A DNA stretch of 64,000 bases from Pseudomonas sp. N040. Lineage in GTDB: Bacteria; Pseudomonadota; Gammaproteobacteria; Pseudomonadales; Pseudomonadaceae. Below, one piece after another: positions 1 through 64,000 of the stretch. The stretch lies in the NCBI RefSeq assembly GCF_015637705.1, contig NZ_JADOBE010000001.1:186001-250000 (forward strand), in the 5' to 3' direction. Below the pieces are notes generated by a model. That model had not been told where the DNA came from. It did no database searches and saw only the letters and a list, made by a program, of their open reading frames with translations. The stretch's first letter is position 1. Every line of letters begins with the position of its first letter. Position numbers and translations under genes: made by a program.

Positions 1-2
1 AC

Positions 3-314
3 GACCTGACCGCGCGACTTGAAAAAGATTTCGGGCTAGGCTGGGGTAATCGCTTTGAGAAGCAAGCGAAGAGATTTATTCCTGTGATCAAGGCGGCGGG
101 GGGCTCCGAGGGAGAAGCTCTGGATCACCTGTTGTCCACGCGTGTCATGCGCAAGGGTAAGGTTACCGGCCGTTACGATGTGAGCCTTGATGCTCTGAAA
201 ACGCTACAGGATGCATTGCTTTCGTTCTGGGATGCCTCCGGTCTTGATGGTGTGCCAGAACGCTGCAATCAGCTGCTGGAAGTCGACATCCGCCGCCTAG
301 AAGGCGTTAGCTGA
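3..314 (+). CDS. C-terminal end of a gene cut by the window edge (possible AAA+/McrB-like partner)
   Basis: The frame is open from base 3 to a TGA at 312-314, giving the last 103 residues of a longer protein. No catalytic motif falls in this part; it is a charged, mostly helical tail. The TGA overlaps the ATG of the next gene (TGATG), so the two are translationally coupled. DUF2357 proteins such as the next one are often encoded directly after an McrB-like AAA+ nucleotide hydrolase, so this may be the end of such a subunit. That is inference from context only; the window holds no Walker motif to prove it. Confidence 0.55.
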   Translation, partial: DLTARLEKDFGLGWGNRFEKQAKRFIPVIKAAGGSEGEALDHLLSTRVMRKGKVTGRYDVSLDALKTLQDALLSFWDASGLDGVPERCNQLLEVDIRRLEGVS

Positions 315-2140
315 TGTGGCTGGACCGACTGACAGGAAAGCCGCTGCGTGACCTTCCGGAAAAGGTTGAGCCTGGTCGATATTGGGCAGGCTCAACCGGG
401 CTGACACTGAATGGCCATACGCCCAATTTCTCGGGCATTTTGGTAGAAGATGAAGGGCAGCGGTGCCAGCTAAATGATCAGGTTCGGTCGTTCGTCCTGC
501 CAAGCCAGATTGATGTTGCAAGCACCGAGCTTTTGTTCAAGGCAATATCCACGCTCGATGCTTATCATCAGCAGGCCGACGCACTGATATCCCCGCTTAT
601 GCCAGCTGCGATTGTCGATGATCAAGGGCACCTCCAGCCGTTCGAGGAGCAGTTGCTGGAGGTCGTAAGTAAAGGTCATTTGCATCGAATTTCCCAACAC
701 CCCCGGCTGGACATGCACTATGAGGATGAAGTCACGGATATTGCTCGCGCTCGGAAGCTTTCCAAAGGAGCACTGGTGCATCTTGCGTCCCACTCGGAGT
801 GCTGGCAGCGTCAAACACTCAGTGGAGTTATCCCCAGAAAGGTTATGGCCCGATTCAGCCAGGACGATTTCGGTATCTATGAAAACCGAGTATATGCAAG
901 GCTACTAGACAAGATTGACAGATATCTTCGAGTCAGACTCTCAACCCTTAGCAGCTTGCATGCGACCCTTGAACAAGCGATGGAGTTTTACAAATCTGCA
1001 GACATAAACCATCGACTTGCCCACGCGGTATGTGATCTATGGGGCATGACCTTTGGAGATCAGATTAAGACCAGCAATGCTTCTAATCTTTTGAATAAAT
1101 CACTGGAAGAGCTGCAGAAGCTTCACAAAACCATACGCCAGTTGCAGCAAAGTGGTCTGTATACGTTGGTTGATCGCAACGCCCGGGTCGAAAGCGCTCT
1201 TCATCGCACAAATATTCTTAGCCATGACCCTGACTACAGGCATGTGGCGACGCTATGGGACCTTTTGGGGCGAACCCAGGGGAGTGTCGTTGTTACTGCC
1301 GAGGAACGTTTCAGGAAGAATCAGCAACTTGCCCAGGCATATTCGAGTTATACGGGCCTTGTAATACGCAGGGCACTGCAGCCTTATTTGGGCGGAAATA
1401 AACAGGGTATATGGGGTGGCAGAACTCTACAGCTTCGCCAGAGTGGTCTGGAGTGGGAACTACTGAGTACCGGAGCCGGCTCATCTGAGGATGAAGTGTT
1501 ACTGACAGTAGTTCCCTGGCTGACAACTGGTACACCCTCTGAGCAAGCAATGCCTGCCAACCGTTTCATAGCCTGGCCAGCGATCGGCCAGGACCTGCCG
1601 GAGGATGCTTTTTCTGGGCAATGGGTGCCATTGTCTCCTTCAGACATGTACTGCGAGGAGAGATTTGGATTGCTGATTGATCGCACTCTGCAGCGCCTTT
1701 TGTTGGAAAATTATGGCCAGCCGCTGGAGAAAGTGCCGACGGCTGTGCTGAGTCTTGCTGAGGCTTTACCGGCGATTCGCGTTGACCTGAAAGCCAAAAC
1801 GTTACAGCTCAAGGAAATGCTGGCAGGCGAACCCCTCAATGAGCTCCAAGCGGCATTGAAGTCTGCCAACGCATTACGACTAGGTACTGACTTGCTAAGG
1901 TGCAACGAAGACATTATCGCATTGCAGATATGTCCGGTATGCAGGAACAAAGTACGCTTGGTTTTCCAGGATCCTTCTGGCTTCAAAGCAAATTGTGACG
2001 AATGTGGGACGGAGCGATATCTGCGAGGCCAGAAGGGCCAGCGTGAATATGAGCAAAAAGTTGCTGGAAAAAGAGATTTCCGGACATTGGGTCGCAGGGG
2101 GTGGGCGATGCTCATTGAAACACCCAAACTTGTCGATTAG
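314..2140 (+). CDS. DUF2357-type protein with C-terminal zinc ribbon (McrBC-like restriction context)
   Basis: A 608-aa protein whose ATG overlaps the stop of the preceding gene. The N-terminal two thirds resemble DUF2357 proteins, which accompany AAA+ ATPases in McrBC-like or related defence loci. The C-terminus has a clear zinc ribbon: Cys540/Cys543 (CPVC) and Cys561/Cys564 (CDEC), followed by a basic tail. I see no unambiguous PD-(D/E)XK core by eye, so a nuclease role is not shown. The pairing with an upstream coupled gene suggests one subunit of a two-part complex acting on nucleic acid. Family assignment is from recall of the domain's look and context, not a search. Confidence 0.6.
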   Translation: MWLDRLTGKPLRDLPEKVEPGRYWAGSTGLTLNGHTPNFSGILVEDEGQRCQLNDQVRSFVLPSQIDVASTELLFKAISTLDAYHQQADALISPLMPAAIVDDQGHLQPFEEQLLEVVSKGHLHRISQHPRLDMHYEDEVTDIARARKLSKGALVHLASHSECWQRQTLSGVIPRKVMARFSQDDFGIYENRVYARLLDKIDRYLRVRLSTLSSLHATLEQAMEFYKSADINHRLAHAVCDLWGMTFGDQIKTSNASNLLNKSLEELQKLHKTIRQLQQSGLYTLVDRNARVESALHRTNILSHDPDYRHVATLWDLLGRTQGSVVVTAEERFRKNQQLAQAYSSYTGLVIRRALQPYLGGNKQGIWGGRTLQLRQSGLEWELLSTGAGSSEDEVLLTVVPWLTTGTPSEQAMPANRFIAWPAIGQDLPEDAFSGQWVPLSPSDMYCEERFGLLIDRTLQRLLLENYGQPLEKVPTAVLSLAEALPAIRVDLKAKTLQLKEMLAGEPLNELQAALKSANALRLGTDLLRCNEDIIALQICPVCRNKVRLVFQDPSGFKANCDECGTERYLRGQKGQREYEQKVAGKRDFRTLGRRGWAMLIETPKLVD

Positions 2141-2248
2141 AACCGCACCTGGCTCACTAGACACTGGCTGCTTCCGGTTGCTCGAAGCACCCAGGGGGTT
2201 GTCAGCGCAGGTCTTACAGACTCGGGCCTCAACAGAGAAGAACGACGT

Positions 2249-2560
2249 CTACTCGTCCCACTGATTGTCGTCATCCAGATCGCGATCTATCCCGCCAGCA
2301 TCCCGATCCCAGGTTCCATCGTTGTCGGTATCACGGTCTATTCCCCCGGCTCCCTTATCCCAAGTGCCATCGTTATCCAGATCACGGTCGATGCCGCCCT
2401 TGTCGTAATCCCAGATACCATCATTATCGGTATCACGATCAATGCCACCCTTTTCGTAGTCCCAGACGCCATCGTTATCGAGATCACGATCCTGGGCTCC
2501 GGCGGTCCCTGCAAGCAGCAGAACGACAAGGCCTATGCTGCGTAGACAGATCGGATCCAT
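2249..2560 (-). CDS. secreted Asp-rich calcium-binding-type repeat protein
   Basis: The best start is the ATG at 2560, giving 103 aa: it has AAGGA seven to eight bases upstream and begins a typical signal peptide (basic start, LVVLLLAG core, AGA-Q cleavage site near residue 22). A longer reading frame to 2989 overlaps the HEPN gene and has no protein-like composition. After the signal come 4.7 tandem 17-residue repeats of the form DRD[LT]DNDG-x-WD-x4-GGI. The D-x-D-x-D-G core resembles thrombospondin type 3 or dockerin-like calcium loops. Likely exported and calcium binding; no enzymatic domain. It stands alone, convergent with the DUF2357 gene. Confidence 0.7.
   Translation of the reverse strand: MDPICLRSIGLVVLLLAGTAGAQDRDLDNDGVWDYEKGGIDRDTDNDGIWDYDKGGIDRDLDNDGTWDKGAGGIDRDTDNDGTWDRDAGGIDRDLDDDNQWDE
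2252..2491 (-). repeat. 51-bp tandem repeat inside the secreted protein gene
   Basis: Four full and one partial 51-bp units encode the 17-residue DxDNDG-x-WD repeats. Units alternate between Leu and Thr in the DRD-x-DNDG position (L,T,L,T,L), suggesting duplication of a two-unit block. Such in-frame arrays can change copy number between strains. Confidence 0.8.
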
Positions 2561-2712
2561 GATTTTTCCTTTGCGCAGAAATGACCATTGCACACCCAAA
2601 ACACTGCTGCCTTGGTCGACAGGCAGAGGAACGGTAATGTTGTCATTCTTGACGTATACAGGCTGTTTGCGCGCACAGGTAAAGTTATCGAGCAGGGCCG
2701 GGCGGGTGGTAC

Positions 2713-3414
2713 TCATGCCTGCACAACAGGGAAACAGGCATCGCCCCAGAGGGTATTCGGATTGTCCAGCATGATCTCGATCACCAACGGCACCAACTTG
2801 CCCAGAAAGCGCGCGCAATCGCGAAGCTGGTCTCGGTTTACCTGACTGCTCCAAGTGGCCCCGCCATGCATCATCTGGTTGCGCAGCACGTAGATGCGGT
2901 TGAACACCACCGCAAGGACTTCGGCCGGGTTGCCACCGGCCAAAGCCATGCTGGCTGACCGCTTGCCTGTATCGAAACGGCTCTGCCAATCTTCCGCGCT
3001 GATCCGGCCGCGCTGGAACTCCCAGAAGCTGTGAAACACGAAGGGATTATCGAGCAGTACACGGATACTGCCGGAAAACTCGTTCCAGACCAGTTCACTG
3101 ATCCGGGACTGAGTGTCCAGATCGCAAAGCTTTTTCAGAAACGCTTTGAAGGTCTCTTGCTCAGACAATCGCGAGTTCTCGTCGATCTCTGTGGCATAGG
3201 CAGCATTGAAGGCAATCCAGAGAAAGATGAAGCGACTGTCGTCATCTTCACTGCTTTCCGCCTTACCCAGCCAACTCAGGGCGCGGTGCACTCGCAACGC
3301 CAGATTTGGGGGATGGTTTTCCCTTTCTTTCCGTTGACGCGCCTTCAGTTCTTCATGTCTCACAGCGTGCTCTTTATCTGGATGCCAGATGATAGGGTTT
3401 GGTGGCGAAGTCAA
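2713..3414 (-). CDS. HEPN-domain protein
   Basis: A 233-aa all-helical, soluble protein. It contains Arg178-N-Q-M-M-His183, matching the RxxxxH motif of HEPN domains, which in many defence and toxin proteins forms an RNase active site. The N-terminal block (RVHRALSWLGKAE, then FIFLWIAFNAAYA) matches a recurrent HEPN-like family found near mobile DNA. No ATG fits the start; the frame begins at TTG 3414 with only a weak Shine-Dalgarno, and open sequence continues a little further upstream, so the gene may have lost its native start. No antitoxin gene is adjacent. RNase activity is inferred from the motif only. Confidence 0.6.
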   Translation of the reverse strand: MTSPPNPIIWHPDKEHAVRHEELKARQRKERENHPPNLALRVHRALSWLGKAESSEDDDSRFIFLWIAFNAAYATEIDENSRLSEQETFKAFLKKLCDLDTQSRISELVWNEFSGSIRVLLDNPFVFHSFWEFQRGRISAEDWQSRFDTGKRSASMALAGGNPAEVLAVVFNRIYVLRNQMMHGGATWSSQVNRDQLRDCARFLGKLVPLVIEIMLDNPNTLWGDACFPVVQA

Positions 3415-3929
3415 ACGGTGACTAGCAATAGCAGCATAGCCTGCAGGACTCTCAGTAAACTCTGACCGAGATCATTACTTACAGGGGCGACTCTTTTTTC
3501 TTAAAACCGCCTGATTTTGGGCACTCACTCTCCGCTATTAGGGTATTGGTTCAAAGGAGAGTTCTAAGTCTGGCCTTTTTCACACCCGCCCCATTACCGC
3601 CGCTGCATTCGCATCGATGATCGCCACCCCAAATACCAAATCGCTATCGAGCAAATGGCCTGCCCTGCTCGCGCCCTTGCGGCGCCAAAGATAAAGCATC
3701 CAAGGTGCAATAAAAACGGGACAGTTTTTTCGACTTCCATGTGGAGTCCGGAATTAGTTGGCCAAAAAAATAACTCGTTTTCTCATGCCATTTTGGGTTG
3801 AGAACTTTCCCGCCACACCAAAGAATAAGCCTGTCATTTGACCTAGACATCAGCAGTCAACCGATATACCAGCGCCTAAAGCGATCTAACAATAAGCAAC
3901 GCTGGCACCAAGCGATCATGAGGTTATGC
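3415..3929. other. gap before the HTH-repeat gene, holding the first copy of the recombinase-site repeat
   Basis: No convincing gene. The stretch contains the first 25-bp repeat (3516-3540) related to the site in front of the recombinase genes. Short frames here have poor protein composition. Confidence 0.5.
3516..3540 (+). repeat. candidate recombination-site repeat, copy 1
   Basis: TTTGGGCACT, four variable bases, then CTCCGCTATTA. The same 25-bp arrangement recurs at 4789-4813 in direct orientation. Here the second palindrome arm is degenerate (AAAGGAGAG at 3553-3561 instead of AATAGCGGAG), as expected if this is a hybrid end formed by recombination. Function is inferred. Confidence 0.6.
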
Positions 3930-4487
3930 ATGTTTAACGACTGGAAACTATTGGCTGGAAAAATAAGTGACCGTGAGGTATCCAAGCGGTTTGGCATTGG
4001 GTCGAGCACCGTACGGCGTTACCGACTTCGTCATGACATTACTACCTACGACCCTCGAAATATTGATATCCCAGAGGCACTAAGAGAGCAACTGGGGACA
4101 AGGAGCAATTACCAACTGGCTCAGGATTTCAAAATCCCGACCACCCACATTGCAGACTTAAGAGCCGAAATTGGCGTTCCGGAGCCGAAAGTATTCAGGG
4201 CTCCGTTTAAGCCGCTGGAAGAGGGTATCTGGACCGCCGAAACGCTCGCCCTGTTAGGAACGATGCCTGATCCAGCGCTGGCCGACCGCTTAGGCGTCAG
4301 CAGCTTTCCAGTGAAGAAAAAGCGACATGAACTTGGAGTCGCGCCATATCAGACTTCTTATCCTGAGATTACAGCTGAGCTTGCCGCAGAGTTTGGCATA
4401 AGCTCTGACAGAGCCCTTGCCACGCGCTTAGGGGTATCCGCAAGCTTCATTCGCCGGGCTCGATTGAAGTGGTCGGAAAACCATTAA
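3930..4487 (+). CDS. DNA-binding protein built of tandem helix-turn-helix repeats
   Basis: From the ATG at 3930 (GAGG six bases upstream) the product is 185 aa; ATG 3918 or TTG 3798 would add 4 or 44 residues of less conserved sequence. The protein is four repeats of a short HTH unit of the pattern LLG-x3-D-x-x-LAxRLGVS-x3-VRRxRxxLGV, at about residues 6-35, 50-80, 97-130 and 140-180. Repeated minimal HTH units like these bind DNA, possibly an extended or repeated site. It is the only gene between the two direct repeats at 3516 and 4789, next to the recombinase module, so it may be cargo or a directionality or regulatory factor of that module. Its partner and target are unknown. Confidence 0.6.
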   Translation: MFNDWKLLAGKISDREVSKRFGIGSSTVRRYRLRHDITTYDPRNIDIPEALREQLGTRSNYQLAQDFKIPTTHIADLRAEIGVPEPKVFRAPFKPLEEGIWTAETLALLGTMPDPALADRLGVSSFPVKKKRHELGVAPYQTSYPEITAELAAEFGISSDRALATRLGVSASFIRRARLKWSENH

Positions 4488-4841
4488 GCTTTCTGCGACT
4501 ACGTCCCGCGATACCCTGTGTAATTACCCCTGCATGCCCATTGATTGCGCCCAACTTGACCAATGGTAGAAAAGAAGTGCTACCAGCAACTCACAGCCCG
4601 CTCTTGTTTGGAGTTGAACGACTTACCGCTTAATAGCGGCATTGAAGGGAACAAAAACGCAGAATTGGACAAAAATAATCTCGGCCTGTTGTTCGTCGGA
4701 AATTATCGAGGCAGTTTTTTACTAAGCCACATCACTCATTCGCGCGATCGGTTAAAAAAAATTCATTTTTCTGAAATTTTTGCTCGAATTTGGGCACTGC
4801 AGCTCCGCTATTAAGATAAATCACTCAATAGCGGAGTACAT
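4488..4841. other. AT-rich non-coding stretch in front of the recombinase genes
   Basis: A small frame at 4563-4814 has no ribosome site or protein character. The stretch carries a short palindrome CCGCT-TAAT-AGCGG (4626-4639), a compact version of the motif found in the main site, and then the full site at 4789-4836. Multiple related half-sites suggest binding positions for the recombinase or its accessory protein. Confidence 0.45.
4789..4836 (+). repeat. candidate attachment/core site with perfect inverted arms
   Basis: The 25-bp repeat (TTTGGGCACT-N4-CTCCGCTATTA, 4789-4813) continues into a perfect inverted repeat: CTCCGCTATT at 4803-4812 and AATAGCGGAG at 4827-4836, with 14 bp between. 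Inverted arms around a short spacer are the usual form of a tyrosine-recombinase core site. The right arm also carries the GGAG that serves as ribosome-binding site for the gene at 4842, so it could double as an operator. Both roles are inferred. Confidence 0.6.
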
Positions 4842-5312
4842 ATGCTGGAAATAAAGTTGGCGGAGATTCGGGGGATACATCCAAATTTCGCCCGGGTTGA
4901 GCGGGAGCTTGACCTTGCCCCCATTGAAATTCCTGAGCGTGCATTGATACCCCCATCAATGGCGCAGCTCATAAATAGAACATACCCGCTGGTGGTCAGC
5001 AGGCATCCAGATTGTTTCTGCATCGGGCAAACAACAATTTATCGTTGGCTGACTGCTTACGCTGCCCCGGATAGCCCGGTCCGATGCATTGTATTGCCAG
5101 GAGTAATCGCGGAAACCACGCTACATCAATTGGTGCTGATCGAGCGTCTGGTTGCCCCTGCGCTGGCGAGGATTACGCCACAACAGATTCGCGATTTGTA
5201 CCGGCACATCAAGGATGCACCAGATTGTTGGCCTCATACATACCAAAGCCACGCACATCTAGCGCGCCTGGTTGGCGTTAAGCCTCTCAAGGGGCGGGGG
5301 GGTGAAGAATGA
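4842..5312 (+). CDS. small first protein of the three-gene recombinase module
   Basis: A 156-aa protein starting six bases after the palindrome at 4803-4836, with GGAG from its right arm as Shine-Dalgarno. I recognise no domain. A TTIYRWLTAY segment near residue 66 could be a recognition helix, which would fit an accessory DNA-binding role. Its last codons overlap the next gene by ATGA (5309-5312). Small first genes coupled to large integrase-like genes are seen in three-gene mobile elements such as Tn554-type transposons and the gamma-mobile-trio systems; membership in either is not shown here. Confidence 0.55.
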   Translation: MLEIKLAEIRGIHPNFARVERELDLAPIEIPERALIPPSMAQLINRTYPLVVSRHPDCFCIGQTTIYRWLTAYAAPDSPVRCIVLPGVIAETTLHQLVLIERLVAPALARITPQQIRDLYRHIKDAPDCWPHTYQSHAHLARLVGVKPLKGRGGEE

Positions 5313-7753
5313 TTACGCAGGATGCTCTTCTTCAGCTGGCCACAGAGCGGGGGCAGTCTTCTCAGGTTATCTCGAAAATTCTGGAAGCCATAGGCGCCCA
5401 TCCTGATCTGATCGATTTGCCTCGCATTATCACTGGATTTTTGAGGGTTCTGCTGGCGGCTGAGACTAACAGTCCGATTCGCATCGGAGATTGTGATCCA
5501 GCAGTATGGCGTGAGCAGTGTAAGTGGTTGATTGCGCTGCGTGATGACCCGTCTGCATTAAGCATGCTGGGCGAGCAGTTCTGGTTCGGACATCCTGCCC
5601 CAGTGCGTAACCCGGTGTTAAACCGCGGAGTTACGCGGTTCGGATTTCCCTACGCGGCGCTCTGGTTTAGACCCCGCAATACTGAACTTGTTCTGGATTA
5701 TGAGCGGCTACTGGCACAGATTCTGGCAGCTACGAAACTGCAACTTCCGGATCAACTAGTCACACAGCGGTATGCGGTATTTCTGGATCTGCGCCGTTTA
5801 TGCGAGTTGAACTCTTGCTCGATTCCAGCCGAGCTGGAAATCAGCGGAACGACAGAGGAGTTCATAGTAGCCTGCCAAGATTTTTCACCTTCGGAGTCAA
5901 TGTCTGAAAATGCCGAGCTTTTTGCTTCAATGGCGCGCTTGGTTCGGTATCACCATGGAGAAATCCCACCCACCAGATCGGGTGGTGGTGCTCGAGGCCG
6001 AAATTTGAGCCCAGATCAGCCGGAGCTGACACACCCCGTCAGCGAGGATCCGCTGGGTTTCGTATTTGATGATCCAGATGATCCAGACCAATTACCCGGC
6101 TATTACAACATCTTCACCGAGCCGTCGGACTCCTATGACGGAGAGCTAGCGCCAGATGAGCTGAGTCCGTCGGCCGAGATGTGGGTTCTGGATGACAATG
6201 ACTGCGATCGACCCTATGTTGCAGACAAGCTAAGCCAGCAGGGCATAGAGGCGCATATCGTCCGGGGTCGGCAAATGCCGCCCTTTTCCTATAGCCAGTT
6301 CTCCCTACTTGAACTGCGAGACTTGCTATTCGGTGCCAGCAACTTGTTTGAGTTGTGCCAAGAAGAGCTCCGTTTTGCGAAGGAACCATCCCGGACTCAG
6401 CTCAGGATGGAGTCCATTGTGTTTTTGCATATTGGGCTATGGCTTGGACAGCCGACCACACAGATCGTGCAGATGCTGCGCGTTGATCACGCGGATGACT
6501 GTACTGAGGCTTTGGTCCTAGTCCGAGGCGATCCCGCCGCCTTCAGTTTAATTGTTCGCCGTCCTGACTTGGCGGGGGATACTCGCCTGCAACCGTTGAG
6601 AGAATTCCGTCAGCACCAAACTCGAATCCTTCTGCCCGATCTGGCCGGCAGTGCAAGGCTAGTGGATATTCTTTTTACGAGTTTTCCTAGATCTTCCAAC
6701 CAGATATTTCAATTTCAGACCGCGGAATTGGAAGCGGAGGCCAAGGCGGTTTTGGCCATGCTCGGGAAAGGGAACAGCCGCTTCACGCTGACTAAGATCC
6801 GTAACTACGTCTTTAACCAGATCGTGTCTGACACCCATGATATAGCCGTTTCATCTATGTTGTCCGGGGTGCGTGTACCGTCCGCCCAGACACCGTGCTA
6901 TTACCTGCAAGTTGATACTAACCATCTGACAAACATCTATGCGCAATCGCTTGTCCGAGTGCTGCGTAAAGTCTATGCCTGCTGTGGGTTGGCATATGAG
7001 CCAGCATTGATACAGACCTTCCAGCACGGTGCAGTGGGGGCAAACCACTGTCTGCTGCACGAAACTATTGCTGCGAATGTGAAGGCATTGGCTGGAGTTC
7101 TCAGAAAACAGCCTACAGGCCGTCTCACTGACATGCTGACTTGGCACAATCACTACAGTCTTTGGGTTGTTCAGATGTTCATGTTCTTGACAGGGTGTCG
7201 GGCGATTCGCAATCCGCTTAGGCATGTCGCCGAGTTTGATCCGATGCTGTGCATGGGAGCTATGTCTGACAAGGACTCGGATGATCGACATATGAGCAGA
7301 CTAATCTGCATGCCGCCAATGCTTAAGCGGCAACTGGAGCATTACACAGAGCATTGTTGTGCAATCACAAAACAACTGACTGGTTATTTGCCTCAGGACG
7401 ATAGCGATGGCAGGTGGTCTCGAGGATTTTTCCTCATACGCGGGGGTGGGGGTATTCGCCGCGAGGAAATTAGGCCACTGACAATTCGAAAACAAATGGA
7501 GTTGGTTGTCGGATATACCCCGCACCCTATCAATTCCTTTCGCAAATTCATCCGTACTGAACTTGCTGAGCGTGATTGCCCTGCCGAAGTAATGGCTGCA
7601 TTTATGGGGCACTGGTTGCGTGGCGAGGAGCCTATGGACTCCTTTTCGTCGTTTTGTCCATCGGCTTACGCCGATTGTCTCAACAAATGGATTTCTAGAT
7701 TGCTGACCAAGATGGGCTGGTCAGCAATCAGCAGTCCTTGGAGTATGAAATGA
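5309..7753 (+). CDS. large tyrosine-recombinase-like protein lacking the catalytic tyrosine
   Basis: 814 aa. The C-terminal quarter follows the tyrosine-recombinase layout: an Arg I motif TGCRAIRN (Arg631), an NSFRKF box with Arg745 where HxxR is usual (Asn in place of His), and MGHW (His768). Where the nucleophilic tyrosine should sit about ten residues later there is SFSSF (Phe779, Phe782). It is therefore probably a non-catalytic partner that binds DNA or assembles the synapse. Residues 190-280 are acidic and low in complexity. The gene overlaps both neighbours by ATGA (5309-5312 and 7750-7753), so the three products are made together. Confidence 0.65.
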   Translation: MITQDALLQLATERGQSSQVISKILEAIGAHPDLIDLPRIITGFLRVLLAAETNSPIRIGDCDPAVWREQCKWLIALRDDPSALSMLGEQFWFGHPAPVRNPVLNRGVTRFGFPYAALWFRPRNTELVLDYERLLAQILAATKLQLPDQLVTQRYAVFLDLRRLCELNSCSIPAELEISGTTEEFIVACQDFSPSESMSENAELFASMARLVRYHHGEIPPTRSGGGARGRNLSPDQPELTHPVSEDPLGFVFDDPDDPDQLPGYYNIFTEPSDSYDGELAPDELSPSAEMWVLDDNDCDRPYVADKLSQQGIEAHIVRGRQMPPFSYSQFSLLELRDLLFGASNLFELCQEELRFAKEPSRTQLRMESIVFLHIGLWLGQPTTQIVQMLRVDHADDCTEALVLVRGDPAAFSLIVRRPDLAGDTRLQPLREFRQHQTRILLPDLAGSARLVDILFTSFPRSSNQIFQFQTAELEAEAKAVLAMLGKGNSRFTLTKIRNYVFNQIVSDTHDIAVSSMLSGVRVPSAQTPCYYLQVDTNHLTNIYAQSLVRVLRKVYACCGLAYEPALIQTFQHGAVGANHCLLHETIAANVKALAGVLRKQPTGRLTDMLTWHNHYSLWVVQMFMFLTGCRAIRNPLRHVAEFDPMLCMGAMSDKDSDDRHMSRLICMPPMLKRQLEHYTEHCCAITKQLTGYLPQDDSDGRWSRGFFLIRGGGGIRREEIRPLTIRKQMELVVGYTPHPINSFRKFIRTELAERDCPAEVMAAFMGHWLRGEEPMDSFSSFCPSAYADCLNKWISRLLTKMGWSAISSPWSMK

Positions 7754-10700
7754 GCGTGATTCAACTGAGCGAGCAGCAGGTGGAAACTCTCTGGTCACCA
7801 GTTGATCACGAGCCGACTTGGAGTCAGCCGGTTCGGGTGCGTCTCAGAGAGATAGCCGAGCAATCAAATACCCAGTTCGGACAGTGGTTGCTTGGAAAGA
7901 CTGCCATGCAAGAAGTGCGCGTCGAGCATGTTCGCGAACTCGAAAGCCATCTTGGCATGGATCATACGATGAGGAACATGCTCCGAAGTGTCACTCATCG
8001 CCTTAGGAAGCGGATACCCAGATTTCCTCTTGCAGGCATTGCCATAGCAGTCAAACGTGCAGCCAACCCTATCAATCCCGATACCTACACAGCTTCCCGT
8101 ATTGAGCGCAGTCACCGGTTGCTCTTGGCGCTTAAGGATGGATTGAAGCTCGATCTGGACTCAGTAGATGCTGAAACTCGCATTGGCTTGCTACTTCTCA
8201 ATGCAGCTTACAGTGGTGGACTCCTGGACATAGCCCAACTCAATGCCTTGCTCAAGGTGTCTCTGGAAAGCATTGAATGGTTAGCGGGAATTCCTGAAAT
8301 CCGTCTCTCACTTTCTATCCAAGGGGTGGGTGATGCCGAGTATCGGCAGTGGTTTCCAGATCCTGCCTCCTTGGCTCTGCTGATTCGGTGTGCGGATGAT
8401 GTTAAAACACTGAATGCTCAAGCGCTGGGTAAAGATGGAAAACTCAAGTGCATCCAGGCGCTTTTGAGCGCGTCGGGTATGCCGGTACATGACCTTCCCT
8501 GCAGTCTCACTGAGTTACTGGATCTACTTCGAATGCAAATGCAATTGCGACTTCCGCAGTTGCTGGTGAATTTCGCCTGTCGCAAATCGTTCGTATCTCA
8601 ATCGCTTCGTCCCTCATCCTGGGGTTACCTGTTCGGCGATGCCTTTCAGGAAGATCCAGCCCAGGTCTATGGAGATGACATTCGTTCTGATACAGCAAAG
8701 GATTCCGATGCTCCCGTCTGGGTGTTGGAGCTGTGCCAACGGGTTCGAGCAGGGGAATCTATAGAGCCCTCGCTTCAAAGCGAAACTCAAACAGAGCTTG
8801 CCGCTCTCTTTCGGGGGTGGATCGCATTCATGCTCAGCGGAGCATCCGCATACGGTCATCAGGTCGGTCGCAAAACGATTGCCCGGTATGCTCGACTTCT
8901 TGGCCCTGCGCTGGCATCGCAACTGGATGGCGTGAGCATTTTTGAGCTTGAATCCGATTCACTGGAAATTGTCTATGAGATGGCCCTAGAGGCTCAAAGC
9001 ACAGATGGGAAACGGCGGACTCTGGCCAAAGCTGTATACGAATTCCATACATTCCTGCAGCGCCGTTATAGCTACCCCCCAATAAGCCCTTACTCTCTGC
9101 TTGGCATAGGTAAAGGTTTGACTCGAGTGGATGCACACGTACTCAGCGAGGAGCAGTATCAAGCAGTGCTGCAGGCTCTAGGAAATTGCGGGTTGGAGTT
9201 GCGGACACCTAGGCTGGTCACTGCCGCCCGCTTGTTCATGATTCTAGGTTTCAGGTTGGGGTTAAGAAGGAGTGAAGCGCTTAAACTCCGCCTCAGCGAT
9301 ATTCATTTTCCTGAGCTATCTCTTGATGCGAGCGCGCGTATTCTAAAGCGGCATCCGAACATGCGCAGGCTATCCAGAGATGAATTGGCCTGGCTGGATC
9401 TTCCAGTCGATCTGCTCGTTCGCCCCCATGCCCAGCGCAATGTTAAGAGCCAGAATGCAGTCCGGCGTCTACCGCTCCACGTACTGCTTGAGCCAGATGA
9501 GCTTGAGCTACTCAGAGAGTGGTATAGGCAGCGGGAGGAGGAAGCCGAAAGCCCGGCGTCAGAGTACCTATTCTGCATCCCTCAGCTTAGAACACAGTGG
9601 ATAAGTGAGAGCTACCTGCTCCCTGCGCTACACGCCTGCATGCGTGAAGTCACTGGTTCTGATAGCGTTCATTACCATCATCTGCGCCATTCCTGCGCAA
9701 CTTGGCTTCTGCTCAAGTTGATGGTGACGCTTAACGAGCTATCTCCTGGTCTGATCCTCCGCGATCTGCCCTTGACTACAAGTTGGCTGGAAAATGGCCA
9801 AAAACTAAGCCATGAGATGTTCGCTCGGAACGGCGGCCCCACGAGGCGAATTGTGCACATGGTTAGCGCGATTCTTGGCCATGGCAGCCCGAAAACTACG
9901 TTGTTGCACTACATTCACAGCCTTCCTCTAATAATGGCGATGGCTTGGCAGTGGAACCCAAAATGTTGGCTGTTTAGCGCAAGCAACGTGACTTCAATTG
10001 CCAATGTAAGCCAGCCGACAAAGCCCACTCCCCCTGCTGGTGTGCCTGCTGAGTGTCAGCGGATGATCGAGATAATTGGCCGTATCAAACTGCTGAAAGC
10101 GCGGAAGCAGGCGCGAAAAAAGGTTAGGGCTCGCCCTATCGAACGGCAGCCGTCTAACTGGGCAATTGAGAGAATCGCAATGATTGAATCAATGCTCGCT
10201 TATGTCTCATACGGCGAACAAAGTAATCGCCCCGTGAATCTGGAGTGGCTCGAATTTTCTGCCGAGAGCCGCGCATTAATGCTAGAGCGTGCTCGTCATA
10301 TTCGAGATTTGCCCGATGCGTGCGGCCGCAAGCGTGGGGGGCGAAAGCACAGAATGCTAACTTCCGAGGATGACAGCAGTCGATCTTACGTTACCCTGAG
10401 ACCAATGCCGCCTAAACATGGTGGCCGTGAAGCCGTAGCCCCTTATGCTCAAAAGCTGTATGAACTACTTGATGGCCCAAAGCACGAAAGAGCTATCCGC
10501 GTAATCGATTACTTTGTGGAGAACAGTTGGGCTACTGATACATGTCTGCGTTTTAGGCGAGGTGATGATGAAAAGGCCGCCAGAGACTACCTGTGGTTAC
10601 TTGAGGCTATCGGTATCCCTGCTCGATCTATTGAGCTAGTCATTTACGACAATCAGACACCCACACAGACAAAATCCTACTGGCGTACGGTGATTCGAAA

Positions 10701-10875
10701 AGCTCGTTGTCCAATCGCAAAACACGAGCCCTTTGGGTCTGACCATAATGGCTATCCTCTGGGCATCCGAGCAAGCCTGAAGGTTGCTAGTGAGGATCGG
10801 AATAACCATCATTCAAATGCTGCGCTGCGCTACCTTTTCCTGATGGCATCTATTGATTGGCATTTTCGCGGTTGA
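7750..10875 (+). CDS. large site-specific tyrosine recombinase (third gene of the module)
   Basis: 1041 aa from the ATG at 7750, which overlaps the previous stop and has GGAG six bases upstream (a TTG at 7738 is a weaker alternative). The catalytic set is complete: Arg506 in GLRRSE, His643-x-x-Arg646 in HHLRHSCAT, His711 in LGHGSPKTT and Tyr721 in LLHYIH. The remaining 320 residues after the catalytic domain, including a basic KARKQARKK stretch near 785, are unusual in length for an integrase. It should cut and join DNA, with the palindromic site at 4803-4836 as the obvious candidate substrate. It is the only catalytically complete recombinase in the window. Confidence 0.8.
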   Translation: MSVIQLSEQQVETLWSPVDHEPTWSQPVRVRLREIAEQSNTQFGQWLLGKTAMQEVRVEHVRELESHLGMDHTMRNMLRSVTHRLRKRIPRFPLAGIAIAVKRAANPINPDTYTASRIERSHRLLLALKDGLKLDLDSVDAETRIGLLLLNAAYSGGLLDIAQLNALLKVSLESIEWLAGIPEIRLSLSIQGVGDAEYRQWFPDPASLALLIRCADDVKTLNAQALGKDGKLKCIQALLSASGMPVHDLPCSLTELLDLLRMQMQLRLPQLLVNFACRKSFVSQSLRPSSWGYLFGDAFQEDPAQVYGDDIRSDTAKDSDAPVWVLELCQRVRAGESIEPSLQSETQTELAALFRGWIAFMLSGASAYGHQVGRKTIARYARLLGPALASQLDGVSIFELESDSLEIVYEMALEAQSTDGKRRTLAKAVYEFHTFLQRRYSYPPISPYSLLGIGKGLTRVDAHVLSEEQYQAVLQALGNCGLELRTPRLVTAARLFMILGFRLGLRRSEALKLRLSDIHFPELSLDASARILKRHPNMRRLSRDELAWLDLPVDLLVRPHAQRNVKSQNAVRRLPLHVLLEPDELELLREWYRQREEEAESPASEYLFCIPQLRTQWISESYLLPALHACMREVTGSDSVHYHHLRHSCATWLLLKLMVTLNELSPGLILRDLPLTTSWLENGQKLSHEMFARNGGPTRRIVHMVSAILGHGSPKTTLLHYIHSLPLIMAMAWQWNPKCWLFSASNVTSIANVSQPTKPTPPAGVPAECQRMIEIIGRIKLLKARKQARKKVRARPIERQPSNWAIERIAMIESMLAYVSYGEQSNRPVNLEWLEFSAESRALMLERARHIRDLPDACGRKRGGRKHRMLTSEDDSSRSYVTLRPMPPKHGGREAVAPYAQKLYELLDGPKHERAIRVIDYFVENSWATDTCLRFRRGDDEKAARDYLWLLEAIGIPARSIELVIYDNQTPTQTKSYWRTVIRKARCPIAKHEPFGSDHNGYPLGIRASLKVASEDRNNHHSNAALRYLFLMASIDWHFRG

Positions 10876-11314
10876 TCTGATTCGGAGTGCGTTTTAACTT
10901 CCGGCACCCATGTGAAATGGCGTAAAGGGCATGCCGTTGAGGGTAGTGCTGCGGACACCAAACTACTGAACGGGCGTCATTGCGGAATATTGGTGCGGGC
11001 GTATGCGCGCATAGCGTGGTCGTATTAATTGAGAGCTTGGTTATTCCGTGTGCCTCATCGCACTGATAGCCGCCGGCAAGACTTCAGACCACCGGAATGC
11101 CACGGGCAGCACGGCGCGAAAAATCAGTTCGTCATGGCGTAGAAGCTGCTCCGTGGTTAGGTTCATTCATCGGGTCATTGATGTGTGTCAAGCAAGCGAG
11201 GCAGCCTGACACAACAGCAAACAAAAACAGGTGGCAGATATTTTTGCATTCTTGTTCTGACACGCAAAAGTCTGAAGCAGCATATGGCCTCCAAACCAAT
11301 GAGAGGCCGCTGCT
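10876..11314. other. non-coding gap after the recombinase genes
   Basis: No supported gene. It contains a TGTGTCA/TGACACA inverted pair (11184-11190 and 11207-11213, 16 bp apart) upstream of the gene at 11315, a possible operator. No copy of the 4803-4836 site was seen here, so the right end of the recombinase element is not evident. Confidence 0.4.
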
Positions 11315-11848
11315 ATGCACCACACGCCCACAACATTCGAAACAGCCGTCATGGACATGCTCTGCACGGTTTACGCCGTCGAGGCCAGTTACCGGACGGG
11401 CGGGAAACCGAAGCAATCCTTACTGCTGTCATCACAGGGCAAAGAGGAAGGCCGAAGGTCCTGGATGTCACATGAATGCCCACAAGAGCTGATTCAGCGG
11501 CTCCAGCTGGAGTGCCAAAGCAGGGGCCTGTTTGCCCACGCACTGACCTCGCCGGCCAAGCGCCCGCTCATGACGACCCTCAAAAATGTGATTTTCACCT
11601 ACAAGCACCGCCGCATAGGCAGGGCCATATTTGCACACCGGTCGGCAAAGGACATTGTGGCTTGCGCCGATGGCTATGGGCAGCTATATGCCGACGTCAC
11701 CCGGCAACTGACCACTCTGTCGCTCACCATAGGGGCTGGGCTTGGGGAGATTCGTCGTGTTGAGAAGTACGCGAAGTATGTTCGACTCAGCGCCAAGCAT
11801 GAGCTCGTCGCCAGGGCGCTAGAGGATCAACTCCATGAGATGGATTGA
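11315..11848 (+). CDS. unknown 177-aa protein, first of a coupled pair
   Basis: I do not recognise this protein. It is soluble, helical and basic, with a KHRRIGRAIFAHRSAKDIVACADGYGQ-like central stretch and no membrane segment. The Shine-Dalgarno is weak. Its end overlaps the next gene by 14 bp in another frame, so translation is coupled. Position between the recombinase module and a large defence-type helicase suggests element cargo. Confidence 0.5.
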   Translation: MHHTPTTFETAVMDMLCTVYAVEASYRTGGKPKQSLLLSSQGKEEGRRSWMSHECPQELIQRLQLECQSRGLFAHALTSPAKRPLMTTLKNVIFTYKHRRIGRAIFAHRSAKDIVACADGYGQLYADVTRQLTTLSLTIGAGLGEIRRVEKYAKYVRLSAKHELVARALEDQLHEMD

Positions 11849-12281
11849 GATTGATACGGATACTCGCTACCTCGAAGATGCGGACCTGAGCTATGAGATG
11901 TGCATGGCGCACCGAGCGAGAGCCTGGCCACCGGCGGTCAATATCTTCGAGCGCCGGCTAGCTTTTAATCTGCGCGAACAATGCCGGTTAGATCTGGACC
12001 TAGATACGTTCATCCGGGTCATCGGGAAGTCCGCTCAGGACATGAGCGCCTGTGTGACACTGGAGGTAAGCTTGATCAATGGGCTGATTCAGGCGCGGGC
12101 CGTGGCCATCGATCGAAACGTGATGCCACCGATTACGGCTGACGTCGCGGGCAGGCTCGCATTTGCTTTGAGATGGTACGGAATGCGGGAACCCGTATTT
12201 AGGGTGACTGTTTCTCCGCAGAATTTGTTCTGGATACTGCCCCTGCAGTGTTTCAAAAGCCGGTCGGAATGTAGCAGATGA
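11835..12281 (+). CDS. unknown 148-aa protein, second of a coupled pair, C-terminus doubtful
   Basis: Starts inside the end of the 177-aa gene. The first 120 residues have normal protein character, without a recognised domain. After about residue 122 (RWYGMREP) the translation turns into low-quality sequence that overlaps an opposite-strand frame reading well from 12414 to 12253. The gene may thus be truncated or fused to unrelated DNA at about 12200. Confidence 0.45.
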   Translation: MRWIEIDTDTRYLEDADLSYEMCMAHRARAWPPAVNIFERRLAFNLREQCRLDLDLDTFIRVIGKSAQDMSACVTLEVSLINGLIQARAVAIDRNVMPPITADVAGRLAFALRWYGMREPVFRVTVSPQNLFWILPLQCFKSRSECSR

Positions 12282-12414
12282 CATCGCGGCGAGCATGAAG
12301 TAGCAGCTTGTCGACTGCTTCATAAAAGTCGATGGCTGCTTTGCAGGTCGCCGGGTGAAAGTGCTGGAACGGCTCAGGGATCGAGTTTATTTCGACGTTG
12401 CCAAGAGTAATGGA
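12253..12414 (-). pseudogene. short protein-like frame downstream of the helicase gene
   Basis: On the minus strand the frame encodes about 53 residues of good composition (FHPATCKAAIDFYEAVDK, then LLLHARRDVICY) ending at TGA 12253-12255. It lacks a normal start (ATT at 12414, with a stop just upstream; a GTG start in another frame would need a frameshift). It is best read as the end of a decayed gene. No family recognised. Confidence 0.3.
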
Positions 12415-12431
12415 TCACTCACCAATAATGC

Positions 12432-15400
12432 CTACACAGACACGGGTCTCAGAACGCCATTGACATAAACCAAGCGCCCACTAGCCGCTAGCTTCTGTAT
12501 ACGCGTTTCTAGAACTCCTGATATTTTTGTTGTAGCACGACCAAAGCCAAGCAAGCCTAAAGCCCCGGACACAGCCTCCTCACTCCTCATAGAGAACCCC
12601 AAAGCGACCGTTTCAAGCAGTGCCATGTCTATCTCCTCAGGAGCAACTAGCTCAATTCTTCGTTCACTAGCGTCCAGCTGTGCGCGACTCCTGATTGGTA
12701 CAGTCTGATCTTTGTTGGAGTAGGCGAATCCGTCGCGATGTTGGAAATGATTCTGCCGACAACCTAAGCGTATTGCCTCAGCTACTGCCGTAATGACCCT
12801 AGACCCGGCACGACTAATTCCAAATGCATCCATCAGTCGGCGCGTGATATCGCTCTCATGCACCGGCGACTCAATTTCCACGACTGCTTTAATCATTTGA
12901 GTCAGCTTTTCAGGCTGGATTTGATGCAGCTGAATGGTCATATCCAGTGGCGGACTCAAACGCACCTTCACATATGGGCGACTCGAACTTGGAAGCTTTT
13001 CCTCCGCTGGCTGCCCGCGCACTATCTCATGCGGTTGTACCGGCACTACTTCAGGCACACAAACGTCTAGCTGCTCAGTAAGGCGCTTTCGTGCCGCTTC
13101 GATGGCCGCAACTGCTCTGGTAATTTCTTGTTGAGGATTTCGGAACCAGTCCGTACTCCAGATACGATGGAAGTTCCAACCAAGGCCTTCCAAAACGCCC
13201 TGACGTAAACGATCTCGATCACGTGCTGAACGCGAACTGTGATACGCGGCACCATCGCATTCGATGGCAAGTACATAACGCCCAGGATAATCGGGATCCT
13301 TAACAGCGATATCTATGAAGTAACCCGCCGTACCCACCTGCGCTTCAACTACATAGTTACGCTCACGTAAGGCTTCCATTACCTCAAGCTCAAACGGTGA
13401 GTCCGCCGGCTTCCCGGTTTCGGTAGCCACCTCTAACTTGCCGGTTTCGGCAAATTTTAGGAAGTTACGCAGAGCCCTTACACCGTGACTTGCATCAGCT
13501 TCAAGCTCTAGCTCATCAGCCCTGAAGTTACAGAACACTCGCATGGCCATTTTCGCACGAGTGATCAGTACGTTAAGTCGACGATGTCCGCCTTTTGAGT
13601 TCAACGGACCGAAGTTCTTGGCGATACGGCCAGATTCGTTACGACCGTATCCGACGCTGATAAAAATCACATCGCGCTCATCACCTTGGATGTTTTCAAG
13701 GTTTTTGGTGAAAAATGGTTCGCTGTTATCGCGCGTGAAAAATCCCTCAGCCTCCGGCATTTTTCTGCGAAGTAACTCGACTTCGACTTGAATTAAATCG
13801 CGCTGCGCCACACTAAATGCGGCAACCCCTAATGAAAGTTCGGGTGTGCGCACTGCGTGTTCCATCACCGCTCGTGCGACAGCCTTAGCTTCCTCTTTAT
13901 TGGTACGGGTACGCCCACGATCGAAAAGAGCCGTAGGTAAATATTCAAAACTCACGCCTGTGGCATGGGGGTGCTGGCCGGCGGAAGGGAACACCACCAG
14001 TTTGCTATCGTAAAATTCAACGTTTGAAACGGCGATCAAAGACTCGTGGCGGCTTCGGTAGTGCCAACGCAGATAGCGTTCCTGACTACCCGCTGCTTTA
14101 AACATCGCCAATATACTTTCGATGTCGCTAGTTGCGCTGTCTTCATCATCTATCTCGACTTCACGGCTGAAAAAGTCCGTGGGCGGCATCTGGCGCGTAT
14201 CGCCGACCACTACCACCTGTTTGCCACGCATGATCGCGCCAAAGGCATCTACTGCCTTAACTTGGGACGCTTCGTCGAAAACCACTACATCAAACTCCAC
14301 CTTCCCTGGCGGGAGAAAGTTGGCAATCGACATAGGGCTCATCATAAAGACAGGCTTGATCTGCTGAATTGCGCGGCCAGCCTTCTCAATCAACTGTCGA
14401 ATCGGCAAGTGCCGCCGCTTCTTGTTTAGCTCGGCCCGCAAAATTGCCATTTCGCCCGGCTGATTTATATTCGGCATGCACTCCCAAACCTGCTTAGCCA
14501 AACTAGTCTGCGCATGCCGTAATGAGGCCAGGTCAAGCTGACGGAAACGGCTGATTTGATGCTCATGCTTAATTCGATCAAATTGCTGCAAGGCGGGCTT
14601 GTCTGCATATACACGCTGTACCAAGCCGGAGTACCAAGACAAATCTAGAATATCGGTCAATACCTCAGGCTCATCACTTGTTGCGGCCAGCTGCAGCAAT
14701 TCATCAAGACGCTCTGCACGTAACTGCCCTGCAAGTACATTCCATCGCGACATCTGATACAGCGCTGTCAGATTATCCACCCACTGTTGTAAGCGGGCTC
14801 CAAGCGCCTCTAGACCCAATGCGCGCACGCAGTCCTTGTCTTTCTGCATCCCGGTAACATCAAGCGAGCCCCGCAATGCCTTGTCCAATCCAGCCACATG
14901 CTGCTCGATATCCGTGACGGCTTCACCCAGACCACTGGCATCGGAATGGCCCGCTAAGAAGCTAATAATGCCTTGTGGGATTTGGCCATTACCTAGGTCG
15001 TCATGCAGCCGAATAACCCAACTGCTTAAACGCTCCAGAACAGCCCAATCAGATTTCTGCCGCTGCCACTGAGCGCCGAATAGGGCACTGCCCAGCGGCT
15101 CATGCTGGTCGTAGACTTTTTTGCCTTGTTGGTATGCCAACACACCATCAACAAGGGCTAACTGCTCCCTATTTTCTTTGGGTAGCACCTCGCGAGCCAA
15201 ACCCTGCAAGCGAGATCGCGCGGCACGGAATCGGGAGGAGAAAATTCGCCACCATTTGTCACCGTAGGCCAGCAAACTCTGGCGAACGTCGAGTAAGTCC
15301 TGATCCCAGGCAGCATCAATCAGCTGGCGATCATGCTTCTCGCGGCACGCTGACATTAGCTGGCCAGCCTCAAGTAACTCGCGGATAACATCGCGCCGCG

Positions 15401-17216
15401 ACTGCCACTCACCAGTCGACAACTGAACCCCGTCCAACCTCGGAGCTTCGGCGGCCCTGCGAGCAGCGCGGCAGATCACATCAACGTCCGGTAACGATGC
15501 CGGAAGGGTCAGCATCAATCTCTCGGATAAAGCACGGGCGGCAGACTGCAAAGCAGTCAAGTGTGATACCGCCAGCTGTAACGCTTCCGCCGCTGTACTT
15601 TGTTCAATGGGTGAGAAATAAGTGCGCTCAGTTCCCCAAAACACGCTTTGATCAGGTCTCCCCATCTCTTGAAGATGCAACACCAGCTCTTTAATCAACT
15701 CGCGTTGTTTTAATTGCTCGGCATGGCTCCAGCTGGCCATGGGAGTAAAGGACAAGACGGGTAATCCTGGGCGAGTACGCTTTAACTTCAAGTAACTACC
15801 CAGCACCTCAACAAACGGTAAGCCGCTGGCGCCAGCAGACGAGCTCACCGCCTCGCAATAAAGGTTCAGAGCATCTTGTAGCTCTTTAAGGCTTTCCAGA
15901 TCCTCAACACCCACCTTAGTGAGCGGCCGCCCCTGTTCAAGGGTACGAGCTAATTCTTTAAGTACTGATTGTTTTGTGGATTTGTGGCTGTGCAGTTCAA
16001 ACACCGCATCGCCCAAATGGCACTCATCTAGGCGGCGCTTAACTACCTCAAGTGCAGCCATTTTTTCGGCAACAAACAGTACCGTCTTCTTTTGCCCAAT
16101 CAACTCCGCAATCACGTTAGTAATGGTCTGTGATTTGCCCGTGCCAGGAGGCCCTTGAATCACCAAGTTCGAACCTGCTCGGATTTCAAGAATCGCCTCG
16201 GTTTGGCTGCTGTCGGCGTCTTTAACAAAACGCACATCGCCGGGGTTAATCACCGAATCGATATTCACATCTTCAGGATAAGCGCTGCGCTGATCACCGA
16301 AACCACTACCGAGTAAACGCTTCATCACTGCGTGTTCACCAGGCTGCTTATCTTCTGGCCAACTCTTCGGATCAAGGTCCTTAAACATCAAAAACTTGCC
16401 GAACGAGAAGAAGCCAAGCGCAGCCTCGTTCGCGGCAATCTTCCAGCGCTTTTGCTTGCTGATCACATCAGCCACATTGGCAAAATACGCCGTTAATGCT
16501 TCGCTCTGTTCAGAGTCGGTAACGGCCTCAAGGCTGCACGTAGACATATCCAAGCCGAAATCAGTTTTAAGCTTGGCTACCAGCGATAAATTTTCAACCA
16601 GATCATCACCGGAGTACTTCAAGGCGAAGCCGTCTTTAGCCCCACTTCGCTCAAGATTTACCGGCAGCAATACCAAGGGGGCTTTACGCAAGCTCTCCGA
16701 ACTGTCGGCTTCGTACCAATGCAAAAAGCCCAGCGCCAGGAACAAGGTATTAACACCCTGCTCTTCAATGTATCCCTTCGCTTCGGTATGAATTTTGAGC
16801 AGTTGCAGAAACAGTCGTTCATCGTCAAGCGCGGTCTGCAAACGACTGTCGAGGTGGCGCCGCGCTTTACTAGCCGTTGAATCTGCATCGTCCTCGGCGT
16901 TGCAAGACCAATCCAACGTATCCAGTTCGTGCAGCAACTGCTCGTCACTGGCCGAGTCGCCATCCTCGTTGCCATCCGGATTGATTGACTTAGCCAGATC
17001 AGCCAGTTTTTGCCGTGCCATCGAGGCAAAGGACATCGCCTTTTCTTGGCGATAGAGGATATTGAAAACCTCTTCCGACAGCTCATCCACCACAGTTAAG
17101 GTTTTGGCTGTCTTGCGGAAGTTGAGCATGTTGTTACGAAGCCCGATATCCAAAAGCTCTTTACGGCTGGTCTGTAGCTTCTGGCTAACACCTGAACTCA
17201 TAGGAACACTCACCAT
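12432..17216 (-). CDS. DUF4011 / SF1 helicase / Vsr-like nuclease / DUF3320 defence protein (Hhe-type)
   Basis: 1594 aa. Order: DUF4011 N-terminus (LLDIGLRNNMLNF, residues 21-33), SF1 helicase with Walker A GPPGTGKS (355-362), helicase motif DEAS near 980 with GDTRQMPP shortly after, C-terminal helicase motif LNVLITRAK, then a Vsr/DUF559-like nuclease around 1290-1350 (LAIECDGAAYHSS, DRDRLRQ, WNFHRIWSTDWF) and a DUF3320-like tail near 1440-1500. This architecture was reported as the single-gene phage-defence system Hhe (DUF4011-helicase-Vsr). All key motifs look intact. ATG 17201 is an alternative start. A 46-aa gene lies 102 bp upstream on the same strand and may share its transcript. Confidence 0.8.
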   Translation of the reverse strand: MVSVPMSSGVSQKLQTSRKELLDIGLRNNMLNFRKTAKTLTVVDELSEEVFNILYRQEKAMSFASMARQKLADLAKSINPDGNEDGDSASDEQLLHELDTLDWSCNAEDDADSTASKARRHLDSRLQTALDDERLFLQLLKIHTEAKGYIEEQGVNTLFLALGFLHWYEADSSESLRKAPLVLLPVNLERSGAKDGFALKYSGDDLVENLSLVAKLKTDFGLDMSTCSLEAVTDSEQSEALTAYFANVADVISKQKRWKIAANEAALGFFSFGKFLMFKDLDPKSWPEDKQPGEHAVMKRLLGSGFGDQRSAYPEDVNIDSVINPGDVRFVKDADSSQTEAILEIRAGSNLVIQGPPGTGKSQTITNVIAELIGQKKTVLFVAEKMAALEVVKRRLDECHLGDAVFELHSHKSTKQSVLKELARTLEQGRPLTKVGVEDLESLKELQDALNLYCEAVSSSAGASGLPFVEVLGSYLKLKRTRPGLPVLSFTPMASWSHAEQLKQRELIKELVLHLQEMGRPDQSVFWGTERTYFSPIEQSTAAEALQLAVSHLTALQSAARALSERLMLTLPASLPDVDVICRAARRAAEAPRLDGVQLSTGEWQSRRDVIRELLEAGQLMSACREKHDRQLIDAAWDQDLLDVRQSLLAYGDKWWRIFSSRFRAARSRLQGLAREVLPKENREQLALVDGVLAYQQGKKVYDQHEPLGSALFGAQWQRQKSDWAVLERLSSWVIRLHDDLGNGQIPQGIISFLAGHSDASGLGEAVTDIEQHVAGLDKALRGSLDVTGMQKDKDCVRALGLEALGARLQQWVDNLTALYQMSRWNVLAGQLRAERLDELLQLAATSDEPEVLTDILDLSWYSGLVQRVYADKPALQQFDRIKHEHQISRFRQLDLASLRHAQTSLAKQVWECMPNINQPGEMAILRAELNKKRRHLPIRQLIEKAGRAIQQIKPVFMMSPMSIANFLPPGKVEFDVVVFDEASQVKAVDAFGAIMRGKQVVVVGDTRQMPPTDFFSREVEIDDEDSATSDIESILAMFKAAGSQERYLRWHYRSRHESLIAVSNVEFYDSKLVVFPSAGQHPHATGVSFEYLPTALFDRGRTRTNKEEAKAVARAVMEHAVRTPELSLGVAAFSVAQRDLIQVEVELLRRKMPEAEGFFTRDNSEPFFTKNLENIQGDERDVIFISVGYGRNESGRIAKNFGPLNSKGGHRRLNVLITRAKMAMRVFCNFRADELELEADASHGVRALRNFLKFAETGKLEVATETGKPADSPFELEVMEALRERNYVVEAQVGTAGYFIDIAVKDPDYPGRYVLAIECDGAAYHSSRSARDRDRLRQGVLEGLGWNFHRIWSTDWFRNPQQEITRAVAAIEAARKRLTEQLDVCVPEVVPVQPHEIVRGQPAEEKLPSSSRPYVKVRLSPPLDMTIQLHQIQPEKLTQMIKAVVEIESPVHESDITRRLMDAFGISRAGSRVITAVAEAIRLGCRQNHFQHRDGFAYSNKDQTVPIRSRAQLDASERRIELVAPEEIDMALLETVALGFSMRSEEAVSGALGLLGFGRATTKISGVLETRIQKLAASGRLVYVNGVLRPVSV

Positions 17217-17318
17217 CTGAAACTGTAAACCTAGCGATTAAACAAGGGCTGCATTAGTCGATTAGGACTTCTCCCCGATTACGCTTTCTTCAAGGATCAA
17301 CTGCAGAATTTAGACTCA

Positions 17319-17459
17319 CTACATCTCTTTGACGCTTTCTACTGAGGTAAATCCGAGGCCATAGGCTTTGTGTTCCGCTTCACCGGCGGTTTGCGCGGTA
17401 ATAATCTCGCTGTGATATGCGGCGCCCTTGTAGCCTGAAACTAGGTAGGTACGGTACAT
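17319..17459 (-). CDS. 46-aa microprotein, paralogue of the one at 20524
   Basis: Too short for most gene finders but convincing: ATG at 17459 with AGGAG six bases upstream, stop at 17319. The protein begins MYRTYLVSGYKGA, has HSEI in the middle and ends VKEM. It aligns without gaps over all 46 residues to the product of 20524-20664: 25 identical positions and most others conservative (Y/F, V/I, K/R, D/E). Two beta strands and a helix seem likely. Function unknown; it sits upstream of the Hhe-type helicase gene, whereas the other copy sits upstream of ssb. Confidence 0.75.
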   Translation of the reverse strand: MYRTYLVSGYKGAAYHSEIITAQTAGEAEHKAYGLGFTSVESVKEM

Positions 17460-17519
17460 GATCTGCTCCTGATAATGCCTAGCCTGCGCGCGCAGAGAGT
17501 ATTCAGGCCCTCCCTTGGA

Positions 17520-18174
17520 CGCGCACCGCTACTTTTTATGGCAAGCGACGAATGATCCAGCTCTAGTAACTGTCTGTCAGATTCCGGAACTAGGGTCTCA
17601 GCATGGCAGATATGCCGGGTGTGTAAGTGACGGTCGTCAAAGGAACTGAGTAACTGCTTCCGCCGACTCCTGCCGGTTACGACCGCCGCAACCGGCCCAT
17701 TGCAGCCGTACAGGTTTTAAAAATATACCCGCTTTCTCAGAGCTATATGCTGAACAGCTTGCGCGCTGTGCACAGTGAGTATTCGTTTAGCAGCTGTAAC
17801 TCCGGGTGGTCAGCTCGCGCAGCGATTGGCCACCATGCGTTGCCGCGGCTTGCCTGGCGGCCAAGATAGTGGCCGAGCCTACGGCGTTGACCACGAGTCT
17901 CCGGACTACTTGCTGCAGGTGTTTGACCTCAAAGATGCAGAAAGGCAGAGACCGGTATTTAGCATTCAAGCCAGCCAAATTGATCGCGGGTGATTGATCA
18001 ATGTTTAATACCGCCAACTGGCCGCCCACCATACTGGCTAGTGAGCCTTGTCTTTGACTCCCGTCACATGCACACACTGCATATCAGCCATGCTGAAAGA
18101 CCGGTTCCGGAACCTGACAGACAATTACTAGAGCTGGATCATTCGTCGCTTGCCAAAAAAGTAGCGGTACGCGC
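17520..18174. mobile_element. 655-bp element with 123-bp terminal inverted repeats
   Basis: Bases 17520-17642 and 18052-18174 are near-perfect inverted copies (one 1-nt indel, about 15 mismatches). Shared blocks include GGCAAGCGACGAATGATCC, AGCTCTAGTAA, TGTCTGTCAG and TCAGCATGGC. The 409 bp between them contain no gene I trust: frames at 17775-17993 (+) and 17787-18077 (-) run into the repeats and look spurious. This is either a MITE-like element or a transposon that lost its transposase. I do not recognise the ends. Confidence 0.65.
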
Positions 18175-18521
18175 CAAATGAGAAGCTCTCTGGTTTAGTG
18201 AGCGCGTACTAGCCAATACCGTCATGCCGAGGTGTTTTCCAAGGACTGAACGAATTTACGGGGCTTTTTGCATAGTGTTGACCTGGTCAGCAGAGTACAG
18301 AAGGTTGAATCGCCTCTAGCGTCTTAGGTACTCGACGACTGCTTTGGCTGACTTCTGTCCGTCGTGATAGGTCGAAGTCGATCCGAAGCAACCATTTACA
18401 AACCCCGAGTGTCTAGAGGGCTAGGTGCGACTCAGGTAACTGGCTCTCTGCCTCTCGTTTCAAGCGCTGCACTTATTCTGTGAATTCCGGCGCTGTTAGC
18501 AGCATCAATGGAGAATCAAGC
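18175..18521. other. gap without a supported gene
   Basis: A minus-strand frame around 18319-18420 reads like a protein end (YHDGQKSAKAVVEYLRR then stop), but it has a stop just upstream and no start; it may be a gene relic. Confidence 0.3.
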
Positions 18522-18734
18522 ATGAGTAAAGATATTAGTGATTGGCGTTTCATTGAAGAACATATGGGAGGGCATGATGAAGATGGCATGCCAAATTTTA
18601 TGAATCAGCCGGGATTTTATGACGAAAAGATATCTGACTTTGATACATTTCAAGACGCAATGACTTGGGCAAAAAACAATCCTGGCAAAGCTATAGCTAG
18701 GTCACCAGATGGAATTGGATATATAAAGAAATGA
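18522..18734 (+). CDS. small acidic protein of unknown function
   Basis: 70 aa from the ATG at 18522, chosen because GGAGA lies seven bases upstream; a longer frame from 18480 has no ribosome site. The product starts MSKDISDWRF, is rich in Asp, Gly and aromatic residues and ends GIGYIKK. It has no membrane segment or known motif. Its DNA is more AT-rich than its neighbours, pointing to foreign origin. Confidence 0.55.
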   Translation: MSKDISDWRFIEEHMGGHDEDGMPNFMNQPGFYDEKISDFDTFQDAMTWAKNNPGKAIARSPDGIGYIKK

Positions 18735-18792
18735 GCCAAAAGAGCCTTTTCTACAAAACAAAGTAGCTTAGGACGCGACATTTACTTTGGTC

Positions 18793-18817
18793 GGGAATGT
18801 CTATCGTTCTGGGGGCA
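18793..18817 (+). repeat. short direct repeat, copy 1 (partner at 24063-24088)
   Basis: GGGAATGTCTATCG, then T-T-C-T and a G run ending in CA. The copy at 24063 differs by two bases and one extra G. The pair brackets the block from the WYL regulator to the membrane proteins. Confidence 0.4.
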
Positions 18818-18838
18818 ATCTAGGCTCTAAAGCCAGCG

Positions 18839-18853
18839 CCCGCTGAAAGCGGG
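18839..18853. terminator. small hairpin between convergent genes
   Basis: CCCGCT-GAA-AGCGGG forms a 6-bp GC stem between the 70-aa gene and the end of the WYL gene. There is no T run on either side, so it is a weak terminator at best. Confidence 0.3.
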
Positions 18854-18877
18854 AGGATGCCTAACCCACTGGGCTTA

Positions 18878-19747
18878 CTAATATAGCCAGCCCGAAAGTT
18901 CATCCAGATTAGCAACGACAATCTGCTGGGCAGTCGCCTTGGCCTGCACCATATTCGGATCAATTTGGTAGCGCTGCAGCACGTACTGCACTAGTGCCCC
19001 GTGGGTGTTGACCACCAACTGCCCATTGATCATCCCGTAGTCGATTTCAATAATGCTTTTCTGTTCGGGTTTCAGGCGTGCATCCGGTTCGATGATGACC
19101 TGAACCTCGGTGTTCCAAGCCTCATCCTGATCTCGTCCGAAGTCGGACCTGTCCAGCAGGTCTGGGATGCCACGAAACCGGCTGAGTACAAAGTCTCGAT
19201 AGGTGCGATTCTTTTCGCAGTACGCCCGTACATGCCAGCGCATCCCCGAGTAGACCAGAGTATGCGGTGCTATCAACCGGATCTCTGAAGTTGGCGTGTT
19301 GAATGAAACGTACTCGGTCTCCAGGCGCAGGCCGTCGCGGCAGGCTTTAAGGAGGGGGCGTAAAATCTCGGCCTTGATCGAGCGGTCAGGTACACGCAGT
19401 ACCTCAGTGTGCGCGTACGCCAGCGCCAGGCCTTCGATATGTGGCGCGCGCTCATGGTTCTGGTTGAGCAGGTGCAGATACGCACTGGCGCTGTCGTCAA
19501 TGAACAGTGGCTTGAAGTGCTTGCTGGGCACATACCCCTTCAAATACTTGTCGTACTCCAGGTTCTTCGGCGCGTGGTCGGTGATGTAGGTGTTGATGTC
19601 TTTGGAGGCTTGTTGCCGGCTTATGCCAAAGCTCTGCATCAGGTGGTTGGTGGTCAAACGGCCTTCCCACCAGGCAACGGTCTCGATAAGCCTATAGCGC
19701 AAAGCCAAATCCCAGCGCACTTGTTCGATCGACTGCTGACGTTTCAT
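18878..19747 (-). CDS. WYL-domain transcriptional regulator (BrxR/CapW-like)
   Basis: 289 aa, the usual length of BrxR/CapW-type repressors. Layout: N-terminal winged helix-turn-helix (residues 1-80, RLTTNHLMQSFGISRQQASKDIN), central WYL domain (about 120-200, with HTLVYSGMRWHVRAYCEKN and FVLSRFRG), and a C-terminal WCX-type extension. Such proteins repress defence operons and are thought to sense a nucleic-acid or nucleotide ligand through the WYL domain. A perfect palindrome TTTACC-N6-GGTAAA at 19771-19788 lies 23 bp in front of the start, in the divergent promoter region shared with the 19864 gene, and is the probable operator. Confidence 0.8.
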   Translation of the reverse strand: MKRQQSIEQVRWDLALRYRLIETVAWWEGRLTTNHLMQSFGISRQQASKDINTYITDHAPKNLEYDKYLKGYVPSKHFKPLFIDDSASAYLHLLNQNHERAPHIEGLALAYAHTEVLRVPDRSIKAEILRPLLKACRDGLRLETEYVSFNTPTSEIRLIAPHTLVYSGMRWHVRAYCEKNRTYRDFVLSRFRGIPDLLDRSDFGRDQDEAWNTEVQVIIEPDARLKPEQKSIIEIDYGMINGQLVVNTHGALVQYVLQRYQIDPNMVQAKATAQQIVVANLDELSGWLY

Positions 19748-19770
19748 GCCTTCCCCACCTGCTTGAAAAC

Positions 19771-19788
19771 TTTACCTGTACGGGTAAA
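19771..19788. promoter_or_regulatory. palindromic operator candidate for the WYL regulator
   Basis: TTTACC-TGTACG-GGTAAA, a perfect 6-bp inverted repeat between the divergent WYL gene and the gene at 19864. WYL repressors of this type bind such sites in their own promoter. Inferred from position and symmetry. Confidence 0.5.
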
Positions 19789-19863
19789 CACTCTGGATGT
19801 GTCTAGTAAATCTACATACTCTGCGGCCGTGGAGCAAGTATGCGCATTTGAAGTGGAGTTCGC

Positions 19864-20163
19864 GTGGTAAACGAGTTGGCAGTTTTTGTGATGTTTTTGG
19901 GGAGCGTCTTCTGTTTGCTATTGATGCTCGGAATTGTGCTGTTGATTTTGATCAAGCAAATCATTGCGCTAAACAAAGATTGGTTGGAATTGATCGAGCG
20001 AAATCAGGCCCTGAGAGAGTTTGCGAAGCCAACGTCCGAGAATGTGCGTGAGTTGCTTTGCGGTCTGCAGGCTGAAAAAGCGCATGTTGAACAACTGCAG
20101 CGAAAAGTCCACCTGATGCAGGTGCTGCTTGATGAGCTTCAGGCCCGGTTCCAGGTGAAATAG
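19864..20163 (+). CDS. small membrane-anchored coiled-coil protein
   Basis: 99 aa from a GTG start with GGAG five bases upstream. Residues 5-31 form one strongly hydrophobic membrane helix (VFVMFLGSVFCLLLMLGIVLL-like), followed by a cytoplasmic or periplasmic helical stalk with heptads (LIERNQALREF, LQAEKAHVEQLQRKVHLMQVL). It begins a run of small genes leading to ssb and is transcribed away from the WYL regulator, which may control it. Function unknown. Confidence 0.55.
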   Translation: MVNELAVFVMFLGSVFCLLLMLGIVLLILIKQIIALNKDWLELIERNQALREFAKPTSENVRELLCGLQAEKAHVEQLQRKVHLMQVLLDELQARFQVK

Positions 20164-20180
20164 ATATTGGGGCCATAGGC

Positions 20181-20318
20181 ATGCACCGCAGAAGACGATC
20201 CGCCCGATGCGCAGATCTGGGAGCTATCCCCTGGATGGTGACTCCCGTTAGCAACCCTCAGAGCTTCCAGAAGCCAGGCATTAGCAAAATCAACGAGGTC
20301 ATGACAGTTGGAAATTGA
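20181..20318 (+). CDS. possible 45-aa basic protein
   Basis: ATG 20181 to TGA 20318; begins MHRRRRSARCADLG and overlaps the start of the next small gene (TTG 20308). The ribosome site is poor. It fills an otherwise empty gap in a tightly packed run of small genes, the main reason to list it. It could be chance. Confidence 0.25.
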   Translation: MHRRRRSARCADLGAIPWMVTPVSNPQSFQKPGISKINEVMTVGN

Positions 20319-20502
20319 ATTTGATATCTATCGATTGAAAGTGCGGCTGTTGCCTGGCGGGAATTGGGCAATCACATCCAGTCAATACATTGAGGTAGAT
20401 GGAAGGCTTGTCACCATGTCGCCCAGTGATCTTCAGCAGTTGTGCAAGTTTCATTTCAGCCAGATAGACGAGTTGGTCAAGAGCGCTGTTGTTGAGCGGT
20501 AA
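20308..20502 (+). CDS. unknown 64-aa protein
   Basis: Starts at TTG 20308 (GAGG about nine bases upstream) with good protein composition: FDIYRLKVRLLPGGNWAITSS suggests a small beta-sheet fold, followed by a helix (SDLQQLCKFHFSQIDELV). It ends 21 bp before the 46-aa gene and seems part of the same transcript as ssb. No family recognised. Confidence 0.5.
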   Translation: MEIEFDIYRLKVRLLPGGNWAITSSQYIEVDGRLVTMSPSDLQQLCKFHFSQIDELVKSAVVER

Positions 20503-20523
20503 ATAGCCCAAAGGAGACACGTA

Positions 20524-20664
20524 ATGTTCAAAACCTATCTGATTTCAGGCTTCAAGGGCGCCGAGTTTCACAGCGAAATCTTCACTGGATACTCGGAAGG
20601 TGACGCGGAGCTCAAGGCGTTCAATAGCGGCTACACCTCGATCACGCGCATTAAAGAAATGTAA
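20524..20664 (+). CDS. 46-aa microprotein, paralogue of the one at 17319
   Basis: ATG 20524 with a strong AAAGGAGA seven to eight bases upstream, stop 20662-20664. Begins [15 protein letters not shown], has HSEIFTGY and ends IKEM. It shares 25 of 46 residues with the minus-strand copy upstream of the Hhe-type helicase, without gaps. Conservation of length, start and end in two different contexts 3 kb apart supports a real protein family. It lies 56 bp before ssb, so a role in DNA metabolism of the island is possible but unproven. Confidence 0.75.
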
Positions 20665-20720
20665 GGCCTCGACACTGTGCCGGAGCTTTCAAACATCACT
20701 GGTCATCAAGGAATACACCC

Positions 20721-21209
20721 ATGGCAAGAGGCATCAACAAAGTCATTCTGATCGGCAATGTCGGCGCAGATCCTGAGACTCGGTATTTGCCCAATGGCAA
20801 CCAGATCACCACCATAAAGCTGGCCACGTCAGATAGCTGGAAAGACAAGCAGTCTGGCCAGCAGCAGGATCGTACTGAGTGGCATCGGGTCGTGTTCTTT
20901 GGAAAGATTGCCGAGATTGCTGGGCAGTACCTGAGAAAGGGTTCCCAGTGCTACATCGAGGGACGCATCCAGACCCGGGAGTGGGAAAAGGACGGCATCA
21001 AGCGATACACAACGGAAATTGTCGTCGACATGAGTGGCGTCATGCAGTTGCTGGGCGGTCGTGGTGAGGGGGGCGCTCAGGAAGAACGCTCGGATCGTAA
21101 GCCATCAAAACCAGCCGTGGCCGAATCCGGCAATCAGCCGAAGTCGAAAAGTTCGGACGGCTGGCCTGATGACGATTTCGCCAATGATCTCGATAGGGTT
21201 CCTTTCTGA
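20721..21209 (+). CDS. ssb: single-stranded DNA-binding protein (mobile-element copy)
   Basis: 162 aa with AAGGAA upstream. Residues 1-110 form the OB fold: [50 protein letters not shown] and a following KRYTTEIVV strand are classic SSB. A flexible Gly/Ser/Lys linker leads to the acidic tip [13 protein letters not shown]; the final Pro-Phe that docks partner proteins is kept, although the last six residues (DRVPF) are less acidic than the usual DDDIPF. It coats single-stranded DNA during replication, repair or transfer. Extra ssb genes among small unknown genes are typical of integrative conjugative elements. Confidence 0.93.
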
Positions 21210-21246
21210 GTTGCCTGGCTTTTTAAAAAAATCCAATCGGATGAAG

Positions 21247-21271
21247 CAGTGCCTCACGTGTTGAGGCACTG
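21247..21271. terminator. hairpin after ssb
   Basis: A perfect 10-bp stem CAGTGCCTCA / TGAGGCACTG with a 5-nt loop, 38 bases after the ssb stop. No U-run follows, so it may be a weak terminator, an RNA-stabilising end or a protein site. Confidence 0.5.
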
Positions 21272-21319
21272 GCATTTGCATCATGTCACCACACATTGAT
21301 CATCCATTGGAGTTACCTG

Positions 21320-21808
21320 ATGCAGCTTTCCATTCACTATACCGATCACATGGTTGCCGAGGCCGGCAGCTATTCGCCCAGCGCGGCTAAACCTGCTCAG
21401 GTCATGGCTTCTTGGGCAAAGCTCGGACTGCCCATACAAGTCATTGAGCCATCGCCGGTGACCCTGGAGCATGATGCGCAAATGGTCAGTGACATCCTGT
21501 CATGTCAAATAAACAACGGCTTCAGTAATCGGAGTTCCAACGTAGCTGAATCCTTGCCTTACACCACCGGAGCTATGCTCTCGGCTGCTCGAGGAGCACT
21601 GGACAATGGCTACGGGGCGATTGCCCCCTGTTCGGGGTTTCATCATGCCGGTTATTCCTTTGTTGGCGGGTTCGGTACCTTCAATGGATTGCTCCGGCTG
21701 AGCACAGGTTTGCGGGAGGACAGAAGTGGTATACGACAGGGAACGCGACACGTCATACCGCCTAATATTAATTCGGCTTCAAACCTGCCAGTCGGAGAAT
21801 CAGAGTGA
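21320..21808 (+). pseudogene. truncated histone-deacetylase-superfamily gene
   Basis: From ATG 21320 (GGAG seven bases upstream) the product starts MQLSIHYTDHMV and shows the N-terminal part of an HDAC/acetoin-utilisation fold, including APCSGFHHAGYS and GGFGTFNGL, equivalent to the conserved GFHHA...GFCTFNG block with its paired histidines. After GTFNGL the expected second half with the zinc-binding DxD and later catalytic residues is missing; some 50 unrelated residues follow, and no other frame restores it. The zinc site cannot form, so the enzyme is probably dead. Its stop overlaps the start of the nuclease gene. Confidence 0.6.
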
Positions 21809-22629
21809 ATGTGAAGTCCAAAATCCTTAACAAGCAATTGGAGTGGGCTACTGCGGCTGGCTTGAGTCCGGATCAACGCGGCTACTTGAATAGCTATGAG
21901 AGCAATCTATTTCAGACGTTGAGTCCCCAGTCCAAGCTCGCCTTTGATCAAGGTAGTGGGTCAGAGCTACGCGATCGGCCTAATGGCCCGGCCAAGATGC
22001 GGGCCCTTCACTCATCATCGGCGCTGGCAGTGAACTTTTTCGATGCTTGGGTCGACGCGGATACCAAGCCATTAATGGAAATCTTTGATCTGGAGGCCGA
22101 GCCAGTAAATGTTCGGTTCGAGGGGCAGTATCCAACGGGCCTGCCCGGAAATCCTCCCAATCTGGATGTGATTTTCGAACTTCAGAATGGCTTGGTCGTG
22201 GGCATCGAAAGTAAGTTCACTGAATGGCTTTCGCCAAAGCCCGCGAGCAAGCCGCCGTTCAAAGAGAAGTACTTCCCCGCAGGTATCGGCGTTTGGGAAA
22301 ACGTGGGGTTGCCGGAAACCCAGCGCCTCGCTGAAGAATTTCAGTCAAAAGAGCTTATTTTCCGTCATCTGGATGCACCGCAACTGATGAAGCACGCTTT
22401 GGGCATTGCGACTCACTGCGGTTCAAAATTTCGATTACTTTACGTCTATTTCGATGCGCTTGGACAAGAAGGTGATGCTCACCGAAATGAGATCGAGATA
22501 TTCACCGCCCGACTGAAGTCAGAGCTGGGGTTCCGAGCGTTTTCGTATCAAGAACTCATCGGAAAGCTGCAAGGCAGTTTTGGGATACCCAACGAATATC
22601 TGGGGTATCTTCGAGCACGGTACGGCTGA
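21805..22629 (+). CDS. PGN_0703-type PD-(D/E)XK restriction-endonuclease-like protein
   Basis: 274 aa from GTG 21805, which overlaps the previous stop by four bases. The central part holds a PD-(D/E)XK core: LDVIFELQNGLVVGIESKFTEWL, where Asp in LDV and Glu-x-Lys in IESKF would bind metal. I recall this layout from the PGN_0703 family of putative restriction endonucleases. There is no adjacent methyltransferase, so it would be either methylation-directed, an orphan, or part of a system with a neighbour. The coupling to the HDAC-like fragment suggests the intact ancestor paired the two. Confidence 0.65.
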   Translation: MNVKSKILNKQLEWATAAGLSPDQRGYLNSYESNLFQTLSPQSKLAFDQGSGSELRDRPNGPAKMRALHSSSALAVNFFDAWVDADTKPLMEIFDLEAEPVNVRFEGQYPTGLPGNPPNLDVIFELQNGLVVGIESKFTEWLSPKPASKPPFKEKYFPAGIGVWENVGLPETQRLAEEFQSKELIFRHLDAPQLMKHALGIATHCGSKFRLLYVYFDALGQEGDAHRNEIEIFTARLKSELGFRAFSYQELIGKLQGSFGIPNEYLGYLRARYG

Positions 22630-22909
22630 ATTGACGCCGAACAAATCGTTGTAGTGGCCATTTTGCCTGCCTCCCATTTTTGCTATCGCAACACAGGCGT
22701 CGCCCTCAAATGCCGCTGAACTCAGCAGTTATCGACCACCTATATCGGGTCGAGAGCGGTCCATTGCGACCGCCTCAAACCGGCCAAAAGCAGCCTCTGG
22801 TGATAGAGTGCCGTCAGCTACAAGTCGAACCTAGAAGTGAACACCGAACTAGGTCGATTCACTCAGTAGTTCGGCGTCCGCAGCACCTATCCATAATGTA
22901 GGTACCTAA

Positions 22910-23440
22910 ATGCCCTTCACGCCATTTCACATGGGTGCTGCTCTCTTTGTTAAGCCTGGGCTTAACAGACGATTCAGCCTGATAACCTTCGGCATTGCTC
23001 AGGTAGCAATGGATATTGAGCCTGGAATCGGAATGTTTGCTGGGGCAGAAGCGCTTCATGGTCCGTCACACACGATTGGGGGCGCGCTGGTCATTGCGCT
23101 CCTCGTAACGCTAGTTGCGCCCAGTATTTGCAATTTCTTGCTGCGACGGTGGAACAAGGAGGTCATGCACCACAAGCTGCCTTGGCTGCAAGAGTCTTTA
23201 CCAGTGTCAAAGGTGGCAGTGATTGTTGGCGCCCTCATAGGCACCTCCAGTCATATTTTGCTCGACAGCTTGATGCACCATGACATCAGGCCTTTTTCGC
23301 CAATTTCGGATGCGAATCCGTTCCTGGGCCTAATGACGCACGACGGGGTTTATCAGCTTTGCGCGATTTTGGGTGTATTGGGTGCCATTGCTTGGCTTGG
23401 GATGAAATGGATAAACCGGGATCAAATGAATCATGAATGA
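22910..23440 (+). CDS. membrane-bound metal-dependent hydrolase (YdjM/DUF457-like)
   Basis: 176 aa with AGGT seven bases before the ATG. It opens MPFTPFHMGAA and contains HGPSHTIGGAL and SSHILLDSLMHHDIRPFSP, the His and Asp pattern of the YdjM-like membrane hydrolase family, with about four hydrophobic helices. In Enterobacteria YdjM is SOS-regulated; no LexA box was identified here. Its substrate is unknown. The next gene overlaps its end by 8 bp, so the two form an operon. Confidence 0.6.
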   Translation: MPFTPFHMGAALFVKPGLNRRFSLITFGIAQVAMDIEPGIGMFAGAEALHGPSHTIGGALVIALLVTLVAPSICNFLLRRWNKEVMHHKLPWLQESLPVSKVAVIVGALIGTSSHILLDSLMHHDIRPFSPISDANPFLGLMTHDGVYQLCAILGVLGAIAWLGMKWINRDQMNHE

Positions 23441-23990
23441 CGATGTTAGCGTGCCGCCCTTGTTCGCCCCGAGGAGTGGGCCTTCAGACTCGAAAAATGA
23501 GGGGGGCAAATTAGGATTTACTTGGTTCTTCGCTTTTTTCTTTTGTGTGCTTCCGTGTCTGCTTTGGGGAACCGCCTTCTTTTCGGCGGCCGCCTTGTTG
23601 GGCTCGTTGCTGATTGGCATTCCAGCTCTTCTGCTGGCTCGTGGCTCTGATAAAGCATGGAGACGATTCACGATTTGGCTAGCAATGTCTTTCGTAACTG
23701 TTTTCTTGATGCATGCAGTGGACGGACGACTTCACGAAAGAGCCGCGCCAATTGCAATCGCAATAGAGGCATTCAAAACCGAAGCTGGCCATTATCCTGA
23801 GTCACTGGACATGCTTGTACCAAAGTTCCTGGCGGAATATCCGACTTTGAGGTACAGCTTAATTCAGCCATATCTATCTTATGGCCTCCAGGAAGGAAAA
23901 CCGTACCTGAGAATCCCAACTGTGAGTGGCGATCAATTTGCCAACATCGAATACGATTTCGACAAAAAAGTCTGGAAAGAAAACCTCTGA
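23433..23990 (+). CDS. membrane protein with pseudopilin-like C-terminal segment
   Basis: 185 aa, overlapping the previous gene by 8 bp. Residues 28-95 form two to three membrane helices (FFAFFFCVLPCLLWG; LLGSLLIGIPALLLA; FTIWLAMSFVTVFLM). The soluble end has IEAFKTEAGHYPESLDMLVPKFL, a pattern seen after the first helix of type II pseudopilins and related envelope proteins, then a small beta domain. Role unknown; likely works with the preceding membrane hydrolase-like protein. Confidence 0.5.
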   Translation: MNDDVSVPPLFAPRSGPSDSKNEGGKLGFTWFFAFFFCVLPCLLWGTAFFSAAALLGSLLIGIPALLLARGSDKAWRRFTIWLAMSFVTVFLMHAVDGRLHERAAPIAIAIEAFKTEAGHYPESLDMLVPKFLAEYPTLRYSLIQPYLSYGLQEGKPYLRIPTVSGDQFANIEYDFDKKVWKENL

Positions 23991-24278
23991 CTTCGCGGTG
24001 TGCCTGATCGGTTTCTGTCCATCTATACCATCCATAAGTTCAGTCGGTCGCAATCATAGGCTGGGAATGTCTATCGCTCCGGGGGGCAGTCCAATGTGTT
24101 ATTCGGCTAGCAGCTAGTGGTCAAAAATCGATTTCACCGTATTCTTCTATTGCGGCCATTATGGGTAGCACTAAGTGTCGAAATGAGATGTAAACTGCCG
24201 CCAGGTTTAAAAGCCGAAGACTATACAGCGCGGGGCTTAGAGTAACTTTATGCATCATTAGATCAGGCTGAATTCATG
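23991..24278. other. gap before the tRNA remnant
   Basis: Contains the second copy of the short GGGAATGTCTATCG repeat (24063-24088) and otherwise nothing I can interpret. Confidence 0.4.
24063..24088 (+). repeat. short direct repeat, copy 2 (partner at 18793-18817)
   Basis: GGGAATGTCTATCG followed by CTCC, a run of six G and CA; nearly identical to the copy 5.3 kb upstream. Could mark boundaries of a captured segment. Confidence 0.4.
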
Positions 24279-24335
24279 TACCGCATTGCCCTCCGAAGGC
24301 AGGGGTCGTGGGTTCGAATCCCGCCTGGTGCGCCA
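24279..24335 (+). pseudogene. 3' part of a tRNA-Arg(CCG) gene (attachment-site remnant)
   Basis: An anticodon arm TTGCC-CTCCGAA-GGCAG (anticodon CCG), variable region, T arm with GGTTCGAATCC, and the 3' acceptor strand CTGGTGC-G-CCA are present. The 5' acceptor strand (expected GCACCAG) and D arm are missing; unrelated sequence precedes TACCGC. This is what integration into the 3' end of a tRNA gene leaves at the far end of an island, so the intact tRNA should lie to the left, outside the window. Confidence 0.75.
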
Positions 24336-24560
24336 TAAACTTCAAGGGCCTGGATGAAAATCCAGGCCCTTTTGTTTTGAGCTGTGCCAATTCTGTGCCG
24401 AATCCGTGCCGTCTTTGAGACATCTAAAGCGCTTCTTCTGACAAAAAGACCACTAGCCAAAACTGGATGGAGCCTCCATCCAGCTTCTACAGTCCTCCAT
24501 TCTCTAGCTCAAAGAGCTCGCCGACAGTGCAGTCGAGTTATCGGCAAAGTGTTTCAACGT
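24303..24560 (+). repeat. 258-bp direct repeat, copy 1 (tRNA end, terminator, regulator tail)
   Basis: Begins in the tRNA T arm (GGTCGTGGGTTCGAATCC) and runs through the terminator to CAAAGTGTTTCAACGT. It matches 27081-27337 at roughly 90 percent by eye. The pair brackets a 2.8-kb unit holding the aldolase and reductase genes. Confidence 0.85.
24346..24378 (+). terminator. rho-independent terminator after the tRNA remnant
   Basis: GGGCCTGGAT-GAAA-ATCCAGGCCC, a perfect 10-bp stem with a GNRA-like loop, followed by TTTTGTTTT. This is the normal terminator of the tRNA gene, carried along in the duplication. Confidence 0.9.
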
Positions 24561-24603
24561 CGGCCAGGTCAACACGCGAGGCAGTCTCTTGATAAAGCTG
24601 CTG
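24487..24603 (-). pseudogene. end of a Cro/CI (XRE) type regulator, broken
   Basis: On the minus strand the frame reads QLYQETASRVDLADVETLCR, then a TAA at 24538-24540, then LDCTVGELFELENGG and TAG. This is the last third of an XRE-family HTH regulator (the usual pattern is ETA-x-RVDL-x-x-LE-x-LC-x-x-LDC-x-x-G-x-L-x-E). The copy in the second repeat has TAT (Tyr) where this has TAA. Sequence upstream of LYQ no longer fits the HTH. Confidence 0.55.
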
Positions 24604-24985
24604 GCCAGCGCGCCGAAGCCGGCATACTCGAGCGCATTGGCGATAGCGATGCCATAGCCGGCGATGACGCTGGCGGCGTGCGGGCGAGGCGAGGATGCTG
24701 GTCACGGGCCGCTTGATTCTGCCTCAGAAATGACAAGCAATCTAACGCCAGAGACAAGACCCGCCACGGCCGCCTTCCTACAATGACTCTCTATTGTGCA
24801 GGCGCTTGCAGGAAGACATGAGCGAAGCGATGAGTTGCTGGTGGCCCGGGATGGTCCGGTCGTCAACCTGAAAGCCTTGTTGCTCAAGGATGCTTCGGAG
24901 TCAACCGTCAGTTTCCGCACATTTGTGCCGGGATCCCGGTTAGACGTTGATCGCTACCAACATCAACCAACAATATGAGACGACC

Positions 24986-25741
24986 ATGAACATCCCATCC
25001 CTGCAATCCAGCGTCAGTCCCGAAGAATGGCAACTCCGTGTAGAACTCGCTGCAGCCTATCGCCTGGCCGCGATGTATGGCTGGACGGATCTCGTGTATA
25101 CGCACATCAGTGTGCGCGTGCCCGGGCCGGAGCATCAGTTCCTGATCAATCCATTCGGAATGATGTTCGACGAAATCACCGCCAGCAGCCTGGTCAAGGT
25201 GGATCAGCAAGGCAACTTGCTCTCCGAGTCGCCCTTCCCCGTGAATCCTGCGGGGTTCACGATTCATAGCTGCATACATGATGGCCGGCTGGATGTCGGC
25301 TGTGTGCTGCACACCCACACGCGCGCTGGCGTGGCGGTCAGTACGCAGAAGTGCGGCATCTTGCCGATCAGCCAGCAGTCCACCTTTGTCATTCCGCAAT
25401 TGGCCTACCACGATTACGAAGGCGTGGCGCTGCGCGAAGACGAGAAGCAGCGCCTGCAAGCCGATCTCGGCAGCAAGGATTACCTCATGCTGCGCAATCA
25501 CGGCCTCCTGACCGTGGGTCGCACCGTGGCCGAGGCCTTTGTTGGCATGTACGTGTTTGAATCGACCTGCCAGATCCAGGTCAGCGCACAAGCGGGCGGC
25601 GAACTGATCATGATCGATCCAAAGATCATTGAAGCGATGCCGGCAGTGATTGAAATGGCATCAAAGGGGCAGGCCGCCAACATCACCTGGTCCGCCCTGA
25701 TCCGCAAGCTTGACCGGACGGATCCAAGCTACAAGAGCTGA
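24986..25741 (+). CDS. class II aldolase/adducin family protein
   Basis: 251 aa from ATG 24986 (GAGA upstream; an in-frame start at 24947 would add 13 residues). Class II aldolase features: WTDLVYTHISVRVPG near the start, the zinc ligands HTHTRAG (His-x-His) and a later His in LRNHGLLTVG, with Glu in the AEAFVGMYVFE helix. Such enzymes cleave or epimerise sugar phosphates, or act as decarboxylase-like enzymes on small hydroxy acids. Its neighbour is a ketopantoate-reductase-like enzyme 29 bp on. Base composition is GC-rich compared with the island to the left, and the pair resembles gene sets of Burkholderiales, so recent transfer is likely. Confidence 0.85.
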   Translation: MNIPSLQSSVSPEEWQLRVELAAAYRLAAMYGWTDLVYTHISVRVPGPEHQFLINPFGMMFDEITASSLVKVDQQGNLLSESPFPVNPAGFTIHSCIHDGRLDVGCVLHTHTRAGVAVSTQKCGILPISQQSTFVIPQLAYHDYEGVALREDEKQRLQADLGSKDYLMLRNHGLLTVGRTVAEAFVGMYVFESTCQIQVSAQAGGELIMIDPKIIEAMPAVIEMASKGQAANITWSALIRKLDRTDPSYKS

Positions 25742-25770
25742 TTATCCTGAAAACCAGAGTGCCAATTACT

Positions 25771-26817
25771 ATGCGCTACATCATTCTTGGCGCCGGTGCC
25801 ATCGGCTGCTATGTCGGCGGGCGCCTGGCCCATGCCGGCCACACTGTGTGTTTTGTCGGGCGGCCGCACGTGCTGCAGCCGCTGTCTGCGCAGGGCCTGC
25901 GCGTTACCGGCAATGACGGGCTGGATACGCTGATCCCGCCGGCGCAGATTTGTCTGGCCGCGACGCTACAGGAGGCGGTTGCGGCGCTGGCCGCCCAGTC
26001 CGGGCGGCCCTCCCACGACGACAACGCGCTGGTGGTGCTGGTCTGCGTTAAGGCCACGGCAACTGACGAAGTTGCGCTGGACATTGCCGCACACTGCCCC
26101 GCTGGCACTACCGTGGTGTCCCTGCAAAACGGCGTCGACAATGTCGCCCGCCTGCTCGCAGGCGCGCCGACGATGACAGTGCTGGCCTCCGTGGTCGCCT
26201 TTAACGTGATTTGGCGCGACGCCAACCACGTGCTCCAGACCACTGACGGGAGTTTGCTGGTGCAACAGGATCCGTCTTCAGAAGTCTTTGCACCAGTGCT
26301 TCGGCAGGCTGGTGTGCCAGTCGATTTGTACCGTGACATGGTCGCAGTAAAGTGGGGCAAGCTTCTGCTGAACCTGGTCAATCCGGTGAACGCATTGGCC
26401 AATCTCCCGCTGCGCGACACGTTTATGCAGAGGGACCTTCGGTGCGTGATGGCAGCCTTGATGGATGAAGGCTTTCGCGTCCTGAACGCCGCCGGCATTC
26501 GTCCGGCGCAAATCGCCCACGCACCGCCGCCCAAGCTGTTCGCGATCGCACTGCGTTTGCCAAACTGGCTGTTCATGCGCCTCGCCCGCAAGATCATGCG
26601 CATGGATCCGGTAGCGCGCGCCTCCATGTGCGACGATCTGCATCAGGGCAAGCCCACCGAGGTCGATGATCTGTGTGGCGCCATCGTTCGTCTGGGCCAG
26701 CGCTACAACATTGCCACGCCGGCGAACGAAGCCATGTGCAATCTGATTCACCAATTTCAGCCGGGCCAGCAGTGGAGCGGCAAGGACTTGCTGGCGGCGC
26801 TGGATAAAAAGCGATAG
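25771..26817 (+). CDS. 2-dehydropantoate 2-reductase family oxidoreductase
   Basis: 348 aa from ATG 25771; GTG 25759 is an alternative. N-terminal Rossmann fold with GAGAIGCYVGGRLAHAGH binding NADP(H), then the conserved VSLQNGVDN motif and the catalytic Lys in AVKWGKLLLNLVNPVNAL, with the C-terminal helical domain. At this length it fits ketopantoate-reductase paralogues used in catabolic clusters rather than the pantothenate-pathway PanE (about 300 aa). The partner aldolase suggests both act on one hydroxy- or keto-acid substrate. Confidence 0.85.
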   Translation: MRYIILGAGAIGCYVGGRLAHAGHTVCFVGRPHVLQPLSAQGLRVTGNDGLDTLIPPAQICLAATLQEAVAALAAQSGRPSHDDNALVVLVCVKATATDEVALDIAAHCPAGTTVVSLQNGVDNVARLLAGAPTMTVLASVVAFNVIWRDANHVLQTTDGSLLVQQDPSSEVFAPVLRQAGVPVDLYRDMVAVKWGKLLLNLVNPVNALANLPLRDTFMQRDLRCVMAALMDEGFRVLNAAGIRPAQIAHAPPPKLFAIALRLPNWLFMRLARKIMRMDPVARASMCDDLHQGKPTEVDDLCGAIVRLGQRYNIATPANEAMCNLIHQFQPGQQWSGKDLLAALDKKR

Positions 26818-26851
26818 TTGAACCAGTAGCTTCCAAGTAATGGAGAGCACA

Positions 26852-26956
26852 ATGCCAACGCAGACATTCCTCATCAGCAGATTGTCTCGATTTGTGTTGG
26901 CAGCTGGCCTTGCGCTTGTGCAGCCCTCGCTTGCGTACGCGCAAGGCACGCTCTAG
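26852..26956 (+). pseudogene. signal-peptide stub of a secreted binding protein
   Basis: ATG 26852 with GGAGAG upstream encodes 34 residues: a basic start, a hydrophobic core (FVLAAGLALVQPSLAYA) and AQ-G at the cleavage site, then TAG. This looks like the start of a periplasmic solute-binding protein, possibly TctC-like given the two catabolic genes before it, cut off just before the repeat at 27081. Confidence 0.5.
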
Positions 26957-27080
26957 TCAGCGTCTGCGCAAGCGCTGGTGCCGTTGCTTCGGATGAAGGA
27001 CTCGTCCGCCTTGGTCGCTCAACGGCCAAAGCCGGCTTCGCGGCATTGGTCAATCAGTTCGAAGCGCAATCAAACGGCGC
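26957..27080. other. junction sequence before the second repeat
   Basis: No gene. It joins the cut secreted-protein gene to the tRNA-derived repeat and presumably contains the breakpoint. Confidence 0.4.
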
Positions 27081-27121
27081 AGGTCGTGGGTTCGAATCCC
27101 GCCTGGTGCCATCAACATCAA

Positions 27122-27154
27122 GGGCCTGGATGAAAATCCAGGCCCTTTTGTTTT
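27122..27154 (+). terminator. second copy of the tRNA terminator
   Basis: Same perfect stem GGGCCTGGAT / ATCCAGGCCC with GAAA loop and TTTTGTTTT tail as at 24346. Confidence 0.85.
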
Positions 27155-27263
27155 GCGCTGTGCCAATTCTGTGCCGAATCCGTGCTGTCTTTGCGGTATG
27201 CAAAGCACTTCATCAGACAAAAAGACCACTAGCCAAAAATTGGATGCAGCCTCCATCTAGCTT

Positions 27264-27337
27264 CTACAGTTCTCCATCCTGTAGCTCAAAGAGCTCGCCG
27301 ACAGCGCAGTCGAGATATCGGCAAAGTGTTTCAACGT
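27264..27337 (-). pseudogene. tail of an XRE-type regulator (second copy)
   Basis: Minus-strand frame VETLCRYLDCAVGELFELQ ending at TAG 27264-27266. The sense codon TAT is kept here, unlike copy 1. Homology stops at 27337 and a stop follows upstream, so only about 24 residues of the gene survive. Confidence 0.5.
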
Positions 27338-27685
27338 ATCACCACTTGCCTTTACCCCCCATCAAAAATCACATGAGAGAAATGCTCGTCTCATCATGAT
27401 CAAGGTAGAAATATCTTTGGCAGCTGATAACCCAACCTGATCCATCGTCCTTTCGAGGACTGTTCCAATAATCGGCCCGTTTCCAAGCTGTTCAACTGAC
27501 CAGACGCTTGGAGAGGCTGTGGTCGACTACATGAGTAACACGTGGCAGCCATCCCATAGCGCGTCGATGTAGGCGGTTAAGAAACCTATGCTGTTGCAAA
27601 TGAGGGAAGGCTGCATTCCGAGCTTGCGAAGGCCGGGCCTTTAGGATCGCTCGCTGGAAATGCCTTAGCCAGCCAGTGCCCGGAT
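27338..27685. other. gap with degenerate sequence
   Basis: No intact gene. From about 27590 one frame is open into the DUF4143 remnant but does not resemble the rest of that family, so it is probably rearranged DNA. Confidence 0.4.
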
Positions 27686-27988
27686 GACGTGTTGCGGGTT
27701 GCTGTGGATGGCACGCAACAGCGCTTCTCTCATTACCGCGACAAGGACCAGCTCGAAGTGGATCTGGTCATTGAGCAGGACGATCGCCTATGGGGCGTGG
27801 AAATCAAAAAATCTGCTTCCGTGCAGGGCAAGGACGGCCGCGGCCTGGCACGGCTGGCAGAGCAGGCTGGTCACAGCTGGCAGGGCGGCATCCTGCTCTA
27901 TACCGGTACCAGCACGCTGCCCCTGGCCCACATACCCAATGCTTTTGCTGTTCCCATGGACCAGCTGTGGCAAAAGGACACCCCATGA
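27686..27988 (+). pseudogene. C-terminal remnant of an AAA ATPase with DUF4143
   Basis: About 100 residues match the end of the widespread ATPase/DUF4143 proteins: FSHYRDKDQLEVDLVIEQ, LWGVEIKKSASV, GGILLYTG and FAVPMDQLW. The D-x-E-x-K-like core (EVDLVIE ... VEIKKS) is PD-(D/E)XK-related. The N-terminal ATPase domain is absent, so this is a relic. Its stop overlaps the ATG of the next stub (ATGA). Confidence 0.65.
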
Positions 27989-28110
27989 ACACCAGCCACA
28001 TCAAAAGCCACGCCCCCAATGCCCGCAACGCGATGGCTCGGACGGCCTTGAGCCCGCGACCCGGCCGTCAAATTTTTGGTCAGCTTGTGGTCGGTTCGGC
28101 TCACAATTAG
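27985..28110 (+). pseudogene. short stub resembling the PglX (BREX methyltransferase) N-terminus
   Basis: 41 residues starting MNTSHIKSHAPNARNAMART. BREX PglX proteins begin with MNTS-x-[IL]K-x-[YH]AP-x-AR, which is why I link them. After about 18 residues the match ends and the frame stops at TAG. If right, the region once held a BREX-like locus. The match is short and from memory. Confidence 0.35.
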
Positions 28111-28349
28111 CGTGTCAGAAATTTTGCCAACTCTTCACGACCATGTTTTGCGTGAAAAATAAAAAGCCTTAACCGGCACAGACTACACGTGCCTAATATC
28201 ATTGTATTTCAATGACATACCGGCATTACCGTCACTTTTCTGCAAATTATGCAATTTAATAATCCGCAATATTGATCAATATTCCTGCACTCCGAAGCGG
28301 GGCTTTGCCTGCTGCTACTGCGCAAGCTGCGCTGCAAGCACTTTGGCCA
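28111..28349. other. AT-rich boundary between island remnants and core genes
   Basis: No gene. Its AT-rich character (AATTTAATAATCC, ATTGATCAATATT) contrasts with the GC-rich DNA to the right and probably marks the island/core border. Confidence 0.4.
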
Positions 28350-29237
28350 TCAGGCCCTGCCAGGCACGCTTACCTGCACGTCGATGAGCTGCTGGCGGGC
28401 ATCCGCGCTGGTCACCTGCACGCTGTGCTGCTGCAGCGCGTTGGCGTAGGCGCGGATCAGTATCTGCGAGGGCAATTCCACCGGACGGCGGAAGGTCGCC
28501 TGCAGTTCATAGGCCGGCAGTTGCGACAGCTCGGCTACCGCCAGTGCGCGCGCCAGCGTCCAGGTGCCGTGCACGATTGCCCGGCGAAAGCCGAACAGCC
28601 GGGCCAGCAAGGCGCGCTGGTGGATCGGGTTGAGGTCGCCGGCAATCGCGGCATAGCGGCGCCCGCAGGACTCGGGCAGCGTCACCAGCGCCTCGCGGCG
28701 CAACGTGGGGGCATTGTCGGCGGACGCCGCCAGTTTGCCGTGGCGGGCGGTTGCCTTGGCATGCCGCGAGCGGTCGAGCGCCAGCGCCCGGGTTTCACCG
28801 CGCCAGACCACCTCGCCGTCCAGGCTGGCCTCGGTTATCAGGCCGAAGCTCATACCGCGCTTTTCCCAGCGCGCCGTGCCGGTCCAGGCGCGCAGCGCCA
28901 GCGGCGCATGGTCCGGCAGCACCCGGGACTGCGTCACGCTCTGGGTCATGTGCACCAGGCCCATGGCCGGAAAGGGAAACCCGCGATCAGCGAGGATCGC
29001 CATATGCAGCGGCGCTGCGGCAATCTGCAGCGCCAGGGGCGGCAGGCAATCCTGCGCCTCCAGGCCAACGCAAGCGCGGTATGCCTGCAGCCACTGCGGA
29101 TCAAGCCGGCCGGCCGGCAGGGCCCGCTCGATATGCGGCAACTGCGCCGGGTCCGCGAGGCCGCGGTGCGCATGACGAAACAGGCCCAGCGTGGACACCA
29201 GCGTGGGCAGCAGGGCAGGAGGGCGAATGACCGGCAT
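28350..29237 (-). CDS. MaoC-like (R)-specific enoyl-CoA hydratase / acyl dehydratase
   Basis: 295 aa with two hot-dog halves. The second half carries the MaoC hydratase motif YAAIAGDLNPIHQRALLARLFGF followed by IVHGTWTLAR, in which Asp and His of DLNPIH are the catalytic pair. The first half keeps the fold but no such motif. It hydrates trans-2-enoyl-CoA in fatty acid or storage-polymer metabolism. It is divergent from the thioesterase gene at 29416 and stands first in the core block. Confidence 0.82.
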   Translation of the reverse strand: MPVIRPPALLPTLVSTLGLFRHAHRGLADPAQLPHIERALPAGRLDPQWLQAYRACVGLEAQDCLPPLALQIAAAPLHMAILADRGFPFPAMGLVHMTQSVTQSRVLPDHAPLALRAWTGTARWEKRGMSFGLITEASLDGEVVWRGETRALALDRSRHAKATARHGKLAASADNAPTLRREALVTLPESCGRRYAAIAGDLNPIHQRALLARLFGFRRAIVHGTWTLARALAVAELSQLPAYELQATFRRPVELPSQILIRAYANALQQHSVQVTSADARQQLIDVQVSVPGRA

Positions 29238-29415
29238 GGGTGGACGATCCGGAACTGAACGGGAGCCGCAGTCTAGTCGCTAATCACTGCGCTTCACACG
29301 GTTCCACGGCGAGCAAAAGCGCCAGAACGGGTGCTGATTTTGCCGATCTGGCCGACAATGGCGCTTCGCCACTAATCCAGACAACGCCGCTGCGTTGCTA
29401 CCGAGACCAGCCACC

Positions 29416-29859
29416 ATGGCACGCCTGAGCCTGCAGTTTCCCGAAGACCAGTACTGCTACAGCACCCAGCTCACGGTGCGCGTCACCGACATCAACGGTG
29501 CCAACCACCTGGGCAATGACTCGATGATCTCGATGATTTCCGAGGCCCGCGCGCGCTTCCTGTTCGAGTTCGGCATCCCGGAAACACCGGTTGCCGGGGT
29601 CGGCATCATCGTCACCGACCTGGCAACCACCTACCGGGCCGAGGCGCATGCCCGCGACCTGCTGCTGTTCGAGGTCGGCGTGATGGATTTCAACCACTAT
29701 GGCGGCGACATCACCTTCCGCGTCAGCCGGCCGGCGGACGGTGCGCTGGTGGCCATGGCCAAATCCGGCTTCGTCTTTTTCAACTACGCCAGCGGCATGG
29801 TCACCGCCATGCCGGGCGAATTCCACCGCAAGTTCGCCCGGGTCAACTGGCTGGCTTGA
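29416..29859 (+). CDS. hot-dog thioesterase (4HBT superfamily)
   Basis: 147 aa from ATG 29416 (earlier start codons in frame have no ribosome site). VTDINGANHLGNDSMISMISEAR has the Asp/Asn and conserved helix of 4-hydroxybenzoyl-CoA-type thioesterases; FNHYGGDITFRVSRPADG and AKSGFVFFNY give the remaining strands. It should cleave acyl-CoA or acyl-ACP thioesters; the exact substrate is unknown. Paired divergently with a MaoC-like gene, which also acts on acyl-CoA. Confidence 0.8.
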   Translation: MARLSLQFPEDQYCYSTQLTVRVTDINGANHLGNDSMISMISEARARFLFEFGIPETPVAGVGIIVTDLATTYRAEAHARDLLLFEVGVMDFNHYGGDITFRVSRPADGALVAMAKSGFVFFNYASGMVTAMPGEFHRKFARVNWLA

Positions 29860-29871
29860 GCCGCCCGCGTC

Positions 29872-30045
29872 TCACTGGTTGTAGTGCCCGCCAATCAGCA
29901 TGCCGTGGCGAATCACCACGGTTTGCCCGAGGCGCACCAGGGTCAGCGGATTGCGCGAGGTGATGACCCAGCCTTTCGCCAGCAGTTGCGCCACGTGTGC
30001 GCGCATGGCGTGAAATTCGCGTTGCTCGACCCGTACAAGTTCCAT
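29872..30045 (-). CDS. conserved small protein of unknown function
   Basis: 57 aa from ATG 30045 with GGGAG about ten bases upstream; the longer frame to 30390 runs through an intergenic repeat and is not protein-like. Begins MELVRVEQREFHAMRAHVAQLL and ends GMLIGGHYNQ. The compact helix-plus-sheet pattern and good codon use suggest a real protein. Convergent with the thioesterase gene. Confidence 0.55.
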   Translation of the reverse strand: MELVRVEQREFHAMRAHVAQLLAKGWVITSRNPLTLVRLGQTVVIRHGMLIGGHYNQ

Positions 30046-30220
30046 TTGCGTGTTGCTCCCTTTGTTGAACACTCCTCGTCCAGACCCGCAGGGTCTGCCG
30101 CCGGTGCCTCGCTTGCCCCGGGCTGTGCCCGGAATGCGCCGTCGCGCACAGCTTAGCAGCACAACGGCTGTGGATGACACCGGCGCAATCGGCCGCGCAG
30201 CTCGGAGCAGCTGCAAAAAA

Positions 30221-30410
30221 ATGGCGCTGTACCCTTTATGGGTTGGTTCATATAAGTGGGCCTTGTAGGGTGGGTTAGGCCAGCGGCCGTAACCCACCAA
30301 CCGGTCGCAAGGCCGGCCACAGCGATGCCTTGGCATCGATGGTGGGTTACGCCGCTGCGCGGCTAACCCACCCTGCAAAAGCACGTTCAACCACTAACAC
30401 AGGCATAGCC
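30221..30410 (-). repeat. MITE-like palindromic element, copy A
   Basis: About 190 bp with inner palindrome arms GGTGGGTTAGGCCAGCGGCCG / CGCGCGGCTAACCCACC-type and outer ends GGCGCTGTAC...TATGGGTTG and AACCACTAACACAGGCATAGCC. Matches copy B (36081-36276) over its whole length in the opposite orientation. Confidence 0.7.
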
Positions 30411-30427
30411 AAAAATATGCCGGCTGC

Positions 30428-31225
30428 TTACTGCTGCTGTTGCTGCAGCTGCGGATGCACATGGACCCGGGCATGCATCTGCTCGCTGCCGCCACCGCGG
30501 CGCATGCCACGCACCGGGCAGGCGTCAAGGTAGTCCATGCCCACCGCCAGCTTGAGATGGCGCTCGGGGCGCGACAAGCCGTTGGTGACGTCAAAGCAGT
30601 ACCAGCGGCCATCCAGCCAGGCTTCGGCCCAGGCATGGCTGGCCAGGTGCGCGAGGTCGTCACTGTACAGGTAACCGGAAACATAGCGTGCCGGAATGCC
30701 GAGGCTGCGCACACAGGCCAGGAAGGCATGCGCATGGTCCTGGCAGACCCCGACGCCGGCGGCAAAGGCGCCCGCTGCGGTGCTTTCCACGGTGGTCGCA
30801 CCCGGGCTGTAGGGCATCGCCTCGAGCAGTGCCTCCATCAGCTTGATCAGGTCGGCGCGCTGGCGTCCGGCGCCGCAGATCCGCAGGGCGAATTCGCGCA
30901 GCGCGGCATCGGCCTGGGTCAGCCGGGTGGGGCGCAGATAAGGCAGCGGCGAGCCGCTCTCGCGCTCGGAGTCGCAATGCTCGTCGATGTCGACCAGGCC
31001 GCGCGCACCGATGATGATCGAGTCATGCGGCTGGTCGAGCGTCAGCACGTGCAGGATGTTGCCGTAGGGGTCACGCTGCGCCTGCACGCTGCCGGGCAGG
31101 TCGAGATGCCAGTCGAGCACATGCTGGCGCAGGCTTTCCTGCGGGGTCAGGCGCAGGTACTGGATGCTGGCGCGCACCTGATCGGCGTAGTTGTAGGTTG
31201 TCTCATGACTGACCGAGAGTCTCAT
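30428..31225 (-). CDS. transglutaminase-like cysteine peptidase family protein
   Basis: 265 aa. N-terminal beta domain (MRLSVSHETTYNYAD) then the transglutaminase core with a full triad: Cys in GVGVCQDHAHAF, His in SHAWAEAW, Asp in FDVTNG. Its ATG overlaps the alpha-E gene stop (ATGA), and the order ATP-grasp, alpha-E, transglutaminase is a common bacterial operon, thought to make or modify a peptide-like compound; its product is not known. The C-terminus ends in a QLQQQQQ run. Confidence 0.88.
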   Translation of the reverse strand: MRLSVSHETTYNYADQVRASIQYLRLTPQESLRQHVLDWHLDLPGSVQAQRDPYGNILHVLTLDQPHDSIIIGARGLVDIDEHCDSERESGSPLPYLRPTRLTQADAALREFALRICGAGRQRADLIKLMEALLEAMPYSPGATTVESTAAGAFAAGVGVCQDHAHAFLACVRSLGIPARYVSGYLYSDDLAHLASHAWAEAWLDGRWYCFDVTNGLSRPERHLKLAVGMDYLDACPVRGMRRGGGSEQMHARVHVHPQLQQQQQ

Positions 31226-32169
31226 GCGGCCTCCAGATAGGAACTTTGAATGGCGTCGGCCAACTGGCGCACCAACAGGATGAAGTCCGAGAGCCAGCCG
31301 TGCAGGCCCGCGGACAGGATGTCGTCGATGCCGGTGTAGCGCAGGCGCGCATCCAGCTCGGCGACCAGGCGTTGCGCCGGCCGGCCGTTGTTGCCCGGCA
31401 GGCTGGCGAGAATTTCATTGATTTCGTCGAGGCAGCTGCGCAGCGAGCGCGGCACGTCCTCGCGCAGGATCAGCAGCTCGGACACCTGGCGCGCGCCCGG
31501 CGCATCGCGATACAGCTCGGTGAAGGCCTCGAAGGCCGACAGCGCACGCAGCAGCGCAGTCCACTGGTAGTAGGCGTAGGCCGAACCTTCGGTGAGGCTG
31601 GCGGCCTCGTCACCAAGCATCTCGTAGCGCGAGTCGAGCAGGCGCAGGGTGTTGTCGGCGCGTTCGATATAGGTGCCCAGGCGGATGAAGCGGTAGGCGT
31701 CGTGGCGCATGATGGTGCCGAAGGTGGCACCACGGAACAGGTGCGAACGCTGCTTGACCCAGTCGCAGAAGCGGCTGGTGCCGTAGTGGCCGAGGCCTTC
31801 GGCGGCAATGCTGCGCATTTCCAGCCAGGTGGCGTTGATGTTCTCCCACATGTCGGCGGTGATCCGCCCGCGCACCGCATGGGCATTGCTGCGCGCCGCA
31901 CGCAGGCAGCTGTAGATGCTGGTCGGGTTGTTCGGGTCGAGGGCGAAGAACTGCAGCATGCGCTCGCCATGCAGCTGGCCATGACCGTCGAGGTAATCGT
32001 CCAGGGTGCCGGTGATCAGCAGCGGCATGGCCAGTTCGTCGAGCCCGTCACGGCCATCCTGCGGCATCAGGGACAGCGAATAGCTGATGTCGAGCATGCG
32101 CGCGCGGTTCTCCGCACGCTCCAGGTAACGCGACATCCAGTACAGATCGGCAGCGGTTCTACTCAGCAT
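31222..32169 (-). CDS. alpha-E domain protein (DUF403)
   Basis: 315 aa, all helical. The start MLSRTAADLYWMSRYLERAENRARMLD is the signature of the alpha-E family. It has no recognised catalytic residues but always travels with a circularly permuted ATP-grasp protein, and is probably its partner. It lies 12 bp after the ATP-grasp gene and overlaps the transglutaminase gene by 4 bp, forming one operon. Confidence 0.9.
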   Translation of the reverse strand: MLSRTAADLYWMSRYLERAENRARMLDISYSLSLMPQDGRDGLDELAMPLLITGTLDDYLDGHGQLHGERMLQFFALDPNNPTSIYSCLRAARSNAHAVRGRITADMWENINATWLEMRSIAAEGLGHYGTSRFCDWVKQRSHLFRGATFGTIMRHDAYRFIRLGTYIERADNTLRLLDSRYEMLGDEAASLTEGSAYAYYQWTALLRALSAFEAFTELYRDAPGARQVSELLILREDVPRSLRSCLDEINEILASLPGNNGRPAQRLVAELDARLRYTGIDDILSAGLHGWLSDFILLVRQLADAIQSSYLEAA

Positions 32170-32181
32170 GCAATGTGCTCC

Positions 32182-33591
32182 TTAATCCTCGACCACCCAG
32201 GTGTCCTTGGTCCCGCCACCCTGTGACGAGTTGACCACCAGCGAACCCTCGCGCAGCGCCACGCGGGTCAGGCCGCCGGGCACCAGGCAGGTTTCCTTGC
32301 CGGACAGGACAAACGGGCGCAGGTCGATGTGCCGCGGGGCGATGCCGTTCTCGACAAAGGTCGGGCAGGTCGACAGGCTCAGGGTCGGCTGGGCGATATA
32401 GCCGGCCGGATTGGCTTTCAGGCGTTCGCGGAAGGTCTCGATCTCGGCCTTGCTGGCCGCCGGGCCGACCAGCATGCCGTAGCCACCGGAGCCCTGGGTT
32501 TCCTTGACCACCAGCTCGGGCAGGTTGGCCAGCACATGCGACAGCTCCTCCGGCTTGCGGCATTGCCAGGTCGGCACGTTGGCCAGGATCGGCTCCTCGT
32601 CGAGGTAGAAGCGCACCATGTCCGGCACGAACGGGTAGACCGACTTGTCGTCGGCCACGCCGGTGCCGATGGCATTCGCCAGCACCAGATTGCCGGCCAG
32701 GTAGGCGCTGAGCAGGCCGGGCACGCCGAGCATGGAATCCGGATTGAATGCCAGCGGGTCGAGGTAGAGGTCATCCAGCCGCCGGTAGATCACATCGACA
32801 TGCTTGGGCCCGGCAGTGGTGCGCATGTACACATGGGCATCGCGGACGAACAGGTCGGCACCTTCGACCAGCTCCACACCCATCTCGCGGGCAAGGAAGG
32901 CGTGCTCGAAATAGGCGCTGTTGAACATGCCCGGGGTCAGCACCACCACGCAGGGGTCATCCACCGGGCTGGAGCTTTTGAGGGTCGACAGCAGCAGACC
33001 GGGGTAATGGTCGATCGGCGCAATGCGCTGGTGGGCGAACAGCTCGGGGAACAGGCGCATCATCATCTTGCGGTCTTCCAGCATGTAGCTGACCCCGCTC
33101 GGCGTGCGCAGGTTGTCCTCCAGCACGTAGTAGGTGCCATCGCCGTCGCGCACCAGATCCACCCCGGAGATGTGCGAGTAGAGGTCGCGGTGCAGGTCCA
33201 GGCCCTGCATGGCGATCTGGTAGCACTCGTTGGCCAGCACCTGCTCGGCCGGAATGATCCCCGCCTTGATGATGCGCTGGTCATGGTAGAGGTCGGCGAG
33301 GAACATGTTCAGTGCCTTGACCCGCTGGATGCAGCCGCGCTCGACCATCCGCCACTCGCTGGCGGGGATGCTGCGCGGGATGGTATCGAACGGAATCAGC
33401 CGCTCGGTGCCCTGCTCGTCGCCGTAGAGGGTGAAGGTGATCCCTGCCCGGTGGAACAGCAGATCGGCTTCGCGCCGGCGCTGCGCCAGCTGCTCGGGCG
33501 GAGTGGCCGCCAGCCAGCGGGCAAATTCGTGGTAGTGCGGACGGACCTTGCCGTGCGCATCGTACATTTCGTCATAGAACTGACGGGCCAT
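32182..33591 (-). CDS. circularly permuted ATP-grasp protein (DUF404/DUF407 type)
   Basis: 469 aa from ATG 33591, chosen over the frame start at 33642 because AAGGAG lies seven bases upstream and homologues begin M-x-x-F-YDEM. The ATP-binding motifs are visible: VLEDNLRTPSGVSYMLEDR, LVVKETQGSGGYGMLVGP (P-loop-like Gly-rich), and ENGIAPRHIDLRPFVLSG near the end. It probably ligates a carboxylate to an amine using ATP. First gene of the three-gene operon with alpha-E and transglutaminase. Confidence 0.9.
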   Translation of the reverse strand: MARQFYDEMYDAHGKVRPHYHEFARWLAATPPEQLAQRRREADLLFHRAGITFTLYGDEQGTERLIPFDTIPRSIPASEWRMVERGCIQRVKALNMFLADLYHDQRIIKAGIIPAEQVLANECYQIAMQGLDLHRDLYSHISGVDLVRDGDGTYYVLEDNLRTPSGVSYMLEDRKMMMRLFPELFAHQRIAPIDHYPGLLLSTLKSSSPVDDPCVVVLTPGMFNSAYFEHAFLAREMGVELVEGADLFVRDAHVYMRTTAGPKHVDVIYRRLDDLYLDPLAFNPDSMLGVPGLLSAYLAGNLVLANAIGTGVADDKSVYPFVPDMVRFYLDEEPILANVPTWQCRKPEELSHVLANLPELVVKETQGSGGYGMLVGPAASKAEIETFRERLKANPAGYIAQPTLSLSTCPTFVENGIAPRHIDLRPFVLSGKETCLVPGGLTRVALREGSLVVNSSQGGGTKDTWVVED

Positions 33592-33857
33592 GCCTTGCTC
33601 CTTCTGTTTCAAGCAGGAAAGACTCTGCAAGGCCCGCGCCATCTATAATTAGTCATATATTTCAGTTAGTTATGCCTGTATTTTGCGCGCGCCGCACCAT
33701 CGCGGTGCACGCCTCGGCAGCTGCAGTGCAGGCCGGCAGCGGCCTGCACCGCTTCAGGGCGAGGCCGGCTGACGCACGCCCGCACAAATGCCGTGGACAG
33801 CGGCGTAGCGAAGCCGGATGCTAGGCTGACAAAAACAAGTCGAATCGGAGTCAACCC

Positions 33858-35528
33858 ATGAAAGCCATGAATCTTCAGGATTCCATGTTCCTCCTGATAG
33901 AGCAGCGCCAGCAGCCGATGCACGTCGGCGGATTGAGCATCTACACGCCGCCCAAAGGGGCAGGCCCGGATTATGTGGAGAACATCTACCAGGCCTGGCG
34001 CAAGCACGTGAAAGCCAACAAACCCTTCAACCAGCGGCCGGTGAGCAAGCTGGGCATCTGGTATTGGGAAGAGGACCAGGACTTCGATATCGACTATCAC
34101 CTGCGCCATCTGGCCCTGCCCAAGCCCGGGCGCATCCGTGAACTGCTGGCGATGGTTTCGCGCCTGCACGGCACGCTGATGGACCGCTCGCGCCCGCTGT
34201 GGGAAGTGAGCCTGATCGAGGGCCTGGCAGACGGGCGCTTTGCCATCTACTCGAAGATGCACCACTCCATGGTTGACGGCGTGACCGCCACCAAGATGGC
34301 CATCAATATGCACGCGTTCAATGCACAGGAAACCAAGCTGCCGCTCTGGGCCCAGGAACATGGCCGGCCAAGAAGTGGCCACCGGGAAGCTCCCGGATTG
34401 CTCAAGCAGGCCGCCGAAGCACTGCAAGCCGGCCGCGAGATGCTGCCCGGCGTGGTCAGTGGCTTGTGGGATCTCCTGCGCCCGGCGGAAGCGGATGCGG
34501 CGCTGTCGCAACCCTTCAAGGCGCCGCCCAGCCCCTTCAACGTTCCCATCACCGGCTCACGCCGCTTTGTTGCGCAGTCCTATGAACTGGCACGCCTGAA
34601 GGCCATCGGCAAAGCCGCCAACGCGACACTCAACGATGTGGTCCTGGCACTCTGCTCGGGCGCCCTGCGCCGCTACCTGCAGGAGCACAATGCGCTGGCG
34701 GAAGATTCGCTGATCGCCATGCTGCCGGTGTCCATGCACGGGGATACCGATAAAGGCGGCAATCAGGTCGCCACCATCCTGGCCAACCTGGCCACCAATG
34801 AACGTGACCCGCTCAAGCGCCTGGCGCGCATCGTGGCCTCCACCAGCGCCGCCAAGGAGCGTATGTCGAAGATGGTGCGCCTGGAAAAGGTCGCCCACAC
34901 CATGATGATGATGAGCCCGATGCTGCCGGGCATTGTCACCGGGCGCGCCGCGACCCATCCGGCGTTCAACCTGGTGATTTCCAACGTCCCGGGGCCGAGC
35001 AAGGACATGTACCTGAATGGCGCACATCTGGACGAGTCCTATCCGGTGTCGATCCCCATGGAATATCAGGCGATGAACATCACCGTCACCAGTTATGTTG
35101 GCGAGATGGCCTTCGGCTTCACCGCCTGTCGCCGCGCAGTACCCAACATGCAGCGCATGATCGACTACCTGGATCAGTCCTTCGTGGAACTGGAGCGGGC
35201 ACTGGGGTTGGCCCCTGCAGCTAAAGCCGCGCCCCCCGCCACGGCTGTTGCGGCCAAGCCGAAGGCGCTGCGCATGGCCCCCGTCGTTCCCGCCAAGCCC
35301 AAGCGCGTGGCCAAGGCAGCCGCCGTGTCGGCCGAACCCAAGGCCGCGAACAAGACACCGGCCACTCCAGCCAAGCCCAAGGCAGTGCGCAAGACACCCG
35401 CCGCCCCTGCCAAGCCCAAGAGCGTGACCAAGACAGCAGCCGTCTCGGCCAAACCCAAGGCCGCAAGCAAGACACCGGTGGTTCCGGCCAAACCGCGCGC
35501 CCGCAAGGCGGCGGTCACGGCCGGGTAA
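33858..35528 (+). CDS. wax ester synthase / diacylglycerol acyltransferase with histone-H1-like tail
   Basis: 556 aa. Residues 1-450 are a bacterial WS/DGAT: MNLQDSMFLLIEQ start, the catalytic HHSMVDG motif near 135-141, PLWEVSLIEGL before it, and NLVISNVPGPSKDMYLNGA in the C-terminal half. It makes wax esters or triacylglycerol from acyl-CoA. Residues from about 455 to the end are a Lys/Ala/Pro tail of repeated PAKPK, VSAKPKAASKTP and similar units, like histone H1 or AlgP. Such a tail is not part of the usual enzyme (about 460 aa) and is probably a gain by repeat expansion; it might bind DNA, RNA or anionic granule surfaces. Confidence 0.88.
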   Translation: MKAMNLQDSMFLLIEQRQQPMHVGGLSIYTPPKGAGPDYVENIYQAWRKHVKANKPFNQRPVSKLGIWYWEEDQDFDIDYHLRHLALPKPGRIRELLAMVSRLHGTLMDRSRPLWEVSLIEGLADGRFAIYSKMHHSMVDGVTATKMAINMHAFNAQETKLPLWAQEHGRPRSGHREAPGLLKQAAEALQAGREMLPGVVSGLWDLLRPAEADAALSQPFKAPPSPFNVPITGSRRFVAQSYELARLKAIGKAANATLNDVVLALCSGALRRYLQEHNALAEDSLIAMLPVSMHGDTDKGGNQVATILANLATNERDPLKRLARIVASTSAAKERMSKMVRLEKVAHTMMMMSPMLPGIVTGRAATHPAFNLVISNVPGPSKDMYLNGAHLDESYPVSIPMEYQAMNITVTSYVGEMAFGFTACRRAVPNMQRMIDYLDQSFVELERALGLAPAAKAAPPATAVAAKPKALRMAPVVPAKPKRVAKAAAVSAEPKAANKTPATPAKPKAVRKTPAAPAKPKSVTKTAAVSAKPKAASKTPVVPAKPRARKAAVTAG

Positions 35529-35651
35529 CGTCAGGCAGCGGCAACCGGGCGGGCTCGGAGCGCAGCGAAGAGCCCGCCATTGACCTCGGCGAACGCCGGC
35601 AACCCTGCCGGGTGCGCAGGCTTTACCGCGAGACCAGGCCAGGCCTGCATT

Positions 35652-36056
35652 TCAGAAGAACGACACCGCCTGCCCGCTACGGTCGAAGGCGATGAAATTG
35701 CCAATGCTGCCGGCTTCGATGGCACCCACCATCATCTTCAGCGGCTGCTCGGCTTCATCGCTGCCCGGGGCATGACCACCGCGCCCGGACAGGCCGGCAG
35801 AAAACACCAGATCCCAGCGCAGGCCGGTACGCTCCGACTCTTCCCGCAAGCCAGCAAAATCAGCCACCTCGGCCGGCAACTTGTCCACACAGAGCACCGG
35901 GCGCAACGAACCCCCTTCGCCGTCAGCATGCCGCTGTTGCTCGGCACCCGTGGCGTCTTCCGGAAGCTCGGCCGCGACGAACACGAACAACAGCCGCTGT
36001 GGCTCTTGCTGGGCCTTGGCGGCACTGAGCAGATCGGCGAAACAGGCAATATCCAT
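35652..36056 (-). CDS. conserved 134-aa protein beside nrdDG
   Basis: Start at ATG 36056 (AGGAA seven bases upstream); the longer frame to 36173 enters a repeat element. The sequence MDIACFADLLSAAKAQQEPQRLLFVFV, LPEDA, LCVDKLPAEVADFAGL and FSAGLSGRGG matches a small conserved family that I recall being labelled 'ribonucleotide reductase subunit alpha' in Pseudomonas and Burkholderia. It has no reductase motif, so that label is doubtful. It lies near nrdG-nrdD on the same strand, but a 196-bp repeat separates them. Confidence 0.6.
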   Translation of the reverse strand: MDIACFADLLSAAKAQQEPQRLLFVFVAAELPEDATGAEQQRHADGEGGSLRPVLCVDKLPAEVADFAGLREESERTGLRWDLVFSAGLSGRGGHAPGSDEAEQPLKMMVGAIEAGSIGNFIAFDRSGQAVSFF

Positions 36057-36080
36057 GGCAGGTTTCCTGATAGCGAATGA

Positions 36081-36276
36081 AAAGGCTATGTCCGCGTTGG
36101 TGGTTGAACATGCTTTTGTAGGCTGGGTTAGCCGCGCAGCGGCGTAACCCGGCATCGCTGCCAACGGCATCACCGTGCCCGGCCTTGCGGCTGCTTGGTG
36201 GGTTACGGCCCCTGGCCTGACCCACCCTGCAAAGGCCCACTTTCATGAATCAACTCATAACGAGTACAGCGCCAAT
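36081..36276 (+). repeat. MITE-like palindromic element, copy B
   Basis: Outer ends GGCTATGTCCGCGTT...GGTTGAA and ...CATAACGAGTACAGCGCCAAT, with an inner palindrome of GGGTTAGCCGCGCAGCGGCG and TGGTGGGTTACGGCC...GACCCACC. Same family as copies A (30221) and C (40568). Confidence 0.7.
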
Positions 36277-36349
36277 GAAAAACCGGCGCCGCACTCACTT
36301 TGAATGCACGCCTGCTGCTTGCCAATATCTCCAAAGGCATAGAGGCGGT

Positions 36350-37048
36350 TCAGGCCGAACGCAGGCTGAAGCGCGGAAACAGCTGTTCCAGATAGGGCCA
36401 CAGCGCCGCAGCCGCCGGCGGGCACAGCGAGGGCCCGAGCCCGGCGTCGAGCATGCTCTGGCTGCGCACCTGCTGCACCACAAAGTGCTGCACGCCAATC
36501 CCGGCCAGGCGCTCGGCCAGGCGTTGCAGGCGCCGGCAGTCGGACAGTTGCCAGTGCACCGAGGTGCGGCACTCGTAGTCGACACCGCTGGCCAGCAGCA
36601 GCTCCAGGCTCTGCCAGTTGGCCCGGCCACTGTCGGCTACCCCGGTAATCAGGGCAGTGTCCTCCTCCAGTGCCTTGACGTCGAAGCCGACCCAGTCGCA
36701 CAGCGGCAGCACCCGCTTCAGCGCGGCCGGCTTGATCCCGGCACTGTGCAGGCCGACCTTGAAGCCCAGCGCGCGCACCTGCTGCATGGCTGCCGGCAGA
36801 CCCGCCTGCAAAGTGGCCTCGCCGCCACTGAAGACCACCGCCTCGAGCAGGCCCTGGCGCCGCTGCAGGAATGCCAGCACCTCGGCCCAGGGCGTTTCCT
36901 GCTCGCCGCGCGCGCAGATCAGCCCGGGGTTATGGCAATAGCGGCAGCGCCAGGCACAGCCCTGGCAGAACAGCACGCAGGCCAGCTGCCCCGGATAATC
37001 CAGGGTGGTCAGCGGCAGCAGGCCGCCGACCCGCAGTGCCGGGCTCAC
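36350..37048 (-). CDS. nrdG: anaerobic ribonucleotide reductase activating enzyme
   Basis: 232 aa, GTG start at 37048, four bases after the preceding small ORF. Radical-SAM motif CAWRCRYC (Cys-x3-Cys-x2-Cys) near residues 31-38 and the Gly-rich SAM site VVFSGGEATLQ. It installs the glycyl radical on NrdD using SAM and an [4Fe-4S] cluster, needed for dNTP synthesis without oxygen. It is longer than E. coli NrdG (154 aa) but normal for the Pseudomonas type. Placed directly after the glycyl-radical ORF. Confidence 0.92.
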   Translation of the reverse strand: MSPALRVGGLLPLTTLDYPGQLACVLFCQGCAWRCRYCHNPGLICARGEQETPWAEVLAFLQRRQGLLEAVVFSGGEATLQAGLPAAMQQVRALGFKVGLHSAGIKPAALKRVLPLCDWVGFDVKALEEDTALITGVADSGRANWQSLELLLASGVDYECRTSVHWQLSDCRRLQRLAERLAGIGVQHFVVQQVRSQSMLDAGLGPSLCPPAAAALWPYLEQLFPRFSLRSA

Positions 37049-37052
37049 GCGC

Positions 37053-37211
37053 TCAACTCGCCGCCGCTTCGCGGAAGTGCAGGCGCTCGCGGTGTTCGGA
37101 CTGCTTGCCCGGATTGAACGCGCTGACCGGCCGGTGGTAGCCCATCACCCGGGTCCAGACTTCACAGCGCTGGCGTTGGGCTTGTGGCAGTTGCTCGATG
37201 GAATGTTGCAT
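37053..37211 (-). CDS. separate glycyl-radical domain of class III ribonucleotide reductase
   Basis: 52 aa, ATG 37211 with a strong AAGGAG eight bases upstream. The sequence RCEVWTRVMGYHRPVSAFNPGKQ ending in HRERLHF is what ends a normal NrdD: the RV-x-GY motif carries the radical glycine and FN-x-GK follows it in other class III reductases. The main nrdD frame stops before this part, after its zinc site, and 119 bp with a palindrome lie between. The reductase is thus made as two polypeptides or this is an old break kept functional by a new ribosome site. nrdG follows at once. Confidence 0.75.
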   Translation of the reverse strand: MQHSIEQLPQAQRQRCEVWTRVMGYHRPVSAFNPGKQSEHRERLHFREAAAS

Positions 37212-37245
37212 GGTGTGACTCCTTGCGTGGGTGAAAATAACAATC

Positions 37246-37327
37246 CGCAGGGTGGACAACGGCAACGCCTTGTCCGCCAGACTGATCCGCTGGTGGAAAA
37301 GCCGCAGGCGGCGTTTTCCACCCTGCG
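37246..37327. repeat. REP-like palindrome between the two nrdD parts
   Basis: CGCAGGGTGGACAACGGC ... GGCGTTTTCCACCCTGCG, 82 bp. Same family as 57067-57147. It begins four bases after the nrdD stop and ends 34 bp before the small ORF, so it may attenuate transcription or protect the upstream mRNA. Confidence 0.7.
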
Positions 37328-37330
37328 CCA

Positions 37331-39349
37331 TCAGGCACAATTTGCCGCCATGCACGCCTGCTGCCGCAACAACAGCTCATCGCACTTCGGACAGAATTCG
37401 TGCTCGCCATCCAGGTAGCCGTGCACCGGACAGATCGAGAAGGTCGGGGTGATGGTCAGGTACGGCAGGCGGAACCGGCTCAGCGCCTTGCGCACCAGCT
37501 GCTTGCAGGCCGTGGCCGAGGAAATCCGTTCGGCCATGTACAGGTGCAGCACGGTGCCGCCGGTGTACTTGCACTGCAACTCGTCCTGCAGCTCCAGCGC
37601 CTCGAACGGGTCGTCGGTAAAGCCCACCGGTAACTGCGAGGAATTGGTGTAGTAGGGCGCCTCGCTGCAACCGGCCTGCAGGATGTCCGGGTAGCGCTTG
37701 CGGTCTTCCTTGGCGAAACGGTAGGTGGTGCCTTCCGCCGGCGTGGCTTCGAGGTTGTACAGGTGGCCGGTGTCCTCCTGGAAGCGCACCAGGGTGGCGC
37801 GCACATGGTCGAGCAGGCGCACGGCAAACTGACGCCCGGCTGCGCTGTGCATGCCCTCGCGGTCGGCGCTGAAGTTGCGCAGCATCTCGTGCAGGCCATT
37901 CAGGCCGATGGTCGAGAAGTGATTGCGCAGGGTGCCCAGGTAGCGCTTGGTGTAAGGGTAGAGGCCGTTGTCCATGTGCTGCTGGATGACCTTGCGCTTG
38001 ACCTCCAGGCTCTGCATGGCCAGCTCCATCAATTGGTCGATACGCAGCAGCAGGCCCGCTTCATCGCCCTTGTGCAGGTAGCCCAGCCGTGCGCAGTTGA
38101 TGGTCACCACGCCGAGGGAGCCGGTCTGCTCGGCCGAACCGAACAACCCGCCGCCGCGCTTGAGCAGCTCGCGCACATCCAGTTGCAGGCGGCAGCACAT
38201 CGAGCGCACCTGATTGGGCTGCATGTCCGAGTTGAGGAAGTTCTGGAAGTACGGCAGGCCGTAGCGCGCGGTCATCTCGAACAGGCGCTCGGCGTTCTCG
38301 CTGTCCCAGGGGAAGTCGTGAGTGATGTTGTAGGTCGGGATCGGGAAGGTGAACACCCGGCCCTTGGCATCGCCGGCCATCATCACCTCGATATAGGCGC
38401 GGTTGATCAGCTCCATCTCGGCCTGCAGCTCGCCGTAGGCGAAGGGCATTTCCACCCCGCCGATGTAGGGGATCTGCTCGCGCAGGTCCTCCGGGCAGAC
38501 CCAGTCGAAGGTCAGGTTGGTGAACGGCGTCTGCGTGCCCCAGCGTGACGGCACGTTGAGGTTGTAGATAAATTCCTGAATGGCCTGACGCACCTCGGCA
38601 AATTGCAGATTGTCCTTGCGCACATAGGGTGCCAGATAAGTGTCGAAGGAGCTGAAGGCTTGGGCGCCGGCCCACTCGTTCTGCAGGGTGCCGAGAAAAT
38701 TCACCATCTGCCCGAGGGCGCTGGACAGGTGCTTCGGCGGCCCGGCCTCGACCCGTCCCGGCACACCATTCAGGCCCTCGTTGAGCAGGCTGCGCAGCGA
38801 CCAGCCGGCGCAATAGCCGGCGAGCATGTCGAGGTCGTGGATATGCAGATCGCCTTCCCGGTGCGCAGCGCCGATGGCCTGGCTGTAGACCTCGTCCAGC
38901 CAATAGTTGGCGGTGACCTTGCCGGCCACGTTGAGGACCAGGCCACCGAGCGAGTAGCCCTGGTTGGCATTGGCCTGTACGCGCCAGTCCTCGCGGCGCA
39001 GGTATTCGTTCATCGAGGCGGCCACCTCGACGATCGCCTTGCGGTCGCGGCGCAGCCGACCGTGCTGCTCGCGGTAGACGATATAGGCGCGCGCGGTGCG
39101 GAAGTAGCCGGCATCCAGCAGCACCTGCTCGGCCAGGTCCTGCACCTGCTCGACATCCACCATGCGCTGCCCGCGCAGGCGCGCCAGCAGGACGCTGGTC
39201 AGCGCCTGGGCCTGCCCGCTGTCGAACTCGCCAACCGCCTGGCCGGCCGCCGCCAGGGCGCGGCGGATCCGCTGGGGGTCAAAGGCAGCCTTGCTGCCGT
39301 CACGCTTGTAGATCTGCACGGGCAACCGCAGGTCGGAACAGTCGTTCAT
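37331..39349 (-). CDS. nrdD: anaerobic (class III) ribonucleoside-triphosphate reductase, main part
   Basis: 672 aa from ATG 39349 (AGGGGG seven bases upstream). Residues 8-95 form the ATP-cone allosteric domain (QIYKRDGSKAAFDPQRI). The barrel follows, with SMCCRLQLD holding the active-site cysteine. The end has the zinc site CPVH...CPKC and then stops at CMAANCA; the RV-x-GY glycyl-radical motif that should follow is on the separate ORF at 37053-37211. The enzyme reduces NTPs to dNTPs in anaerobic growth and would work with the nitrate respiration genes at the right end of the window. Tandem NrdR-box-like repeats lie upstream. Confidence 0.9.
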   Translation of the reverse strand: MNDCSDLRLPVQIYKRDGSKAAFDPQRIRRALAAAGQAVGEFDSGQAQALTSVLLARLRGQRMVDVEQVQDLAEQVLLDAGYFRTARAYIVYREQHGRLRRDRKAIVEVAASMNEYLRREDWRVQANANQGYSLGGLVLNVAGKVTANYWLDEVYSQAIGAAHREGDLHIHDLDMLAGYCAGWSLRSLLNEGLNGVPGRVEAGPPKHLSSALGQMVNFLGTLQNEWAGAQAFSSFDTYLAPYVRKDNLQFAEVRQAIQEFIYNLNVPSRWGTQTPFTNLTFDWVCPEDLREQIPYIGGVEMPFAYGELQAEMELINRAYIEVMMAGDAKGRVFTFPIPTYNITHDFPWDSENAERLFEMTARYGLPYFQNFLNSDMQPNQVRSMCCRLQLDVRELLKRGGGLFGSAEQTGSLGVVTINCARLGYLHKGDEAGLLLRIDQLMELAMQSLEVKRKVIQQHMDNGLYPYTKRYLGTLRNHFSTIGLNGLHEMLRNFSADREGMHSAAGRQFAVRLLDHVRATLVRFQEDTGHLYNLEATPAEGTTYRFAKEDRKRYPDILQAGCSEAPYYTNSSQLPVGFTDDPFEALELQDELQCKYTGGTVLHLYMAERISSATACKQLVRKALSRFRLPYLTITPTFSICPVHGYLDGEHEFCPKCDELLLRQQACMAANCA

Positions 39350-39364
39350 GGAACACCCCCTAAA

Positions 39365-39412
39365 ACACAACATGGTGCTATTGATGTTTTTATCAACCAC
39401 TACATGTTGTGC
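39365..39412. promoter_or_regulatory. two NrdR-box-like sites upstream of nrdD
   Basis: ACACAACATGGTGC (from 39365) and CCACTACATGTTGTGC (39397-39412) resemble the NrdR consensus (ACACTATATATTGTGT; 12 of 16 in the second) and are 32 bp apart, three helical turns, as tandem NrdR boxes usually are. A TTGAT-N6-ATCAA element (39381-39396) lies between them; the FNR/ANR consensus has N4, so it is not a proper ANR site. Confidence 0.5.
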
Positions 39413-39554
39413 AATCTACGACTAATTGCCGAAGCTGAATTGACCGTTATCAAGAACCGCAAAAAACCGCTGCCCATCCGCCGCAGGCTTGCCTAGACTG
39501 GTCACGGCAAGCCCATCAACCGGCACAACCCGCCGCCCCTACCGGAGAAACACC

Positions 39555-39947
39555 ATGACCCCATTGCTTGAACTGGTTGTCTATATGACTCTGCTGACTT
39601 TTGTCGCGATCATGCTCGGCGCCGTGCTGCGCAACCGCGAATGGACGCTGGACGGCATGAAAGTCGGCCTGAGCAATCGCGACCAGCTGCCCGCAGCCAC
39701 TGCCCTCGGCGGGCGTGCCGAACGGGCGGCACAGAACACCAAGGAAAACTTCATCCTGTTCACCGCGCTGGCGCTGACAGCACAGCTGGCCGGTCTCGGC
39801 GAACAGGCCACGGCGGGTGCGACACTGTTCTTCTGGGCACGGGTGGTCTACCTGCCGCTGTACATCCTCGGCATCACCTATGTCCGCAGCGCGGTCTGGG
39901 GGGTAGGTATCGCCGGCCTGGGCATGATGGTGCTGGCGCTGATCTGA
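39555..39947 (+). CDS. MAPEG family membrane protein
   Basis: 130 aa from ATG 39555 with GGAGAA upstream. Four membrane helices; the GLSNRDQLPAATALGGRAERAAQNTKENF loop with its Glu-Arg and Asn residues is the MAPEG signature. Relatives are glutathione transferases or peroxidases in membranes; bacterial ones have no settled substrate. Single gene, divergent from nrdD. Confidence 0.82.
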   Translation: MTPLLELVVYMTLLTFVAIMLGAVLRNREWTLDGMKVGLSNRDQLPAATALGGRAERAAQNTKENFILFTALALTAQLAGLGEQATAGATLFFWARVVYLPLYILGITYVRSAVWGVGIAGLGMMVLALI

Positions 39948-39985
39948 AGCACAGCCCCCTGCCTGGCGGGCGAGGGGGCAACCAC

Positions 39986-40420
39986 TCACGCCAGCCGGCT
40001 GACCAGCTGGGTCCCGTGCAACAGGTTGTCGGCCAGCGGACAGCGCTGTTCGATCAGTTCGAGAAAGGCCTGCTTCTGCGCGGTGCTCAAGTCGGCATCG
40101 ATCGTCACCGCCACACGCAGCTGCTGGAAACCCGGCCGCACGTCGGGATTGCGCCCGAGCAGGCCGTCAGGGTCATAGTCGGCCTCAAGCTCGAACTGCA
40201 TCCCGCGCAGCTCGAATTTCTGCTGGTGGGCGATGAAGCGGCCGATGGTGCCGAAACAGCCGGCCACCGCGGCCAGGATGGCTTCCAGCGGGGTCGGCCC
40301 GAGATCCTTGCCGGCGGCATTCTTCGGCTGATCCATGACCAGGGTGTGATTGCCGCACTGCACTTGCACAGCCATGCCGCTGTCCATGCGGCCAGTGGCG
40401 ACGATGGTCTTGAGTGTCAT
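39986..40420 (-). CDS. OsmC/Ohr-family peroxidase-like protein
   Basis: 144 aa from ATG 40420 (AGGAG seven bases upstream). The two redox cysteines are present, in AVAGCFGTI and EQRCPLADN, with the conserved PTPLEAILAAVAG helix. OsmC/Ohr proteins reduce organic hydroperoxides with thiol donors. This one falls in the general OsmC group (no clear Ohr-type arginine pattern seen), convergent with the MAPEG gene. Confidence 0.85.
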   Translation of the reverse strand: MTLKTIVATGRMDSGMAVQVQCGNHTLVMDQPKNAAGKDLGPTPLEAILAAVAGCFGTIGRFIAHQQKFELRGMQFELEADYDPDGLLGRNPDVRPGFQQLRVAVTIDADLSTAQKQAFLELIEQRCPLADNLLHGTQLVSRLA

Positions 40421-40567
40421 CAACGTTCTCCTGCCAGCGCTGAAATAACCTGCCCCGCCACCTTGCCAGTGGCGATTTCAGCAACAGGATAAGCACACCG
40501 GCAGCGCTCCGACTTGACCGGCATCAGGCATTGCGCAGTAGCGAAAATATCGGCTATTCCCAACAAT

Positions 40568-40730
40568 AAAGGCTATGTGTGCGTTATGGGTTGAAGAGCC
40601 GCTTGTCGTAGGGTGGGCCTTGGCCCACCGCTGCCAACCTCTGGCCCGTCCTGCCGTTTCGCGCTTTTGGTGGGCTGAAGCCCACCCTACGACAGGCGAG
40701 GATTCAACCCGTAACGAGTACAGCGCCAAT
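40568..40730 (+). repeat. MITE-like palindromic element, copy C
   Basis: Outer ends GGCTATGTGTGCGTTATGGG and CGTAACGAGTACAGCGCCAAT as in copy B, but the inner palindrome is different (CGTAGGGTGGGCCTTGGCCCACC ... GGTGGGCTGAAGCCCACCCTACG type). Shared borders with swapped cores suggest modular turnover. It lies in the gap before the end of the tad cluster. Confidence 0.65.
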
Positions 40731-40737
40731 CACCACC

Positions 40738-41778
40738 CTACTCGGCAATCGCCGCCGGCTTCACCTCGGCCGCGGCCACGGCGTCAGCACCGGTGGCAGT
40801 GGTACTGGACTGGCGAAGCCTTCTGATCTGCTGCACGCGATTGAGGTTATCCCAGGCGATGTTGTAATAGGACGGTGACTGCTCGATGGCGCTGCGCAGG
40901 AACTGTTCGGCCTGATCCAGCTGGCCTTCGATCAGGCACACATAGCCCACATCATTGCTCGCCTCGGCACGGCTCTCGATCTGCTCGAAGGCGGAAAGCG
41001 CCTCCTCGTAGCGCCCCTGGCGCGCCAGCAGCAACCCGTAGTTGCGCCACAGTGGTTTGTTACCGGAGTCGTACGTGATGCCGCGCTTGTAGGCCGTGGC
41101 GGCTTCATCCCAGCGCCCGGCCAGGTAGAAGGAATAGCCCAGGCTGTTCTGCACCAGCGCCGAGCGGGGCTCGATCTGCAAGGCCAGCCGGTAATAAGCC
41201 TCGGCCTGCGGGAAGTCATTGCGCAGGTCGGCCAGCACGCCCAGGCCGTTGTAGACCTTGACGGGTGAGCGGCTGTCAACCTTGAGTTCAGCCACGCTCG
41301 GTGGATTGCTGATCCCGCCATTCGCCTGGCGCTGCTGATCCAGCGCCACGGCCTTGAACAGCAGCTCTTGCGCCCGTTCCGGATTACGCCCTGCCAGGTT
41401 CAACAGGCCCAATTCGGCCAGGGCGTCGGGATTGTTCGGGGCGCTTGCCAGTACCTCATTGAAAGCCAGTTCGGCGAGCTGGAAATTACCCCGCTCGCGA
41501 TGGATACGACCCACCCACACCAACGCCTCGTAGCGTTTCGGATCCAGCTCCAGAGCGCGCAGATACTGGAACAGGGACTGATCCAGATCGCCTGCCTGAT
41601 ACGCTTGTGCGGCCATCCGCATGGCCTCGTCCGGTGAGCTGATTTCCCTTTGCGCCTGATACAGCACTGAATTGTTACCGTTGTAGATCGCGCGACTGCC
41701 GTCCGCCTTCTCCACCTCCATGCTCTTGCATGCCGATAACGCAATGATCATCACCAGTAGCAGGCCATTCTTGTTCAT
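40738..41778 (-). CDS. tadD: Flp pilus assembly lipoprotein with TPR repeats
   Basis: 346 aa. Signal peptide with lipobox ALSAC (Cys17), so it is lipid-anchored, most likely to the outer membrane. Residues 50-315 are about seven tetratricopeptide repeats (AAQAYQAGDLDQSLFQYLRALELDP, NNPDALAELGLLNL, VQNSLGYSFYLAGRWDEA and so on). TadD acts as pilotin or scaffold for the secretin. Last gene of the tad operon. Confidence 0.88.
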   Translation of the reverse strand: MNKNGLLLVMIIALSACKSMEVEKADGSRAIYNGNNSVLYQAQREISSPDEAMRMAAQAYQAGDLDQSLFQYLRALELDPKRYEALVWVGRIHRERGNFQLAELAFNEVLASAPNNPDALAELGLLNLAGRNPERAQELLFKAVALDQQRQANGGISNPPSVAELKVDSRSPVKVYNGLGVLADLRNDFPQAEAYYRLALQIEPRSALVQNSLGYSFYLAGRWDEAATAYKRGITYDSGNKPLWRNYGLLLARQGRYEEALSAFEQIESRAEASNDVGYVCLIEGQLDQAEQFLRSAIEQSPSYYNIAWDNLNRVQQIRRLRQSSTTATGADAVAAAEVKPAAIAE

Positions 41779-41779
41779 G

Positions 41780-42748
41780 TCATATCTTCCCGAAGACTTT
41801 CAATACGCTCAGCAACGCAGGGCCGATGGCCACCAGGAAAAAGCTTGGCCACAAGCAGAAGACTAGTGGGAATATCAGTTTGCTGCCGATTTTCGCTGCC
41901 TGTTCCTCTGCACGTTGCATGCGCCGATCACGGAACTCTTCGGCATAGATGCGCAAGGTGGCACCGACACTCGTGCCAAAGCGAATACTCTGTGCCAGCA
42001 AGCTGACCAATCCGCGAATATCTTCCAGCCCGGTGCGCTCGGCTAATTGCTTGAGCGCATCGCTACTGGAGATACCGGCGCGCATCTGGGCATTCACCAA
42101 GGCCAACTCCTGAGCCAGTTCGGCCTGACTGACCGCCATCTCATCGGCCACCCGCTCGATCGCCTGCGGCAAGGCCAGACCGGACTCCACACAGACCACC
42201 AGCAGATCCAGCGCATCCGGAAATGCACCCAAAAGTCGCGCCATCCGCGCCTGCTTGCGCCGGTCAACGTAGACTGCCGGTAGCAACCAGCCCGCAGCGA
42301 TGGCGATTGCGACCAGACCAACCGTCCGGGTCATGGACAACTGCGGCATGAATGGCAGGACCAGCAAAGTCAGGCCCAATAGCAACAGCGGGAGCAACAA
42401 GCGAACCGACCAGTACACCTGGACTGCCGCAGACGAGCGATAACCCGCATGTGTCAGCAGGGTGCGCGTAGCCGAATCACTAGCCCGCTCTGCCGAGGTG
42501 AAACGCTGACCAACCTGCTCCAGCATCAGCTGCAAGTTGCCGGGGCTCTCCTGGCCATAGCTACTCCCGGCCTGGCCGTGCTTGATCAGGCCAAGCCGAC
42601 GCCGCAACGGATCACGCAGACCAAGCACCAAAAGCGACACCGTAACCGCGGCCAGCACTGCGCTCAGCCCAATGGCAAAGACAAACAGCAGGCGGGCCAG
42701 TGCTTCATTTCCCACCACCCGATTGAGCAGACCCAGCAGATAGTCCAT
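41780..42748 (-). CDS. tadC: Flp pilus inner-membrane platform protein TadC
   Basis: 322 aa. Three or four membrane helices around a T2SSF (GspF-like) cytoplasmic domain (FPDALDLLVVCVESGLALPQAIERVADEM, LAQSIRFGTSVGATLRIYAEEFR). Pairs with TadB to form the platform that couples the TadA motor to pilin extraction. Stops one base before tadD begins and lies 29 bp after tadB. Confidence 0.92.
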   Translation of the reverse strand: MDYLLGLLNRVVGNEALARLLFVFAIGLSAVLAAVTVSLLVLGLRDPLRRRLGLIKHGQAGSSYGQESPGNLQLMLEQVGQRFTSAERASDSATRTLLTHAGYRSSAAVQVYWSVRLLLPLLLLGLTLLVLPFMPQLSMTRTVGLVAIAIAAGWLLPAVYVDRRKQARMARLLGAFPDALDLLVVCVESGLALPQAIERVADEMAVSQAELAQELALVNAQMRAGISSSDALKQLAERTGLEDIRGLVSLLAQSIRFGTSVGATLRIYAEEFRDRRMQRAEEQAAKIGSKLIFPLVFCLWPSFFLVAIGPALLSVLKVFGKI

Positions 42749-42777
42749 ACCCTACGCCTCGCTACTCGCAGTCGTTG

Positions 42778-43764
42778 TCAAACCTCGATGCGGATGATTT
42801 TGCGGATCCACAGAATCCCCAGCAGCATGGCGGCAAAAGCCGCCACAACAAGCTTCTGCCCCAGCGGCTCCTTGATCAGCATGGGCAGATACGCAGGACT
42901 CGTGATCATGATCATCGCCGCCAGCACAAAGGGCACCGCCACCAGAATCCAGCCCGACATGCGCCCTTCGGCCGACAAGGTCCTGACCGTCCGCTGAAAG
43001 CGAAAGCGGCCGCGAATCAGGCTGCTCAGTCGCTCCAGCACCTCAGTCAGGTTGCCGCCGCTGTCGCGATGGATCAGCACCGAGGTCACCAGCATCATTA
43101 CCGTCATGCTAGGCATGCGCTCCAGCAAGCCGAGCATGGCCCGGCGGACGTCATTGCCATAGCTGATATCGGCGAAGGTCAGGCCGAACTCATGGGCAAC
43201 CGGCCCTTTATGCTCCTCGGCTACCAGTTGCAATGTCTCGTTGAAGGGATGCCCGGCACGCAGCGCCCGGCACATTGCATCCAGAGCATCGGGCAGCCCC
43301 TCCTCGAATTGCGCGAAGCGCTTGCTGCGATCTGCGGATATTTTCAGCAGCGGCAACCAGAACACCGTCCCAGCCACCAGCAGCGCCAGCCACCAAAGTT
43401 GCGTAAACAGCCACACGGAAACGCCGGCAGCCACCGCCAGGATCAGGCCAAGCAGCAACACCCGGTGGGCGCGGTATTCGTGCCCTGACTGCTCGATCAT
43501 CTGCGCCAGACCTTCCATTGTTGGCAGCTGCTCCAGCCATGCCGCCATCGGCGACATGCGGGTCAGGTACTTCTGCCGCAATACGGTCTGCAGATTTGGC
43601 TGATTGCTGGCTCGCTCCAGCAGCTGCAGGCGGTCACGAATCCGCTTGCGCACCTTGCTCGCTTCACCGAACACCGGCACCGTCAGCCCCTGGCTAAGCA
43701 GGAACACGGCAGTGAACACCATGCCGAGAAAAGCCAGGATATATTCGTTGGGAATCTGGTTCAT
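42778..43764 (-). CDS. tadB: Flp pilus inner-membrane platform protein TadB
   Basis: 328 aa from ATG 43764, which has GGAGG seven bases upstream and overlaps the tadA stop (ATGA). N-terminal membrane helix ([19 protein letters not shown]), two further helices near 100-140, the T2SSF domain ([29 protein letters not shown]) and two C-terminal helices. Partner of TadC. Confidence 0.93.
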
Positions 43765-45197
43765 GACTGCGCCTCCATCCACTCCGGACGGAACAAGCTG
43801 AGGGGCAACTCGATGGCACGCTTGGCCAGTACATCCCGGAAGCCCGGAACCATGCCGGTGGGATGATACTCGCCGAGCACCTCGCCATGCTCACCGATGC
43901 CGCGGCGGGTGAAGGCAAAGATCTCGGTCATGGTAATGATGTCGCCTTCCATGCCATTGATCTCCTGCACGCTGACCAGCCGCCGCTTGCCATCTTCCTG
44001 GCGCTCCAGCTGGATCACCACATCGATGGCCGAGGCGATCTGCTGGCGCAGGGCCTTGATCGGAAAAGTGGCACCGGCCATCGACACCATGTTCTCGATC
44101 CGTCCCAAGGCATCGCGCGGGGTGTTGGCGTGAATGGTGGTCAGCGAGCCATCGTGACCAGTATTCATTGCCGTCAGCATGTCCAGCGCCTCGGCGCCGC
44201 GCACCTCGCCGACAACAATACGGTCCGGACGCATGCGCAAACTGTTGCGCACCAGTTCGCGCTGGCTGACCTCGCCACGGCCCTCGATATTCGCCGGACG
44301 GGTTTCCAGGCGCACCACATGCGGCTGCTGCAGTTGCAGTTCAGCCGAGTCCTCGATGGTGACGATCCGCTCGTTCAGAGGAATGAAGCTGGACAGCACA
44401 TTGAGCAGGGTAGTCTTGCCGCTGCCGGTACCGCCGGAAATCAGCACATTCAGCCGGCCGCGAACTATCGCCTTGAGCATCAGGGCCATCGCCGGCGTCA
44501 GGGTGCCACTCTGAACCAGGCTGTCGGCATTCAGCAAATCTACCGCGAAGCGACGAATCGACAGGCTTGGCCCGTCGATGGCCAGCGGCGGGATAATCGC
44601 ATTGACCCGCGATCCATCCTTGAGGCGGGCGTCCACCAGTGGCGACGACTCGTCGATGCGCCGCCCAAGGCTGGAGACGATGCGGTCGATGATGTTCAAC
44701 AGATGCTGATCGTCGCGAAAATGGACGTCTGTCCGTTGCAGTTTGCCGAAGCGCTCGACATACACCGAGGCATGACCATTGACCAGGATATCCGACACAC
44801 TGCGATCAGCCAGCAGCGGCTCCAGCGGCCCAAGACCAAGCACTTCATCGCTGATCTGCTTGATCACCAGCTGGCGACTTTGAGCGCTGACCGGAGCCGC
44901 ATGCTCATCCAGCAGGCGCTGGCATATCTCGCGAATCTGCCGCACAGCATCGTCCGGCTCCAGCGAGTCCAGCAGGGACAGGTCCATGACCTTGAGCAGC
45001 TGCTGGTAGATTTTCTCCCGCCACTCGGTCTCGACAGGGCTGAGGTGGGATTTGGTCTCGTACAACGTTTCCGGCGCGACGCGCTCCCACGCCAGCATCT
45101 CATCAACCACCGCGTCATCAACACTCGTTTCGGGCGACGACTTGGTCTCGGCTTTGCCTGCCTGCACACGCAGGCGATTTCGCAAGTCACTAAACAC
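43761..45197 (-). CDS. tadA: Flp pilus assembly/retraction ATPase
   Basis: 478 aa, CpaF/TadA family of secretion ATPases. Walker [16 protein letters not shown] near residue 255, Asp box and Walker [24 protein letters not shown], His box [16 protein letters not shown]. The N-terminal domain is CpaF-like with [15 protein letters not shown]. Powers pilin polymerisation. Overlaps tadB by 4 bp and tadZ by 8 bp. Confidence 0.95.
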
Positions 45198-46422
45198 GGG
45201 TCACTCCCTGCACAAAATGCTGAAAACGCTGAAGCAGGCCTGGCTCACTGACCAACGAGGTGCCGAGCAACTCTTTACTCAGCTGATCCAGCGCTTGGGT
45301 GATCGGCGCCCGCGGCGCCTGCATGGCCAGCGGGATCCCGCTGTTTTGACTCTCGGTGACCGCAACGAAGTCATTGGGTAGCTTGTGCAGCAAGCTGCAC
45401 TGCAGCGCCGTCGAAATATCCTGCAGACTGATGGATGCCGCCTTGTTGTAGCGGTTCACCACAACATGCAGATTTCCGCTCTGCACGCCCAGCTCATCAC
45501 GCAGGATGCGCACCAGCCGGCTGGCATCATGCAGATGACTAAGACTTTGCTGCACCACGACATACACCCGGTCAGCCTGCTCCAGAGTGATTCCGGTAAG
45601 GTGATCGATCTGCCGTGGCAGATCCACCACCACCCAGTCGTAACTGTTGCGTGCCAGCAGTAGCAAGGCTTCGAGTTGTTCGAGACGAACATCCGAAGAC
45701 AGGCACAATTCGTTTTCGCGCCCGCCCAGCACATGCAATGCCGGGCTGAAATGGCTACAGAACCCGCGCAAGGCCATGCTGTCCATGCCATCGATCTGCT
45801 GCAACACCTCGACATGACTGTGGGTGGTTTTCACATCGAGACAATTGGCCACGCTGCCGAATTGCAAATCCAGATCGAGCAGCAGGGTGCTGCCGCCATT
45901 GACACTCAGCTGGTGGGCCAGATTGCAAGCCAGCAACGTGGCCCCCGACCCTCCTTTGGCGTTGATCACCGCCACCAGCTTGCCGCCGCTATCGCTGTTA
46001 ACGCGCGACTCTTTGAGCATGCGACTAAGCGCGGCCAGCAACTCCTCGGCCGCCACTGGCTCAGGCAGAAAATCGCGCGCGCCCGCCTGCATCGCCAGGC
46101 GCATACCTTCGCGCTCATCCAGTGGCCCGCAAACCAGCAACGGCGGGCGCTCGTGCGCCGGACGGCGCAATAGCGCCGCCAGCTCCTCACGCCACAGATT
46201 ACTGACCCTGAGCAAAAGGAAATCCGGCAGCTGTTCCAGATCATGCAACGGATCGGTATGGCCATTACTCACCAGACGCGTACTTACCAGCAAGCCCGGC
46301 GCAGCTTGGCAGATACCTTCCAAGTGATGCAGGGCATCCGCATCACGACTGGTGATCAACAGGCGCAAACCCTGTTTTTTGTGCTTGCCCAAGGGCAGCG
46401 AGACTTCTCTGGAACTCAACAT
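45190..46422 (-). CDS. tadZ: Flp pilus localisation protein TadZ (CpaE-like)
   Basis: 410 aa: an N-terminal receiver-like domain (residues 18-130) and a ParA/MinD-like ATPase domain. The deviant Walker A reads [20 protein letters not shown]: Lys of the signature is kept but the P-loop Lys before Thr is Ala, typical of atypical TadZ proteins, so ATP hydrolysis is doubtful. It marks the polar site for pilus assembly. GGAG eight bases before ATG 46422. Confidence 0.9.
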
Positions 46423-46913
46423 GGTGTTATCTCCGGTACTACACCCTCCTCGGCATGCCGGCCAAGGCTTTCTCGCGGCAAGGTGGCCCTGAATGCTGGC
46501 AGGGTGAACCCCTCACCAAACCCAGGGATCAACAAGGTAAAGGGGAAATTGACAATACTCAGCTGAACGTAACGGATCGAGGAAAAGCCGGCACCGCCAT
46601 CATTGGGGCTAGCCACTACAGCACCGTTTGCATCCAGATAAACCAGGGTCACATCGGAGGTATCGAGACTATTGATCAGATTGCTTGCCCCGCTCTCGGT
46701 CGCCGCATTGAAAATCGCCCGGCGCAGTATCAGTGGCTCGTGGATATCGCATACTGCCGCCAGCCGTGTGCCACGGCGAACCACTTCGTTGAGCGTTCCA
46801 ACAGTGAAAAACAGGCGGCCCATTTCCAGCACACCGAACAGCAGAACGAACAGCATCAGACCGACAATGGCGAACTCGACCACATAGACCCCGCGCATGT
46901 GTTTTCTGTTCAT
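46416..46913 (-). CDS. TadE/TadF-type minor pseudopilin
   Basis: 165 aa from ATG 46913, overlapping the previous stop by ATGA. Short basic start then one N-terminal helix RGVYVVEFAIVGLMLFVLLFGVLEMGR with the Glu five residues after the cleavage region, the pattern of TadE-like pseudopilins. The rest is a soluble beta-rich domain. Together with the next two genes it forms the minor pseudopilin set primed by the prepilin peptidase. Could correspond to tadF. Confidence 0.82.
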   Translation of the reverse strand: MNRKHMRGVYVVEFAIVGLMLFVLLFGVLEMGRLFFTVGTLNEVVRRGTRLAAVCDIHEPLILRRAIFNAATESGASNLINSLDTSDVTLVYLDANGAVVASPNDGGAGFSSIRYVQLSIVNFPFTLLIPGFGEGFTLPAFRATLPRESLGRHAEEGVVPEITPC

Positions 46914-47398
46914 CAGAGCACCCTCATCACGGTGCTGGCGACCAGCGGAATGCCCAACCCAAGCGCTCCCCCATAGAAGCCAGGTAACTGCCCGGTGCAA
47001 TTGCCACCACCAATCACCGGGCAGAAGGTGTAATTGATGCTCACCTGGACATGCTCGGCGCCCTGCGCGCTGACCTGCACATTGGCAGCCGTCAGTCCCG
47101 TCACCACTGCCGGATAACCGCCCGGATTGGCCGGCACACCATAGAGGGCTACGTTTTGCGCCTGCGCCAGCAAGGTGGCGTTCAAATCGATCTGTCCAGT
47201 GGTTGCATTCCAGGCCTGACCGGCAACGAACCGCACGCTATCGCGACTGGCCTGCAGCAGGGAGTTGTACTGGTAGAGCATGCGGCCGAACTCCCCGATG
47301 GCCAGCAACAGCAACAGCAACAGCGGCAGGGTAATGGCGAACTCAACCATGGCCACACCACGCTGGGCCCTCGATCGTCCGCACCCACGAGATTGCAT
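46913..47398 (-). CDS. tadE: TadE-type pseudopilin
   Basis: 161 aa from ATG 47398, with AGGAGA six bases upstream; the frame open to 47659 covers part of tadG and is not used. QRGVAMVEFAITLPLLLLLLLAIGEFGRMLYQYNSL is the TadE signature helix. Two Cys in FCPVIGGGNC may form a disulfide in the exported domain. Confidence 0.88.
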   Translation of the reverse strand: MQSRGCGRSRAQRGVAMVEFAITLPLLLLLLLAIGEFGRMLYQYNSLLQASRDSVRFVAGQAWNATTGQIDLNATLLAQAQNVALYGVPANPGGYPAVVTGLTAANVQVSAQGAEHVQVSINYTFCPVIGGGNCTGQLPGFYGGALGLGIPLVASTVMRVL

Positions 47399-47408
47399 GA
47401 AATGTCTC

Positions 47409-48791
47409 CTAGGAATCCGTGCTCGGTGTCTGACTGTTGTCGATATAGGTCTTGTACAGCTGGATGATCTGCGGCCCGGCATCCTCCACCGGATTCGGGC
47501 CGGGGAAATCATCCCCCTCGCACACACTGGAAAACTGGCCGAGCAACCAGGCCTGTCCGCCCGTCTGGTCCATTGGTTGCAAAGCGAAGAAACAGGCAAA
47601 ACCCAGTACCGGTACCGATGCCGTGCCACCATCGGTACCGCTGCACTGGCCGATGACAATCTTCAGCATCCGCCGCTCGAAAACCCCGTCACTCTGGCAG
47701 CCGCTGGCCGATGGATTGGCAACGCAGTCCGCCGAGGCGGCCTTCCAGTCGTTGAGATCGAACAGTCCGGTACCACTTGCTGTCAGGATATTGCCGGCCG
47801 AGTCCGAGTGCACCAGACCGCCCCCGGTGCCGAGGTAGCTGACACTGTCGTCGGTCAGGTCGACGGTCAGCGCGCCATTGCCATTGCCCAGCTGGTTAAA
47901 GGTGGTCACCAGATCTGGTGGATAAATGCTCTCGGTTCCGCCCATTGGACCGACGTACTGACCGAAGCGGGTATTGAACCCTTGCGCGGATGGCCCCACG
48001 GTGTTGCCGGGCTTGGTTCCGACATTCTCGCCAGCGGCCGGACAGAGCGTTCCCCCGCCGGCTAGCGCCTCTCTGACGGTCTGGCCACCCGACCCGAAAT
48101 CCAGCAGCTGGAAATTGCCCGGACCAATCCCGGAGGTATTGTTCTTTGCCGATTTCAGCACCTCAAGCTCGCCAAGCTGGTAGCCCCAGAAGAGCCCTGT
48201 GTCCGGGTCGTGCTGGGTGGTATCACCACAGACCATCAGCGGCGCCAAGTCGCAGGGACTGGTCGGGCTCGGTCCTGCCGTAGCGATGGCCGCCACCGCC
48301 TTGGCCCCTAGTCCGCCACCCGCAAAGGCCTGGGCGAAGTTCCAGAAGAAGCCGCTCAAGGGATAGTTCGGCACTGAAACCCGCACGTAACTGGCATTGG
48401 CAGGGCCAGGAAAAGAAAATGGTCCATAGACGCTATTGGCCAGTTCCACCACGGCAAAGGCACCGGCTCCCCCCGCCGCGGTGACTGCGGTCGCCAACTC
48501 GCTATTGCCGCTGGCATTGGCATTCAGTGTCAGGGTCGCCAGCGCGGCACTGCGACTCACGATCGCGGCGTTACTCGAACCCAGTACCTGCTGGAGGGTC
48601 TTGGCGCCGCTGAGGGCTGCGGCATCCACGCTGTTCTGCAGGCGCGTCTTGTTCACCAGCATGTGTCCACCATCCAGCGCCAGCGCGGCCATCAGCAGCA
48701 TGGCAACCATGGCCAGCGTCACCAGCACTATCACCGCCCCCCGCTGGCGCTCGGGAGCCGTGTAGGACGGCCACTGCTTACAGGGGTTCAT
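47409..48791 (-). CDS. tadG: TadG-family pilus-associated protein
   Basis: 460 aa. Starts with QRGAVIVLVTLAMVAMLLMAALALDGGHML, the TadG/Tad-like N-terminal helix, followed by NKTRLQNSVDAAALSGAKTL, the conserved motif of the Flp-pilus putative TadG N-terminal domain. The exported part has several paired cysteines (CDLAPLMVCGD; CVANPSASGCQ). Its role in the pilus is structural or in anchoring. Confidence 0.88.
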   Translation of the reverse strand: MNPCKQWPSYTAPERQRGAVIVLVTLAMVAMLLMAALALDGGHMLVNKTRLQNSVDAAALSGAKTLQQVLGSSNAAIVSRSAALATLTLNANASGNSELATAVTAAGGAGAFAVVELANSVYGPFSFPGPANASYVRVSVPNYPLSGFFWNFAQAFAGGGLGAKAVAAIATAGPSPTSPCDLAPLMVCGDTTQHDPDTGLFWGYQLGELEVLKSAKNNTSGIGPGNFQLLDFGSGGQTVREALAGGGTLCPAAGENVGTKPGNTVGPSAQGFNTRFGQYVGPMGGTESIYPPDLVTTFNQLGNGNGALTVDLTDDSVSYLGTGGGLVHSDSAGNILTASGTGLFDLNDWKAASADCVANPSASGCQSDGVFERRMLKIVIGQCSGTDGGTASVPVLGFACFFALQPMDQTGGQAWLLGQFSSVCEGDDFPGPNPVEDAGPQIIQLYKTYIDNSQTPSTDS

Positions 48792-48802
48792 GGCTGCAAT
48801 CC

Positions 48803-49090
48803 TCAGTTACTGACGGTGGTACCCATATCGATCTCGATCGGCTGCTCGACCTGTTGCGCATCGCCGGTCACGCCGCGGTAGTTATCCATCACCCGCTCGG
48901 TCAGCGGACCATCGGTGCCTGTCGGCGAAATTTCGGTGCCCGGATTGGCGGCAAGCGCCTTGTTGTCGATCTGCTGGTACAACGTCTGATTGACACTGGA
49001 ACCGAATGGTCCGACCCGGGCCTCGTCGTAACCCATGCACCCGGAGAGGGCCGATAGCAGCAAACCAGACAAGATAATCATGCGTTTCAT
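48803..49090 (-). CDS. small lipoprotein of the tad cluster
   Basis: 95 aa from ATG 49090 (GGAGAG seven bases upstream; the frame upstream to 49165 overlaps rcpA). Lipobox LSGC with Cys at about residue 16 (MKRMIILSGLLLSALSGC). The mature part is polar and lacks a known domain. It lies 16 bp after rcpA and may play the pilotin role for the secretin. Confidence 0.75.
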   Translation of the reverse strand: MKRMIILSGLLLSALSGCMGYDEARVGPFGSSVNQTLYQQIDNKALAANPGTEISPTGTDGPLTERVMDNYRGVTGDAQQVEQPIEIDMGTTVSN

Positions 49091-49106
49091 GCGCAGGCTC
49101 TCCGCT

Positions 49107-50597
49107 TCAGTTGAGGTCATGGCCAAACTGGCCACCGGTAACTCCGAGACTGACAGGAACCGCACGTCCCGGCCCGGTGCCCTTGGTTCTGCCCAGCAGG
49201 TAAAAGTCGAGATCGCTCGGCTCGACGAAGTTCTGCGTGGGCAGCTGCACGGTTTTTGCGTCCAGTGGCCGGACCAGATGCGGGGTCACCAGAATCACCA
49301 GCTCGGTCTGGCCGTTACGGTATTCCTGGCTGCGAAACAGAAAGCCGAGAATCGGAATATCACCCAGGCCGGGGAAACGATTGACCAGATCGCGGGTGTT
49401 CTCGCTGATCAGGCCGGCAATGGCGATGGTCTGCCCATCCCCCAGTTCAAGGGTGGACTGGGCGCTGCGTTTGGTCAGCGACGGAACCAGCTGGGTTATC
49501 CGCTGATCCACTACGCCGCCACCCTCACCGCTATCCACACCGGTATCCAGCAGCAGCGAGTTGCTATTGGAAATCTCGCTGACCGAGACATTCAGGTTGA
49601 GATTGATCCGCCCCGTGTCCAACGCCACCGGGATGAATTTCAGGCCGACACCGAACTCCTTGTACTCGATAGTGGTGCCGTTATCGCCATCATCGACCGG
49701 GACCGGAAACTCGCCGCCTGAAATAAATTCCGCCTGCTGCCCGGTCAGGGTGGTCAGCGTCGGCTCAGCCAGTACCTTGGCAGAACCATCGTTCTTGGCT
49801 GCGTCCAGCACCATGTTGAATTGAAAGCTGTCGGAAGCGAACTGCGCCAGCAGGGCCTTGCCGCTGCCCGGCGAGATACCCCGGTTGATGCCGCCCAGCA
49901 CCCAGTTCCCCGCCCCCGTGCCCAGTGCGGCAAAGTTGATGTTCATGCTCTTGAGCAGGCTGCGCTGCACTTCCGCCACCTTGACCTCCAGCATGACCTG
50001 CTGGCTGCCGCCGATGGTCATCAGGTTGACCACATCCGGCGCATCGCCGGGTGCAGCGCCTGCTGCGGCGCCCTTGCCCTTGTCATCGACTACGCCGGCG
50101 GTTTGCGCGGTATAGGTCTTGGCCAGCCTGAGCGCCGTATCCATGGCCGCCGCACTGGTTACCTGGCCGCGCAATACCAGCGCCCCCTGGGCGCTGAAGA
50201 CCTCGATCTTCTCGTTCGGCATCAACTGATGCAGCTTGTCCTTGAGGCCGCTCAAGTCATGGCCAACCTCGACGTCGAGGCTGTCGATCAAGCGATTGCC
50301 ATGGTCCCAGAGCAGCACATTGGTACTGCCCAGTTTGCGGCCGAGCAGGTACAGCTGGGTGGGGCTGGTGACCAGGATATCGGCAATTTCCGGGTTGCCC
50401 ACCGAGACCCGCTTCACCGCCGCGCGGGTCGCCAGCACGCGCGACTTGTAGATCGGCACCTGAATGATGTTGACATTGGCCGCGGGCATCGGACTGACCG
50501 GGGGCGCCGGCGGAGCCGCCTGGGCAATCCCCGGCAGCAGCAGACCGGCGGCCAGCAGCTGCAGCAGGTAGATCCTGATCCTGTGGATGGTCGCCAT
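49107..50597 (-). CDS. rcpA: Flp pilus outer-membrane secretin
   Basis: 496 aa from ATG 50597 (AAGGAG seven bases upstream). Signal peptide ending in AQA, an N-terminal CpaC-type domain with VPIYKSRVLATRAAVKRVSVGNPEIADI, a BON-like region, and a C-terminal secretin domain (VLAEPTLTTLTGQQAEFISGGEFPVPV, LGDIPILGFLFRS). Forms the outer-membrane channel for the Flp pilus. Confidence 0.94.
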   Translation of the reverse strand: MATIHRIRIYLLQLLAAGLLLPGIAQAAPPAPPVSPMPAANVNIIQVPIYKSRVLATRAAVKRVSVGNPEIADILVTSPTQLYLLGRKLGSTNVLLWDHGNRLIDSLDVEVGHDLSGLKDKLHQLMPNEKIEVFSAQGALVLRGQVTSAAAMDTALRLAKTYTAQTAGVVDDKGKGAAAGAAPGDAPDVVNLMTIGGSQQVMLEVKVAEVQRSLLKSMNINFAALGTGAGNWVLGGINRGISPGSGKALLAQFASDSFQFNMVLDAAKNDGSAKVLAEPTLTTLTGQQAEFISGGEFPVPVDDGDNGTTIEYKEFGVGLKFIPVALDTGRINLNLNVSVSEISNSNSLLLDTGVDSGEGGGVVDQRITQLVPSLTKRSAQSTLELGDGQTIAIAGLISENTRDLVNRFPGLGDIPILGFLFRSQEYRNGQTELVILVTPHLVRPLDAKTVQLPTQNFVEPSDLDFYLLGRTKGTGPGRAVPVSLGVTGGQFGHDLN

Positions 50598-50672
50598 ACG
50601 TGACTCCTTGATTGCTATCGCACTCTTGCCGGAAAACCGCTCGTCCCATGGGCCACATCGACCCATGGCGCA

Positions 50673-51470
50673 CTACAACCTGGCCTTCGATGGTTCGACA
50701 CTGGTACTGGTACCGCGGATAACGGTGACCCCGCCACCGCTGCTCATGACTCGCTTGGTTGCGACCGGTGCCGGAGCCGCCACCGCAGCCGGTGGCGGCT
50801 CCGGCACTGGCTTCTTCTGGTTATCCAGCGGATTGCGCAGGGCCAGTTGCAACTTGCCCTCGGTTTGCGCCTTGACCAGAATTTCCGCCTCGGCGCTGCT
50901 CATCTCCAGAGTCACCGCACGCACCACCACCGGCTGGGTCTTGTCGGTGCCCGCGGTCTGGTCCACCGCCAGCACACGCAGATCCTCGAGGATGGTTTTC
51001 GACTCGGCTTCATTGCTGGTCCCGATCTTCTTGGTCGCCAGCACATCGACCCGGTTGCCCGGCAGCAGGAAGCCGGCGACACCGACGACATCATCCACAC
51101 GTACCGAGATGGCGCGCATTTGTGGCGCAATCAATGAGGCCAGCGTGCTGCCGCCAAGGTGCTCGGCCAGACGCGCGCCACGGACGATATCGCCGCGCAG
51201 GATATCGAAGGTGGCGATCTTGCCGACCACCTTTTCGCTGGCATCGAACGCATCGTCAGGCACCGTTTCCTTGGGCATGCGCACCACGCTGACATGCTGG
51301 GTATCGATCATCTGGCCGAAGGGGATCTGCGTCGTGGCCACCACCACTCCCTGCAGATTGTCGTCAGAACTGGCATTCAGGCGTGCGCTCAGCCAGCTAT
51401 TGGCCAGGAACGCCGCACCCAGGCCAAAGACCAGTGAAAGAACAATCAACACAAGGGTGCGCGAGTGCAT
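50673..51470 (-). CDS. rcpC: Flp pilus periplasmic protein RcpC/CpaB
   Basis: 265 aa with an N-terminal membrane anchor (TLVLIVLSLVFGLGAAFLANSWL) and a SAF/CpaB domain (VVVATTQIPFGQMIDTQHV). Spans the periplasm between platform and secretin. Contains the LPGNRVDVLATKK motif typical of the family. The C-terminus is Pro/Ala-rich. Confidence 0.9.
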   Translation of the reverse strand: MHSRTLVLIVLSLVFGLGAAFLANSWLSARLNASSDDNLQGVVVATTQIPFGQMIDTQHVSVVRMPKETVPDDAFDASEKVVGKIATFDILRGDIVRGARLAEHLGGSTLASLIAPQMRAISVRVDDVVGVAGFLLPGNRVDVLATKKIGTSNEAESKTILEDLRVLAVDQTAGTDKTQPVVVRAVTLEMSSAEAEILVKAQTEGKLQLALRNPLDNQKKPVPEPPPAAVAAPAPVATKRVMSSGGGVTVIRGTSTSVEPSKARL

Positions 51471-51487
51471 GGTGATGTCTCCTGAAT

Positions 51488-52825
51488 TCAGCTGGTTTCG
51501 AGGCTGACGAAGTAATTGCGCCAGGCCCAGCTGAGGGTCTCGGCGCAGAGGGCTGCAGTTTTGTCCCCGCCCAGGTAGCGCTGGCGATCCAGCGCCATGC
51601 CCAGCAGATCGCGTGGATGACAGGGCAGTAGCGGCGTCTGCGTTGGCTGGTGCAAGTGCTCGATCACGTATGTCACCAGCTCGGGGTCATACGGCACACC
51701 CTGCTTTTCACATTCCTGCTGCCAGATACGCGCGTACTCATCGGCGCGTAGATGCTCGAAATGCAGTTTGTAACCAATCCGCCGCAGGAAGGCTTCGTCG
51801 GCCAGCGTCAATGGATTGAGGTTAGTCGAAAAAACCAGGAGCAGATCGAAAGGGATCTCGCAATGCCGGCCACCGCCCAGATTGAGAAAATCCTTCTTTT
51901 CCTCCATCGGCACTATCCAGCGGTTGAACAGCTCTAACGGCGGCATGCGCTGACGACCCAGGTCGTCGATGATGAAAATTCCGTTGCTGGCCTTGAGCTG
52001 CAGCGGTGCCTGGTACTGCCGGTTGTAGGGATCGAAACGGACGTCCAGCATGTCCATGGTCAGCTCGCCACCGGTAATGACGATCGGGCGCTGGCAGCGC
52101 ACCAGCCGCCGGTCCACGCCCTGATCCAGGCGCAGGTTGGGTTTCTTCGGTTCCAGCGGCAGCGGCTTGTGCAGCTGTGGATCGAGGATCTCCAGCACCG
52201 TCTCGTTGATGGCGATGGCATGCGGTATCCACACCGCGTCACTGAACAGCCGGATCAGCCGCTGGCTGATATAAGTCTTGCCCGTGCCTGGCGGACCGTA
52301 AATCATCATCGCCCGCCCGGAGTTCATCGCCGGGCCGAGTTGATCAAGCAGCTCGTCGCGAATCACGATGTCGGCAAAGGCCTCATGCATGCTGTGCGCG
52401 TCGATTTCACAGTGGTGCACCGTCTGTGCCAGCAGCAGTTGCCGGTAACGGTCAACCGGATAGGGCGCCGGGCCGAGGTAACCACTGCGTGCCAAGGCAT
52501 CCCTGGCCGCACTGCGACCGCGCTCGGTCAAGCCATAACGCAGCCCCTGGCTACCCACCTGACCCAGCACCTCGATGCGGCCATCCTTGCGCAAAAACGC
52601 CAGCAGCTCCTCCAGCACCGGACCAGGCAGGGCCAGGCGCTCCACCAGTTGCGGCATGTCCAGCACCCCGGCGTCATGCAGATGCTTGCAGAGCAGATCA
52701 ACCAGCAGAACTTCTGTCAGTCCGGTATCCGCCACGCTGCAGGGTTGCGGTGCCAGTTGCTGCAGCGCATCGGCCTGGGCTTGAGCCTGCTCTTGATAAC
52801 GGCTCAGCGAACTGAGTACTGGCAT
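51488..52825 (-). CDS. MoxR-like AAA+ ATPase in the tad cluster
   Basis: 445 aa from ATG 52825, two bases after the prepilin-peptidase stop. N-terminal winged-helix-like region, then an AAA+ core with Walker A MIYGPPGTGKTYIS and IIDDLGRQRMPPLELFNRWI as Walker B and sensor region. It occurs with tad genes in several Pseudomonas and related bacteria; the role is not established, perhaps remodelling or regulation of pilus assembly. Confidence 0.8.
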   Translation of the reverse strand: MPVLSSLSRYQEQAQAQADALQQLAPQPCSVADTGLTEVLLVDLLCKHLHDAGVLDMPQLVERLALPGPVLEELLAFLRKDGRIEVLGQVGSQGLRYGLTERGRSAARDALARSGYLGPAPYPVDRYRQLLLAQTVHHCEIDAHSMHEAFADIVIRDELLDQLGPAMNSGRAMMIYGPPGTGKTYISQRLIRLFSDAVWIPHAIAINETVLEILDPQLHKPLPLEPKKPNLRLDQGVDRRLVRCQRPIVITGGELTMDMLDVRFDPYNRQYQAPLQLKASNGIFIIDDLGRQRMPPLELFNRWIVPMEEKKDFLNLGGGRHCEIPFDLLLVFSTNLNPLTLADEAFLRRIGYKLHFEHLRADEYARIWQQECEKQGVPYDPELVTYVIEHLHQPTQTPLLPCHPRDLLGMALDRQRYLGGDKTAALCAETLSWAWRNYFVSLETS

Positions 52826-52827
52826 GG

Positions 52828-53394
52828 CTAGCCCCCCACACGAGCGAATCGCAAACAAGCACTGACCAGGCTGCCGAGCAGAATGGCGCTACTGTAGGGG
52901 AAGCGTTGCCGGGCGACTGCATCATCAGGCGGGGCGATGTAGGTTCTTAAACTGGCAATCGCCCAGTAGCGCTGCAAGAAACGCAGCAACTGTTTCTTGT
53001 AGAGCAGAAACAACACCCCCAGAACTCCACCGGCAAGCAAACTGTAAACCGCCGCCCACCAAGCACCGGTGGCGCCCAGATAACTGCCTGCGACCGCCAT
53101 CAGCTTCACATCGCCGGCGGCCATGCCGCCCAGCAGGTACAGCGGCAGAAAACACAGCAAGCCGACAACCAGGCCAGCAGCCCAGACCAGCAAACCGTCC
53201 AGACCACCGAGCACTAGCTGTCCTGCCATGGCAACCACCACGCCCAGCGCCAAATAAAGATTGGGAATACGGTGCGTACGAATATCGCTGTACACCGCAC
53301 TCCCCAGCATCACGCTCAGCGAAACCAGCAGCACCAAGTCCACAGGAATGCTCCACACCCAGACTGCAGGACATAACAAACACTGACTTTCCAA
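52828..53394 (-). CDS. tadV: type IVb prepilin peptidase
   Basis: 188 aa, A24 family. Five or six membrane helices; the two catalytic aspartates are in YSDIRTHRIPN and in the GMAAGDVKLMA box (G-x-GD motif variant). Cleaves the Flp prepilin and the TadE/F-type pseudopilins. Lies 20 bp after the pilin gene. The name fppA or cpaA is used for the same gene in other organisms. Confidence 0.92.
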   Translation of the reverse strand: MESQCLLCPAVWVWSIPVDLVLLVSLSVMLGSAVYSDIRTHRIPNLYLALGVVVAMAGQLVLGGLDGLLVWAAGLVVGLLCFLPLYLLGGMAAGDVKLMAVAGSYLGATGAWWAAVYSLLAGGVLGVLFLLYKKQLLRFLQRYWAIASLRTYIAPPDDAVARQRFPYSSAILLGSLVSACLRFARVGG

Positions 53395-53413
53395 TGTCTA
53401 AAGGCAACAACCA

Positions 53414-53599
53414 TCAAGGACCGTTAATCGCATCGGTAAGGTCGGTGATAGCATTCGCAACGGCAGTACCCAGATCGGTAAATGCTATGACTGTAGCCCC
53501 AGCAACCAAGGCCCCAGCCACGGCATACTCCACAGTGGTCAGGCCTTCCTCATCCTGCAAAAACTTCAACACAGCCGTTTTGATCATTTGCAGATTCAT
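53414..53599 (-). CDS. flp: Flp/Fap-type IVb major pilin
   Basis: 61 aa. Prepilin leader ending in FLQDEEG, then LTTVEYAVAGALVAGATVIAF: the Gly cleavage site, the Glu at +5 and Tyr at +6 are the Flp motif. Very short, as expected of type IVb Flp pilins. First gene of the cluster that reads down to tadD. Confidence 0.95.
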   Translation of the reverse strand: MNLQMIKTAVLKFLQDEEGLTTVEYAVAGALVAGATVIAFTDLGTAVANAITDLTDAINGP

Positions 53600-53962
53600 T
53601 TTCCCACCTCACTCAATTGCAGATTCTTGAAAAGCGGCGCCCTCTGCACCTGCCTCCGATTACAACGCTAGTTGTCAGGCCAGCATGCGGTTAGGACTTT
53701 TTCGCAGATCAACAGGAGGCTTTTGCAGGCGACCCCTGGCGCCGCGTGAACGCCAGGAACAAACAGGTTCAGACGGCTACTGAGCTTCTGCCGGAAGACG
53801 ACTGCTGGAGGTTCCCTGCCCGGAACTTCCACCAAGTATTAAGCCCAGCGTTGCTTATAAGGATTCAATCTTTACACCAGCCGTTTTTGGCTATTCCCTT
53901 GCGTTGCGTGAGGGCTATTCCGGCTAAAGTAAAAAGTATCTTTATCAACCGCCGAGATACAC
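53600..53962. promoter_or_regulatory. divergent promoter region of flp and the AraC-type regulator
   Basis: 363 bp without a gene between flp (minus) and the regulator at 53963 (plus). It must hold both promoters. I see no decisive sigma-54 or sigma-70 pair by eye. Confidence 0.5.
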
Positions 53963-54808
53963 ATGATCCCGCACGCGCCCATCTCACCGCGGCTGTTGTG
54001 GTTCGATCTCACCCATGACCAGTCTGGTCCGAACTGCCTGACAGCCTTTGCTGACACCTGCCAGATCACCTTGGTGCGCGATCTGCAGGCCTGCCGACAG
54101 AGACTGAACACGGGGCAATCTCCGGACATGATCTGCATGCACTACGACCGTCCGGATGCGGTGGGCCTCGATCTGCTGCTGCAAGTAAAACGCGCCGCTC
54201 CGTCCATTCCGATCACCATGCTGAGCCTGCAGCACTCGGAGGAACTGGCTACTTGGGCTTTCCGCTCCGGGGTCTGGGAGTTCTTGCCTTGGCCGTTGCC
54301 GCCCGCTGAGCGGCAACGCTATCTGCAGGTATTGCACCAACTCTGCCAGTTACGCGGCTCGCAGCACGCGGAATGCAGACAGCCCCTGTTACGCACCAAC
54401 AGCTTGCCGGATAGCGTGCGCCTCACCGCACAATACCAGCGCCAACAGCCACTGCTCAGCGCAGTCCACTATATCGAGGAGCATTTTCACGAGCACATCG
54501 AGCAGAAGGCCGTGGCCGAGCAATGCGGCATGACACCGTTCCGCTTCAGCCGGCTGTTCAAGCAGACCTATGGCATTGGTTACCTCGAATTCATCCAGCG
54601 CAAACGCATGGAGAAAGCCGAAGAGCTGCTGTGCAACAGCGAAATGCCAATCACCAGCATCGCCTATGCCGTCGGCTTCCAGGATCCGTCTTATTTCGCG
54701 CGCGCCTTCAAGCAATATTTCGGCTGCTGCCCCAGCCAGCTTCGACAGGAAGACTCAGCCCCCTCACTGTTCACTGACGAGAGCACCAGCTGCCCAGTCG
54801 AACAGTAG
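53963..54808 (+). CDS. AraC-family regulator with atypical receiver-like domain, next to tad
   Basis: 281 aa. Residues 10-120 have the fold pattern of a response-regulator receiver, but at the phospho-acceptor position (DMICMHYDRPD, where DlvllDyrmP is usual) there is His rather than Asp and the usual C-terminal Lys is absent (LPWPL). The C-terminal 100 residues are a clear AraC DNA-binding domain: QKAVAEQCGMTPFRFSRLFKQ and ITSIAYAVGFQDPSYFARAFKQYFG. Divergent from flp, so likely the local activator of the pilus operon, perhaps controlled without phosphorylation. Confidence 0.85.
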   Translation: MIPHAPISPRLLWFDLTHDQSGPNCLTAFADTCQITLVRDLQACRQRLNTGQSPDMICMHYDRPDAVGLDLLLQVKRAAPSIPITMLSLQHSEELATWAFRSGVWEFLPWPLPPAERQRYLQVLHQLCQLRGSQHAECRQPLLRTNSLPDSVRLTAQYQRQQPLLSAVHYIEEHFHEHIEQKAVAEQCGMTPFRFSRLFKQTYGIGYLEFIQRKRMEKAEELLCNSEMPITSIAYAVGFQDPSYFARAFKQYFGCCPSQLRQEDSAPSLFTDESTSCPVEQ

Positions 54809-54944
54809 TTGCCGGCTTCAACCACCAATGCAGCAGTCGGCGTCGAGTCAACCCGCAAAGGCCAAAGCTCGCGCCGGGGGTGGCGCTCCCAGCAGAGCCA
54901 AGCAGCGCGAATCACCCAACGCGGCAGTGTTGCTTGCCGCGCAC

Positions 54945-55940
54945 CTAACCGCCGGTCATGTTCATGAAGCGCAGCACCTGCACCTCGTCGTTCCGGCGGA
55001 AGTCGTGGCCCCAGGGCTTGCGGGCGATGGCACCAAGCAGGGCGTCGCGGATGCGCGCCGGCTCGCCGGGGTAGCGGCGCAGGATGGCTTTCAGGTCCAG
55101 CCCCTGTTCGTTGCCCAGGCACAGCAGCAGGCGGCCCTCGGCCGTCAGGCGCACGCGGTTGCAGCTGGAGCAGAAGTTATGGCTGTGCGGCGAAATAAAG
55201 CCGATGCGGGTGTTGTCCACGCCGGGTATGCGCCAGTAACGCGATGGCCCCTGGGTTGATTCGGCGGACTCCACCAGACTGTGGCGCTGCTCGATCAGCC
55301 CGCGCACTTCGGCACTCGAACAGAAGGCTTCGGCACGGCTGTGCTCGCTGATGCTGCCCAGCGGCATTTCCTCGATGAAGCTGATGTCCAGCCGGTTGGC
55401 GATGGCGAAGTCGACCAGCGCCGGTACTTCGTCATCGTTGCGCCCCTTCATCACCACCACGTTGAGCTTGATGTGGGCAAAGCCTGCGTCCTGTGCTGCG
55501 CTAATTCCGGCCAGCACCTGCGCCAGATCGCCGGTGCGGGTTATGGATCGGAAACGTTCGGCGTCGAGGCTGTCGAGGCTGATGTTGAGACGCTTGACCC
55601 CGGCGCCGAACAGCCCGTCAGCGTAATGCTTAAGCTGCGAGCCGTTGGTGGTCAGCACCAGTTCGCGCAGGCCCGGCAGACTGGCAATACGCTCGCACAG
55701 GCCGACAATGCCGTTGCGCACCAGCGGCTCGCCGCCGGTCAGGCGGATCTTCTTCACCCCCAGGCCGACGAACTGCTCGGCCAGCAGGTACAGCTCTTCC
55801 AGCCCCAGCACCTGCTGGCGCGGCAGGAAGGTCATGTCCTCGGCCATGCAGTAGACGCAGCGGAAGTCGCAGCGATCGGTCACCGACATGCGCACATAGT
55901 CGATCTGCCGGCCGAAGCCGTCCTGCAACAAGCTGCCCAT
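54945..55940 (-). CDS. moaA: GTP 3',8-cyclase (molybdenum cofactor synthesis)
   Basis: 331 aa from ATG 55940 (AGGAGG seven bases upstream; GTG 55946 is a weaker option). Radical-SAM motif CDFRCVYC near residues 25-32, SAM-binding LTGGEPL, C-terminal cluster [18 protein letters not shown] and the terminal Gly-Gly required for activity. Converts GTP to the first molybdopterin precursor. Placed after narI and the isomerase gene, as in P. aeruginosa, where this copy serves nitrate reductase. Confidence 0.94.
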
Positions 55941-55967
55941 CTCCACCCCTCCTGTGGGTGAGTGATC

Positions 55968-56059
55968 CGTAGGTTGGGTTGAGGCGCGAAGCGCCGAAGC
56001 CCAACATTAGCGACACATGACTTTCGTTGGGCTTCGCTGCGCTCAACCGCAACCTACGG
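55968..56059. repeat. REP-like palindrome between ppiC and moaA
   Basis: CGTAGGTTGGGTTGAGGCGCG ... GCGCTCAACCGCAACCTACG, two nested stems over 92 bp in the intergenic space of the nar operon. It can fold on both strands and may lower expression of the downstream gene. Confidence 0.7.
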
Positions 56060-56093
56060 GCGTGCGACAGCGGTTCCAAGTTCAGCCAGCGCT

Positions 56094-57044
56094 TTACTGC
56101 AGCAATGGCGAATCGGCGCCGGCCAGCTGAATGCTCTGGATATCCGCCGCCCCTATCAGGGTCTGGATGTACTGCGCCACGGCCTTCTGCCAGACGCGCT
56201 GATACAGCTCGCGGCGGATATCCTGCGCCACCGTCTCGTAGGGCAATTGCACGCCCTCGATGCGCTGATCGACATAAACCAGATGAAAGCCATAACGGCT
56301 TTCCAGCGGCTGGGTCACCAGACCTTGCGGCTGGCGAAACAACTGCTTCTCGAACTCGGGCACGGTCTGGCCCTTGCTCAGCTGGCCGAGGGCGCCACCC
56401 TGCGCTTTCGACGGGCAGGCCGAATGAGCCAGGGCCAACTCGGTGAAACGCTGCGGGTCGGCCTGCAACTGCAGCAACAGGGCGTCGGCCTGCTCGCGCC
56501 TGGCAATACGCGCCTCGATATCGTCCGGCGCACAGTCCAGCAGGATGTGCCGGGCGGCCAGCAGCGGCGCACTGACAAAACGCGCCAGATTGCTCTGGTA
56601 GAAATGCGTGCAGGCTGCCTCATCGGCTTCCGGCACCGGCACTTCACGCTCGATCAACTGGCGCAGCGCCGCCTCTTCGGCACTTTCACCCGCCACCGGG
56701 CTGGGCTGAATCGCCAGTTCGCGGCTGCGTTGCTGCAACAGCTCGCGAATCACCAGCGCCTGCGCGGCAAGGAACATCGCCTCGCTCTGTTCGGCGGCCG
56801 GGTGATATTGCAGTTCCAGCGCCAGTGCTTCCGGCTCGATCAGCACGCCATTCACGCGAATCCGCGGCCAGTCCTGCTCGCTGCTGGCGATCAGCAACGG
56901 CTCGGCTGGCTGTTGGGCTTCGCTGAGCTCAACCCAACCTACGGGCTCATGCGCCAGCTCGGTTGCCAGCAAAGGATTGGCCAATGGCTTGTCGCCACCG
57001 CAACCACCGGAACCACCATTCGCACCACCACATCCACAAGCCAT
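56094..57044 (-). CDS. PpiC-type (NifM-like) peptidyl-prolyl isomerase of the nar cluster
   Basis: 316 aa from ATG 57044 (GGAGG five bases upstream). Cys/Gly-rich start MACGCGGANGGSGGCGG, helical middle, then a parvulin domain near 170-270 (AARHILLDCA, HSACPSKAQGGALGQLSKGQTVPEFEKQLF, YGFHLVYVDQRIEG). No signal peptide, so it acts in the cytoplasm, probably folding nitrate reductase subunits. Residues around 36-46 (VGWVELSEAQQ) are encoded by half of a REP-like repeat. Confidence 0.88.
   Translation of the reverse strand: MACGCGGANGGSGGCGGDKPLANPLLATELAHEPVGWVELSEAQQPAEPLLIASSEQDWPRIRVNGVLIEPEALALELQYHPAAEQSEAMFLAAQALVIRELLQQRSRELAIQPSPVAGESAEEAALRQLIEREVPVPEADEAACTHFYQSNLARFVSAPLLAARHILLDCAPDDIEARIARREQADALLLQLQADPQRFTELALAHSACPSKAQGGALGQLSKGQTVPEFEKQLFRQPQGLVTQPLESRYGFHLVYVDQRIEGVQLPYETVAQDIRRELYQRVWQKAVAQYIQTLIGAADIQSIQLAGADSPLLQ
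56912..56943. repeat. half REP element inside the ppiC coding region
   Basis: GTTGGGCTTCGCTGAGCTC followed by AACCCAACCTACGG matches the arms of the intergenic palindrome at 55968-56059. It sits in frame and codes for VGWVELSEAQQ. Confidence 0.65.
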
Positions 57045-57066
57045 CACAACCTCCAACCTTTTCACT

Positions 57067-57147
57067 CGTAGGGTGGATAACGGCGCAGCCTTATCCACCA
57101 AGCGGATCACGCTGTGGACAAGCCGCAAGCGGCGTTGTCCACCCTAC
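57067..57147. repeat. REP-like palindrome between narI and ppiC
   Basis: CGTAGGGTGGATAACGGCG ... GGCGTTGTCCACCCTAC, about 80 bp, same family as the palindrome in the nrdD locus. Confidence 0.7.
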
Positions 57148-57295
57148 AAACCGGTTTCAATTCAACATACCAAGGATCGAGCGAGCTAGAGCCAGGCTAG
57201 GCGCAATCAGGCGAGGGACGCGGAGTTTACGGGCTGTAAATGAGCAGTCCCGAGCCTGATTGCAACGACGCATGGCCGACGCGCAGCCGATCCGA

Positions 57296-57988
57296 TCACT
57301 TCTGCCGCACGATCTGGTAGCGCCGTCCCAGGTACCACACCGGCGCACTGACGATGTGCACCAGGCGGGTGAAGGGAAACAGCACGAACAGGGTCAGGCC
57401 GAGGAACACGTGCAGCTTGTACACCAGGCTCACCGAGGCGATGGCTTCAGCGGCCTGCACCGGCTGCAGGGTCACGGTGTATTGCGCCCAGTTGGCCAGC
57501 AGCACCATCACCGAACCGTCCATGTGCTGAGTCGAAGCGAAGATGGTGCCCAGCCCGAGCAGCAGCTGCGCCAGCAGTACCAGCAGGATCATGATGTCCG
57601 AGGGATTGGACGAAGCCCGCACGCGCTCATCGGTCAGCCGGCGTTTCACCAGCATCAGCAAGCCGATCAGGCACAGGGTGCCAAACAGGCCACCGGAAAC
57701 CATCGCCAGCAACTGCTTGTTCTCGGTACTGATCACATGGTGATAGACCGACTCGGGCGTCAGCAGGCCGACAAAGTGTCCGGCCAGCACGAACAGCACG
57801 CCGACGTGGAACAGGTTGCTGGCGATGCGCATATAGCGCTGCTCGGCCGCCGTGCGGTTGAAGATCTGGCTGGAGCCGGCCTTCCAAGTGTATTGCGACA
57901 GATCGAAACGCGCCCAGCTGCCGATCAGGCAGATGGCCAGCGCGATGTACGGGTAAACCCCGAACAGCAACAAGTTCAACTTAGACAT
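57296..57988 (-). CDS. narI: respiratory nitrate reductase gamma subunit (cytochrome b)
   Basis: 230 aa, usual length. Five membrane helices; His residues for two b-type haems lie in FHVGVLFVLAGHFVGL and VYKLHVFLGLTLFVLFPFTRLVH. Takes electrons from quinol and passes them to NarH. Overlaps narJ by 8 bp. Confidence 0.96.
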   Translation of the reverse strand: MSKLNLLLFGVYPYIALAICLIGSWARFDLSQYTWKAGSSQIFNRTAAEQRYMRIASNLFHVGVLFVLAGHFVGLLTPESVYHHVISTENKQLLAMVSGGLFGTLCLIGLLMLVKRRLTDERVRASSNPSDIMILLVLLAQLLLGLGTIFASTQHMDGSVMVLLANWAQYTVTLQPVQAAEAIASVSLVYKLHVFLGLTLFVLFPFTRLVHIVSAPVWYLGRRYQIVRQK

Positions 57989-58736
57989 GACGTGCCTCCT
58001 GAGTCAGCTCGGTGGCCAACCCGTCCTGTTGGAAATCCACCCAGTGCAGCGGAATCGGTGATTCTTCGCGGGCCTTGCCCGGGGCGCTGGCCATGCTCGG
58101 GCAGCGGTCCTGCTGCTCGGCCTGCATGAAGTCCACCGCCTCCTCTTCCCAGAGCTTGTCGAGGGCCTCCAGCGAGTCGTCGCGCACTTCCGCGGCGACC
58201 TGCTCACGCACCTCGGCCAGTGCCACCTGCGGCTCGACGCCGGCAATCTGCAGCAAGGCGCGGAAGCAGCCGGCATAGGCGCTTTCGCGCTCGTCCAGCC
58301 GTGCTGCCAGCAGCGTCAGCAGATGCGCGACATCGGCCAGCCCCTCGCGGGCTTCGAGGTCGGCGCGGGTGGCGAGAAACTCCAGATACAAAGGGATGTA
58401 ATCCGGCAGCTCCCTGACGCCGATGGCAAAGCCGGCGGCTTCGTACTGCGCCATCAGGTCAACCATCGCCTGACCACGGTCGCGCGACTCGCCGTGCACA
58501 TGCTCGAACATCAGCAGCGACAGCGAGCGACCACGGCCGAACAGGGCGCCGTAGTGCTCCTGGCCGTCCATCAGGTCGTTGGCGCAGATCAGTTCGAGCA
58601 GTTCGTGCAATGCACTGCGCTGCTGCGGACTGATTTCGCGACTGGCAGCAATCGCCTGATCCAGTTCGTCACGCCCGGCCAGCAGCTGCTCGGCCGGGTA
58701 ATCCAGCAGCAGGGAAATCACCTTGAGGATTTGCAT
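57981..58736 (-). CDS. narJ: nitrate reductase assembly chaperone
   Basis: 251 aa from ATG 58736, where GGAGG is seven bases upstream; ATG 58742, overlapping the narH stop, would leave only one base of spacing. Helical protein with MQILKVISLLLDYPAEQL and the conserved ERSLSLLMFEHVHGESRDRGQAM-like motif (here GRSLSLLMFEHVHGES). Inserts the molybdenum cofactor into NarG before membrane docking; not part of the mature enzyme. Confidence 0.95.
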   Translation of the reverse strand: MQILKVISLLLDYPAEQLLAGRDELDQAIAASREISPQQRSALHELLELICANDLMDGQEHYGALFGRGRSLSLLMFEHVHGESRDRGQAMVDLMAQYEAAGFAIGVRELPDYIPLYLEFLATRADLEAREGLADVAHLLTLLAARLDERESAYAGCFRALLQIAGVEPQVALAEVREQVAAEVRDDSLEALDKLWEEEAVDFMQAEQQDRCPSMASAPGKAREESPIPLHWVDFQQDGLATELTQEARHV

Positions 58737-58738
58737 GC

Positions 58739-60277
58739 TCATTCCTCCCATACCTGCACGGTTTTCAGGATGTCGCGCTGGTTGGCCTTCTTCGCCCCGA
58801 ACAGGTTGGTGTCGGAGCCGCTGCTGCAACCGCTGCCGAAGCTGAAGCCGCAACCGGAACGTTCGGCAAAGGCATCGCTCATGGCGTCCTCGCGGTGTGC
58901 GCTGGGCACCACGAAACGGTCTTCGTAGTTGGCAATCGCCAGGTAGCGGTACATCTGCTCGACCTGATCGACCGACAGCCCTACGTCTTCCAGCACCTTG
59001 AGGTCTTGCACGCCATCCACTTGCTCGGAGCGCTTGTAGGCGCGCATCGCCAGCAAGCGCTTGAGCGCCAGTTTGACCGGGGCCACATCGCCGGCAGTCA
59101 GCAGGTTGGCCAGGTAGCGCAGCGGAATGCGCAGGCTGTCGACATCAGGGATCACCCCGTTCATGCCTACAGTGCCAGCGGTCGCGGCGTTCTGGATCGG
59201 AGACAACGGCGGCACGTACCAGACCATCGGCAGCGTGCGGTATTCCGGGTGCAGCGGCAGTGCCAGCTTCCAGTCCACCGCCATCATGTACACCGGCGAG
59301 CGCTTGGCCGCCTCGAGCACCGAATGCGGCACACCGTCGGCCAGCGCCTGCTTGATCACCGCTGGATCATGCGGGTCGAGGAAGATATCCAGCTGCTTCT
59401 GATACAGGTCCTGCTCGTTCGGCGTGCTGGCCACTTCGTGGATGCGGTCGGCGTCGTACAGCAACACGCCGAGGTAGCGGATGCGGCCGACGCAGGTTTC
59501 CGAACAGACGGTCGGCATGCCAGCTTCAATGCGCGGGTAGCAGAAGATGCACTTCTCGGATTTGCCGCTCTTCCAGTTGAAGTAGATCTTCTTGTACGGG
59601 CAGCCGCTGATGCACATGCGCCAGCCGCGGCACTTGTCCTGATCGATGAGGACGATGCCATCTTCTTCACGCTTGTAGATCGCACCACTCGGGCACGAGG
59701 CTGCGCAGGTCGGGTTGAGGCAGTGCTCGCACAGCCGCGGCAGGTACATCATGAAGGTATTTTCATACTCGCCGTAGATGTCGGCCTGGATCTGGTCGAA
59801 GTTCTTGTCCTTGCGCCGTTTGGCGAACTCGGTACCGAGAATCTCTTCCCAGTTCGGGCCCCACTCGATCTTCTGCATGCGCTTGCCGGTCAGCACCGAA
59901 CGCGGCCGCGCGGTCGGCTGGTGCTCGCCCAGCGGCGCGGTGTGCAGGTGCTGGTAGTCGAAGTCGAATGGCTCGTAGTAGTCGTCGATGCTCGGCAGAT
60001 CCGGGTTGGCGAAGATGTTCGCCAGCACGCGGAACTTGCCGCCAATACGCGGGTTGATCGAGCCGTCCTTGTTGCGTACCCAGCCGCCTTTCCACTTGTC
60101 CTGGTTTTCCCACTCTTTCGGGTAACCGATACCCGGCTTGGTCTCGACGTTGTTGAACCAGGCGTATTCCATGCCTTCACGGCTGGTCCAGACGTTCTTG
60201 CAGGTGATCGAGCAGGTGTGGCAACCGATGCACTTGTCGAGGTTCAGGACCATTCCAACTTGTGAACGAATCTTCAT
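58739..60277 (-). CDS. narH: respiratory nitrate reductase beta subunit (iron-sulfur)
   Basis: 512 aa, full length. Four ferredoxin-like Cys clusters: CIGCHTCSITCKNVW, CEHCLNPTCAASCPSG, CRGWRMCISGCPYKK and CIFCYPRIEAGMPTVCSETC. The Trp in CRGWRMC, in place of Cys, gives the [3Fe-4S] centre typical of NarH. Carries electrons from NarI to NarG on the cytoplasmic face. Starts 11 bp after narG. Confidence 0.97.
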   Translation of the reverse strand: MKIRSQVGMVLNLDKCIGCHTCSITCKNVWTSREGMEYAWFNNVETKPGIGYPKEWENQDKWKGGWVRNKDGSINPRIGGKFRVLANIFANPDLPSIDDYYEPFDFDYQHLHTAPLGEHQPTARPRSVLTGKRMQKIEWGPNWEEILGTEFAKRRKDKNFDQIQADIYGEYENTFMMYLPRLCEHCLNPTCAASCPSGAIYKREEDGIVLIDQDKCRGWRMCISGCPYKKIYFNWKSGKSEKCIFCYPRIEAGMPTVCSETCVGRIRYLGVLLYDADRIHEVASTPNEQDLYQKQLDIFLDPHDPAVIKQALADGVPHSVLEAAKRSPVYMMAVDWKLALPLHPEYRTLPMVWYVPPLSPIQNAATAGTVGMNGVIPDVDSLRIPLRYLANLLTAGDVAPVKLALKRLLAMRAYKRSEQVDGVQDLKVLEDVGLSVDQVEQMYRYLAIANYEDRFVVPSAHREDAMSDAFAERSGCGFSFGSGCSSGSDTNLFGAKKANQRDILKTVQVWEE

Positions 60278-60288
60278 GGCATTAATCC

Positions 60289-63200
60289 TCAGAGGTCTTT
60301 GGGCAGGGGTTGTGGCAGAGCGTCATCGCCCAGACCGCCGACATCGGTGCCGTCGAGCCAGTTGACCTTGTCCATCTTGCGCACCACGACGAATTCGTCG
60401 CGGTTGCAACCGACCGTGCCGTAGTAGTTGAAGCCGTAGGCCTGCTGGGCGTAGCCACCGATCATGTGGGTCGGCTTGAGCACCACGCGGGTCACCGAGT
60501 TGTGGTGGCCGCCGCGGGTCTTGGTGGTCTCCGCGCCCGGCATGTTCACGATGCGTTCCTGGGCGTGGTACATCATCACCATGCCGTCTTTCACGCGCTG
60601 GCTGACTACCGCGCGGGCGACCAGCGCACCGTTGGCGTTGAAGCATTCGACCCAGTCGTTGTCCTCGATGCCGGCACGCCTGGCGTCGGTCTCGGAGAGC
60701 CAGATGATCGGCCCGCCACGGCTCAGGGTGAGCATGATCAGGTTGTCGCTGTAGGTGCTGTGGATGCCCCACTTCTGGTGCGGGGTGATCCAGTTGAGGA
60801 CGATCTCGGTGTTGCCGTTCGGCCGTTTGCCCTTCACGTAGTCGATGGTGCGGGTGTTGATCGGCGGCCGGTAGCTCATCATCTGCTCGCCGAAGGCCTG
60901 CATCCACGGGTGATCCTGGAAGAACTGCTGGCGACCGGTGATGGTGCGCCACGGGATGTACTCGTGAACGTTGGTGTAGCCGGCGTTGTAGCTGACGTGT
61001 TCGTCTTCAAGTCCCGACCAGGTCGGGCTGGAGATGATCTTGCGCGGCTGCGCCTGGATGTCGCGGAAGCGGATCGCTTCGTGCTCTTTCGGCAAGGCCA
61101 AGTGGCTGTGATCCAGACCGGTGAACTCGGAGAGCGCCGCCCACGCCTTGACCGCCACGTGGCCGTTGGTTTCCGGCGCCAATGACAAGATCACTTCGGC
61201 CGCGTCGATGGCCGAGTCAATCTGCGGCCGCCCTTTGCTCACGCCTTCATCACGCACGGTATGGTTCAGTTCGCCGAGGAACTTGACCTCATGCTCGGTG
61301 TTCCAGTTGATGCCCTTGCCGCCATTGCCGAGTTTTTCCAGCAGCGGCCCGAGCGAGCTGAATTTCTTGTAGATGTTCGGGTAGTCGCGCTCGACCACCG
61401 TCATGTTCGGGCAGTTCTTGCCCGGCTTGGGCGCCTCGCCGGCGGTTTTCCAGTCGGTGCCGCCAAACGGTTGCGCCAGTTCGCCGGGACTGTCGTGCAG
61501 CAGCGGTATGGTGACCAGATCCTGCTCGACGCCCAGATGGCCCACGGCCATTTCCGAGAAGCGCTTGGCGATGCCCTTGTAGATTTCCCAGTCCGAACGC
61601 GATTCCCACGCCGGGTCGATCGCCGCCGACAGCGGGTGGATGAACGGGTGCATGTCCGAGGTGTTCATGTCGTCCTTCTCGTACCAGGTTGCCGTCGGCA
61701 GCACGATGTCCGAGTAGACGCAGGTGGAGGACATGCGGAAGTCCAGGGTGGTGACCAGATCGAGCTTGCCGATCGCGCCATCCTCAACCCACTCGGCCTC
61801 GCCCGGCTTGACCCCGCCACGCTTGCCGAGGTCTTCGTTCATCACGCCGTTTTTGGTGCCCAGCAGGTACTTGAGCATGTACTCGTGGCCCTTGCCCGAC
61901 GAACCGAGCAGGTTGGAACGCCAGATAAACATGTTGCGCGGGAAGTTCTCCGGGCTGTCCGGCTGCTCGCAGGCAAAGCGCAGGCTGCCGTCCTGCAGGG
62001 ATTTGGTCACGTAGTCGACCGGTGACATGCCGGCGGCAGCCGCGTCACGGGTGATCTGCAGCGGGTTGCGATTGAGCTGCGGTGCACTCGGCAACCAGCC
62101 GGCGCGTTCGGCGCGGATGTTGTAATCCAGCGCGTGCTCGGGGAACTGCGCCTTGTCGGCCAGCGGCGAGAGCACTTCGTGCATGCTCATCTTCTCGTGG
62201 CGCCACTGCGAGCTGTGGTTGTAGAAGAAGCTGGTGCCGTTCATCTGGCGTGGCGGCCGGCTCCAGTCCAGGCCGAAGGCCAATGGCAGCCAGCCGCACT
62301 GCGGACGCAGTTTTTCCTGACCCACGTAATGCGCCCAACCGCCACCGGTCTGGCCGACGCAACCGCACAACATCAGCATGTTGATCAGGCCGCGGTAGTT
62401 CATGTCCATGTGGTACCAGTGGTTCATCGCCGCACCGACGATGATCATGCTGCGACCCTTGGTCTTGTCGGCGTTGTCGGCGAATTCGCGGGCGATCTGG
62501 ATCGCCTTCTCGCGGGAAACCCCGGTGATCTGCTCCTGCCAGGCTGGCGTGCCCGGTACGCTGGCGTCGTCGTAGTCCCGGGCGACGTTGCCGCCACCCA
62601 GACCACGGTCTATCGCCAGATTGGCGGCGGACAGGTCAAACACCGTAGTGACCTTGGCCTGTGTACCATCGGCCAGAGTGATGCTGCGCACCGGCACCCG
62701 GCGCAGTTGCACATCGTCACCAGCCACATGCTGGAAGTGCTCGTGGGTCTGGCCGCCGAAATACGGGAAGGCCACTTCGGCAACGTCTTCGCCGATCAGG
62801 CTCAGCTGCAGCTTGACCTCATTCCCGGCACCGCCTTCGCGGGCCTGAATGTTCCACTTGCCCTTCTCGCCCCAGCGGTAGCCGATCGAACCCAGCGGCG
62901 ACACCAGCTGGTTGGTTTCGCTGTCCAGCGCGATGGTTTTCCACTCGGGGTTGTTGTCCTGCTCGAGGTTGGCGGTGAGGTCGGCGGCGCGCAGGAAGCG
63001 GTCGGGCTGGTAGTTACCTTCGCCATGATCCTTGAGCAGCACCAGCATCGGGAAGTCGGTGTAGCGGCGCACGTAGTCGGTGAAGTACTCGCTCGGCTGG
63101 TCGAGGTGGAATTCCTTGAAAATGACGTGGTTGAACGCCTGCGCCAGCGCCGCGTCGGTGCCCTGCTTGGGGTTCAGCCAGAGGTCGGTGAGCTTGGCCA

Positions 63201-64000
63201 CCTCGGAGTAGTCCGGGGTGATCGACACGGTCTTGGTGCCCTTGTAACGCACCTCGGTGAAGAAGTGCGCATCCGGGGTGCGCGTCTGCGGCACGTTGGA
63301 GCCCCAGGCGATGATGTAGTTGGAGTTGTACCAGTCGGCCGACTCCGGCACGTCGGTCTGCTCGCCCCACACCTGTGGCGAGGCGGGCGGCAGGTCGCAA
63401 TACCAGTCGTAGAAGGACAGGCAGACGCCGCCGATCAGCGACAGGTAACGTGAGCCGGCGGCATAGCTGACCATCGACATCGCCGGGATCGGCGAGAAGC
63501 CCACCACCCGGTCCGGGCCGAATTTCTTGACCGTGTAGACGTTGGCGGCAGCGATGATTTCATTCGCCTCGTCCCAGCTGGAACGGATGAAGCCGCCCAT
63601 GCCGCGCTTGCTCTTGTACGACTCGGCTTTCACCGGGTCGCTGACGATGCTGGCCCAGGCTTCCACCGGCGCCATGGTCAGGCGCGCCTCACGCCACAAC
63701 TTGAGCAGCGGCTTGCGGATCTTCGGGTACTTCAACCGATTGGCGCTGTAGATGTACCAGCTGTAGCTGGCCCCGCGCGGACAACCGCGCGGCTCGTGGT
63801 TGGGCAGGTCGTTGCGGGTGCGCGGGTAGTCGGTCTGCTGGGTTTCCCAGGTGATCAGGCCGTTCTTCACGTAGATCTTCCACGAGCAGGAACCGGTGCA
63901 GTTCACCCCGTGGGTAGAGCGCACGATCTTGTCGTACTGCCAGCGCGAACGGTAACCGTTTTCCCAGTCGCGGGATTCCTGGCGGGTCTCGCCATGGCCG
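60289..64000 (-). CDS. narG: respiratory nitrate reductase alpha subunit (cut by window edge)
   Basis: At least 1236 residues are present; the N-terminus lies outside. The first visible part reads DWENGYRSRWQYDKIVRSTHGVNCTGSCSW, with the His-x3-Cys-x3-Cys ligands of the FS0 cluster. The molybdenum region YNSNYIIAWGSNVPQTRTPDAHFF and the C-terminal cofactor-binding domain are intact. Reduces nitrate to nitrite with bis-MGD cofactor in anaerobic respiration. Confidence 0.97.
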   Translation of the reverse strand, partial: GHGETRQESRDWENGYRSRWQYDKIVRSTHGVNCTGSCSWKIYVKNGLITWETQQTDYPRTRNDLPNHEPRGCPRGASYSWYIYSANRLKYPKIRKPLLKLWREARLTMAPVEAWASIVSDPVKAESYKSKRGMGGFIRSSWDEANEIIAAANVYTVKKFGPDRVVGFSPIPAMSMVSYAAGSRYLSLIGGVCLSFYDWYCDLPPASPQVWGEQTDVPESADWYNSNYIIAWGSNVPQTRTPDAHFFTEVRYKGTKTVSITPDYSEVAKLTDLWLNPKQGTDAALAQAFNHVIFKEFHLDQPSEYFTDYVRRYTDFPMLVLLKDHGEGNYQPDRFLRAADLTANLEQDNNPEWKTIALDSETNQLVSPLGSIGYRWGEKGKWNIQAREGGAGNEVKLQLSLIGEDVAEVAFPYFGGQTHEHFQHVAGDDVQLRRVPVRSITLADGTQAKVTTVFDLSAANLAIDRGLGGGNVARDYDDASVPGTPAWQEQITGVSREKAIQIAREFADNADKTKGRSMIIVGAAMNHWYHMDMNYRGLINMLMLCGCVGQTGGGWAHYVGQEKLRPQCGWLPLAFGLDWSRPPRQMNGTSFFYNHSSQWRHEKMSMHEVLSPLADKAQFPEHALDYNIRAERAGWLPSAPQLNRNPLQITRDAAAAGMSPVDYVTKSLQDGSLRFACEQPDSPENFPRNMFIWRSNLLGSSGKGHEYMLKYLLGTKNGVMNEDLGKRGGVKPGEAEWVEDGAIGKLDLVTTLDFRMSSTCVYSDIVLPTATWYEKDDMNTSDMHPFIHPLSAAIDPAWESRSDWEIYKGIAKRFSEMAVGHLGVEQDLVTIPLLHDSPGELAQPFGGTDWKTAGEAPKPGKNCPNMTVVERDYPNIYKKFSSLGPLLEKLGNGGKGINWNTEHEVKFLGELNHTVRDEGVSKGRPQIDSAIDAAEVILSLAPETNGHVAVKAWAALSEFTGLDHSHLALPKEHEAIRFRDIQAQPRKIISSPTWSGLEDEHVSYNAGYTNVHEYIPWRTITGRQQFFQDHPWMQAFGEQMMSYRPPINTRTIDYVKGKRPNGNTEIVLNWITPHQKWGIHSTYSDNLIMLTLSRGGPIIWLSETDARRAGIEDNDWVECFNANGALVARAVVSQRVKDGMVMMYHAQERIVNMPGAETTKTRGGHHNSVTRVVLKPTHMIGGYAQQAYGFNYYGTVGCNRDEFVVVRKMDKVNWLDGTDVGGLGDDALPQPLPKDL

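Follow-up and report, generated by a model that had tools for sequence, protein, structure and literature searches.

A recurrent set of three overlapping genes, here called A, B and C, was found in the window, the 64,000-nucleotide stretch of Pseudomonas sp. N040 DNA that was analysed, and is most likely a second, exchangeable recombination module of defence islands linked to tRNA genes, the mobility of which we infer. The gene set and its order recur across genomes, the islands are bounded by tRNA sequences in some of these genomes, the trio is associated with an integrase (D), and the catalytic residues are conserved. That A-B-C is a recombination module of tRNA-linked defence islands that also carry D, a second and heteromeric machine, is the reading we put forward, with a confidence just short of even.

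Table 1. Features in and around the trio; positions are those of the window except where prefixed C1.
Feature	Position	Strand	Remarks
tRNA-Arg(CCG)	C1:152580-152656		upstream of window; ARAGORN
Integrase D	C1:153522-154721		upstream of window
Repeated motif, copy 1	3513..3545	+	TTTGGGCAC-N6-CTCCGCTATTA; direct repeat of 4786-4818 over 33 nt
229-aa protein with several HTH repeats	3798..4487	+	Pfam Phage_CI_repr 7.9e-8, HTH_23 1.3e-6
Diverged inverted motif copy	4629..4655	-	74% complementary to 4789-4815; has CCGCTATTAAG
Repeated motif, copy 2	4786..4818	+	includes left arm of palindrome
Perfect inverted repeat	4803..4836	.	CTCCGCTATT-N14-AATAGCGGAG; 10-bp arms, 14-bp spacer
Gene A	4842..5312	+	156 aa; predicted ParB-N/sulfiredoxin fold
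Gene B	5309..7753	+	814 aa; predicted pair of tandem tyrosine-recombinase folds
Gene C	7750..10875	+	1041 aa; tyrosine recombinase, large N- and C-terminal extensions
Distal attachment repeat	24287..24335	+	copy of tRNA-Arg(CCG) 3' half; 95.9% over 49 bp

The genes overlap by ATGA at both joints, and the window's list of open reading frames gives the three sizes reported in the preliminary description, with the length of C counted from an ATG and the listed frame beginning at a TTG four codons upstream. That description spoke of three recombinase genes, of which C alone is complete; A is not a recombinase and B is incomplete. C matches PF00589 (Phage_integrase, E 7.6e-12) and joins this domain to the R, K, H-x-x-R, H and Y of the tyrosine recombinase superfamily; the full active site lies in the third protein only, with the residue numbering originally given. 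All 19 aligned relatives keep R506, K566, R646, H711 and Y721, and nearly all keep H643. Profile evidence for an extra recombinase fold in the N-terminal half of C was not found.

The model of B (pLDDT 77.0) predicts tandem recombinase folds at residues 326-527 and about 576-801, with the catalytic residues split between them. Residues 326-527 gave a VIA Z of 11.8 with XerH (5jk0), residues 576-769 one of 13.3 with an integrase (3nkh), and residues 579-801 one of 11.3 with the SSV1 integrase; Foldseek E-values were weak, the best being 0.019. In an alignment of 28 sequences, which omits L049, L057, L060, L083, L088 and L090 because of their length and retains the near-duplicate pairs L040/L078 and L080/L092, R631, K655, R745 and H768 of the second fold are each present in 28/28, Asn742 stands where His is expected, and column 779 is Tyr in 13/28 and Phe in the window. 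The first fold keeps Tyr532 in 28/28, near the place of the nucleophile, and none of its other columns reaches 90%; no single domain of B thus holds the complete catalytic set in this alignment. By hhalign the second fold resembles the catalytic domain of D (probability 78.7%, E 1.7e-5) and is weakly similar to C (20% in one profile comparison, 2.1% in another), while the first fold received no sequence support (probability 0.3 and 1.1) and therefore rests on structure prediction. It is a rather doubtful idea that B could be a composite recombinase, in which Tyr532 of the first fold would feed the Arg631-Lys655-Arg745-His768 pocket of the second, and B and C would both be active, non-identical subunits under a ParB-type clamp. 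Cleavage in trans is known from Flp, and the composite site of B would be an intramolecular version of it; a literature search returned no precedent for a composite recombinase combined with a second recombinase and a ParB-type clamp.

The AlphaFold2 model of gene A (pLDDT 82.7) predicts a ParB-N/sulfiredoxin fold. The best Foldseek match was ParB 6t1f (E 3.8e-4, prob 1.0), probabilities against ParB, Noc and KorB ranged from 0.97 to 1.0, and the comparison with ParB 7o0n gave a VIA Z of 9.1 at 2.8 A across 90 residues. Sequence-profile searches of Pfam and PDB returned no match. An A-like ORF lies 5' of B in 15 of the 23 loci of the first set, and in G190 B stands without A directly in front. 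With phmmer, the window's A had zero matches to the other A proteins at E <= 1, and forced alignment with them gave 9-22% identity, so that the place of A in the set is assigned by position, forced alignment and fold.

Homologues of the genes do occur together, contrary to one outcome that the preliminary description had allowed for: C adjoins B in 23/23 loci of the first set, with both genes in the same order in 13/13 loci selected by B and 9/10 selected by C. L049 shows a fusion, and in L057 the pair is rearranged. The B-C joint has an NTGA start-stop overlap in 20 of 31 loci (near-duplicates counted), and B and C distances correlate closely (r 0.976 over 16 loci). Of the loci added later, contig ends truncate L086, which has C only, and L107, which has B only, and L091 gave no match; a match at a contig end in G206 was left out. 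Searches with B against genome contigs, with B and C against plasmids, and with C against phages and viral contigs gave no useful yield.

Within the genus the trio is rare, B being confined to the window's own genome among 59 genomes and present in 2 of 11 (own included) in a separate draw. The preliminary description had named ancient core genes with no insertion boundary near 4803 as counter-evidence; no insertion boundary was seen at 4803, yet genes this rare are not ancient core. The proposed comparison of filled and empty sites across 59 genus genomes yielded no site of either kind with trio DNA; a clean empty site was not found, nor were direct repeats flanking the trio, and the DNA to its left differs between loci. 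Two candidates were rejected here. L040:15850, at which many matches stop, was considered as a sharp element end, but in the alignment it falls close to where a small Cro-like ORF stops and is no clean crossover, and the fliC locus in G806, considered as an empty site, is a partly deleted neighbouring operon with RM cargo and no boundary.

An island of 57.7 kb, with D as its own integrase, holds the trio and is bounded by tRNA-Arg(CCG), about 38 kb to the left of the trio, and a 49-bp copy of the 3' half of this tRNA. The trio is likewise enclosed by tRNA 3' copies (47-72 bp) in G000, G190 and G500 (tRNA-Arg) and in G330b (tRNA-Trp). Relatives were compared in 25 trio regions, which omit L041, L043, L055, L056, L058, L059, L060, L088, L091, L092 and L107, count G126 (two trios) once and contain the 99% identical G395b and G784. 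tRNA-Arg(CCG) was present in 15 of the 25 regions and a second tRNA copy in 3 of these 15, the island ends of the other 12 being unproven. D was found in 21 of the 25, in 17 of them no more than 4 kb from C, and was absent from the fetched DNA in 4; nine regions stem from a query containing D, and without them D occurs in 12/16. Among 390 genomes of the order, D was carried by 11/14 trio-positive versus 31/376 trio-negative genomes (Fisher P 1.8e-9), an association tested per genome rather than per island, with D of G620 on another contig.

The distances of trio and D correlate over 16 loci (r 0.86 and 0.85) and over the nine loci outside one genus (0.54 and 0.57), a correlation that could reflect shared ancestry no less than exchange. 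Within that genus (seven loci) they are uncorrelated (r -0.03 for B, -0.27 for C), and G535 and G500 have D proteins 87% identical and C proteins 25% identical. The defence-gene surroundings noted earlier were borne out, with a type I RM system, MkoA/B-like genes and PDC-S37; the ORF presumably meant as HEPN (2713-3414, minus strand) had no Pfam match. The HTH protein upstream of the trio is 50% identical over 188 aa to one at L037:3991-4875 (minus), beside the G190 trio.

The perfect inverted repeat in front of gene A is present as first described, the A of the gene A start codon being the sixth base beyond it. Its proposed role as a recombination site or element end was not supported: the right arm includes the gene A Shine-Dalgarno GGAG, the palindrome as RNA forms a hairpin (dG -19 kcal/mol, z -3.4), and an arm recurs at 3530, upstream of the HTH gene. 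As an att site it was rejected as unproven: neither a copy at an island end nor a flanking direct repeat was found, and it coincides in part with the gene A start signals. The palindrome is also less remarkable than had been implied, since the window holds 15 perfect inverted repeats (arms >=10, spacers 0-20) and 20 first-order Markov control sequences hold 1.45 on average. Palindromes upstream of trios scored a mean of 9.0 (n=25, G764 omitted) versus 7.4 in controls (n=369), and composition or terminators could be the source of this excess. The two direct motif copies are 79% identical across 33 nt (blastn E 0.006), and the palindrome reads more readily as an operator or a binding array than as a crossover site. 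The G190 trio is also preceded by repeated palindromes; the window's motif was not found in G190 in a 104-kb scan, the matrix of which was built from the three motif copies, whose own top ranks carry no weight.

Taken as a module of the island, the trio could work as follows. Insertion of the island at the tRNA-Arg(CCG) 3' end is most likely the work of D, which has an arm-binding domain. C would contribute the complete active site, B, with two recombinase folds in one chain, would pair with C on DNA in a putative B-C complex, and the ParB-like A may bind or clamp DNA, perhaps at the upstream repeated motifs, thereby assembling or licensing the complex. The result would probably be excision, circularisation or cassette exchange within the island; should insertion be due to D, mobility may not require the trio. 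Confidence in this module is held down by the second tRNA copy being present in so few tRNA-Arg regions and by the lack of sequence matches to the window's A.

It is possible, if rather unlikely, that the trio is island cargo and not a mobility system, with a role in defence against phages, in keeping rival islands out or in ParB-like maintenance, and with recombinase folds that bind DNA. Its position among defence genes and the predicted ParB fold of A are in keeping with such a role, as is fast divergence of the kind seen in arms races, C being 15-29% identical outside one genus (44% for G000/G190 as an exception) and D 46-87%; recombinase-fold regulators such as MrpR do exist. Against this stands the retention of the catalytic residues of C in all 19 relatives, Tyr721 included and H643 nearly so, and the window's A, B and C have neither a PADLOC match nor a specific NCBIfam model, for defence or otherwise.

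We also consider unlikely the reading suggested in the preliminary description, in which A-B-C forms a mobile element of its own that inserts and excises itself and its cargo, with the tRNA islands just accumulation sites. This would follow the logic of GInt and SE, the operons of which are described as required for recombination (PMC5385486, PMC10214605), and it would agree with the reassortment of trio and D in one genus, the four regions without D in the fetched DNA and the varying left flanks. A 29-nt fragment 3' of C (10903-10932), which resembles the start of another gene, is a possible junction. Such an element would not lead one to expect the strong tie to D and to one tRNA gene, and neither a boundary at 4803, direct repeats around the trio nor, among the 59 genus genomes, a filled or empty site with trio DNA was found.

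A-B-C is not a gamma-mobile-trio (GMT), and RIT, GInt and SE differ from it in make-up. The likeness to GMT drawn earlier holds for three genes, recombinases and defence cargo and fails in sequence and gene order. The GMT in G968 has the order 441-908-200 aa, and its 908-aa protein has no profile similarity to B or C (hhalign probability 0.6 and 0.1). NCBIfam, including recomb_GmtY (NF040693, 441 positions), gave no Gmt match for the window's A, B and C at E <= 1, and the B and C proteins scanned from other loci were likewise without one; G000 has only a 45-position match to GmtY, below the cut-off and on a different contig. NF040694, tried as a relevant family, is an unrelated model. Tn554 (TnpA-TnpB-TnpC) also has two recombinase-fold proteins and a small accessory protein, with smaller recombinases and the small protein last, not first as in A-B-C.

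RIT elements, mainly from alpha- and betaproteobacteria, share three overlapping genes with the trio, and RitA, RitB and RitC are all described as recombinases with a possible catalytic motif (PMC3414803, PMC8138268), whereas A, by its predicted fold, is no recombinase and B is incomplete. GInt ginABCD is likewise a multi-recombinase operon beside variable cargo with an incomplete GinC and a small protein, and is described as an operon that encodes three recombinase-like proteins and then a terminal HLH protein and lies 5' in its island, which is flanked by direct att repeats (10-17 nt) located at protein genes (PMC5385486); the trio has two recombinase-fold genes, a small first gene with a predicted ParB fold, and a position 38 kb inside an island whose ends are tRNA copies. 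SE, strand-biased circularizing integrative elements with intA-tfp-intB-srap, resemble the trio in Tfp, a recombinase fold without catalytic residues beside active recombinases, and in coupled genes and island cargo; they are described as having four genes, of which two encode active recombinases and one encodes Srap, a coiled-coil protein for which no match to ParB is reported, with Tfp/Srap homologues reported from Gammaproteobacteria only (PMC10214605). This synteny is not that of the trio, which has three genes and one complete recombinase. The trio is very improbably a divergent GMT, RIT, Tn554, GInt or SE, as the overlapping genes, cargo-rich islands and a recombinase-fold protein that lacks a conserved nucleophile, like Tfp and GinC, are outweighed by the GMT order and profile results, the nil Gmt matches, the three catalytic recombinases described for RIT, and the four genes without a ParB-like partner in the descriptions of SE and GInt. 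Of the distinct mobile module first proposed, the conserved set and its difference from GMT by sequence and from RIT, GInt and SE by make-up are supported, and 4803-4836 as its end is not.

Islands with several recombinases are one route by which phage-defence genes are exchanged among bacteria. As such a module, the trio offers a testable case for partners without a full active site, as described for Tfp and GinC, through predicted folds with complementary catalytic residues and a ParB-like protein, and A-B-C together with D provides a set of markers with which defence islands of one tRNA-linked class can be sought.

The preliminary description had placed three genes, joined by ATGA overlaps, behind an inverted repeat, and their positions, the overlaps and the repeat all stood as given. 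Gene C matches Phage_integrase of Pfam (E 7.6e-12), and A and B have no significant family match in Pfam, NCBIfam or PADLOC. Searches with single sequences, own genome counted, turned up relatives of B in 12/398 genomes of the phylum; relatives of C appeared in 14/390 of the order. When fetched loci were searched with profiles, C adjoined B in 13/13 loci picked via B, and B adjoined C in 9/10 picked via C, the exception (L055) being a C fragment; with the window, these 13 and 9 make up the 23 loci holding both. Both genes were also present in ten later loci of one genus, and two later loci carried B or C alone, at a contig end. Gene order was constant across loci, apart from a B–C fusion (L049) and a rearranged locus (L057), and B ended in NTGA at the B–C joint in 20/31 loci. 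An A-like ORF of 156-415 aa preceded B in 15/23 loci; 13 of these 15 matched at least one other (phmmer, E <= 1), and those of the window and of L052 matched none among the 15 loci under the same threshold. No A-like ORF before B appeared in the ORF lists of G190 (a genome with a related locus), L043, L053, L057 and L058, the sole ORF there in L049 is apparently unrelated to A, and the eight loci counted as lacking one include L059 and L060, where the sequence is cut at B.

Coordinates of the trio and of features of its host island
Feature	Position	Remark
Inverted repeat CTCCGCTATT-N14-AATAGCGGAG	window 4803-4836	before gene A
Gene A	window 4842-5312	156 aa
Gene B	window 5309-7753	814 aa
Gene C	window 7750-10875	1041 aa
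Helicase-nuclease	window 12432-17216	1594 aa; PADLOC PDC-S37, 2012 bits
tRNA-Arg(CCG)	C1:152580-152656	upstream of window
Integrase D	C1:153522-154721	399 aa; Arm-DNA-bind_2 + Phage_integrase; after tRNA-Arg(CCG)
49-bp copy of tRNA-Arg 3' half (main attR)	window 24287-24335	95.9%
Shorter tRNA-Arg 3'-half copy, 22-28 bp	window 27082-27109	2.8 kb past main attR

The folds given for A and B come from structure prediction. The AlphaFold2 model of A (pLDDT 82.7), built on a forced 21-sequence alignment with 9-22% identity to the window's A, had ParB, Noc, KorB, PadC and sulfiredoxin as best solved-structure matches, and A is thus predicted to adopt a ParB/sulfiredoxin-like fold. The model of B (pLDDT 77.0) contains two recombinase-like folds, at 326-527 (XerH, Z 11.8; Cre, about 10; topoisomerase IB, 8-9.7) and about 576-801 (3nkh, Z 13.3; SSV1, 11.3; lambda Int, 9.8), its top match being Xer 4a8e (Z 14.8, range given 283-804); Foldseek E-values were weak (best 0.019), with recombinases throughout the ten best rows. 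Across 28 B sequences, two near-duplicate pairs included, R631, K655, N742, R745, G767 and H768 of the second fold do not vary, and column 779, which hhalign pairs with the tyrosine of integrase D, holds Tyr in 13 sequences, Phe in eight, His in three and another residue in four. The nucleophiles of comparable enzymes are Y324 in Cre, Y344 in XerH, Y723 in human topoisomerase I and Y274 in variola topoisomerase. Extending the structure-aligned ranges to the Cre, XerH and topoisomerase tyrosines puts the corresponding place in the first fold of B at ~529-534, and the topoisomerase chain 1a31 alone sets it near 523; Tyr532, found in 28/28 sequences, is the sole column of the first fold conserved at >=90%. 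In C, R506, K566, R646, H711 and Y721 are invariant in 19/19 aligned sequences.

Among described multi-recombinase systems, a true gamma-mobile-trio was recognized by the NCBIfam GmtY model in 1/185 genomes, with genes of 441, 908 and 200 aa, the latter two presumably GmtZ and GmtX, and the B and C profiles showed no detectable similarity to its 908-aa protein. As far as the available parts of their descriptions go, RIT (PMC3414803, PMC8138268), GInt (PMC5385486) and SE (PMC10214605) elements differ from the trio in gene number and composition. No such trio, ParB–recombinase pairing or split or double catalytic domain occurred among the matches listed from literature outside most subscription journals.

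The right arm of the palindrome before A includes the GGAG ribosome-binding site of A, and its RNA could form a hairpin (dG -19 kcal/mol, z -3.4). The left arm belongs to a 33-nt motif that recurs at 3513-3545, across an HTH-repeat gene, and is found inverted at 4629-4655. In G190, a homologue of this HTH gene lies next to the trio, and two 18-bp palindromes with TCCGC/GCGGA half-sites stand upstream of B; the window's full motif was not found in that genome. Given the ribosome-binding site in the arm, the hairpin, the motif copies and the G190 palindromes, we infer that 3513-4836 serves as a regulatory or complex-assembly array.

Window GC is 0.48-0.56 from 1 to ~25 kb and mostly 0.59-0.66 past 28 kb. 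The main attR defines an island of ~57.7 kb in which the trio is internal, and the shorter copy suggests a second, older island end, probably a remnant of a tandem island; the inverted repeat AAGGGCCTGG follows each copy, at 24344 and 27120. The cargo includes type I restriction genes, MkoA/B-like (Mokosh) genes, a VWA-PP2C-kinase cluster and the helicase-nuclease. The latter had been called Hhe-type; PDC-S37 (2012 bits) is a better fit than Hhe (796 bits), and so is NCBIfam ProA, with which it scores 1431.5, slightly below the cut-off of 1500. In each of the two tRNA-Arg islands examined in the genus, the type I restriction gene has a 504-aa sigma-54 activator directly upstream (L034:9217-10731; L037:12898-14379, the G190 copy, 89% identical), which could possibly regulate the restriction cluster. 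An additional tRNA-Arg 5'-half copy lies just upstream of the intact gene (L034:6477-6525), likewise in G190. A 51-nt tandem repeat at window 2249-2529 falls inside a minus-strand ORF (2249-2989), and 2252-2491 has an 80% match on another contig of the same genome (C2:131541-131780). Directly past gene C, 10903-10932 holds a 29-nt fragment (96.6%) matching, in inverted orientation, codons 1-10 of the DUF4184/YdjM-like gene at 22910, and a 24-nt match to DNA upstream of that gene; these matches (region 22863-22938) may mark a recombination junction.

Among the 25 trio regions that were examined (13-104 kb long), tRNA-Arg(CCG) was present in 15, from seven genera, eight of the 15 belonging to one genus and thus not being independent. 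A second tRNA copy encloses the trio in three of the 15 (the window's genome, G190 and G500) and was not found in the remaining 12. In region G330b the trio is enclosed by tRNA-Trp copies (72 bp, 98.6%), and in G330a only 176 bp separate the end of a tRNA-Val copy from A. L055 (G620:C8), an att-flanked 8.8-kb tRNA-Arg island at 8263-17054, holds a decayed trio, with only the C-terminal part of C left, 145 bp from the tRNA. No empty site of the trio was found among 59 genomes of the window's genus. In genome G126 (C4; L044 and L045), two divergent trios lie ~33 kb apart, A ends facing and a D integrase between, in a composite-like layout.

Integrase D occurs in 21/25 trio regions, 17 of which have it less than 4 kb from the C end, and in 12/16 after removal of nine loci found by a D-containing query. 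Among 390 genomes, D was present in 11/14 trio-positive versus 31/376 trio-negative ones (P 1.8e-9), a count of genomes rather than islands, from a one-sequence trio search that may miss divergent trios. The D–trio link is strong, but D, being present in trio-negative genomes too, is not exclusive to trio islands; among the 59 genomes of the genus, D and the trio were both detected in the window's own alone. Judged by sequence distances, B and C have evolved in step (r 0.976 for 16 loci; 0.71 for seven loci of one genus). Trio and D distances correlate over all loci (r 0.86 and 0.85) and over nine loci outside the one genus (r 0.54 and 0.57), and are uncorrelated inside it (r -0.03 and -0.27). 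A trio that simply evolves faster than D could explain part of this decorrelation. The mechanism that we propose for the trio is inferred from its anatomy and conservation. Taking the decorrelation within one genus together with the contrast between G535 and G500, whose D proteins are 87% identical and C proteins 25%, we read the trio as a cassette that is swapped within a D-defined island class.
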